From positions 1-32,071 of the forward strand of contig CALLUQ010000024.1 of assembly GCA_938010565.1 (NCBI GenBank): a DNA stretch of 32,071 bases. Reading direction: 5' to 3'. Made by a program: the position numbers and the translations under genes. This document shows, one piece after another, positions 1 to 32,071 of this stretch (within the stretch, counting starts at the first letter, position 1; each line of letters opens with the position of its first letter). The DNA comes from an uncultured Flavobacteriales bacterium (GTDB lineage: Bacteria; Bacteroidota; Bacteroidia; Flavobacteriales_D; CALLUQ01). A model generated the notes under the pieces. It was not told the origin of the DNA and ran no database searches. It saw only the letters and a program-made list of their open reading frames with translations.

Positions 1-228
1 CCCGATTGCCTTTGCCTGAACACTCTTTTCATCAATATGTGGTGAAAGTGATTTGATCCTTAAAATTGATTTTCCTTGTGGAATTTCAAGTTTTCCAGCG
101 CGAGTGACTAGTCCACCTTGAATGTAAATCGTGACTTCATCAATTGAAGTTTTGAGTTCTCGCTCGGTGAAATTCTGAGAAAATACTTGATGTGATATAA
201 GCAGGGTAAATAGTGTAAAATATTTCAT
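1..228 (-). CDS. DUF4140/MuiA-like secreted protein, N-terminal part (runs off the left edge)
   Basis: The visible 76 residues begin with an ATG at 228 and a signal peptide (MKYFTLFTLLISHQVFSQ) typical of Bacteroidota. A stretch EVTIYIQGGLVTRAGKLEIP followed by ILRIKSLSPHIDEKSVQ fits the DUF4140 domain at the N-terminus of mucoidy-inhibitor MuiA family proteins. In that family a DUF4139 domain usually follows; it would lie outside the window. The biochemical role of the family is poorly defined, and the protein is probably exported to the periplasm or outer surface. The same reading frame is open upstream through a decayed recombinase to position 942, so a gene caller could wrongly extend this protein. 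The signal peptide argues for the start at 228. Confidence 0.8.
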   Translation of the reverse strand, partial: MKYFTLFTLLISHQVFSQNFTERELKTSIDEVTIYIQGGLVTRAGKLEIPQGKSILRIKSLSPHIDEKSVQAKAIG

Positions 229-348
229 AGTCTTTTTCTCTATAAGATGCGGAATAACTCTATATTCCATAAATATTAAGGATTTTTTTTCGTGCGACAA
301 TAAGACATAACGTTTGACTAAAGGTACCTCTTTATTTTTCATTAGCAA

Positions 349-942
349 GCCTTTCTGGACTTGCATTTCCTCAATTGGACACTGAATCCGTTGCAAATTT
401 TTGTTCGAAACATGCGTAAATATTTCTGTTGTTTTTACGTTAGAGTGTCCGGGAAGAACCTGGACATATCTTAAATTGGTTCCCTTTTCAGGCAAGTGAG
501 TGGCATAGCTGTGCCTAAGTATATGCGGCGCAACTGTTTTTTTAATAAATGCTTTTTGTACAGCTCTTTGCAATGCTCTTCCGATACTTGTGGCAGAATA
601 CTGTAAACTTTCAGCCCCATTGAATAGATACTGCCTGGGTGGGTATGCTTTATAGTATAATCTAAGAACGTCTAATACATTTTTTGCCAAGGGAACCATT
701 CTACCCTTAGCGCCCTTGGAATTTCTAATATGTATAAGCATGCGCTCACTATCAATATCTTCGACTTTCAAATTTATAACCTCTCCTATACGCAATCCAG
801 CGGAGTAAAGAAGCGTAATAATTGCTTTATGTTTCAAATTTGACAGGTTCGAAAAAATACGTTGAACTTCGTCCAAACTAAAAACGGTTGGCAGCTTTCG
901 ATCTTTTCTCGGTCTTTCGAAGTAGTATTTCCGTTTAGACTC
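349..942 (-). pseudogene. Tyrosine recombinase (XerC/D-like integrase), 5'-truncated and catalytically dead remnant
   Basis: The frame encodes only the C-terminal catalytic domain of a phage/Xer-type integrase. Recognisable parts are SAGLRIGEVINLKVEDID with the first catalytic Arg (codon 792-790), HILRHSYATHL with the His-x-x-Arg box (525-514), and a GHSN His box (450-439). Four signs of decay are visible. The N-terminal core-binding domain is missing, with an in-frame TAA at 945-943. The nucleophilic Tyr of the usual TTEIYTHV is Phe (TTT at 420-418). Pro replaces expected Leu in HLPEKG and VLPGHSN. No stop codon follows the usual end near IQCPIEEM, so the frame runs on into the MuiA-like gene. 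The 3' boundary given is where such proteins normally stop. It is probably the scar of a former mobile element. Confidence 0.85.
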
Positions 943-955
943 TTAGTGCGCAAAA

Positions 956-1043
956 CGACCAAAATGTTGGTCGCAATCGTATGTTGTTTCCCGCTTCGTG
1001 GCTTTTTTCAGACTTGATCTGAAAATCGGAAAAATCAGATCAA
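956..1043. repeat. Cluster of perfect inverted repeats next to the recombinase breakpoint
   Basis: Three perfect inverted repeats lie just upstream of the truncated recombinase. CGACCAA (956-962) pairs with TTGGTCG (967-973) across a 4-nt loop. TTTTCAGA (1005-1012) pairs with TCTGAAAA (1018-1025). TTGATCTGA (1014-1022) pairs with TCAGATCAA (1035-1043). The last two share bases and so are mutually exclusive folds. No open frame is convincing here. The structure could be an element end, an attachment-site scar or a transcription signal; the sequence does not decide. Confidence 0.5.
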
Positions 1044-1089
1044 AACCGTTTTTGAATGCATCCGGTATTTAATTATTCGGAAAAAAAGG

Positions 1090-1176
1090 CAGTGAAACCC
1101 TCCGGGGGTTCGTTCTCCCCTACGTAACGCAAGGCAACTTCGGGGAAAACGGAAAGTCATACGTTTCAAGTCACTG
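1090..1176. other. Foldable gene-free segment (four short helices; possible attachment scar or structured leader)
   Basis: The region 946-1326 has no gene that I can support. Within it an 87-nt segment can form a closing helix CAGTGA (1090-1095) with TCACTG (1171-1176), enclosing three short helices: AACCC/GGGTT (1096-1110), TCCCC/GGGGA (1116-1146) and AAACG/CGTTT (1147-1166). An alternative pairing at 1104-1120 gives a 5-bp stem with a 7-nt TTCGTTC loop resembling a tRNA T arm, but conserved T-arm positions deviate (G-U closing pair, T in place of the conserved A). It may be the untranslated leader of the downstream operon, a scar of integration, or chance. Confidence 0.25.
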
Positions 1177-1326
1177 AATATCAGTATGTAAAAATAATTT
1201 TTTATTCAAAAACATCCTTTTTCACGGAAAGTTTAGAATAAATTTTCTAACTTGTAGCAACAAACTAACCTGACAATACCATTCTTTTTGAAAACAAGAC
1301 TTCTTTCGAATCTTGCCATATCCGAT

Positions 1327-2145
1327 ATGGCATCCATTTGTTACATCATTCTGGATAGCTTGAGATGGGACAGTTTTGAGTTGGCACAGACCAAAAACCT
1401 GGATCGCCTCACCACTTTTCAAAGCAAACGGTTCTCTTATGCCTCCTGGACCCAGCCCAGCCACTCCTGCCTGCTGTCGGGGCTTTTGCCTTACGAATCG
1501 GAACCGGGGGTTGTGGCCGCAAAAACCTATGTGAACGATATTCAGTTCTGGAATACCGCCCTGGGAGGCGATACCGAAGCCTTGCAAACCCTGGCTCCCG
1601 AATATGCTCTGGCTTTATCGGCCCAACGTTTGGGATGGAACACCATTGGCCGGGTTTCGATGCCGGTACTCAACCCGCAAACCGCTTTCAGTCGCGGGTT
1701 TAATTCGTATGAATTATCGCCAAACGGAAGCTCTTTGGGTGCGCAGATCGAATCCGTTACCTTTGATCTGAAACCCGCCAAAAATTTTGTGTTCATCAAT
1801 GCCGGCGATACCCACTACCCTTATTTGATGCCGGCCAATAAAATGCCCCGAATTTCGGGCATTCATGGCGCTGCATCCACCCAAAAAACCGACCACAACC
1901 GTGCCGAATATGCCATTCCTTTCAGCAAAGATGAACTCAAAACACTTCACGAAAGTCAGATCTTAGGACTGGAACGCGCAGACAAACACATCGAACAACT
2001 GCTCGACCTGATGCCAAAACCATTGTTGTTGGTCGTAGGGTCGGATCACGGCGAATTGTTCGGAGAAGACAATTACTTCGGGCATGGCCCCTTCTTTCAC
2101 AAAACATTGTTTGAAGTACCACTTACCATCGGAATCGTTCATTAA
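1327..2145 (+). CDS. Sulfatase-fold (alkaline phosphatase superfamily) hydrolase/transferase with Thr nucleophile
   Basis: This 272-residue protein has the metal-site strand YIILDSLRWD (Asp10), the nucleophile loop WTQPSHSCLLSG (41-52) and a C-terminal metal site SDHGELFG (Asp240, His241) followed by GHG (His253). This is the PF00884 sulfatase-like layout. The position that carries the formylglycine Cys or Ser in true sulfatases is Thr42, and the following Arg is His46. Formylglycine sulfatase activity is therefore unlikely; a phosphatase, phosphodiesterase or phosphotransferase is more plausible. No signal peptide is seen, so it probably acts in the cytosol. A TTG at 1288 would add 13 residues; the ATG at 1327 fits the family better. 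It is the first gene of the operon, ending 15 bp before the PLP fusion gene. Confidence 0.8.
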   Translation: MASICYIILDSLRWDSFELAQTKNLDRLTTFQSKRFSYASWTQPSHSCLLSGLLPYESEPGVVAAKTYVNDIQFWNTALGGDTEALQTLAPEYALALSAQRLGWNTIGRVSMPVLNPQTAFSRGFNSYELSPNGSSLGAQIESVTFDLKPAKNFVFINAGDTHYPYLMPANKMPRISGIHGAASTQKTDHNRAEYAIPFSKDELKTLHESQILGLERADKHIEQLLDLMPKPLLLVVGSDHGELFGEDNYFGHGPFFHKTLFEVPLTIGIVH

Positions 2146-2160
2146 CCTACCCACCAGCCT

Positions 2161-4710
2161 ATGCTTCAAAAGCAGACATTATCGGCAGATATTGCCTACG
2201 TTTACGGGCAAATAAAAGCTGCACACAACCGGATCAAAGACCGGATCATCGAAACAGAGATCATCCGGCTTCCCTGGCTGGATGCCCCCAACCGCAAGGT
2301 GTGGGCCAAACTGGAATGCCGACAAATTTCGGGTTCGTTTAAGATCAGGGGAGCTTTTAATACCTTTCTTCAAACTCCGGCTTCGGATCACGTCATCACC
2401 TATTCGGCAGGCAACCACGGATTGGCCATGGCAATGGTAGCACAACAACTGGAACGCCAGTGCACCATTTATGTGCCTTCCAACGTTTCGGAACTCAAAC
2501 TCCGGAAGCTGCTCAGTTTGGGAGCCCATGTGGAAACCGTTGGCAGCGATCTGTATGAAAGTTCTTTGTTTGCAAAAGAAAAAGCTGCTGTTACAGGGGC
2601 ACATTTTGTTACCCCGCATTCTACCCCCGATATTGTTTACGGACAAGGAACCATCGGAGCAGAAATTGCAGCTGCCGCAAATCGTATGGATTCGCTCGTT
2701 ATTCCTTTGGGCGGCGGCGGATTGATGTGCGGGATCGGGACGTATATGAAACATGCTTTTCCCGATCATAAGCTCTTTGCTCCTTACCCCGAGATCTTTG
2801 GCCGCAACCTCCGGCAAGGCAACCTGCATCGGGAACTTTGCCGCAAAGTCATTCCGACGGTTGCCGATGGCTTATCGGTACAGGTAGAAGAGAACTGCTG
2901 GACGGTTCCTTTGCTTGAAAGCATGATCGAAAGCCACCAGGCCATCAGCGAAAAGCTCATCAATACAGCCATTTACGCCCTGTTGAGAAACGAAAGCATT
3001 CTGGCGGAAGGCGGAGGGGCCATTGGAGTTGCCATGCTGATGGACGATCCGAGCGGAGAACGCATTTCCGGCGATACGCTGGTGGTGATCAGCGGCGGGA
3101 ACATTGCTCCGGGAGCCGTTTCCAAAGTGATGGCCACCAGCATTTACGACCACCGTTTCCGAAAATTACTGGGGTTGCGTGCCATAAAGATTCAGGGAGA
3201 AATGCCTGTAAAAGCAGAGGGAGAAACAACGGCAATACAACCCCAAAAAGCCCCTGACCTTCAACCCCTTTCCACTCCTTCCGAATCCCTATGGGTAAGC
3301 CTTTTGAAACAACTGGGCCTGAAACTGAAAGCGCTTGAAGACGAAGTAGCCACTTATGTCCGCTTTTTGAACCACAACCAACTGCAATACGATGCCGAAA
3401 GCATTAAAAACGTACGGCACGATATGGCCGCCTGCATCTTCACTGTTGAACAACTCACCACCCATTCGTGGCAAAAAAACGAAGACTGGCTGATCCGCTC
3501 CCGGTACCGGGAACTTCTTCAGAAATATGCGTACCTCGCCAATGTGTTTGAATGGACCAGCCCCAGCTACGATCAAAGCCAGGTGGTGATGTTCTTTAAC
3601 CCCTCCGAACAATCGAGCAACATGGTGAATTACGACCGTTACGGTTCAATTGTACTCCGGAAATTTGAACTGTCGTTGCTGGAAACCCTCGGGTTTGATA
3701 CCCATTTGAATACCATGATCGCAACATCGAGCGGCCAGGCGGCATACCAGGTTATCGAATCGTTTTTATTGCGGGAGGTGTTTGATAAAGAAGACCTTTT
3801 TGTATATTCCGAATACATTTACTTTGAAGGCTTTGAGCAATTGAGTTTGTTGCCGTTCCTGGAAGCGATCAAATGCGAAGGGCATTCGCATGAAGACCTG
3901 ATCGAAGTGGTGGAAAAAAACAACGCCAAAGTGGTTTTTGCAGACCCGATGTGCAACATGAAAGGCCTGCCGGTTTTTGACTTTGCTGCCCTGAGTCAAT
4001 CGCTCCGGGGCCGCAATTGGTCGGAAAAATGGCTCGTAATTGACGGGACGATGGTTTCCGGAGGTTTTAACCCTTTCAGTCTCTTTAACCGGCCTGAACA
4101 TCCGCACATTATCTATTACGAAAGCGCGAGTAAATACCTGCAGTTTGGTTTGGATCTGCAAATGGCAGGAATTTGCATTTGTGAGAAAAAAATCGCTCCT
4201 GCCCTTTCTCGTTACCGCAGAAATTCCGGTTCCACGATGTACAGATCAGGCGTAAACCGATTTCCGGTTTTTACCCGCGATCTGTTTTTGCGCCGCATGC
4301 AGCTGATCTCACAAAATGCAGAACACATTGCGCGGGCATTAAAAGATGCCTTTTCGGCAGAAGAGCAGATCAAAGTTGGGTTTCCCTTCCAATGGTCGCA
4401 GTTGCAATGGCGCCACCCCGGTGCAGTACTGAACATCGAATTCATCGACGAAGGCCTTAACAACAGAGACCAGTTGAACATGCTGGTTGAAATTGTGATC
4501 AACAAAGCACAACAAGCCGGCGTTTCTGTTTCAAAAGGCGTTAGTTTTGGATTTTCGACCACCCGCATTTCGGCTGCTTCGGCCATGGCAGAAAATACCG
4601 ATCCTTTTTTCCGCCTGTCGGTCGGAGAAGAAAATGAAGAAGAATTGAACAAACTCACCAACGTACTCATCAACAGTGTCGACGAGTATCTCAATCTGTA
4701 TCAAGCATGA
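2161..4710 (+). CDS. Bifunctional PLP enzyme: fold-type II (threonine dehydratase-like) fused to fold-type I (cystathionine gamma-synthase-like)
   Basis: Residues 1 to about 330 match fold-type II PLP enzymes of the threonine dehydratase/serine racemase group. They contain ISGSFKIRGAF with the Schiff-base Lys61, SAGNHGLAMA for the phosphate/substrate loop, and the glycine-rich loop GGGGLMCGIG. A linker and helical segment (about 340-480) follows. Residues from about 481 to the end match fold-type I enzymes of the Cys/Met-metabolism type: SSGQAAYQV (523-531), VIDGTMVSGG for the cofactor Asp region, and YYESASKYLQFG with Lys658 as the second Schiff-base lysine. Both lysines are present, so both sites may be active. 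The two folds are unrelated, which makes a single-chain fusion unusual. The frame is continuous over 849 codons, and the stop overlaps the next start by 4 bp (ATGA). The substrates cannot be deduced. A relay from a hydroxy-amino acid such as Ser or Thr through an enamine or beta-replacement product is an inference. Confidence 0.85.
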   Translation: MLQKQTLSADIAYVYGQIKAAHNRIKDRIIETEIIRLPWLDAPNRKVWAKLECRQISGSFKIRGAFNTFLQTPASDHVITYSAGNHGLAMAMVAQQLERQCTIYVPSNVSELKLRKLLSLGAHVETVGSDLYESSLFAKEKAAVTGAHFVTPHSTPDIVYGQGTIGAEIAAAANRMDSLVIPLGGGGLMCGIGTYMKHAFPDHKLFAPYPEIFGRNLRQGNLHRELCRKVIPTVADGLSVQVEENCWTVPLLESMIESHQAISEKLINTAIYALLRNESILAEGGGAIGVAMLMDDPSGERISGDTLVVISGGNIAPGAVSKVMATSIYDHRFRKLLGLRAIKIQGEMPVKAEGETTAIQPQKAPDLQPLSTPSESLWVSLLKQLGLKLKALEDEVATYVRFLNHNQLQYDAESIKNVRHDMAACIFTVEQLTTHSWQKNEDWLIRSRYRELLQKYAYLANVFEWTSPSYDQSQVVMFFNPSEQSSNMVNYDRYGSIVLRKFELSLLETLGFDTHLNTMIATSSGQAAYQVIESFLLREVFDKEDLFVYSEYIYFEGFEQLSLLPFLEAIKCEGHSHEDLIEVVEKNNAKVVFADPMCNMKGLPVFDFAALSQSLRGRNWSEKWLVIDGTMVSGGFNPFSLFNRPEHPHIIYYESASKYLQFGLDLQMAGICICEKKIAPALSRYRRNSGSTMYRSGVNRFPVFTRDLFLRRMQLISQNAEHIARALKDAFSAEEQIKVGFPFQWSQLQWRHPGAVLNIEFIDEGLNNRDQLNMLVEIVINKAQQAGVSVSKGVSFGFSTTRISAASAMAENTDPFFRLSVGEENEEELNKLTNVLINSVDEYLNLYQA

Positions 4711-6203
4711 AAAAAACATTGGTTTGGGGATTAGACGGGGTTTCCGTTAAACTCTTTAAAGGGTATACGGAAGCACACCCCGGTGGGCTCTTTGAGAAAA
4801 TTTTTCAGGATGGGATCGTGAGGGAACTCACTTCTACCATGCCTTATTTTACAGCTCCCGCATGGACCACTTTTGCAACCGGATTACAACCGGGAATACA
4901 TGGCAATTTCCATTGGCGGGCACGTTATTCGAAAAAAGAAGGCAACCGCCCGTTGGTTTCGTCGCGCCATTTACAGGAGGCTACCTTCTGGTCTTATTTT
5001 CAACACTTCGGAGGTGCTGTAAGTGTTACCAATTTTCCGATGGAATACCCCGCTCCTCCGGTAAACGGACGGTACATTTGCGGAACCCTGGCACCCGAAA
5101 ACGCGGAAGAAGTATCCTGGCCCAAAGCCATGATGCAACACATAAAAACAAAATACCCGGAATACCGTTTCGAAATGAACAAAGGGCTGAGTTATATGGA
5201 CCGGCCCAAAGAATTGTGGGACCACATTTATCAGGTAGGCAAACACCACCTGGATGCCATGATGGAATACGGCAACCCGTTTAAAGCAGATCTGCTGGTC
5301 CATATTGTTACCATTACCGATCGTGCGGAACATTTTTTCTGGAACCTTTACGACGAAACACATCCCGATTACGACCCTGCTTTAAAAGCAGCCATAGGCA
5401 ACCCTGTTTTTGATACCATGAAACTGGCCGAGGATTACCTCGACAAACTGTGGCAAAGCAACCGCTGGGACAACCTCATCGTTGTAAGCGACCACGGCAT
5501 GGATGCTTCCAAAACCTCTTTTCACACCGACAACTGGCTCCTGGAAAAAGGCTACCTCAAAGCGGACAGCAACCGCCGGGTTTTAATGGAAGAAAGCATG
5601 GCCTATTCGGGAGAAGAGCCCGAATGCTCGGTGTATGTGAACCGCAAAGACCGCGATGCATGTGGATTGGAAACATCGGAATACGATGCCTTCATTCAAA
5701 AACTGAGAACCGAACTACTGGCCGTTCGCAACCCTGCTAACCGCCAGCTTGTTTTTGCGGATGTTCTTTTTGGAAAAGACATTTATCACGGGCCTGCCGC
5801 TCACCTGGGGCCCGACCTCATTCTGCTGCCTTCCGAAGGGGTACACCCCAGAAACGGATTAACCACCCCCGATATTCACGGAACGGCTACACGTTTGTAT
5901 GCCAACCACCGGCCCGATGGCATTTTTATGGGATATGGAAAAGACATACGGCCTTCGGCACGTTCCGAACAAAATGCAGCCCTGCATATTCAAGACATGT
6001 TCCCTTTGCTTTGTTTGTTGTGCGATTTGCCGATCCCCGCAGATCTGTCCGGATCCATTCCCGAAAATGTTGGCCAATACATCGATCTTGTTGCAAAAGA
6101 AGATCCGGAGTGGGATTGGCCGTCTCAGGTAAAGGGATTGCCTACTTTTCAGGATTTTAATCCTCAGATCATTGAACGTTTATCTGAATTGGGGTACCTT
6201 TAA
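4707..6203 (+). CDS. Type I phosphodiesterase/nucleotide pyrophosphatase-like hydrolase (alkaline phosphatase superfamily)
   Basis: The 498-residue product begins with the metal-site motif TLVWGLDGVS (Asp10) and has the nucleophile loop FTAPAWTTFATG (48-59) with Thr49 as likely nucleophile. ITDRAEHFFW, VVSDHGMD and a following HTDNW supply the remaining zinc ligands in the order expected for the nucleotide pyrophosphatase/phosphodiesterase branch. There is no signal peptide, so it is probably cytosolic. Its ATG overlaps the stop of the PLP fusion gene, indicating translational coupling. It is the second alkaline-phosphatase-superfamily enzyme of the operon and differs clearly in length and motif from the first, so the two are not a recent duplication. 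The likely reaction is phosphate- or phosphodiester-bond hydrolysis or transfer on a pathway intermediate; the substrate is unknown. Confidence 0.8.
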   Translation: MKKTLVWGLDGVSVKLFKGYTEAHPGGLFEKIFQDGIVRELTSTMPYFTAPAWTTFATGLQPGIHGNFHWRARYSKKEGNRPLVSSRHLQEATFWSYFQHFGGAVSVTNFPMEYPAPPVNGRYICGTLAPENAEEVSWPKAMMQHIKTKYPEYRFEMNKGLSYMDRPKELWDHIYQVGKHHLDAMMEYGNPFKADLLVHIVTITDRAEHFFWNLYDETHPDYDPALKAAIGNPVFDTMKLAEDYLDKLWQSNRWDNLIVVSDHGMDASKTSFHTDNWLLEKGYLKADSNRRVLMEESMAYSGEEPECSVYVNRKDRDACGLETSEYDAFIQKLRTELLAVRNPANRQLVFADVLFGKDIYHGPAAHLGPDLILLPSEGVHPRNGLTTPDIHGTATRLYANHRPDGIFMGYGKDIRPSARSEQNAALHIQDMFPLLCLLCDLPIPADLSGSIPENVGQYIDLVAKEDPEWDWPSQVKGLPTFQDFNPQIIERLSELGYL

Positions 6204-6217
6204 AATAAGGAAAAACA

Positions 6218-7465
6218 ATGGCTCTGCTGGGAAAAAAAATAGGAACGACAATACAACGCCGTCAGGATTGGCAAACCGTTCAGGCTGCTGCTCCTGCTCC
6301 TTTGCAAGCTCATCATATTTCCGGAAAAGAATGCCGGGCACACCCCTATGCCGCGCTGGCCCTGCGCACCTATATTCTGTTAAAAACCTACCGCAACGAT
6401 TACCATACGGATGTGTTCGATCTCGATCGGCTGGCAGAAGGGATCCGCAAGGAAGAGGAACGCATTTTTTTTTGGGGCGACCCGGAAGCGGTGGCCATAG
6501 GGCGCCGGTTTTTAACAACCAATCACCGCACGGTTCCGGATGCTATGCCCGAGATCCAGTTGGGAACAGCCACCATTTTAAATACCTCACTTCCCGAAGA
6601 GAACAGCATTGCGGAGCTTACCCGTACCGGCAGTATTTCCCAACAAATTCCTTCTGTTCATTCCAACATTGAAGAACTGGAATCCCTCTTTCGGACATCG
6701 GGCTATCAGGTCATTTTTTCAACCCCGCGCAACCGAACTTCCACACCCGAAATCAGGGGCGGAGCAGCCATACAAAGGCAACATGTACGCGCCTTAAACT
6801 CGGCCTTTTGGGGATGGGCACCGTGGTACATCATGCAAGGCGGCTTTTTGGAAATATTGGATTACCGGGAATTGTACCGCGAACCGGAAAACATTGCACA
6901 ACAGTTGCGTGTACTTCCCGGGCTGTTTGTACACCACAAAACGGAAGCAAAGTTCATTGCCGATCTTTTTGCTTTGAACCTCGGTTTTTCCCCTCCTGTT
7001 TCCAATACCGCTGAAGGAGAAACCACCGGACACCTGCAAAAAGGGTGGCGCATCGGGAATGTTGCCTCTGCGGATCTAATGGCCTTTAACCCGGTTTTTC
7101 TTTGCGAAGATGAAACAGGAGAAAAAGGAACCTTTGAAAAAGCGATCACACACCTTGAAAGGATGCCCGGTGCCTGCCATCTGGTGGAGTTGAATGTGTG
7201 CGACTCCAAAAACATCCGGTTTCAAAAAATATTGCAGCAACGTGCTTTTTACCTGGTTTGTGTGCGCGTACACGTTGCAAAAAACAAGAAAATAAAATTG
7301 ATCGGAGCATGGGCCAAACAAAAGAAAACCACGCCTGTGGCTCCGCCTTATTATTTGAACATGCAAGGGTTTTCCGAAGTTGAGAACAGGTTGCTAGGTT
7401 ATCTGCGCAACCTGATGAAAGTCTTCCGGCCAAAGGCCACATGCTCCGAAACCAATCCGCAATAA
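6218..7465 (+). CDS. Unrecognised protein of the biosynthetic operon (415 aa)
   Basis: I do not recognise this 415-residue protein. It starts at ATG 6218 with an AAGG ribosome-binding-like sequence 8 bases upstream, 14 bp after the phosphodiesterase gene. It has no signal peptide and no obvious membrane segment. Notable patches are HPYAALALRTYILLKTYRND (about 42-61), an aromatic stretch FWGWAPWYIMQGG near the middle, HHKTEAKFIADLFALNLGF, and a C-terminal part (HLVELNVCDSKNIRFQKIL) that faintly recalls the end of a GNAT acyltransferase fold; that resemblance is weak. Directly upstream of the carrier protein and the AMP ligase, it could be the missing acyl- or aminoacyl-transferring enzyme of the pathway, which is an inference from position only. 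Confidence 0.75.
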   Translation: MALLGKKIGTTIQRRQDWQTVQAAAPAPLQAHHISGKECRAHPYAALALRTYILLKTYRNDYHTDVFDLDRLAEGIRKEEERIFFWGDPEAVAIGRRFLTTNHRTVPDAMPEIQLGTATILNTSLPEENSIAELTRTGSISQQIPSVHSNIEELESLFRTSGYQVIFSTPRNRTSTPEIRGGAAIQRQHVRALNSAFWGWAPWYIMQGGFLEILDYRELYREPENIAQQLRVLPGLFVHHKTEAKFIADLFALNLGFSPPVSNTAEGETTGHLQKGWRIGNVASADLMAFNPVFLCEDETGEKGTFEKAITHLERMPGACHLVELNVCDSKNIRFQKILQQRAFYLVCVRVHVAKNKKIKLIGAWAKQKKTTPVAPPYYLNMQGFSEVENRLLGYLRNLMKVFRPKATCSETNPQ

Positions 7466-7474
7466 GTTCCCTTT

Positions 7475-7759
7475 ATGATGAAAGAAAAAGACCACCGCAT
7501 ATCGCCTGTCATCACCACGGAAATGCTACTCGACGCCTTCCGGCAGGTGGTATCAAACAAAGAAAATACGGAAATTGAGATCGGGGCGATAAGCCCTGAA
7601 ACCACCCTGGAGGAGCTCCACCTCGACAGCCTCGAAATGGCCGAAGTACTCATTTTGCTAGAACAAAAAGTAAGCATGGAGCTCAATCCGTTCGGGAAAA
7701 TGCCGCTGGTAAAAATTAAGGATTTTGCCATGCTGGCTCAAGAAAAAAAGACGGGATAA
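7475..7759 (+). CDS. Acyl carrier protein
   Basis: This is a 94-residue acidic, helical protein with the phosphopantetheine attachment motif LHLDSLEMAE; Ser52 is the expected modified residue. The N-terminal extension before the four-helix bundle is slightly longer than in FabC/AcpP. Two consecutive ATG codons (7475 and 7478) could start it. It lies 3 bp before the adenylating enzyme, so the pair is very probably a dedicated ligase and carrier. Being far from any fatty-acid synthesis genes, it is a specialised rather than housekeeping carrier. It would need a 4'-phosphopantetheinyl transferase encoded elsewhere. Confidence 0.9.
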   Translation: MMKEKDHRISPVITTEMLLDAFRQVVSNKENTEIEIGAISPETTLEELHLDSLEMAEVLILLEQKVSMELNPFGKMPLVKIKDFAMLAQEKKTG

Positions 7760-7762
7760 GCC

Positions 7763-8998
7763 ATGTTATATTCCTTGCTGCAAAACCGCAAAAGCACCGG
7801 CTCGGTCTCCAATTTCAGGCAGGAATTGTCGTGGGAAGAATTTGCGCGGCAAACCGATCGGTTTGCCACCTTTCTGGACCAACCGGGCTGGAACAGTTTT
7901 GGCCTTACTTTCGAATGTGAATTGGCTGCGCTGGCTTGTTGCATTGCCCTCAACAAGCTTCGGAAAACATGCCTTTTTGTGCCTTCCGATCACTCCCTTG
8001 TCACTCCCTGTGATGTACAGGTGCATGCCCTTCCTTCTTTCAGGCTGGAGATCGAAGAAAATGAAAACAAAAAAGCAGGATACGAAACCGATGCGCTGGT
8101 GCTCTACTCTTCGGGCACTACAGGTACTCCCGTAGCCAAAAACCGGTTGTGGGCAACGCTTACCGACAACAACCATGTGCCCGGTTTTCAGCCGGACACG
8201 CATTGGATCTCTGCATATCCGCTTGATGCATTTGCAGGTATTCAGGCCGCCATTTACGGATTGGCAGCAGCCGAACATTTGTATTTCATCCCACCCAACC
8301 AATACCTGCCATCTTTTAAAGCCGATGCCCCTGTTTTTGATTTGGTGATGGCTACGCCCACCTTTTGGAGAAGAAACTTACTGCATCCGGACCTGAACAT
8401 TCGGGTCCGTTCCCTTTCGCTGGGTGGAGAAACCGTACCACAAGTGCTGATCGACCTCCTGAAAGAACGATTGAAGGTTGAAAAAATAACCCATATTTAC
8501 GCTACCACGGAGTTGGGGTCTCTTTTTAGTGTTTCGGACGAACGGGAAGGATTTCCCAAAAGCTGGCTGGGAAACCGGCTGTCCAACGGAACTCAACTGG
8601 AAGCCATCGGGGAGGAGCTCTGGGTGACCGTTTCCGGAACGCAGGAGGCACAAAACACCGGAGATCTGATCGAAATTCGTGGGGATCGGGTGTGCTTTAC
8701 AGGGCGCAAGGAATCGATCATCAATGTGGGCGGACGTAAGGTATCTGCACATCGGGTCGAAACCGCTTTGCTTTCGATGGATGCCATTGCGGATGCCCGT
8801 GTGCAAGGAGCCCGAAACCCCATTATGGGCCAAATTGTTGTGGCAGATATCATCCCCCGCAAAGGGGCCGATGAGTCCCAAATAAGGGCCGACATCATCA
8901 CCCGATTTAAAAAACACCACCGGCCTGAGGAGCGGCCCATGCGCATCCGGTTTGTAGAAGAATTTGAATTGACCAGAACGGGTAAAAAGAAAATATAA
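7763..8998 (+). CDS. Short acyl/aminoacyl-AMP ligase (ANL superfamily), probable carrier-protein loader
   Basis: The 411-residue product carries the ANL adenylation motifs in order. The phosphate loop is YSSGTTGTP (115-123), lacking the usual Lys-Gly directly after the Pro and continuing VAK instead. The A5 motif is YATTELGSLFS. The A7/A8 hinge is TGDLIEIRGDRVCFTGRKES followed by INVGGRKVSAHRVE. The C-terminal LTRTGKKKI holds the catalytic lysine. At 411 residues it is markedly shorter than the usual 500-550, the loss being in the N-terminal subdomain. The expected reaction is ATP-dependent activation of a carboxylic or amino acid and transfer to the phosphopantetheine thiol of the preceding carrier protein. 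Substrate preference cannot be read by eye. Confidence 0.85.
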   Translation: MLYSLLQNRKSTGSVSNFRQELSWEEFARQTDRFATFLDQPGWNSFGLTFECELAALACCIALNKLRKTCLFVPSDHSLVTPCDVQVHALPSFRLEIEENENKKAGYETDALVLYSSGTTGTPVAKNRLWATLTDNNHVPGFQPDTHWISAYPLDAFAGIQAAIYGLAAAEHLYFIPPNQYLPSFKADAPVFDLVMATPTFWRRNLLHPDLNIRVRSLSLGGETVPQVLIDLLKERLKVEKITHIYATTELGSLFSVSDEREGFPKSWLGNRLSNGTQLEAIGEELWVTVSGTQEAQNTGDLIEIRGDRVCFTGRKESIINVGGRKVSAHRVETALLSMDAIADARVQGARNPIMGQIVVADIIPRKGADESQIRADIITRFKKHHRPEERPMRIRFVEEFELTRTGKKKI

Positions 8999-9001
8999 CA
9001 C

Positions 9002-9721
9002 ATGAAATACATCGTAGTTACCGGAGCATCAAAAGGGCTTGGACTGGCCATAACCGAGGCCTTGCTGGCACATGATTACGGGGTAATTGCCTTGTCGCGG
9101 AGCAAAACCGATGCGGTGGTTGAACTGGAAAAAAAATTTGATGATCGGTTCGAATGGATGCAGGTGGACCTTCAGAATACGGATGCACTGTACAGCCGGG
9201 CCGGAACGATACTGCACCGATATCCTGTTTATGGGCTGATCAACAACGCAGGCTATGTGCACGATCAGTTAGTGGTAATGAACAACCAGGAGGAGATCGA
9301 CAAAATGATCCGGATCAATTTTTCCGCTCCCATTGCTTTGAGCCGCTTGTTTGCCAAGCACTTTTTGATCCAACGGGAGGGCCGGATCATTCAGATGGGT
9401 TCCATTGCTGCTTTCAGGGCTTTTAAAGGCATGGCGGTTTATGCTGCCACAAAAGCAGGGTTGTCCGCTTTTTCAAAAGGACTTGCACAAGAAATTGGTT
9501 CGCGAAACATCACGGTGAACAACATTACACCCGGCTTTATTCCCACGTCCATCAATGCGCATGTTCCGGATCATCGCATGGATCACATTCGCAGGCGCAC
9601 CGCTCTGAAACGTTTGGCAGCGGCGGAAGATGTAGCAGAAGCCGTGCTTTTTTTGCTTTCCGATAAAGGCAAAAACATGACCGGGATGGATTGGGTAATT
9701 GATGCAGGGCAAAGTTTATAA
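9002..9721 (+). CDS. Short-chain dehydrogenase/reductase (FabG-like)
   Basis: This is a 239-residue classical SDR. The nucleotide loop is TGASKGLG (7-14), NNAG lies at 81-84, and the catalytic residues are Asn106, Ser134, Tyr147 and Lys151 within YAATKAG. Ser32-Arg33 after the second strand suggests NADP(H) preference. The C-terminus (NMTGMDWVIDAGQSL) matches FabG-type 3-oxoacyl reductases. It starts 3 bp after the ligase stop. In this operon it may reduce a carrier-bound or free ketone or oxidise an alcohol. No ketosynthase is encoded nearby, so a standard beta-ketoacyl elongation role is not supported. Confidence 0.9.
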   Translation: MKYIVVTGASKGLGLAITEALLAHDYGVIALSRSKTDAVVELEKKFDDRFEWMQVDLQNTDALYSRAGTILHRYPVYGLINNAGYVHDQLVVMNNQEEIDKMIRINFSAPIALSRLFAKHFLIQREGRIIQMGSIAAFRAFKGMAVYAATKAGLSAFSKGLAQEIGSRNITVNNITPGFIPTSINAHVPDHRMDHIRRRTALKRLAAAEDVAEAVLFLLSDKGKNMTGMDWVIDAGQSL

Positions 9722-9733
9722 AAGCCAAAAAGC

Positions 9734-10501
9734 ATGAAACAAAAGGTATTTTATGTAGGCGGTCCGCCCCGCTCCGGAACCACCTTTATCAGCGATTGGA
9801 TCACTCAGGCTCCGGAGGCGTATTGTGCCCATGAAATTTCTGCACGGATCTCGAACAAAAAAGACGAAGAGGTGGTGCAATTGTTGCTCGGATATGCCGC
9901 TTCGGGCAACGACCGCTACGGCAAACGCAAACAACGCGAGTTTTTGGACTGGGAAAACATCCCCGTTAAAAAAGCACCCGAGCAACTTGGATTCAAACAA
10001 CCTGTTGTTTGGCAAAACCCTGCGGATTGTCCTGCTGTGGCAGATCGGTTCATCGATCGCATGAAAGGAAAACGGATCCTGATCTTTCGCCATCCTATCG
10101 ATATGATCGCTTCTGCAAAACACCGCGAAAAAACCACCGCCAATTGGCCGGGTTATTCGGTGAAAGAGCTGTGTGCTTTTTGGAAATGTGCCTTTGAACA
10201 CACTCAAAATTGGGCAAAAGACCCGGATCGTTTGCACGTTGTACAATGGGAACGGTTGTTGTTGGATCACGATGCCGAGAAGGCTTTGCTCGAACGTTTT
10301 CTTTCGCTTAAGTTACCGCAGTTTGCCGGATACGAAAACAGTTCCGAATACTTCAAAATACTTCAGCGCACCACCTCTTTCGAACAAGGCGTTACGGGCA
10401 ATAAAAAACGAGAACTACTTTCGCCCCAGGAAGTGAAACAGATCAATCAACTGCTGGAAGCCTATCCTTCTTTTGGTTACAAAGCTACTGCCATCGCATG
10501 A
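9734..10501 (+). CDS. PAPS-dependent sulfotransferase
   Basis: The 255-residue product has the two PAPS-binding elements of soluble sulfotransferases. The 5'-phosphosulfate loop is GGPPRSGTTF (9-18) near the N-terminus, and the 3'-phosphate motif is FRHPIDMIAS (118-127). The C-terminal half keeps the WERLL and FLSLKLP segments common in this family. It would transfer sulfate from PAPS to a hydroxyl or amino group of an acceptor in the cytosol. Its stop overlaps the next gene's start by 4 bp. CysC, CysD and CysN, which make PAPS, are encoded later in the window. The acceptor is unknown. Confidence 0.88.
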   Translation: MKQKVFYVGGPPRSGTTFISDWITQAPEAYCAHEISARISNKKDEEVVQLLLGYAASGNDRYGKRKQREFLDWENIPVKKAPEQLGFKQPVVWQNPADCPAVADRFIDRMKGKRILIFRHPIDMIASAKHREKTTANWPGYSVKELCAFWKCAFEHTQNWAKDPDRLHVVQWERLLLDHDAEKALLERFLSLKLPQFAGYENSSEYFKILQRTTSFEQGVTGNKKRELLSPQEVKQINQLLEAYPSFGYKATAIA

Positions 10502-11355
10502 CCGTTTACTTTGCCATACTGACCTACAACAGAAGCAAAAGCCTGCTGCAATTGCTGGAGACCATTTTTAAACAAAGCCTGCCTCCGGGGGGTCGTTTTC
10601 AGGTGGTGATATGGGACAATTGTTCCGATGAAACGCATGTGCAGGCCTTCCGGAACTCTCGTTTCGGGGAGGTCGATCATGTTCGCTATATCATTGGAAA
10701 AGAAAACGCTTTTATGGTAGGAAAGCGCCATCTGGAAGATGCTGTTTTGGATTTGGGGCCCGATCCGAAAAACGACTATCTCGTTCATCTGGATGATGAT
10801 GTACAGCTTTCCGAAAGCTGGTTATCGCATGTGTTTCGGTGCATGGAACAACTCCGGCTGGATGCTTGCGGCTCGGTAGAAACCTGGAAAGGGCAACTGA
10901 TCTACAGCGGCCAGACCCACCTGCATACCACCGCAAAAACCGGAGATCTTTATCCTTTGAAAGTATGGAAATGGCAGTGGCAGGAAGTTCCGGCCAATGC
11001 ATCCGTTGCCGGAGCGGAAGTGGCTTTTGCCGGCCATCGGGCACTTTTGGTAAAGATGGCTGTTGCCGTACAGGTAAAGCACGACCCGCAAATGTTGATA
11101 GGCGGAGAAGATCTGGACTACAGCCTGGCCCTAAAAGCGGCCGGATTTCGCATAGGCATTGCCCACCAGGCACTGATATATCATCGCTTACTAAAAGAAG
11201 AAGACGCACACAACTTCCGGTCGCCCGATAAGATCCTCCATTCGTGGAAACACTTTCACCAAAAATGGGGGTTTGTGCGAAACAACGTCGACCGGGAACT
11301 TCAAATCGTACGTGAAGCATGGCTTAAAACCGCTGCAGAATGGTGCGGAAAGTAG
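10498..11355 (+). CDS. Family 2-like glycosyltransferase (GT-A fold)
   Basis: The 285-residue product starts with VYFAILTYNRSKSLLQLLET, the first strand and helix of GT2 enzymes. A metal-binding DxD-type motif (HLDDDVQL, Asp99-Asp101) and a catalytic-base region GGEDLDYSLALKAAGFRIG follow. No membrane segment is seen, so it is a soluble or peripheral transferase using a nucleotide-sugar donor. The start overlaps the sulfotransferase stop (ATGA). It is the last gene of the operon, followed by a weak terminator-like hairpin. It probably adds a sugar to the pathway product. Confidence 0.88.
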   Translation: MTVYFAILTYNRSKSLLQLLETIFKQSLPPGGRFQVVIWDNCSDETHVQAFRNSRFGEVDHVRYIIGKENAFMVGKRHLEDAVLDLGPDPKNDYLVHLDDDVQLSESWLSHVFRCMEQLRLDACGSVETWKGQLIYSGQTHLHTTAKTGDLYPLKVWKWQWQEVPANASVAGAEVAFAGHRALLVKMAVAVQVKHDPQMLIGGEDLDYSLALKAAGFRIGIAHQALIYHRLLKEEDAHNFRSPDKILHSWKHFHQKWGFVRNNVDRELQIVREAWLKTAAEWCGK

Positions 11356-11357
11356 CC

Positions 11358-11377
11358 ATCCGGTGCGGATTGTTTTT
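11358..11377 (+). terminator. Weak intrinsic-terminator-like hairpin after the biosynthetic operon
   Basis: ATCCG (11358-11362) pairs with CGGAT (11366-11370) over a GTG loop and is followed by TGTTTTT. It begins 2 bp after the glycosyltransferase stop. The stem is only 5 bp, so efficiency is doubtful. Confidence 0.35.
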
Positions 11378-11485
11378 CATCTTTTCGCCTCTAAATGTAT
11401 AAGTTAAACATACTTTAGCTGTATTGAAGCCCGACGATCGAAACCCGATTTTTTCATGTTTTCCGATGAAGCCCTGAATTATCAG

Positions 11486-11514
11486 CTCCATTGTCCATTT
11501 CTCCATTCTCAATT
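11486..11514. repeat. Degenerate 7-bp tandem repeat (CTCCATT-like)
   Basis: Four near-identical heptamers stand in a row: CTCCATT (11486), GTCCATT (11493), CTCCATT (11501, after one extra T) and CTCAATT (11508). The array sits 20 bp before the left end of the insertion sequence. A second array with the same unit type lies at 31067-31150. Confidence 0.6.
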
Positions 11515-11533
11515 AAAAATCATTACTTTTAAG

Positions 11534-11551
11534 ACAATACTTCGCTAAAAA
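11534..11551. repeat. Left terminal inverted repeat of the insertion sequence
   Basis: The sequence is ACAATACTTCGCTAAAAA. It is identical to the reverse complement of the right end, and the match stops at the next base. Confidence 0.9.
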
Positions 11552-11553
11552 CT

Positions 11554-12795
11554 CTATGCTGCAATCTTCCCAAATCTTAGAAACTTGTTGAAGATGTATT
11601 TATTTTTGAGAAGTTTGGTGTTTACCCCGAACATTTTAATAAATCGATCCAGCATCATTTGGTTATTAAACAATGTTTTAACATCACTCATTGAAAAGGC
11701 TACTTCCTCTTTGGTGTTACTATCTTTTTTGGGTATCCAATACACTATCTTAGCCACATTGATGGCAGTGAGTGCCATATTCCAATGAAAGTCTAATTTA
11801 TTTTTACTTCTAGCCTGACAATCATTTAATCCTGTAAATTGTTTGGCATCTCTGTACAAGAATTCAATTTGAAATCTCAAACGATACATTTTCAGTATCT
11901 GCTGCCAATGTTGAGTCAAATCGGTACTAAAGTAAATTTTGTGAGACAGGATTCCCTTCTTAATTGTTGTATAGACAATTACGGTATTAATTGTTCTTTT
12001 CAAGGTTTTATGCCTTGCTTTTAACCAGTAAATTTTCTCACCGTCAACCTCTGATACTAATGTAGCGTGTTTTACCTCTAGATTTTGATAATTCACCTTA
12101 CCGTCAAACTTCTTTTTTCTTCCTTTGCCCTTTGATTGTTCTCCTGTAAAAAGATACTGCATATTGGCATCATCTCTGAGCCTTGAAACCACATGAAAAC
12201 CTGCCATTGTCATAGGGTTTATAAAAGTAATTTTGGAAAAATAAGCATCTGCCACCCAATACTTTGACAGGGCTAATAATTGTGCTTTTTGTTCCAAAAG
12301 TTTACGGACATAAAAACTGATTAAGGTTTCATTGTCTTTCAATTCCACTGTTTGAAAGCTTGTCAGGTGAAAGGCTGTTTTTCTTAACAAATCCAAAGCA
12401 GCCACCCCACAAAGTTCCAACCCCCACTTTGTAGCACCTGCACAACCACTCCAAAAATAACCTACTCCAGGAGTTTTCTTTCCTGATTTAGAAATGTAGC
12501 TTGGATCAAAAGCTATGGCGGTTGCACCTTTTAAGTGTGTGCTTAGGAGTACCTTGTTAAAAGATAGAAAATCGAAAGATTGTTCAAAGAAGTATCGAAA
12601 ACGCTGTTCACATTTTTCTGAAAAACGTGCTAATTGTAAGAAATTGATTTTTCCTCTGATGCTTAAAAATAAAATGAGAATGTTACAGAAACTGTTAGGA
12701 ATTCTGCGATCTATTTTTTCTTCGATTTGTGCAAATGTGGAAAAAACAATACCTTTCAGTTCGAATAACTCTTGATTTTTGGCATTATGGATCAT
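11554..12795 (-). CDS. IS4-type DDE transposase
   Basis: The 413-residue protein carries the DDE triad in the IS4 arrangement. The first Asp is in AIAFDPSYISKSGKK, the second in YWVADAYFSK, and the Glu is in a perfect YREK signature (YRLRFQIEFLYRDAKQF; Y-2-R-3-E-6-K). The length is normal for the family and there is no internal stop or frameshift, so it may be active. It starts at ATG 12795 and ends three bases inside the left terminal repeat. It cuts and pastes the surrounding element by binding the 18-bp ends. Confidence 0.92.
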   Translation of the reverse strand: MIHNAKNQELFELKGIVFSTFAQIEEKIDRRIPNSFCNILILFLSIRGKINFLQLARFSEKCEQRFRYFFEQSFDFLSFNKVLLSTHLKGATAIAFDPSYISKSGKKTPGVGYFWSGCAGATKWGLELCGVAALDLLRKTAFHLTSFQTVELKDNETLISFYVRKLLEQKAQLLALSKYWVADAYFSKITFINPMTMAGFHVVSRLRDDANMQYLFTGEQSKGKGRKKKFDGKVNYQNLEVKHATLVSEVDGEKIYWLKARHKTLKRTINTVIVYTTIKKGILSHKIYFSTDLTQHWQQILKMYRLRFQIEFLYRDAKQFTGLNDCQARSKNKLDFHWNMALTAINVAKIVYWIPKKDSNTKEEVAFSMSDVKTLFNNQMMLDRFIKMFGVNTKLLKNKYIFNKFLRFGKIAA

Positions 12796-12873
12796 ACATA
12801 AAGATACTGAAAACCAAATAGTTATTCAACTCTTTAGTCGCCTATTTTTTTGAAATTCAGCCAATTAAAGAAC

Positions 12874-12891
12874 TTTTTAGCGAAGTATTGT
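12874..12891. repeat. Right terminal inverted repeat of the insertion sequence
   Basis: The sequence is TTTTTAGCGAAGTATTGT, the exact reverse complement of the left end. A near copy of this end stands alone at 30857-30873. Confidence 0.9.
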
Positions 12892-13138
12892 AAAGAACAA
12901 AAAACAGATATTGATGCGGGTTATTTTTCTGACTGAAAATTGCCTGAGCAAACAAACCCAACAACCAATTAAAGCGGAACATCGTTAGAGCCGGAACAAC
13001 CAGAAAGCAGGATGGAACCATCCATGCCCGAAGAGGCTACTCAAAATTTAAACGCACCTGCCTTGTAAAATGCCACTTTTCCATTGCGATTTGCAGGAAT
13101 AACACCGATATTTACCCCCTTTCTCCAAATGTTTTTAA

Positions 13139-14167
13139 ATGAGCAAAATAACTACTCTCGACCAGTTTATCGTTAAAAAGCAAGCCGATTTCGCCTTTGC
13201 CGGCGGAGAACTTTCCCAATTGTTAAGTTCGATACAACTGGCTTCAAAAATTGTAAGCCGCGAAGTGAACAAGGCCGGTTTGGCCCATCACATTCTTGGG
13301 TCGGCAGGAAAAGAAAACGTACAAGGCGAAGACCAACAGAACCTGGATGTTTTTGCAGACGATCAGTTTATAGCCGCGTTCAAAGCTCAGGGCGAAGTGT
13401 GTGGAGTTGCATCGGAAGAAAACGATCACTTTATTGCTTTTGACGAAGAAACATGCCAAAACGGAAAATATGTGATCCTTATCGATCCGCTCGACGGATC
13501 TTCCAACATTGATGTCAATGTTTCCATCGGAACCATTTTTTCCATTTACCGACGGATCACCCCGGTAGGTACAAAGGCCCAAAAAGAAGATTTCCTACAA
13601 CCGGGAATTCGGCAGGTGGTTGCCGGATACGTAATTTACGGGTCTTCGACGATGCTGGTTTATACCACCGGTGCCGGCGTAAACGGATTTACATTCGACC
13701 TTTCCATAGGGGTTTTCTGCCTTTCGCATCCCAACATGCAGATCCCCGTACAAGGAAAGATTTATTCGGTGAACGAAGGAAATTTTCATGCCTTTACCAA
13801 CGAAGGGGTCCGCGAATACATCCGCTGGTGCCAATCCGTCAACCCAAATGAAGGCAAAAAACCATACACTGCCCGTTATATTGGTTCGTTGGTAGCCGAT
13901 TTTCACCGAAACCTGATCAAAGGAGGAGTATACCTGTACCCGGCTACCCAAAATGCTCCCGAAGGGAAATTGCGTTTGAACTACGAATGCAACCCAATGG
14001 CCTTTCTCATTGAGCAAGCAGGTGGAAAAGCCACCGATGGAAAACGCAGAATTATGGAGATCACTCCCGGTGAATTGCACGAACGCGTTCCGCTCATTAT
14101 TGGTTCGAAAGAAATGGTGGAAGATGTGGAAAACCGCATGAACCAACATGCAGAAGTATCGGCCTGA
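13139..14167 (+). CDS. fbp: Fructose-1,6-bisphosphatase, class I
   Basis: The 342-residue product is full length for class I FBPase. It contains the signature [12 protein letters not shown] (from Asp116) that holds the catalytic metals, a [20 protein letters not shown] substrate region, and a C-terminal [12 protein letters not shown] segment. It hydrolyses fructose 1,6-bisphosphate to fructose 6-phosphate in gluconeogenesis in the cytosol. It begins a new transcription unit downstream of the insertion sequence; the 247 bp before it (12892-13138) hold no gene. Its end is 22 bp from the chosen start of mfd, so the two may be cotranscribed. Confidence 0.95.
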
Positions 14168-14189
14168 GCCTTTCTATTCGCATAAAAAA

Positions 14190-17100
14190 ATGACACTTGA
14201 AGCACTCAGAAACTGCTATAACAACGTAGCAGACATTCATATTTTATCGGAAAAATTAAACGCTGCCGGTCAGCGCATTCACATACGCGGAGGAGTAGGC
14301 TCTGTGAATGCCTTTATTGCCAGTGCCGTTTTACGACGGACCTCCGGCACCCATCTTTTTTTATTGAATGATAAAGAAGAAGCCGCCTACTTTCAGAATG
14401 ATCTTGAAAATCTGAATGAAAAAGAGTTGCGGGTGCTTTTCTTCCCATCGGCCTACCGCCGGGCTTACCAGATCGAAGAAACGGATAATTCCAACGTGGT
14501 ACTGCGTGCCGAAGTACTCAACGAGATCAACCGGCGTACCAAACGGACCATTATTGTTTCATACGGTGCCGCTTTACATGAAAAAGTAGTTACCCGTAAA
14601 GAACTCGCCAAAAACACCCTTGAAGTGAAAGTGGGAGAATCGTATACAATCGATTTCCTCAATGAACTGTTAATTGAACTGGAGTTCCACAAAACGGACT
14701 ATGTATATGAACCCGGGCAGTTTTCGGTACGGGGTGGCATTGTCGATATTTTTTCTTTTTCCAACCGGGAACCTTTCCGGATAGAATTTTTTGGTGATGA
14801 TGTAGAGAGCATCCGAACATTTGACCCCATCAGCCAGCTTTCAACCAAACCATTGAAAAAGTGTTCGGTAGTACCCAACCTGCAAACCGGCATGCAGGAA
14901 GAAAAACGCCAGACTTTTCTGGAGTACCTCTCCAAAGACACCGTAGTCTGGATAAAAGATGTTCGCCTGATCGCTCATCAACTGGAAAAAGAATTTGATC
15001 TGGCCGAACGGGTTTACGAAAAACTCGACTCGCCGCTCCACCACCTCAAACCGGACCAAGCATATAATTCTCCCCAAAATTTTAAACGGAATATCGAGTC
15101 GTTTTCTGTGGTGGAATTTGGCCAGCACTTTCATTTTCAACCTACTTTTGAGTTGCCTCTGAGGGTAGTCCCTCAACCGGTGTTCAACAAGAATTTTGAC
15201 CTGCTTGCGGAAGACTTACAGGCCAAAATGAAAGAACAGTATCTCACAGTAATCGCAGCAGCAAACCCCAAACAGGTAGAACGCCTGTACCGCATTTTTG
15301 AAGACAAGGAAGTCCGCGTAGATTTTAAACCCATTGTACTGGGCATCCAACAAGGCTTCATCGACCGGGAACAGAAATTGGCCGTATACACCGATCACCA
15401 GATCTTTGAGCGTTACCACCGTTTCCGGATGAAGGAAGGGTTTAAGAAAACCAAAGAGGCCATTACGCTGAAAGAAGTGCTTCATCTGCAAAAAGGCGAT
15501 TTTGTGGTACACATCGACCATGGTGTGGGCCGTTTTTCGGGGTTGGAAGCCTTGGATGTGAATGGCAAAAAGCAGGAAGCCATCCGGCTCGTGTATAAGA
15601 ACAACGACATTTTGTATGTCAGCATTCATGCTTTGCACCGCATTTCGCGCTATACCGGCAAAGACGGTACCGAACCCACCCTCCACAAAATTGGCGGATC
15701 GGCCTGGCAAACCGCTAAAAGGAAAACCCAGACGCGAATTAAAGAGCTGGCTTTTAACCTCATTCGTTTATATGCCCGGAGAAAAGCCAAAAAAGGTTTT
15801 GCCTATTCTCCCGATACTTACCTCCAGCATGAACTGGAAGCTTCTTTTATTTACGAAGACACCCCGGATCAACTTAAGGCCACACAGGCCGTTAAAAAGG
15901 ACATGGAATCGGAGGCTCCCATGGACCGCCTGATCTGTGGCGATGTAGGCTTCGGAAAAACGGAAATTGCCATCCGTGCTGCTTTTAAAGCAGTAGCCGA
16001 TAGCAAACAGGTTGCGGTTTTAGTTCCTACTACCATCCTCTCGCTTCAGCATTACAAAACCTTCAACGAACGTCTGAAAGACATGCCGTGTTCGGTGGCT
16101 TACATCAACCGCTTTGTTTCCAGAGCCAAGGTAAAGGAAATTCTGAAACGTTTGCAAGAAGGCCGGATCGATATTCTGGTGGGTACCCATCGGATTGTAG
16201 GCAAGGATGTCCGTTTTAAAGACTTGGGGTTGCTCGTGATTGATGAGGAACAAAAGTTTGGTGTTTCCATCAAAGACAAACTCAAAACCTTCAAAGTGAA
16301 TGTAGATACACTCACTTTATCGGCTACACCCATTCCGAGAACACTGCAATTCAGTATGATGGGAGCCAGAGATCTATCGGTTATCAATACGGCTCCTCCC
16401 AACCGTTATCCTGTGCAAACTTCCCTTATTACACTGAACGAAGCATCCATTCGCGATGCCATTATGTACGAAGTGAGTCGGGGAGGGCAGGCATTTTTTG
16501 TGCATAACCGCGTACAAAACATCCAGGAAGTGGCCGGAATGATCCAACGGTTGTGTCCGGATATTCGTTTGGCGATCGGCCATGGCCAAATGGAAGGCAA
16601 AAAGCTGGAAGAAGTGATGATCGATTTTATGGATGGCCTTTACGATGTATTACTGGCCACTACCATCATCGAATCCGGCATCGATGTTCCCAATGCCAAT
16701 ACAATGATCATCAACCATGCACAAAACTTTGGTTTGAGTGATCTGCACCAATTGCGTGGCCGTGTAGGCCGTTCGAATAAAAAAGCATTCTGTTACTTGA
16801 TTGCACCGCCATCGGCCGCACAAACCGAAGAAGCCCGCAAACGCCTGAATGCCATCATACAATTCTCGGAACTCGGAAGCGGTTTTAACATTGCAATGCG
16901 CGATCTGGATATTCGCGGAGCAGGAGACCTGCTTGGAGCCGACCAAAGCGGTTTCATCGGCGATATCGGATTTGAAACGTACAAACGCATTCTGGATGAA
17001 ACATTACAAGACCTGAAAAAGAATGACTTTAAGGAGTTGTTTAAGGACGAAACCGATACCGGTTATATAAAAGATTTTCAACTCGAAACCGATTTGGAGC

Positions 17101-17540
17101 TGCGCATTCCGGAAGACTATGTAAACCAAATTGCCGAACGCCTCCACCTCTATAAAACCATGAATGAGGTAGCCGATGAAAAAGAACTGCTCCTTTTTGG
17201 TGAAATGCTTCTGGATCGGTTTGGTCCGCTTCCGCCACAGGTAGAAGACCTTTTGAAAACCAAACGGCTCAGATGGCTTTGTACGGATGTTGGTTTCGAA
17301 AAGGTGGTACTGAAAAACAATAAAATGATCGCCTATTTTGTAAGCGACCAAGAGTCGTCTTATTACCAAAGCAACAAGTTCACAGCCATTCTGGGTTTTA
17401 TCAAAAAATTCCCCGATCATGGACAGATGTCGGAAAAAAATGGCAAATTACGCTTTGTTTTTCCCGATATCAAAACCATAGACCGGGCCATAAAGATCGT
17501 ATCAAAAATGCAGCTGCAACCGATAAAAGCAGAAACGTAA
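14190..17540 (+). CDS. mfd: Transcription-repair coupling factor
   Basis: The 1116-residue product has the full Mfd order. A UvrB-like N-terminal module (FSVRGGIVDIFSF) comes first. The CarD-type RNA-polymerase-interaction domain (about 433-510, GDFVVHIDHGVGRFSGLEAL) follows. The superfamily 2 translocase comes next, with Walker A GDVGFGKTE (584-592), DEEQ (about 685) and SATPIPRTLQ, then the second helicase lobe (HQLRGRVGRS), and the C-terminal TRCF domain. It removes stalled RNA polymerase from DNA lesions and recruits UvrA. An upstream ATG at 14148 would overlap fbp by 20 bp and add 14 atypical residues; MTLEALRN at 14190 resembles family starts. Confidence 0.95.
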   Translation: MTLEALRNCYNNVADIHILSEKLNAAGQRIHIRGGVGSVNAFIASAVLRRTSGTHLFLLNDKEEAAYFQNDLENLNEKELRVLFFPSAYRRAYQIEETDNSNVVLRAEVLNEINRRTKRTIIVSYGAALHEKVVTRKELAKNTLEVKVGESYTIDFLNELLIELEFHKTDYVYEPGQFSVRGGIVDIFSFSNREPFRIEFFGDDVESIRTFDPISQLSTKPLKKCSVVPNLQTGMQEEKRQTFLEYLSKDTVVWIKDVRLIAHQLEKEFDLAERVYEKLDSPLHHLKPDQAYNSPQNFKRNIESFSVVEFGQHFHFQPTFELPLRVVPQPVFNKNFDLLAEDLQAKMKEQYLTVIAAANPKQVERLYRIFEDKEVRVDFKPIVLGIQQGFIDREQKLAVYTDHQIFERYHRFRMKEGFKKTKEAITLKEVLHLQKGDFVVHIDHGVGRFSGLEALDVNGKKQEAIRLVYKNNDILYVSIHALHRISRYTGKDGTEPTLHKIGGSAWQTAKRKTQTRIKELAFNLIRLYARRKAKKGFAYSPDTYLQHELEASFIYEDTPDQLKATQAVKKDMESEAPMDRLICGDVGFGKTEIAIRAAFKAVADSKQVAVLVPTTILSLQHYKTFNERLKDMPCSVAYINRFVSRAKVKEILKRLQEGRIDILVGTHRIVGKDVRFKDLGLLVIDEEQKFGVSIKDKLKTFKVNVDTLTLSATPIPRTLQFSMMGARDLSVINTAPPNRYPVQTSLITLNEASIRDAIMYEVSRGGQAFFVHNRVQNIQEVAGMIQRLCPDIRLAIGHGQMEGKKLEEVMIDFMDGLYDVLLATTIIESGIDVPNANTMIINHAQNFGLSDLHQLRGRVGRSNKKAFCYLIAPPSAAQTEEARKRLNAIIQFSELGSGFNIAMRDLDIRGAGDLLGADQSGFIGDIGFETYKRILDETLQDLKKNDFKELFKDETDTGYIKDFQLETDLELRIPEDYVNQIAERLHLYKTMNEVADEKELLLFGEMLLDRFGPLPPQVEDLLKTKRLRWLCTDVGFEKVVLKNNKMIAYFVSDQESSYYQSNKFTAILGFIKKFPDHGQMSEKNGKLRFVFPDIKTIDRAIKIVSKMQLQPIKAET

Positions 17541-17733
17541 CCTTTACGGCTCTCAGAGGTTTTAAGAACGTTCCATCCGGCGCCTGCTTTTCATGGCAAC
17601 GCCGGCGGTTTTAATTCCTGCAAGGGCACAAACGGAACAGGGAAAAGTCCAAAACCTGTTCGCAACCTCCCCGTCCGTCATCGTTAGAATTTAGAAAAAG
17701 GCCATACAGATACCATTTGTAAAATTCCGACCA

Positions 17734-17859
17734 TCATTTTTTTATATCCGTATCCAGAGCATCACTCCACGGCACTGTCAGCACCCCTTTACTCGAATCT
17801 TTTTTGACCAATTCTGCAACCTTTTGCAAACCTGTCGCGTAAAGGCTGACACAACTCCT
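17734..17859 (-). other. Possible orphan C-terminal coding fragment in the mfd downstream spacer
   Basis: The spacer 17541-18061 holds no full gene. On the minus strand one frame is open from 17859 to a TGA at 17734, giving 41 residues without a start codon (SLYATGLQKVAELVKKDSSK and then VLTVPWSDALDTDIKK). The composition looks protein-like rather than random, with an amphipathic helix and a charged end, and could be the 3' remnant of a lost gene. I cannot identify a family, and chance is possible. Nothing else is seen at 17541-17733. Confidence 0.25.
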
Positions 17860-17885
17860 CTACTTTTAGTTTACAAACTATTCAT

Positions 17886-17934
17886 AACAAAAAATGCATG
17901 CCATCCATACTACAGATAGCATGCATTTTTTGTT
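17886..17934. terminator. Bidirectional intrinsic terminator between convergent genes
   Basis: AACAAAAAATGCATGC (17886-17901) and its exact reverse complement (17919-17934) form a 16-bp perfect stem with a 17-nt loop. Each strand ends in a T run, so it can stop transcription both from mfd (plus) and from the permease gene (minus). Confidence 0.75.
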
Positions 17935-18061
17935 CACGGTTTCCAGGCCCGTTTCCCAACATCAAAACACGAAAATTAAGGTACGGCAAAAACATGCCAT
18001 ACGATGAACCGAACATCTCCGGAAAAAGTATCGGGAGGCCCCTTTTGAGGCCTTTTAGGGT

Positions 18062-19324
18062 TCAGACATTGGTCCGGATGGCTTCTACCGGATCAAGCTT
18101 TGCCGCTCTGAGCGCCGGAAATATTCCGGACACGATGCCCACCGCTGTGGTTAACATCAACCCCAGCATTATATTGCCGGAGGTGAGTACAAAATCCATC
18201 CCAACGGCCACACGTAACAAGGCCATAAGCCCCCAAACCAGCAATAAGCCAAGAATACCGCCCATAATGCTCAAAATGATGGCTTCCGAAAAAAACTGGA
18301 TCAAAATGAAACTGTTTTTTGCACCGAGCGATTTCCGGATCCCGATCATAGGAGTGCGTTCGCGGACGGTTACAAACATGATGTTTGCAATACTGAATGC
18401 ACCAACAACCATGGCAAAGATCCCGATGATAAATCCGATCCACTCCATGCGGTTAAAAAAAGTGTTGAAATTCTGGGTGATGAAAGCCGATTCGTTGATG
18501 GCAAAGTTGTCTTCCTCGGTAGGCCGTAACCTCCGGATAGACCGCATGCGCCCTTTCACCATATTTTTCAACCGATCGTTGGAAAAACCCTCTGCTGCAT
18601 TTATCATAATGGAGGGATCCAGGCTCCGGAGATTGAACACATTCCGGCCATAACTAACGGGCATTGCGACATTGTTATCGAGGGAGGAACCCGGTATAAA
18701 ACCGCCCTCTTTGGCAAATACTCCGATCACCTTTACTTTGCGGCCGTTCACTTTGATGCTTTTCTGCAAAGGGTTGCGGCTACCAAAAAGAGAAGTGGCC
18801 AGATCGGCCCCGATAATGGCTACGTTTTTGCCTCTCTGTGATTCGGTTTCCGTAAAATACCTGCCGGATCCTATTTGCACGGATCGGGTACGGTAAAAAT
18901 CGTGCGAAACCAATAACACCGCCACATTTTTACCGCTGCTGTTAAAAAAACCGTCCGAATATTCCACCGTAGTACTGGCACTGGCCATAAAAGCCATTTT
19001 TGCCGGAATATTTCCCACTGCCTGCAATGCTTCAAAATCTTTGATGGTTATTTTGGGGTAGCGCATGTATTTCCACCAACGGTATTTGCCATCTGCTTCT
19101 GCTTCCCATGGGCTTTGTTGAATATAGAACTGATCTTCGCCCAGTGTACTTACGCTGTTGCGGATCGAAATTTCAAGGGAGCTTACCGCAGTAAGTACGC
19201 CAATAATAGCCAGAATGCCGATGGTAATGCTTAACAAAGTAAGGAAACTGCGCAAAGGATTTGCTACCACAGATTGAAAAGCGAAAACCACACTTTCCCC
19301 AAAAACACGCAAATAGAGTTTCAA
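18062..19324 (-). CDS. ABC transporter permease, MacB/FtsX type
   Basis: The 421-residue product has a first membrane helix (SFLTLLSITIGILAIIGVLT), a large periplasmic MacB-type core domain with the GRYFTETESQRGKNVAIIGA segment, and three C-terminal helices separated by the FtsX-type cytoplasmic loop (RERTPMIGIRKSLGAKNSFI). It ends with the usual FPALRAAKLDPVEAIR motif. It would work with a separate ATPase in export or lipoprotein/antimicrobial transport; no ATPase gene is in the window. The start is uncertain because no ATG precedes the first helix. TTG 19324 (MKLYLRVFGES) is chosen; TTG 19429 would add 35 residues from AT-rich sequence that looks intergenic. Confidence 0.88.
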   Translation of the reverse strand: MKLYLRVFGESVVFAFQSVVANPLRSFLTLLSITIGILAIIGVLTAVSSLEISIRNSVSTLGEDQFYIQQSPWEAEADGKYRWWKYMRYPKITIKDFEALQAVGNIPAKMAFMASASTTVEYSDGFFNSSGKNVAVLLVSHDFYRTRSVQIGSGRYFTETESQRGKNVAIIGADLATSLFGSRNPLQKSIKVNGRKVKVIGVFAKEGGFIPGSSLDNNVAMPVSYGRNVFNLRSLDPSIMINAAEGFSNDRLKNMVKGRMRSIRRLRPTEEDNFAINESAFITQNFNTFFNRMEWIGFIIGIFAMVVGAFSIANIMFVTVRERTPMIGIRKSLGAKNSFILIQFFSEAIILSIMGGILGLLLVWGLMALLRVAVGMDFVLTSGNIMLGLMLTTAVGIVSGIFPALRAAKLDPVEAIRTNV

Positions 19325-19490
19325 ATCCTTTATTTTATATCGGTTCTGTAAATTTAGTAAGATCCGCCCATTTATAAACAATCGATAATAGTTATTAACA
19401 AAGCTGCGTTTTAAACTCTTTGAGAGCAAGGAAAGTGACGCTTAATTGGTAACATTGCACAAAAGCGAACGTGCGGAAATCGGAGAACTT
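19325..19490. promoter_or_regulatory. Divergent intergenic region between the permease gene and purH
   Basis: With the chosen starts, 166 bp separate two divergent genes, so promoters for both must lie here. The stretch is AT-rich (for example around TTTATAAACAATCGATAATA). No exact TAnnTTTG element was found in either direction, so promoter positions cannot be fixed. Confidence 0.4.
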
Positions 19491-21014
19491 GTGAAAAAGA
19501 TCAATAGTGCTCTCATCTCAGTATTCTACAAAGACCAACTGGAGCCGGTTATTCGGAAATTACAAACATTGGGTATCACCATTTATTCAACCGGTGGCAC
19601 ACAAAAATTTATCGAAAAACAAGGCATTCGGGTAGAAGCTGTGGAAGACCTAACTTCCTATCCTTCCATTTTAGGAGGCAGGGTTAAAACCTTACACCCG
19701 AAAGTATTCGGAGGTATCCTTGGCCGTCGGGAACTGGATACCGATGTAGCGCAACTGGAGCAATATGAAATTCCGGAAATCGATTTGGTGATCGTGGACC
19801 TTTACCCGTTTGAGGAAACGGTTACCGATGGCGCATCGGAACAGGAAGTTATTGAAAAAATCGATATCGGAGGCATTTCTTTGATCCGTGCGGCTGCGAA
19901 AAATTTCAAAGACGTAGTCATTATTTCTTCCAGAGATCAATACGGTTCTTTGCTGGATCTGTTGAACGAAAAACAAGGTTTTACGACCTTCGATGACCGG
20001 CGCCGGTTTGCCACTTCCGCCTTTAATCATTCATCGCATTACGATGCAATGATCTTCAACTGGTTCAACCGCTTCGATGAAGAAAAGGCATTCAAGTACA
20101 GCGCTCCTAACGGGCAGGAACTTCGCTATGGAGAAAACCCACACCAAAAAGGCCGATTCCATGGCAACCTGAACGATCTTTTTGATCAGTTGAACGGAAA
20201 AGACCTTTCTTACAACAACCTGTTGGATGTAGATGCTGCTGTGAACCTGATGCGTGAATTTGATGATTCGGAAGTTCACATGGCCATCCTTAAGCACAAC
20301 AATGCTTGTGGTATGGCCTCCCGTTCTACTTTGTCGGAAGCCTGGCACGCCGCTTTAGCCGGAGATCCTGTTTCTGCTTTCGGAGGGGTGCTCATCACCA
20401 ATGCCTCTATCGACAAGGCTTCGGCCAAAGAAATGCACAAGCTTTTTTTCGAAGTTTTGATTGCTCCGGGGTATGATGCCGAAGCATTGGAAATTCTCAA
20501 AGGAAAAAAGAACCGTATATTGCTTGTTCAAAAGCCATTGGACCTTCCCACACAAACTTTTCGTACGGCATTGAATGGGGTATTGGTACAGGAAAAGGAC
20601 GGCATTACCGACAAACCGGAAGATTTTAAAACCGTTACCCAAACCGCTCCGAAACCAGAAGCCCTTCAGGACCTGGAATTTGCCAACAAATTGGTAAAAC
20701 ATACCAAATCCAACACCATCGTTTTTGCAAAAAACAAACAGCTTTTGGCCAGCGGAACCGGACAAACATCCCGGGTAGATGCCTTGCGCCAGGCTGTGGT
20801 GAAAGCCCGTTCTTTTGGATTTGAACTGGAAGGAGCTGTAATGGCATCGGATGCATTTTTCCCCTTTCCCGATTGTGTGGAGTTGGCCAACAACGAAGGC
20901 ATTCATGCGGTGATCCAGCCAGGAGGGTCGATCCGCGATCAGGAATCCATCGATTATTGCGATGCCCACGGAATGGCAATGGTAGTAACCGGAAACCGAC
21001 ATTTTAAACACTAA
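19491..21014 (+). CDS. purH: Bifunctional AICAR formyltransferase/IMP cyclohydrolase
   Basis: The 507-residue product matches the usual PurH length. The N-terminal IMP cyclohydrolase domain shows SALISVFYK, TIYSTGGTQKFIE and LGGRVKTLHPKVFGGILG. The AICAR transformylase domain has YGENPHQKG, AILKHNNACGMA and DAFFPFPDCVE. It catalyses the last two steps of de novo IMP synthesis. GTG 19491, preceded by GGAG at a suitable distance, gives MKKINSALISVF as in relatives; the upstream TTG 19446 would add 15 residues. It is followed after 67 bp by mreB. Confidence 0.95.
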   Translation: MKKINSALISVFYKDQLEPVIRKLQTLGITIYSTGGTQKFIEKQGIRVEAVEDLTSYPSILGGRVKTLHPKVFGGILGRRELDTDVAQLEQYEIPEIDLVIVDLYPFEETVTDGASEQEVIEKIDIGGISLIRAAAKNFKDVVIISSRDQYGSLLDLLNEKQGFTTFDDRRRFATSAFNHSSHYDAMIFNWFNRFDEEKAFKYSAPNGQELRYGENPHQKGRFHGNLNDLFDQLNGKDLSYNNLLDVDAAVNLMREFDDSEVHMAILKHNNACGMASRSTLSEAWHAALAGDPVSAFGGVLITNASIDKASAKEMHKLFFEVLIAPGYDAEALEILKGKKNRILLVQKPLDLPTQTFRTALNGVLVQEKDGITDKPEDFKTVTQTAPKPEALQDLEFANKLVKHTKSNTIVFAKNKQLLASGTGQTSRVDALRQAVVKARSFGFELEGAVMASDAFFPFPDCVELANNEGIHAVIQPGGSIRDQESIDYCDAHGMAMVVTGNRHFKH

Positions 21015-21081
21015 CGATACCCGGCCAAATGAGTGCTATCTGCCGGTCGCACACAGTTGACCGCTAAACAAAAGGGACCTA

Positions 21082-22107
21082 ATGGGATTGTTTTCATTCT
21101 TTACGCAGGAGATTGCAATTGACCTTGGAACGGCCAATACATTAATCATTCACAACGACAAAGTGGTGGTAGACGAACCATCCATTGTTGCCATCGACCG
21201 CCAATCGTCGAAAGTGATCGGCATTGGCCGGAAAGCGCAACAAATGCACGGTAAAACACACGAAAACATCAAAACCGTACGACCGCTCAAAGATGGTGTG
21301 ATCGCAGATTTTCAGGCAGCAGAGCACATGATACGGGGCATGATCAAAATGATCAAACCCAGCAGTCGTTTGTTTACCCCATCGCTTCGTATGGTTATCT
21401 GTATTCCTTCCGGAATTACCGAAGTTGAAAAACGAGCCGTTCGTGATTCGGCAGAACATGCCGGAGCCAAGGATGTTTTTCTTATTCACGAACCAATGGC
21501 GGCAGCCATCGGGATCGGTATTGATGTGGAAGAACCGATGGGAAATATGATCATTGATATCGGAGGGGGAACCTCCGAAATTGCCGTAATTGCGCTGGGC
21601 GGCATTGTGTGTGATAAATCCATTCGGGTGGCCGGAGATGATTTTACCAATGATATAGAAGAATACATGCGCCGCCAACACAACATCCTGATCGGAGAAC
21701 GTACAGCGGAACAAATTAAAATTGAAGTAGGTGCTGCGTTGCCGGAATTGGACGATCCTCCGGTAGAATATGCCGTTCGCGGACGCGATCTGATGACGGG
21801 TATTCCGAAAGAAATTTCGGTTTCTTACGTGGAAATCGCGCATGCGCTGGATAAGTCCATTTCCAAAATTGAAGAAGCCATCCTCAGTGCACTGGAAATG
21901 ACACCACCCGAACTTTCGGCCGACATTTTTAAAACAGGCATCTATCTTGCCGGAGGCGGTTCCATGTTGCGTGGCCTTGATAAACGAATTGCTTTGAAAA
22001 CCAAACTTCCTGTTCATATTGCAGAGGATCCTTTGCGTGCTGTTGCCCGTGGTACAGGCATCGCACTTAAAAACGTGAGCCGTTATCAATTCCTCATCCG
22101 CGATTAA
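21082..22107 (+). CDS. mreB: Rod-shape-determining actin homologue MreB
   Basis: The 341-residue product has the actin-type nucleotide motifs: IAIDLGTANTLI (phosphate 1), IIDIGGGTSEIAV (phosphate 2) and YLAGGGSMLRGLDKR (adenosine). The N-terminal GLFSFF segment can act as a membrane-binding amphipathic stretch. It polymerises under the inner membrane and guides lateral wall synthesis. It is the first gene of mreBCD-mrdA-rodA and has a short purine-rich sequence (AAAGGGACC) just upstream. Confidence 0.97.
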   Translation: MGLFSFFTQEIAIDLGTANTLIIHNDKVVVDEPSIVAIDRQSSKVIGIGRKAQQMHGKTHENIKTVRPLKDGVIADFQAAEHMIRGMIKMIKPSSRLFTPSLRMVICIPSGITEVEKRAVRDSAEHAGAKDVFLIHEPMAAAIGIGIDVEEPMGNMIIDIGGGTSEIAVIALGGIVCDKSIRVAGDDFTNDIEEYMRRQHNILIGERTAEQIKIEVGAALPELDDPPVEYAVRGRDLMTGIPKEISVSYVEIAHALDKSISKIEEAILSALEMTPPELSADIFKTGIYLAGGGSMLRGLDKRIALKTKLPVHIAEDPLRAVARGTGIALKNVSRYQFLIRD

Positions 22108-22136
22108 TTCAGGGACATAAAACTCCTTCACTGTTC

Positions 22137-22973
22137 ATGCGGAATCTGCTGCGACTCACTTACAAGTACAGCCATATAGGGTTGTTCCTTGTGCTTGAGG
22201 CGGTGGCTTTGGGGTTATTGATCCGACAAAATAATTACCATAACTATGCTTTTGTAAATGCTTCCAGCGATGTTGTAGGAACGCTTTACGATTGGCGCTC
22301 CAACGTAACCGATTATTTCTCGCTCAAAGAACAGAATGAACAACTGGCCGGTACCAACGCAAAATTAATGAGCAATTCGGAAGATGCTTTTCTGTTGCGT
22401 ACATACAATAACCTGAAAACCACCCATGATACTTTTTACATCCGGAAATACGATTATCAGCAAGCCCGGGTGGTGAACAACAGTACCCAATTGCTCAACA
22501 ACAACATTACCATCAACAAAGGCACACGGGATGGCATCGAAGCAGACATGGGAGTAATTGGCCCGGATGGGATTGTGGGCTTTGTTACCCATGTTTCCGA
22601 ACATTATGCGGTGGTAGCCAGTGTGCTGAACAAAAAAAAATTCAACGTAAGTGTCAGAACACGTAAAAACCATTATTCCGGTATTGTAAAGTGGAAAGGC
22701 TATGATCCGCAAGAAATCGTGCTGGAAGAAGTGCCGGGGTATGCCCAACTGGAAGCCGGAGATACTATCGTTACCAGTGGCGCTTCGGGTCGTTTCCCGG
22801 AAAATATTCCGGTTGGGATAATTGTAAAAGTGGAAGATGCTGAAAAAAGCAACGCTCTCTTTGCCCGGGTCAGAACCTCCACCAACTTTCACAACCTTTA
22901 TTTTGTTTATGTGATCCACAATTTGCAAAAAGAAGAACAACTGAACCTCGAAAGAGCAGCCCGAGATCAATAA
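22137..22973 (+). CDS. mreC: Rod-shape-determining protein MreC
   Basis: The 278-residue product has one N-terminal membrane helix (about 14-32, IGLFLVLEAVALGLLI), a short coiled coil (about 57-75) and the beta-rich periplasmic MreC domain with NNNITINKGTRDGIEADMGV and VTSGASGRFPENIPVGIIVK. It bridges MreB to periplasmic penicillin-binding proteins. It starts 29 bp after mreB and ends 2 bp before mreD. Confidence 0.95.
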   Translation: MRNLLRLTYKYSHIGLFLVLEAVALGLLIRQNNYHNYAFVNASSDVVGTLYDWRSNVTDYFSLKEQNEQLAGTNAKLMSNSEDAFLLRTYNNLKTTHDTFYIRKYDYQQARVVNNSTQLLNNNITINKGTRDGIEADMGVIGPDGIVGFVTHVSEHYAVVASVLNKKKFNVSVRTRKNHYSGIVKWKGYDPQEIVLEEVPGYAQLEAGDTIVTSGASGRFPENIPVGIIVKVEDAEKSNALFARVRTSTNFHNLYFVYVIHNLQKEEQLNLERAARDQ

Positions 22974-22975
22974 TC

Positions 22976-23494
22976 ATGTTTGCACTGATCGTTCAAAATA
23001 GCATCCGATTTGTACTCCTGATCTTACTTCAGGGCCTTGTACTGAACAACATTCGGCTAAACGGGTACATTAATCCTTATGTGTATGTGCTTTTCATCAT
23101 GCTGCTTCCTTTTGAAACCCCCAGGTGGGTAGTCCTCACCCTGGGGTTCATCACCGGGCTTTCGGCCGATTATTTTACCGGAACCATAGGCATGCATGCT
23201 TCGGCAACGGTGTTTCTCGCATTTGTTCGTTCTTATATCCTGAAATTAATTGCTCCGCGCGAGGGCTATGAATTCGGAACACAACCCCGTTTGCAGGAAA
23301 TGGGGTTTACCTGGTTTCTGTTCTATTGCAGCATCATGGTTGTCTCGCATCATTCCTGGCTTTACCTGATCGAAGCCTTCCGGTTCTCCGCCATGCCTGA
23401 TGCGTTACTGAAATCGTTGTTCAGCAGTGGGCTGACCATCCTCCTGATCTTTTTCTTCCAGTTTCTTGGCTTTAAAGTAAAGCAAAGGACATGA
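22976..23494 (+). CDS. mreD: Rod-shape-determining protein MreD
   Basis: The 172-residue product is strongly hydrophobic with about five membrane helices. It has the MreD-like pattern (LNGYINPYVYVLFIMLLPFE and the acidic-aromatic LSADYFTGTIGMHASATV). It is an inner-membrane partner of MreC in the elongasome. Sequence conservation in this family is low, so position in the operon carries much of the assignment. The stop overlaps the mrdA start by 4 bp. Confidence 0.92.
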   Translation: MFALIVQNSIRFVLLILLQGLVLNNIRLNGYINPYVYVLFIMLLPFETPRWVVLTLGFITGLSADYFTGTIGMHASATVFLAFVRSYILKLIAPREGYEFGTQPRLQEMGFTWFLFYCSIMVVSHHSWLYLIEAFRFSAMPDALLKSLFSSGLTILLIFFFQFLGFKVKQRT

Positions 23495-25314
23495 ACCAAC
23501 CCTATGCCAACCGGAAATATATTATCCTACTGGTTTTCATCAGTGTAGGGCTCATCTTTGTGGTTCGGCTGTTTTACCTCCAGGGCATCGATGATAAATG
23601 GAAAATTGCTGCACACGAGATTTCTGAGAACAAGCAACGCATTCGTCCGGAACGGGGAGAAATTTATGATCGGAACGGTGCTTTACTGGTGGCCAACGTT
23701 CCGGTGTATGATCTGTTGGTAACGCCAGGGTTGGTAAAAGAGATGGATACCCTTTCGTTTTGCGAACTGGTTGGCATTACCAAGGAAGGCTTTATGACCA
23801 GGATGGCCAAAGCCAAGCATTATACCCGATGGAAAGCTTCGGCTTTTGAAAAACAGATCCCCGCAGAGGAACATGCTCGCATTCGGGAACAATTGTATAA
23901 ATACCCGGGATTTGAATGGGATCTGAGAATCCTCCGGGGCTACCCCGATCCGATCGGCCCCCATGCTCTGGGGTATATCGGAGAGGTGAACCAGGCACAA
24001 CTGGATGCGGATAATTTTTACCGCCGTGGCGACTACATCGGCATTAACGGCATTGAAAAGTATTATGAAAATCAATTGAGGGGCCAACCAGGCGTCCGGT
24101 ACATTTTGAGAGACGCTTTTAACAACGAAGTAATCTCTTACAAAGAAGGCCGCTACGACACAATGGCCATACCAGGTACCGACCTCTATACCACGCTGGA
24201 TGCCGGGTTGCAAGCCTACGGAGAGTGGCTGATGGAAAACAAAAAAGGCAGCATTGTAGCCATCGAACCGGCAACCGGAGAAATTTTGGCCATGGTTTCC
24301 AGCCCTACCTACGATCCGAACTTACTCATAGGCCGGGACAGAAGCCGGAATTATGCTGCATTGGCACAAAACGACAGTTTGCGTCCGCTCTTTAATCGGG
24401 CCACCATGGCCCCCTATCCTCCGGGATCGATTTTTAAACTGGTTCAGGCCCTGATCGGTTTGCAGGATGGTGTTCTTTTTGAGAACAGCAGGTTTCCCTG
24501 CAACAAAGCGCTGGTGGGTTGCCACGACCACAGCCACTCCAAAAGCATCATTCAGGCCATACAGCATTCGTGCAACCCTTATTTTTATTCCGCTACCCAA
24601 AAAGTAATCAATAAAGGAAGATCCAAAAGCATTTTTAAAGACACGGAAATGGGTTTGGCCGGTTGGAAAACACAGGTTCAAAGTTTTGGGTTAGGCCGGC
24701 GGCTGCAAATCGACTTGCCCAACATCAAAGGGGGGTACATTCCCGGAGTGGATTTTTACGACCGCATGTATGGCAAGGGGCGCTGGGCATATAGCACCAT
24801 CCGCTCTATCAGCATCGGGCAGGGAGAAGTACAGGTAATTCCGATTCAAATGGCCAACCTTGCAGCCATAGTGGCCAATGAAGGGTGGTACTATACGCCT
24901 CATCTGGCAAAAAAAATAGCCCGCAACGGAAACAAACCGGAACCTTTTCGCATCCGGCACACCACAACCATTGATCCAAAATATTTCCTCATGGTGAAAG
25001 AAGCCATGCGCCGAGTGGTGCAAGAACCAGGCGGAACCGCACGTTTGGCACGGATCAATGCGGCAACCATCGTTTGTGGTAAAACAGGCACCGCTCAAAA
25101 TCCACACGGAAAAGATCATTCGGTCTTTATTGCATTTGCTCCGATGGATCATCCCCGGATCGCCATAGCGGTATTCATCGAAAACGCCGGTTTTGGCGGT
25201 ACTTATGCTGCTCCCGTTGCCAGTTTAATGATAGATAAGTATATCAACGACACCGTCTCCGACCCCCGGAAGGAAAAATACATCCGGGAGGTGAACCTGA
25301 TCGATCCGAAATAG
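23491..25314 (+). CDS. mrdA: Penicillin-binding protein 2 (peptidoglycan transpeptidase)
   Basis: The 607-residue product has an N-terminal membrane anchor (about 10-28), the PBP dimerisation region (RPERGEIYDRNGALLVANVP) and a transpeptidase domain. The active-site motifs are present: SIFK (Ser313-Lys316), SCN, and KTGTAQ (from Lys531). It cross-links peptidoglycan during side-wall elongation together with RodA. It overlaps mreD by 4 bp and rodA by 1 bp. Confidence 0.96.
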   Translation: MNQPYANRKYIILLVFISVGLIFVVRLFYLQGIDDKWKIAAHEISENKQRIRPERGEIYDRNGALLVANVPVYDLLVTPGLVKEMDTLSFCELVGITKEGFMTRMAKAKHYTRWKASAFEKQIPAEEHARIREQLYKYPGFEWDLRILRGYPDPIGPHALGYIGEVNQAQLDADNFYRRGDYIGINGIEKYYENQLRGQPGVRYILRDAFNNEVISYKEGRYDTMAIPGTDLYTTLDAGLQAYGEWLMENKKGSIVAIEPATGEILAMVSSPTYDPNLLIGRDRSRNYAALAQNDSLRPLFNRATMAPYPPGSIFKLVQALIGLQDGVLFENSRFPCNKALVGCHDHSHSKSIIQAIQHSCNPYFYSATQKVINKGRSKSIFKDTEMGLAGWKTQVQSFGLGRRLQIDLPNIKGGYIPGVDFYDRMYGKGRWAYSTIRSISIGQGEVQVIPIQMANLAAIVANEGWYYTPHLAKKIARNGNKPEPFRIRHTTTIDPKYFLMVKEAMRRVVQEPGGTARLARINAATIVCGKTGTAQNPHGKDHSVFIAFAPMDHPRIAIAVFIENAGFGGTYAAPVASLMIDKYINDTVSDPRKEKYIREVNLIDPK

Positions 25315-26636
25315 TGCGATCCAAAACAGAAAATATCTTTTACAACATCGACTGGAGCATTACCGGGCTTTATATCCTGCTGGTTCTGCTCGGTTGGCTC
25401 AACTTATATTCTGCCAGCTACAACGATGAACATCCGTACATTTTAGACCAATCGCAGGAATATGGAAAACAGTTTACCTGGATTGTGGTAAGTTTTGTAC
25501 TGGCCATAGTCATACTTGTAACGGAAGGCGGCTTTTACTCCACCTTTGCCTACTACATTTACGGGCTCGTCTCCATCATGTTGATAGCTGTGCTGCTTTT
25601 TGGTACGGTAAAGAACGGTGCCCGATCCTGGTTTGGTGTGGGGGGCTTTGGAATCCAACCTTCCGAGTTTGCCAAATTTGCTACGGCACTGGCTATTTCC
25701 CGCTACCTGAGTACACGAGATCGGTTTGCAAAAAGCAAATACAAGCTCATGGCAGCAGGCATCATTGTTCTGCCTGCTTTACTAATATTGTTGCAACCGG
25801 ATGCCGGAACGGTTCTGGTCTTTTTTTCCTTCGTTTTTGTACTCTATCTTGAAGGGCTTTCCGGAAACATCCTGCTTTTAGCCCTTTTGGGGGTGGTAAT
25901 GTCGGTGGTATCTCTTTTGCTAAAAGACACGACTTTGGAAGGATTCGGAGTTGCAATATCCGGGCAGATCATTCTGATGGGGTTTTTGGTACTGATCGGC
26001 ATCGCAGGTGGATGGGTGATCCGTTCTTACGTTTATCCCAGAAGGCGAAAACGGGCCTACCTCAACCTTATGGCTTCCGTGGGGATCAGTATCGGGTTTA
26101 TTTTTGTCGTTAACCTGAGTTTCACACATTTACTCAAACAACATCAGAGAGATCGGATTGAAATTCTACTGGGGCTGAAATTCGATAAGGATAAAGGATA
26201 CAATGTGCATCAGGCAATGGCAGCCATTGGTTCCGGCGGGTGGACAGGAAAAGGATATCAGAAAGGGACCTTATCCAACAACAAATTTAAACATGTTCCG
26301 ATGCAAAGCACCGATTTTATTTTTTGTTCGGTTGGCGAAGAATGGGGGTTTATGGGCACCTCTGTTTTGATTATATTGTTTCTGACGTTATTGATACGAC
26401 TGGTAATGGTAGCCGAACGGCAACGGTCGAAGTTTACCCGGCTATACGGCTACTCGGTAGCCTGTATCCTGTTTTATCATCTGATGATCAATGTTGGCAT
26501 GACCATTGGCCTGGCGCCGGTTATCGGAATTCCTCTGCCATTCTTCAGTTATGGCGGATCTTCGCTGCTTGGCTTTACCATATTGCTGTTCATTTTTGTT
26601 AAACTCGATTCAGAGCGTTTGGAGGTCCTTCGTTAA
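25314..26636 (+). CDS. rodA: RodA, SEDS-family peptidoglycan glycosyltransferase
   Basis: The 440-residue membrane protein has the SEDS signatures GARSWFGVGGFGIQPSEFAK near the middle of the N-terminal half and PFFSYGGSSLLGFTILL at the C-terminus, with about ten membrane helices. The start is GTG at 25314 in a TAGTG overlap with the mrdA stop. It polymerises glycan strands with PBP2 as partner. The 232 bp after it hold the cysC promoter and no gene. Confidence 0.96.
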   Translation: MRSKTENIFYNIDWSITGLYILLVLLGWLNLYSASYNDEHPYILDQSQEYGKQFTWIVVSFVLAIVILVTEGGFYSTFAYYIYGLVSIMLIAVLLFGTVKNGARSWFGVGGFGIQPSEFAKFATALAISRYLSTRDRFAKSKYKLMAAGIIVLPALLILLQPDAGTVLVFFSFVFVLYLEGLSGNILLLALLGVVMSVVSLLLKDTTLEGFGVAISGQIILMGFLVLIGIAGGWVIRSYVYPRRRKRAYLNLMASVGISIGFIFVVNLSFTHLLKQHQRDRIEILLGLKFDKDKGYNVHQAMAAIGSGGWTGKGYQKGTLSNNKFKHVPMQSTDFIFCSVGEEWGFMGTSVLIILFLTLLIRLVMVAERQRSKFTRLYGYSVACILFYHLMINVGMTIGLAPVIGIPLPFFSYGGSSLLGFTILLFIFVKLDSERLEVLR

Positions 26637-26843
26637 CTCCCGAAAATGAGCGGTGGGATGTGGTTTTTTCTTTTTAGCACTCTGATGTTAAGCTAGATAA
26701 GGGTTTTTCTTGTCGATGGATCTTTCGGGTTAAGAGCGTGTTCTACAGCCCATATCCAGAGCGGAAAATAAAATGCATTTTCCTGATAATCAAAGCATTT
26801 ACAACAGGGTGACAGCCTATCGTTTCTGCCCCCGCTTTTTTTG

Positions 26844-26851
26844 TACATTTG
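26844..26851 (+). promoter_or_regulatory. Bacteroidota-type -7 promoter element for cysCDN
   Basis: TACATTTG fits the TAnnTTTG -7 consensus of Bacteroidota sigma-A exactly and lies 17 bp before the cysC ATG. Seventeen bases further upstream TTTC (26823-26826) is one mismatch from the TTTG -33 element. A very short leader is implied. Confidence 0.5.
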
Positions 26852-26868
26852 CCTTCACTTTTTTGAAA

Positions 26869-27474
26869 ATGACAAACATAAACGATCATATTTATCCGGT
26901 TTTCGACCAGTTGTTGAACCGGCAACATAAAGAAGACCTTCTCAAGCAAAAAGCGGGTGTTTTTTGGCTTACAGGCCTTTCCGGGTCAGGTAAAACAACC
27001 ATTGCCAAAGAACTGGAGAAACAATTGCATGCACGAGGTTTCATGACCCAATTACTGGACGGCGATAACATCCGTACGGGCATTTGTAATAACCTTGGTT
27101 TCAGCAACGAAGACCGGATCGAAAACATCAGGCGCATTGCTGAAGTGAGCAAGTTGTTTTTAAACGGCGGGATGATCGTTATCAATTGCTTCGTAAGCCC
27201 TACCCGTAAGATCCGGGCCATGGCCAGAGATATTATCGGCGAAGCCGATTTTCATGAGATCTTCATCAATACACCGCTTGAAGTTTGTGAAACAAGAGAT
27301 GTAAAAGGGCTTTATGCCAAAGCCCGGAAAGGTGAGGTCAAAAATTTTACGGGCATTGATGCCCCCTTTGAAATACCAGAAGCACCTGCACTGGATCTGC
27401 ACACAGCCAACAGGAGTATTGAAGTTACTGTTGGTGAATTGCTCCAATACGTAATTCCTCATATAAAAAAATAA
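26869..27474 (+). CDS. cysC: Adenylylsulfate kinase
   Basis: The 201-residue product has Walker A GLSGSGKTT (36-44), LLDGDNIRTGICNNLGFS for APS binding, ENIRRIAEV, and the FVSPTRKIR and DVKGLYAKARKGEVKNFTGI segments of APS kinases. It phosphorylates adenylyl sulfate to PAPS. ATG 26869 is chosen over ATG 26773, because the extra 32 residues are unlike the family and would cover the promoter. It is followed after 6 bp by cysD. Confidence 0.95.
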   Translation: MTNINDHIYPVFDQLLNRQHKEDLLKQKAGVFWLTGLSGSGKTTIAKELEKQLHARGFMTQLLDGDNIRTGICNNLGFSNEDRIENIRRIAEVSKLFLNGGMIVINCFVSPTRKIRAMARDIIGEADFHEIFINTPLEVCETRDVKGLYAKARKGEVKNFTGIDAPFEIPEAPALDLHTANRSIEVTVGELLQYVIPHIKK

Positions 27475-27480
27475 ACCAAC

Positions 27481-28389
27481 ATGCGATCTTCTTATAGTTT
27501 AACCCACCTTAAGGAACTTGAAGCCGAATCCATTTATGTCATCCGTGAGGTAGTGGCTCAATTTGAGAATCCGGTACTGCTTTTTTCGGGCGGCAAAGAT
27601 TCTATTGTTTGCTTTTATCTGGCTCGCAAAGCATTTTACCCGGGGAAAGTTCCTTTTTCGTTAATGCATATTGATACAGGGCACAATTTTCCGGAAACCA
27701 TTGCTTTTCGCGACGATCTGGCAAAAAAATATGATGTAAAGATGCTGGTAGGTTCTGTTCAGGAATCGATCAACCAGGGGAAAGCAATAGAAGAAAAAGG
27801 GTACAATGCAAGCCGCAACAAGATGCAAACTGTTACCTTACTCGATTCTATCGAAGCACACCGGTTCGATTGTGCAATGGGAGGTGCTCGTCGGGATGAG
27901 GAAAAAGCCCGTGCCAAAGAACGTTTCTTTTCTCATCGCGATGATTTTGGCCAGTGGGATCCTAAAAACCAGCGCCCTGAATTGTGGAATCTGTTCAATG
28001 GTCGCAAGCACATGGGAGAACATTTCCGGGTATTCCCGATCTCCAACTGGACGGAAATGGACATCTGGCAATACATTTTGCATGAAGAGATTGAATTGCC
28101 TTCGCTTTATTTTTCTCATAAAAGAAATGTATTCGAACGCGATGGCACTTTATTATATGCTTCTGACCTTATTCAACGCAAAGAAACGGAGATCCCGTCA
28201 GAACGTATCATTCGTTTCCGTACCATTGGCGATGTAACATGTACCGGTGCTATCGAATCCAGTGCTTCGACCTTGGAAGAGATCATCGAAGAAGTAGCTT
28301 CTACCCGCGTTACCGAGCGTGGCGGACGAGCCGATGATAAGCGGAGCGAAGCCGCTATGGAAGACCGTAAGAAAGAAGGGTATTTCTAA
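27481..28389 (+). CDS. cysD: Sulfate adenylyltransferase small subunit
   Basis: The 302-residue product carries the PP-loop SGGKDS (36-41), HIDTGHNFPETI, GGARRDEEKARAKER and the C-terminal RFRTIGDVTCTGAIES and GRADDKRSEAAMEDRKKEGYF regions, as in CysD. With CysN it forms ATP sulfurylase, making adenylyl sulfate from sulfate and ATP. It is the middle gene of cysC-cysD-cysN. Confidence 0.97.
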   Translation: MRSSYSLTHLKELEAESIYVIREVVAQFENPVLLFSGGKDSIVCFYLARKAFYPGKVPFSLMHIDTGHNFPETIAFRDDLAKKYDVKMLVGSVQESINQGKAIEEKGYNASRNKMQTVTLLDSIEAHRFDCAMGGARRDEEKARAKERFFSHRDDFGQWDPKNQRPELWNLFNGRKHMGEHFRVFPISNWTEMDIWQYILHEEIELPSLYFSHKRNVFERDGTLLYASDLIQRKETEIPSERIIRFRTIGDVTCTGAIESSASTLEEIIEEVASTRVTERGGRADDKRSEAAMEDRKKEGYF

Positions 28390-28429
28390 ACGATCAATGC
28401 CCGGGAACAAACAATTCAAATTGACAACG

Positions 28430-29704
28430 ATGAATACAAACGATACCAAAGGATACCTCGAAATGGACCTCTTACGCTTCACGACTGCCGGAAGTGTAGA
28501 TGATGGAAAAAGCACGCTGATCGGGCGTTTATTATACGATTCAAAATCCATTTTCGAAGACCAGATGGAAGCCATTGAACGTGCCAGCGAACGCCATGGG
28601 GACGAAAATATCAACCTTGCATTGCTTACGGATGGTTTACGTGCCGAACGGGAACAAGGCATTACCATCGATGTCGCTTACCGTTATTTTGCTACTCCAA
28701 AAAGAAAGTTCATTATTGCAGATACTCCGGGACATATTCAATATACCCGGAACATGGTAACCGGTGCTTCAACTGCCAACCTTGCGGTGATACTGGTAGA
28801 TGCCCGTAAAGGTATTCTGGAGCAAACCTGCCGTCATTCTTTTATTGCTTCGCTGTTACAGATCCCGCACGTAGTGTATTGCATCAACAAGATGGATCTG
28901 GTGGATTATCAGGAAGAACGCTACAATGAGATCCGGAAAGAACTGGAAGCATTTGCTTCCAAACTTGAAGTAAAAGATGTTCGTTTTTTGCCGGTCAGTG
29001 CTTTGCACGGAGATAATGTAGTGGATCGTTCGGAAAATATGCCTTGGTACAATGGCCCGAGTTTGCTCTATACATTGGAAAACATTCACATTTCCGGCGA
29101 TCAGAACCAAATTGATTGTCGTTTCCCGATACAATACGTGATTCGCCCTCATTCCGATGAGTTTCACGATTTCCGGGGGTATGCAGGTCGCATTGCCGGG
29201 GGTGTTTTTAAAGCCGGTGACGATGTAACCGTATTGCCTTCCGGTTATACTTCAAAGATCAAAAGCATTGAAACACTTGGTGGCCAGCTCGAAGAAGCGT
29301 TCAGTCCTATGTCGGTAACCCTTACCCTGGAAGACGAGATCGATGCCAGCCGTGGCGATATGATCGTTCGCAATAACAATCAGCCGGAAGTGGGGCAGGA
29401 AATTGATCTGATGCTTTGCTGGATGGGGGAACAGCCGCTTCAGCCCTCCGGGAAATATGCGATCAAACACACGATGAAAGATGTACGGTGCATCATCAAA
29501 GAAATCAAATACAAAGTGGATATCAACACCCTTCACCGCAACGAAGAGGACAAACAAATCAACAGCAACGATATTGCGCGGATTTCCATTCGAACCACTT
29601 CGCCCTTGCTTTTTGATCGCTACTCCAGAAACCGGAATACAGGTAGCCTGATCATGATTGATGAAGCAACCAATTTTACCGTTGGAGCTGGCATGATCAT
29701 TTAA
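28430..29704 (+). CDS. cysN: Sulfate adenylyltransferase large subunit (GTPase)
   Basis: The 424-residue product has the translation-factor-type GTPase motifs GSVDDGKST (21-29), ADTPGHIQYTRNM and NKMDL, followed by beta-barrel domains. There is no fused APS kinase domain, consistent with the separate cysC. It drives the CysD reaction by GTP hydrolysis. ATG 28430 (MNTNDTKGYLEMDLLRFTTA) is chosen; ATG 28397 would add 11 residues and is also possible. A strong terminator hairpin follows. Confidence 0.96.
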   Translation: MNTNDTKGYLEMDLLRFTTAGSVDDGKSTLIGRLLYDSKSIFEDQMEAIERASERHGDENINLALLTDGLRAEREQGITIDVAYRYFATPKRKFIIADTPGHIQYTRNMVTGASTANLAVILVDARKGILEQTCRHSFIASLLQIPHVVYCINKMDLVDYQEERYNEIRKELEAFASKLEVKDVRFLPVSALHGDNVVDRSENMPWYNGPSLLYTLENIHISGDQNQIDCRFPIQYVIRPHSDEFHDFRGYAGRIAGGVFKAGDDVTVLPSGYTSKIKSIETLGGQLEEAFSPMSVTLTLEDEIDASRGDMIVRNNNQPEVGQEIDLMLCWMGEQPLQPSGKYAIKHTMKDVRCIIKEIKYKVDINTLHRNEEDKQINSNDIARISIRTTSPLLFDRYSRNRNTGSLIMIDEATNFTVGAGMII

Positions 29705-29742
29705 TATGCTCGGCAGCCCGATCGATATGGGTTTACGATATG

Positions 29743-29774
29743 AAAAGGGACTTGTGAATTTTCGGGTCCCTTTT
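29743..29774 (+). terminator. Intrinsic terminator after cysN
   Basis: AAAAGGGAC (29743-29751) and GTCCCTTTT (29766-29774) form a 9-bp stem over a 14-nt loop ending in a T run, 39 bp after the cysN stop. The stretch from there to 30006 shows no gene. Confidence 0.7.
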
Positions 29775-30006
29775 ATATTGTAACAAAATGGGAAAAAGGT
29801 TCATTTCCATCGGTATGAGATGGGCTTAAAAATAAATCTGCTCTTGATTTTTGGTGCTTTTCACCCGGAAAAAGAACACGAAAGGCCGCTACCACAGCTA
29901 ATCATTATGCTTGCCGGAACAAACTTCCTGTAAAAGAAAAATCAACCGGTTGGGTGGGCTCTGGCTTGCTTGGGTGAGGGGATTTTGCTTTATGAAAACG
30001 TTCCAA

Positions 30007-30465
30007 TTAATGGCACAAGCTATTTGCGGCCCATGTGGCCATTAACAGGCCGGGCTTGCAACGGGCAATAAACCCCAGCGATTCCGCATAACCCATTGCC
30101 GGGCTTACCAGTTTATTGGAAGGGTAGGCCGGGTCGCTGTTGTAATCCATATCGATCTGTTTGACTTCAACACCGCAATTTTCTTTCAGATAAAGAGCAA
30201 TATCGACCGAACGTTCGGTTTCCGCCCACAAACGGTTCCACATATCGCTGATCCGGCTAACGTTTTCTTTCACATATATTACATGGGCTCCATTATTCGC
30301 AAAGCGAAAAAGTACCGTGGTTACATAAACGGTATGTCGGCTGTAATTCTGAGAATCACAACCAATGTAGAGATCAACGTCCGGGTTTTTCTTCTGGATC
30401 TGTAAAACATACTCATCCAACAGAACTTTTGAGCCATCGCTCATTTTTGCAAAAACCTTCTTCAT
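30007..30465 (-). CDS. RNase H-like protein of the YkuK family (DUF458)
   Basis: The 152-residue product contains DVDLYIGCDSQNYSRHTVYV, the first strand-turn of the RNase H-like fold with an Asp in CDSQ, then RFANNGAHVIYVKE and a later DMDYNSDPAYPSNKLVSPAM region, as in Bacillus YkuK and relatives. The biochemical activity of the family is not established. ATG 30465 (MKKVFAKMSDGSK) is chosen over an upstream TTG at 30522. It is a single gene, convergent with cysN. Confidence 0.75.
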   Translation of the reverse strand: MKKVFAKMSDGSKVLLDEYVLQIQKKNPDVDLYIGCDSQNYSRHTVYVTTVLFRFANNGAHVIYVKENVSRISDMWNRLWAETERSVDIALYLKENCGVEVKQIDMDYNSDPAYPSNKLVSPAMGYAESLGFIARCKPGLLMATWAANSLCH

Positions 30466-30856
30466 AGCTAAAAAGATTAAACTGTTAACGGTGGTCCGGA
30501 AACAGTCTTCTTTTACCTTCAACTGTTTAACACAACGAAATGTTGCGTTTTTTGCCCGATTTGGAGTGAGGAAAGAGAAAGCCAGTACCGGATAAATGGA
30601 GGATTGTTACAACAAAGCCGGGAGGCTTCATACCGGCTCTTCCGTAAAATGGCCGGTCGGGTTACTTTGTAAACCCCACCCAAATGACCGGTGTATGAGC
30701 CTGTTTAAAAAAATGTTAGCCCCTTTTTATTGGCCTTCTTCATTGGGTCAAATGATGATTATAATAATATGAAAATCAATTCGTTACACAATGTTTCTCA
30801 ATAATAAATGTGTTGATTTTCAAGGAGTTAATTTTTTTATCATGTACTAAACAAAA

Positions 30857-30873
30857 CCTTAACGAAGTATTGT
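30857..30873. repeat. Solitary insertion-sequence terminal repeat
   Basis: CCTTAACGAAGTATTGT matches the right terminal repeat of the IS at 12874-12891 in 14 of 17 positions, including an unbroken outer 11 bases. No partner repeat or transposase is nearby, so it is probably the remnant of a related element. Confidence 0.6.
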
Positions 30874-31066
30874 ATACACCTCTACGGTCGAAGAAAATTT
30901 TGATGTTCAGTTGCTTGAAGATGCTTTAAAACCGGCACTTATCAGTCACCTCGACGACGGGAGAAGGAGGCAATTACCTGATAAACAAATACACCCTGGA
31001 GTAAAATGCCCACTCAAAATGATTTACCTAACCACACAGAGGATCACCAAAGAATTCCCGATCCGT

Positions 31067-31150
31067 AATTCCCAACCTTCAACTCAACTCAACTCCCAGC
31101 CCCCAACTCCATTTTGTGCATTGCCCATTCCCAATTGTTCATTTTTCACC
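31067..31150. repeat. Degenerate 7-bp repeat array
   Basis: Heptamers of the CCCATT/CCAATT type run in phase at the 3' part: GCCCATT (31123), CCCAATT (31130), GTTCATT (31137) and TTTCACC (31144). The 5' part is a looser pyrimidine-rich series (CCTTCAACTCAACTCAACTC). The unit resembles that at 11486-11514. Confidence 0.55.
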
Positions 31151-31174
31151 AAATTTGTGATCCGAAAACATCCT

Positions 31175-31819
31175 ATGTGTATGCATTATATTTTTCATAC
31201 TTTTTTCAGAACCTGTTATTGGCTCATCGCTATCTTTTTGGCCTTTGCAGGATGTGACTTTAACCGGAAAGCAGATCCAAGCGCACCACTACCGGAACAT
31301 CCGGCCAACGTGATGGGGATCCGGCACCCATGTGCAATGACTCCGGTTTCTGCATTTGATGCATTTGAAATAAAAATTCCCTCCGGTTTTGAGCTCCTCG
31401 GCAAAGGCATCGATTCCGGAGCAGGTTTTGTGGAAGACGAGTTGAAAATGCAGCAAACAGACGGATCGGTTCACCTTAAAATTACTTGCGGACACCGAAA
31501 AAAAAACGGGCTGGCTGTGATGGCCGACCTCACCTCCATGCAAAATGCATTTCAGCACCTCATTGCAGAACACCGGGGAGCGGTTGCCATTCTCCGCGAT
31601 TCTGTATTGCATGCCGGCCATACCTTCCACACGCTCGAAGCCCGGTTAAATTGGGAAGGTTACCGAAGGCATTGTTTTTGGGCAGGCACCATCATCAACG
31701 GTAAACTCTTTTTACTTGATATGAAATACCCTGTAAGAGATGAGGCAAAGGGCAAGGCTTTGGCGATGGAAATGGTATTGAGTTTCAAACCGACGAAGTC
31801 AAAAAAAACCGTCAAATAA
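31175..31819 (+). CDS. Predicted lipoprotein of unknown function
   Basis: The 214-residue product starts at ATG 31175 (or 31181) with a basic-aromatic n-region, a hydrophobic stretch (YWLIAIFLAFAGC) and a lipobox-type Cys27, so it is likely lipidated and anchored in a membrane. The mature part (IPSGFELLGKGIDSGAGFVE, later NWEGYRRHCFWAGTIINGKL) is soluble and beta-rich in appearance. I do not recognise a family. The frame is open further upstream to 30863, but that part has no ATG and includes repeats. It stands alone. Confidence 0.65.
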   Translation: MCMHYIFHTFFRTCYWLIAIFLAFAGCDFNRKADPSAPLPEHPANVMGIRHPCAMTPVSAFDAFEIKIPSGFELLGKGIDSGAGFVEDELKMQQTDGSVHLKITCGHRKKNGLAVMADLTSMQNAFQHLIAEHRGAVAILRDSVLHAGHTFHTLEARLNWEGYRRHCFWAGTIINGKLFLLDMKYPVRDEAKGKALAMEMVLSFKPTKSKKTVK

Positions 31820-31930
31820 CAATCGAAACATGCTTTTTTCTACTCTCCGAACCGAAGCAACTTTATTAAGGGTGGGTAAGGCGCGTGTTTACAGATGCCG
31901 TTAACCGGCATACCCCATGCATAAAACGGC

Positions 31931-32071
31931 CTAAAACATCGATTTAAGCAGGAAAATGAAACCTGTAACCCCAAAACCGGCATACATTAACCCGTATTGT
32001 TTTAAAAAAAGTGCTGTACGCATCGAGTTGCGCTTTGGCAGTGCTATCAGAAGCGGAAATAAACCCCATAA
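31931..32071 (-). CDS. C-terminus of an integral membrane protein (runs off the right edge)
   Basis: Forty-six residues end at a TAG at 31931. They include two hydrophobic stretches (LWGLFPLLIALP and LMYAGFGVTGFIFLL) separated by a basic loop (KRNSMRTALFLKQ). This is the end of a membrane protein whose family cannot be named from the fragment. The 111 bp between it and the lipoprotein stop hold no gene. Confidence 0.6.
   Translation of the reverse strand, partial: LWGLFPLLIALPKRNSMRTALFLKQYGLMYAGFGVTGFIFLLKSMF

Follow-up and report, generated by a model that had tools for sequence, protein, structure and literature searches.

What product would require acid activation, amino-acid chemistry, sulfation and glycosyl transfer to be encoded side by side in one bacterial operon, and does such a gene set correspond to any known pathway? 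The window analyzed here is a whole contig of 32,071 bases from a 3.02 Mb assembly (91.6% complete), and it carries nine plus-strand open reading frames between 1327 and 11355, encoding proteins of 272, 849, 498, 415, 94, 411, 239, 255 and 285 aa. The measured intergenic gaps are, in order, 15, -4 (ATGA), 14, 9, 3, 3, 12 and -4 (ATGA) bp, bearing out the close packing (gaps of 3-15 bp or ATGA overlaps) reported in a preliminary description of this DNA. Codon usage scores frame 1 alone as coding in all nine genes, including that of the 415-aa orphan, and 415 consecutive codons would lack a stop by chance with a probability of ~1e-9; thus, the genes are not a product of chance. The operon is real and intact. 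Eight of the nine proteins match Pfam families and retain intact catalytic motifs, namely both PLP lysines, the carrier Ser, the ligase P-loop and C-terminal Lys, the SDR Tyr-Lys, both PAPS motifs and an acidic DDD in the glycosyltransferase. These matches support eight of the enzyme classes given in the preliminary description, and its statement that ketosynthase, condensation domain and methyltransferase are absent was confirmed by Pfam scans of the nine proteins; NCBIfam scans likewise found neither ketosynthase nor condensation domain. Lacking both of these, the nine genes do not qualify as a PKS, NRPS or fatty-acid cluster.

The second gene (2161..4710, + strand) encodes an 849-aa fusion of two PLP-dependent domains (PALP, 6.8e-54; Cys_Met_Meta_PP, 3.5e-9). 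The fold II domain (~residues 14-330, PLP Lys61) is Ser/Thr-dehydratase-like: it matches PF00291 at 6.8e-54, contains the motifs SFKxRGA, SAGNH, GGGG and SGGN, and has TdcB (catabolic threonine dehydratase) as its nearest PDB entry, while scoring under the cut-off of every NCBIfam model listed. Serine racemase was rejected as its identity, as the residue preceding GNH is Ala83, not Ser, in each of the four fusions whose sequence includes this position; this residue is also Ala in TdcB and is Ser in serine racemase 5cvc. A CBS plus CGL pairing (reverse transsulfuration) was rejected as well, the domain scoring 188 bits as a threonine/serine dehydratase vs. 54 bits as a cysteine synthase. The fold I domain (~460-849, PLP Lys658) is cystathionine-gamma-synthase/methionine-gamma-lyase-like, very divergent from standard CGS enzymes, and gives only the weak Cys_Met_Meta_PP match. 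An AlphaFold model built from four sequences (pTM 0.67) returned methionine gamma-lyase as the best Foldseek match (E 5e-13), with cystathionine gamma-synthase also matched; the modeled fold is consistent with membership in this family, an assignment that holds at the family level only because TM is ~0.45-0.6. The residues K658, D628 and R818 (PLP Lys, Asp and carboxylate-binding Arg) are invariant in five members, and the fold II catalytic residues are invariant in every fusion member that covers them.

Full-length relatives of the fusion (39-43% identity) were found only on Pseudomonas amygdali plasmids, in Paracidovorax oryzae and in a Spirobacillus cienkowskii MAG; P. syringae (Psy0479), P. 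tremae and Xanthomonas bromi have copies that are broken or partial. An identity of 95% between the X. bromi copy and that of P. amygdali indicates recent transfer; the other pairs are 38-63% identical. For the fold I half, no relative was detected among 396 same-phylum genomes (single sequence) or 239 order-mates (profile), the comparison genomes being of the same phylum and related to the host no more closely than at order level; a single-protein genome scan with fold I gave nothing, and an alignment-based scan then found relatives. Viral contigs and phages searched for relatives yielded none. The settings of the fusion gene differ among relatives. On P. amygdali pv. aesculi coronatine-type plasmids, the fusion (WP_005730260.1) is followed by a GNAT protein (WP_005730262.1); this pair resembles the window in having a full-length fusion (42-43% identity) with both active sites intact, but it comprises two genes only and lacks the carrier, ligase, sulfotransferase and glycosyltransferase. 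In Spirobacillus, the genes after the fusion encode a haem-oxygenase-like iron enzyme (PF14518, 8e-24) and an ATP-grasp protein whose C-terminal domain is of the L-amino-acid-ligase type; ABC-transporter genes, recognized by eye, come next. None of the fusion relatives lies in a glycan locus, an observation that counts against a role in glycan decoration; conversely, distant lineages have kept the fusion at ~40% identity without any change in its catalytic residues, which counts for such a role.

We found no described example of a fold II-fold I fusion in the literature searched. The nearest published functional analogue is RtxA of Bradyrhizobium elkanii, a dihydroxyacetone-phosphate aminotransferase/dihydrorhizobitoxine synthase with two PLP domains in one chain, of which the first makes a small amine and the second incorporates that amine (PMC3222319). 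The likeness is one of outline: both proteins carry two PLP domains in a single chain, the C-terminal one belonging to the Cys/Met-metabolism family, whereas the N-terminal domain is an aminotransferase in RtxA and a PALP fold II, Ser/Thr dehydratase-like domain in the window protein. Because the N-terminal domains differ in fold, the fusion is not a member of the RtxA group.

These comparisons raise the possibility, which we regard as rather unlikely, that the operon makes a diffusible secondary metabolite or antimetabolite. In this case, the fusion would produce an unusual amino acid in RtxA-like fashion, and this compound, after activation, sulfation and glycosylation, would act outside the cell. 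Such a product would fit the presence of the fusion in plant pathogens (coronatine-type plasmids) and in a Daphnia pathogen, its position beside GNAT or beside an oxidase, an ATP-grasp ligase and an ABC exporter (a typical small-molecule set), and the shared dual-PLP architecture of RtxA, whose C-terminal domain is of the same Cys/Met family (PMC3222319). It would also fit the closest relative found for the product of gene 1, which is 42% identical and is encoded on a Mesorhizobium plasmid, in a cluster that also has radical SAM, alanine-racemase and P450 genes. However, genes for export, resistance or peptide formation are missing from the window operon, and both its ACP-ligase-SDR genes and its AlkP/sulfotransferase/glycosyltransferase genes point to glycans.

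Because the fusion is what these contexts share, and enzymes of tailoring or attachment accompany it in them, the comparison favors an amino-acid-like building block as the fusion product. A more speculative idea, somewhat less likely than not, is that the 849-aa protein represents a new dual-fold PLP synthase family whose product is one shared unusual amino-acid building block. The family would have spread horizontally among Bacteroidota-type bacteria, pathogens of plants and a pathogen of an invertebrate, and would serve at least three tailoring systems, based respectively on N-acylation, on oxidation with peptide ligation and export, and on carrier-bound sulfated glycan decoration. The fusion and its partner genes offer a genetic handle on an uncharacterized enzyme family of plant pathogens and of the Daphnia pathogen Spirobacillus.

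The middle of the operon encodes a 94-aa acyl/aminoacyl carrier protein (7475..7759, + strand; PF00550, 2e-4; carrier Ser in LDSLE), a 411-aa short ANL-family AMP ligase (7763..8998, + strand; PF00501/PF13193 and motifs) and a 239-aa FabG-like SDR reductase (9002..9721, + strand; PF13561, 5.3e-45). The best plasmid relatives of the ligase are from Azospirillum. In A. brasilense Sp7, the gene order is acyl carrier protein, ligase, SDR, ketoacyl-ACP synthase III and flagellin, with pseI and glycosyltransferases just upstream (a pseudaminic-acid/flagellin cluster); the window ligase and SDR are 36% and 35% identical to those of this cassette, and the alignment of the two carrier proteins covers the Ser region. 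Querying 297 same-phylum genomes with the ligase identified 11 other genomes, eight of which have ACP, ligase and SDR contiguous in the window order (L064, L066-L071 and L074); two have ligase and SDR without a recognized ACP (L065 and L072), and one has the ligase alone (L073). Neighboring genes, called from translations by eye or by match to the Azospirillum genes, encode DegT aminotransferases, hexapeptide acyltransferases, sugar-phosphate transferases, a PseI homologue, a PIG-L-like protein and flagellins. Most of these neighbors read as surface-glycan genes, and most such loci as surface-glycan or flagellin-glycosylation loci.

Comparable sets have been published. Group II flagellar glycosylation islands of Aeromonas (orf1-3) encode an ACP, a 3-oxoacyl-ACP reductase and an AMP-dependent synthetase (PMC7874193), and the viosamine island of P. 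syringae (acp, vioS, vioR and vioB) acylates viosamine, giving N-(3-hydroxy-1-oxobutyl)-2-O-methylviosamine (PMC3927599). A carrier protein together with a FabG-like reductase is common to the window and both islands, and the AMP ligase to the window and the Aeromonas islands; the published sets are used for, or proposed for, placing acyl groups on sugars. Based on the same order in glycan loci and on these published examples, the ACP-ligase-SDR genes, a third of the operon, are a recurring surface-glycan acylation cassette of known kind. Unlike the Aeromonas and viosamine sets, the window has no KAS III, no sugar-nucleotide genes and no recognizable acyltransferase, and its additional genes encode the dual-PLP fusion, two AlkP-type enzymes and a sulfotransferase. 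Sugar-nucleotide, aminotransferase and flippase genes are absent both from the nine genes and from the identified downstream core genes, with one GT2 only. The operon also differs from most glycan loci in having no ketosynthase III, sugar-nucleotide enzyme, flippase or polymerase, which counts against a glycan role.

The remaining recognizable genes encode two alkaline-phosphatase-superfamily enzymes, a sulfotransferase and a glycosyltransferase. Gene 1 (1327..2145, + strand) encodes a 272-aa STM4013-like AlkP-superfamily hydrolase/transferase (PF00884, 2.8e-6; PF01663, 1.3e-5), which matches the NCBIfam STM4013 family at 2.8e-17, far under cut-off, and has a Thr-type nucleophile region (TQPSH). 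Gene 3 (4707..6203, + strand) encodes a 498-aa type I phosphodiesterase of the same superfamily (PF01663, 1e-25), the sole PF01663 match of its genome. Neither protein contains the formylglycine sulfatase signature C-x-P-x-R, and no Ser form of the signature was seen by eye in either nucleophile region. The two metal phosphatase/phosphodiesterase-type enzymes noted earlier stand, refined to the alkaline-phosphatase superfamily with a Thr-type nucleophile region and no C-x-P-x-R. The sulfotransferase (255 aa; 9734..10501, + strand) is PAPS-dependent and of the Sulfotransfer_3 family (PF13469, 1.1e-9; PPRSGTT and FRHPIDMIAS), and the last gene (10498..11355, + strand) encodes a 285-aa family-2 glycosyltransferase (PF00535, 9e-10; DDD and GGED motifs); plasmid searches with these two gave no informative relatives.

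At E 5e-26, one of 396 same-phylum genomes contains a relative of gene 3 (G276), and this relative adjoins a Sulfotransfer_3 protein, a second phosphodiesterase (AlkP) and glycosyltransferases. Distant haloarchaeal relatives of gene 3 lie in clusters with GT2, GT4, GT39 or a flippase in several plasmids, although not in all. PF01663 itself was found in 143 of 198 same-phylum genomes and is too broad for testing adjacency. Both AlkP families are broad, with some relatives outside glycan loci; this breadth, and the restriction of the adjacent-sulfotransferase case to one genome, count against a glycan assignment.

A sulfotransferase accompanied by two sulfatase-like proteins is also found in the ascamycin and nucleocidin sulfamate clusters, in which AcmG (480 aa) and AcmI (302 aa) are similar in size to the window proteins (PMC4257720), a likeness of description and size. 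A sulfamate- or sulfate-bearing nucleoside-like product of this type is nevertheless very improbable: the nine genes include no amidinotransferase (AcmN/NucN), radical SAM, rubrerythrin or nucleoside genes, and they do include a carrier protein and a PLP fusion, neither a carrier protein nor a dual-PLP enzyme being mentioned in the published descriptions of those clusters that were consulted.

The fourth gene (6218..7465, + strand) encodes the 415-aa orphan, which is supported by codon usage and has no Pfam, NCBIfam or PHROGs match above cut-off, no PDB or plasmid match and none in 396 same-phylum genomes. An LMWPc match (E 0.02, one C-terminal stretch) was judged to be chance, and a single-sequence structure model (pLDDT 34) is meaningless. 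A GNAT assignment was unsupported in a shuffled-alignment test, and no similarity was detected to the acyltransferases tested (GNAT, hexapeptide and FemAB), a dissimilarity that counts against the glycan-decoration reading. From its position, we guess that the orphan is a candidate acyltransferase.

With moderate confidence, we read the locus as a glycan-decoration operon that probably makes an acylated, sulfated sugar-linked molecule, because the ACP-ligase-SDR genes recur in glycan loci and the AlkP relative adjoins a sulfotransferase and glycosyltransferases. We infer the following scheme, including every reaction, the acid, the acceptor and a single product for all nine genes. The fusion would generate an amino- or keto-acid building block, its fold II domain carrying out beta-elimination or dehydration of a Ser/Thr-type substrate and its fold I domain a gamma/beta-replacement or elimination of the cystathionine-gamma-synthase type; the fusion may thereby supply the acid in place of the ketosynthase that provides the acyl chain in other loci. 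The ligase would adenylate an acid and load it onto the carrier protein, where the SDR would reduce its keto group to give a hydroxyacyl group. Transfer of the acyl group to an amino sugar or other acceptor would then fall to an acyltransferase, perhaps the orphan in view of its position. The GT2 enzyme would add a sugar, the sulfotransferase would sulfate the product using PAPS, and the two AlkP-type enzymes may act on a phosphate or phosphodiester group, by removal or transfer.

These findings favor the decoration of a glycan, either secreted or on the cell surface, over a free-standing metabolite pathway. The preliminary description had suggested an acylated, sulfated and glycosylated product derived from an amino acid; a biosynthetic operon with acid activation on a carrier, PLP chemistry, reduction, sulfation and glycosyl transfer is retained. 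Its view that the genes fit no standard layout does not apply to the recurring ACP-ligase-SDR cassette or to a phosphodiesterase beside a sulfotransferase, and it survives in that we found no described pathway with this gene set. What sets the operon apart is the fusion and its combination with sulfation; another part of it is of an ordinary kind. If the glycan-decoration reading is correct, amino-acid PLP chemistry would be tied directly to carrier-protein acylation and glycan sulfation, for which no described example was found.

Co-conservation, proposed earlier as a check, gave a divided answer: the nine-gene set as a whole is absent from all collections searched, and sub-blocks of it are co-conserved. 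The absence of the full set from any other genome would suit an explanation in which the operon is not one pathway, its modules (PLP fusion with AlkP; ACP-ligase-SDR; sulfotransferase with glycosyltransferase) having been joined by recent transfer and having independent or decayed roles. The flanks would agree with this. On the left lies a XerC-like tyrosine recombinase fragment (~400..1000, - strand; recognized by eye in a six-frame reading of 1-1326), divergently oriented and with its frame broken upstream; on the right, perfect 18-bp terminal inverted repeats bound an insertion sequence (11534..12891), which contains an IS701/IS4-type transposase (11554-12795, - strand). The GC content of the operon genes (0.47-0.51) is likewise above that of most downstream core genes (0.45-0.47 in six of the seven measured and 0.49 in one). 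However, codon usage is uniform, the genes are tightly packed with the two ATGA overlaps crossing module borders, and the catalytic motifs are all intact, making this explanation improbable. Acquisition of the operon by transfer is itself plausible.

Beyond the insertion sequence, the chromosomal core genes identified from translations are fbp and mfd, followed by mreBCD, a penicillin-binding protein and rodA. Judged by its gene content, the host would be a member of the Bacteroidota. The PAPS-supply genes cysC, cysD and cysN (26773..29704, + strand; APS kinase and sulfate adenylyltransferase; PF01583, PF01507 and PF00009) lie outside the operon, 15 kb away. In favor of glycan decoration, the host genome encodes other sulfotransferases as well, and two contigs with polysaccharide genes carry five of these.

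The operon is bounded directly on its 3' side by an insertion sequence whose 18-bp inverted repeats are perfect (window 11534-12891). Upstream, within window 1-1000, the minus strand carries a broken tyrosine-recombinase fragment, along with a second ORF on the same strand whose N-terminal end is present and whose remainder lies beyond the contig start.

Sulfotransferases also occur elsewhere in the same genome. On contig C57 (L044), four are found with flippase-like and sugar-transferase-like genes, a set that is probably a locus for sulfated exopolysaccharide. On contig C126 (L046:7259-11233), a sulfotransferase and an SDR adjoin an alpha-oxoamine-synthase-like protein, and this may be a sulfolipid locus. 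In G276, a distant genome of the same phylum, a phosphodiesterase–sulfotransferase–phosphodiesterase run (L035:13988-17968) is flanked by glycosyltransferases.

Relatives of the 849-aa dual-PLP fusion are paired with a GNAT-family acetyltransferase gene in plant-pathogen genomes (L024:13974-17224; also L025, L026, L027, L028 and L030). Plasmids of P. amygdali pv. aesculi carry the pair intact, and in one of these plasmids cmaL is nearby; X. bromi has a partial copy (95% identical), the P. syringae Psy0479 and P. tremae copies are broken, and the Paracidovorax oryzae GNAT is apparently frameshifted. In the Daphnia pathogen Spirobacillus cienkowskii (MAG QOVW01000087.1, L029:475-8187), the fusion is followed by genes for a haem-oxygenase-like iron enzyme, an ATP-grasp amino-acid ligase and an ABC transporter, which together look like an uncharacterised cluster for a peptide or amino-acid metabolite.

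The first gene of the operon, encoding a 272-aa AlkP-superfamily protein, has a relative (42%) on Mesorhizobium huakuii plasmid p_3 (L048:353-14806), accompanied by DegT-like, transketolase, two radical SAM, alanine-racemase, DUF3050, TldD-related and P450 genes. Strain 7653R has part of this cluster as well, close to nif genes (L049).

Follow-up and report, generated by a model that had tools for sequence, protein, structure and literature searches.

A single-chain fusion of a fold-type II and a fold-type I PLP enzyme in a Flavobacteriales bacterium and on Pseudomonas plasmids

In reverse transsulfuration, cystathionine beta-synthase (CBS) and cystathionine gamma-lyase (CGL) are separate enzymes that act in sequence, the first of fold type II and the second of fold type I. 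Two PLP domains can also lie in one chain, as in the nematode CBS, whose first PLP domain has been proposed to be non-catalytic (PMC9506716). The window analysed here, 32,071 nucleotides of DNA from an uncultured Flavobacteriales bacterium, contains a gene that joins a fold-type II and a fold-type I PLP enzyme in a single polypeptide. Neither PDB sequences nor the open-access literature yielded a characterised enzyme built in this way, in agreement with an earlier note on this DNA whose author knew of none with such a domain order. A two-step amino-acid-modifying fusion enzyme of this kind is apparently undescribed so far.

The fusion gene and its distribution

The fusion gene occupies positions 2161-4710 of the forward strand and runs uninterrupted for 849 codons from ATG to TGA. 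The Pfam search recovered both expected domains in this one frame: PALP (PF00291) at residues 27-311 with E 6.8e-54, and Cys_Met_Meta_PP (PF01053) at residues 467-829 with E 3.5e-9, covering profile positions 25-372 of 381. The threonine-dehydratase-type N-domain (residues ~14-330, positions 2200-3150) carries the Schiff-base Lys61 in the motif SGSFKIRG (codon 2341-2343). It is followed by a variable linker (residues 346-374, positions 3196-3282), by an N-terminal extension of the C-domain (residues 375-458, positions 3283-3534), and by the C-domain itself, of the cystathionine gamma-synthase (CGS) type (residues ~459-849, positions 3535-4707), with the Schiff-base Lys658 in the motif ESASKY (codon 4132-4134).

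When plasmids were searched by tblastn, four records of Pseudomonas amygdali pv. aesculi each contained a homologue that spans 96% of the protein and is 43% identical to it. The P. amygdali fusion has 852 amino acids and the same domain order, and its annotation says no more than 'pyridoxal-phosphate dependent enzyme'. This homologue bears on the simplest objection, that two adjacent genes were joined by a sequencing or assembly error, which the earlier note had named as a possible refutation. The window is indeed one contig of a draft assembly of 211 contigs; against such an error, the frame is undisturbed and the full-length fusion occurs in all four plasmid records with matching order and overall length. 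Because an independent homologue has the same domain order and length, an artefact is excluded, its chance being practically negligible, and the fusion is a real protein.

Identity between the window and Pseudomonas fusions is 41% for the fold-II domain and 50% for the fold-I domain, but falls to 21% in the linker and to 20% in the N-terminal extension of the C-domain. This difference suggests a pattern of selection acting on both catalytic cores. In Pseudomonas the fusion gene overlaps a GNAT acetyltransferase gene by 4 bases, forming a two-gene cassette flanked by ISPsy4 and IS51. A further copy, on the P. syringae plasmid pPsy0479a (locus L055, positions 14974-18335), is split over several frames, and its pieces are 91-98% identical to the intact P. 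amygdali copy; the splitting reflects either sequencing errors or decay.

The fusion is rare in Bacteroidota. No second one was present in 395 phylum-wide and 199 order-wide genomes (about 590 in total), and the C-domain alone as query returned only the window from the phylum sample; the family of the source organism has no other searchable genome. The viral contigs scanned held no relatives, and the scan of genome contigs gave CBS-like proteins only, among the matches examined. Rhizobial matches (H26-H33) were weak, with 26-27% identity and unrelated gene neighbourhoods.

Lineage and active-site residues of the two domains

The nearest solved chain to the N-domain in a PDB sequence search was TdcB (2gn0, E 3.4e-32). 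The closest NCBIfam models were likewise threonine/serine dehydratases, with E values down to 2e-55 compared with 1.6e-14 for cysteine synthase. The dehydratase scores were far under the equivalog cut-offs; the best, NF005292, gave 188 bits against a cut-off of 371. Lys61 falls in the alignment column of the PLP lysine in TdcB and serine racemases of solved structure. Both fusions contain the residues of a fold-II threonine/serine dehydratase, namely the Schiff-base Lys61, Asn85, the glycine-rich phosphate loop GGGG at 184-187, and Ser311-Gly-Gly-Asn, together with Glu283. In the alignment Lys61, Asn85, GGGG, and Glu283 are invariant also in 38 related dehydratases.

In a tree of N-domain relatives with 46 rows, the two fused N-domains formed one clade with support 100/99 on a long stem, apart from the other dehydratase relatives. 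This topology is consistent with a fusion that arose once and was then transferred. The alignment also revealed 24 residues common to both fusions and nearly absent from other relatives, including a cluster formed by F213-G-R-N-L217 and G220. Membership of the N-domain in the CBS, SbnA, or cysteine synthase groups was considered and rejected, as the NCBIfam scores and the tree place it elsewhere.

In human serine racemase Ser84, which precedes the GNHG motif, is the catalytic re-face base. The corresponding position, 83, is Ala in both fusions, as in TdcB, and Ser in the aligned serine racemases, so the N-domain does not qualify as a serine racemase. The earlier note had suggested substrate channelling, for example with elimination or racemisation in one domain and a beta- or gamma-replacement in the other. 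Because Ala83 occupies the position of Ser84, racemisation is disfavoured. Elimination followed by beta- or gamma-replacement or by a further elimination remains plausible.

The Pfam score of the C-domain, 36.2 bits (32.9 in the Pseudomonas fusion), exceeds the gathering threshold of 27, and a profile of seven family members compared by hhalign with canonical CGS/CGL gave a probability of 86% (E 4.9e-6). No PDB sequence matched it, either as a single sequence or as a two-sequence profile. Equivalog models for CGS, gamma-lyase, and beta-lyase were absent among the best 25 of 34 NCBIfam matches to the fusion, and a stand-alone relative of the C-domain reached 59.7 bits against an equivalog cut-off of 504.55. 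An AlphaFold model of the fusion, for which CBS proteins of Arthrobacter and of a relative served as homologues, had a mean pLDDT of 34 and no usable pocket.

We assigned the C-domain residues by alignment to the canonical cystathionine lyase/synthase of the host, in which Lys658 aligns with the CGS-family lysine of the motif SVTK. Tyr491, Arg493, Gly525, Tyr554, Asn599, and Asp628 match the canonical cofactor set, as do Thr630, Ser655, Lys658, Ser795, and Arg818. Hence the Tyr/Arg pair, the stacking Tyr, the Asp, the Lys, and the carboxylate-binding Arg of a fold-I PLP site are all present, with the roles known for the CGS family.

All cofactor residues checked in the two domains are identical in the Pseudomonas fusion, so that at the level of sequence both sites look intact, as the earlier note had judged, and a fusion with both of them apparently intact is kept across two phyla. 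This conservation bears on the possibility that only one domain is catalytic and that the other persists as a remnant with a structural or regulatory role. The nematode CBS provides a precedent, as tandem PLP domains of which one is proposed to be non-catalytic (PMC9506716). However, both Schiff-base lysines and the other checked cofactor residues are invariant although 57% of all positions differ between the two copies, and we regard a dead domain as rather improbable.

Gene neighbourhood and proposed function

The fusion is the second gene in an operon-like run of nine (positions 1288-11355), all in one direction on the forward strand and mostly tightly packed or overlapping. The first, at 1288-2145 and with an uncertain start, encodes a sulfatase-like hydrolase of the alkaline phosphatase superfamily, distantly STM4013-like. 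The ATG of the third (4707-6203) overlaps the stop of the fusion (ATGA), and its product is a second hydrolase of this superfamily, from the type I phosphodiesterase/nucleotide pyrophosphatase family (PF01663, E 1e-25). Then comes a 415-aa protein (6218-7465) of unassigned family; searches of 295 other Bacteroidota genomes and of plasmids returned no relative of it, and Pfam, PHROG, NCBIfam, and PDB gave no confident one. The following genes encode an acyl/peptidyl carrier protein with the phosphopantetheine motif LDSLE (7475-7759; PF00550, E 2e-4), a short adenylate-forming enzyme with YSSGTTGTP and a C-terminal TRTGKKK (7763-8998; PF00501/PF13193), a FabG-like SDR ketoreductase (9002-9721), a sulfotransferase (9734-10501; PF13469, E 1.1e-9), and, as the last gene of the run, a family 2 glycosyltransferase (10498-11355; PF00535, E 9e-10).

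Upstream of the run, on the reverse strand, a single open frame at 1-876 combines the C-terminal part of an integrase with the start of what seems to be a different protein, a secreted one (MKYFTLFTLLISHQVFS...), which points to a remnant; the tyrosine-recombinase part, at 388-876, was recognised from motifs read by eye and is a probable assignment. The downstream border is an IS701/IS4-like element at 11534-12891 of the reverse strand, with perfect 18-bp terminal inverted repeats and no other copy in the assembled genome. Past it lie housekeeping genes, including those for fructose-1,6-bisphosphatase, an Mfd-like helicase, a PurH-like enzyme, MreB, MreC, and a penicillin-binding protein.

Five of 396 actinobacterial genomes encode a distant relative of the C-domain that stands alone; two more such loci were reached through relatives of one of these, giving seven. 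The stand-alone proteins too carry an N-terminal extension. SbnA is encoded nearby in three of the seven: in L079 (6269-11529) and L097 (4161-10329) together with SbnB and Mur-ligase genes, and in L080 (8281-14612) with a MurF-type ligase and a diaminopropionate-ammonia-lyase-like gene. The Mur ligases of these three clusters are of MurE and/or MurF type. Such clusters could make a diaminopropionate-type amino acid for a peptidoglycan-like or Mur-ligase-built product. Two other loci, L081 and L082, adjoin an apparent glucose-6-phosphate dehydrogenase gene and L098 an apparent transketolase gene, both assigned by eye. The separate fold-II enzyme beside members of the C-domain group gives modest independent support to the view that the two halves act together. 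The fusion of the domains, together with the co-occurrence of C-domain relatives and fold-II enzymes, points to two reactions that follow one another.

We consider the fusion to be probably (about 0.6) a bifunctional PLP enzyme whose chain holds two separate active sites and which helps to make a small specialised metabolite. The fusion, the intact cofactor residues of both domains, the conservation, and the gene context are observed; which two reactions take place, in what order and with what product, and whether there is channelling, we infer. The fold-II domain, of the threonine/serine dehydratase type, would remove the beta-substituent from an amino acid resembling Ser or Thr and yield an aminoacrylate-type intermediate. 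The CGS-type fold-I domain would then perform a beta- or gamma-elimination or replacement on this product or on its partner substrate, and the overall output would be a non-proteinogenic amino acid. The adjacent adenylating enzyme of the window organism would probably activate this amino acid, which would be loaded on the carrier protein before reduction, sulfation, and/or glycosylation; in Pseudomonas the GNAT may acetylate the product or the substrate of the fusion. The link to such a pathway in the window is drawn from a single genome, since the Pseudomonas fusion is accompanied only by GNAT and the other genes are not conserved. The great distance of the C-domain from any characterised member, as seen in the sequence comparisons, also weighs against this explanation. 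The host genome encodes a separate threonine dehydratase relative and a canonical cystathionine lyase/synthase, and thus the fusion would not be needed for housekeeping supply. Also in favour of the bifunctional reading are the cofactor residues kept in both domains of two distant homologues, the common clade of the fused N-domains, the close packing with genes for the carrier protein, the adenylating enzyme, and tailoring enzymes, the small GNAT cassette between IS elements in Pseudomonas, and the SbnA genes beside C-domain relatives.

The main rival is that the chain both joins and cleaves, in a manner resembling reverse transsulfuration. The fold-II domain would then act like CBS or SbnA and attach a donor amino acid or thiol to the beta-carbon of a Ser/Thr derivative; the fold-I domain would cleave the conjugate like a cystathionine gamma- or beta-lyase, to give cysteine or a product similar to a 2,3-diamino acid. 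The domain order is that of CBS followed by CGL, and C-domain relatives lie beside SbnA in the three actinobacterial clusters, two of them also with SbnB of the diaminopropionate pathway. Yet the NCBIfam models and the tree assign the N-domain to the dehydratase lineage, not to that of CBS, CysK, or SbnA, and the host already possesses its own canonical cystathionine enzyme. We therefore hold this scheme to be unlikely, though less so than a dead domain.

A bolder and quite tentative reading is that the chain is a fold-II to fold-I relay, which would hand an unstable enamine or a conjugated amino acid between the sites to make an amino-acid building block, and which mobile elements would have spread between Bacteroidota and plant-associated Pseudomonas. 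The fusion would mark a two-step PLP reaction sequence for which we found no described pathway in the open-access literature; it offers a way towards the amino-acid metabolite concerned and a system in which direct transfer between unrelated PLP folds could be tested.

Comparison with known systems

The N-domain shares with the threonine/serine dehydratases TdcB and IlvA (PF00291) Lys61 and the motifs SAGNH, GGGGL, and SGGN, and resembles threonine dehydratase in having Ala where serine racemase has Ser84. It differs from TdcB and IlvA in forming its own clade on a long branch, in having no detected ACT domain, in its fusion to a second PLP enzyme, and in the fusion-specific motif FGRNL at 213-217.

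The C-domain keeps YxR, SSGxA, Tyr554, Asp628, Lys658, and Arg818 of the CGS, or Cys/Met metabolism, family (PF01053). In contrast to that family, it is very divergent, with 18% identity to the canonical member of the host, and has an additional N-terminal segment of ~85 residues and a WxSxS motif, both in common with the uncharacterised stand-alone actinobacterial group.

Like the fusion, the nematode CBS has two PLP-enzyme domains per chain, but these are described as two PLP-dependent domains of one CBS enzyme and not as unrelated folds (PMC9506716). In the SbnA/SbnB pathway a fold-II PLP enzyme also adjoins the C-domain relative in some actinobacteria, although there the two are unfused and SbnA is of the cysteine synthase lineage. 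Finally, CBS and CGL correspond to the domain order of the fusion, fold II and then fold I, as separate proteins with a fold-II enzyme of the CBS lineage, whereas the fusion unites a fold-II domain of the dehydratase lineage with its fold-I partner in one chain.
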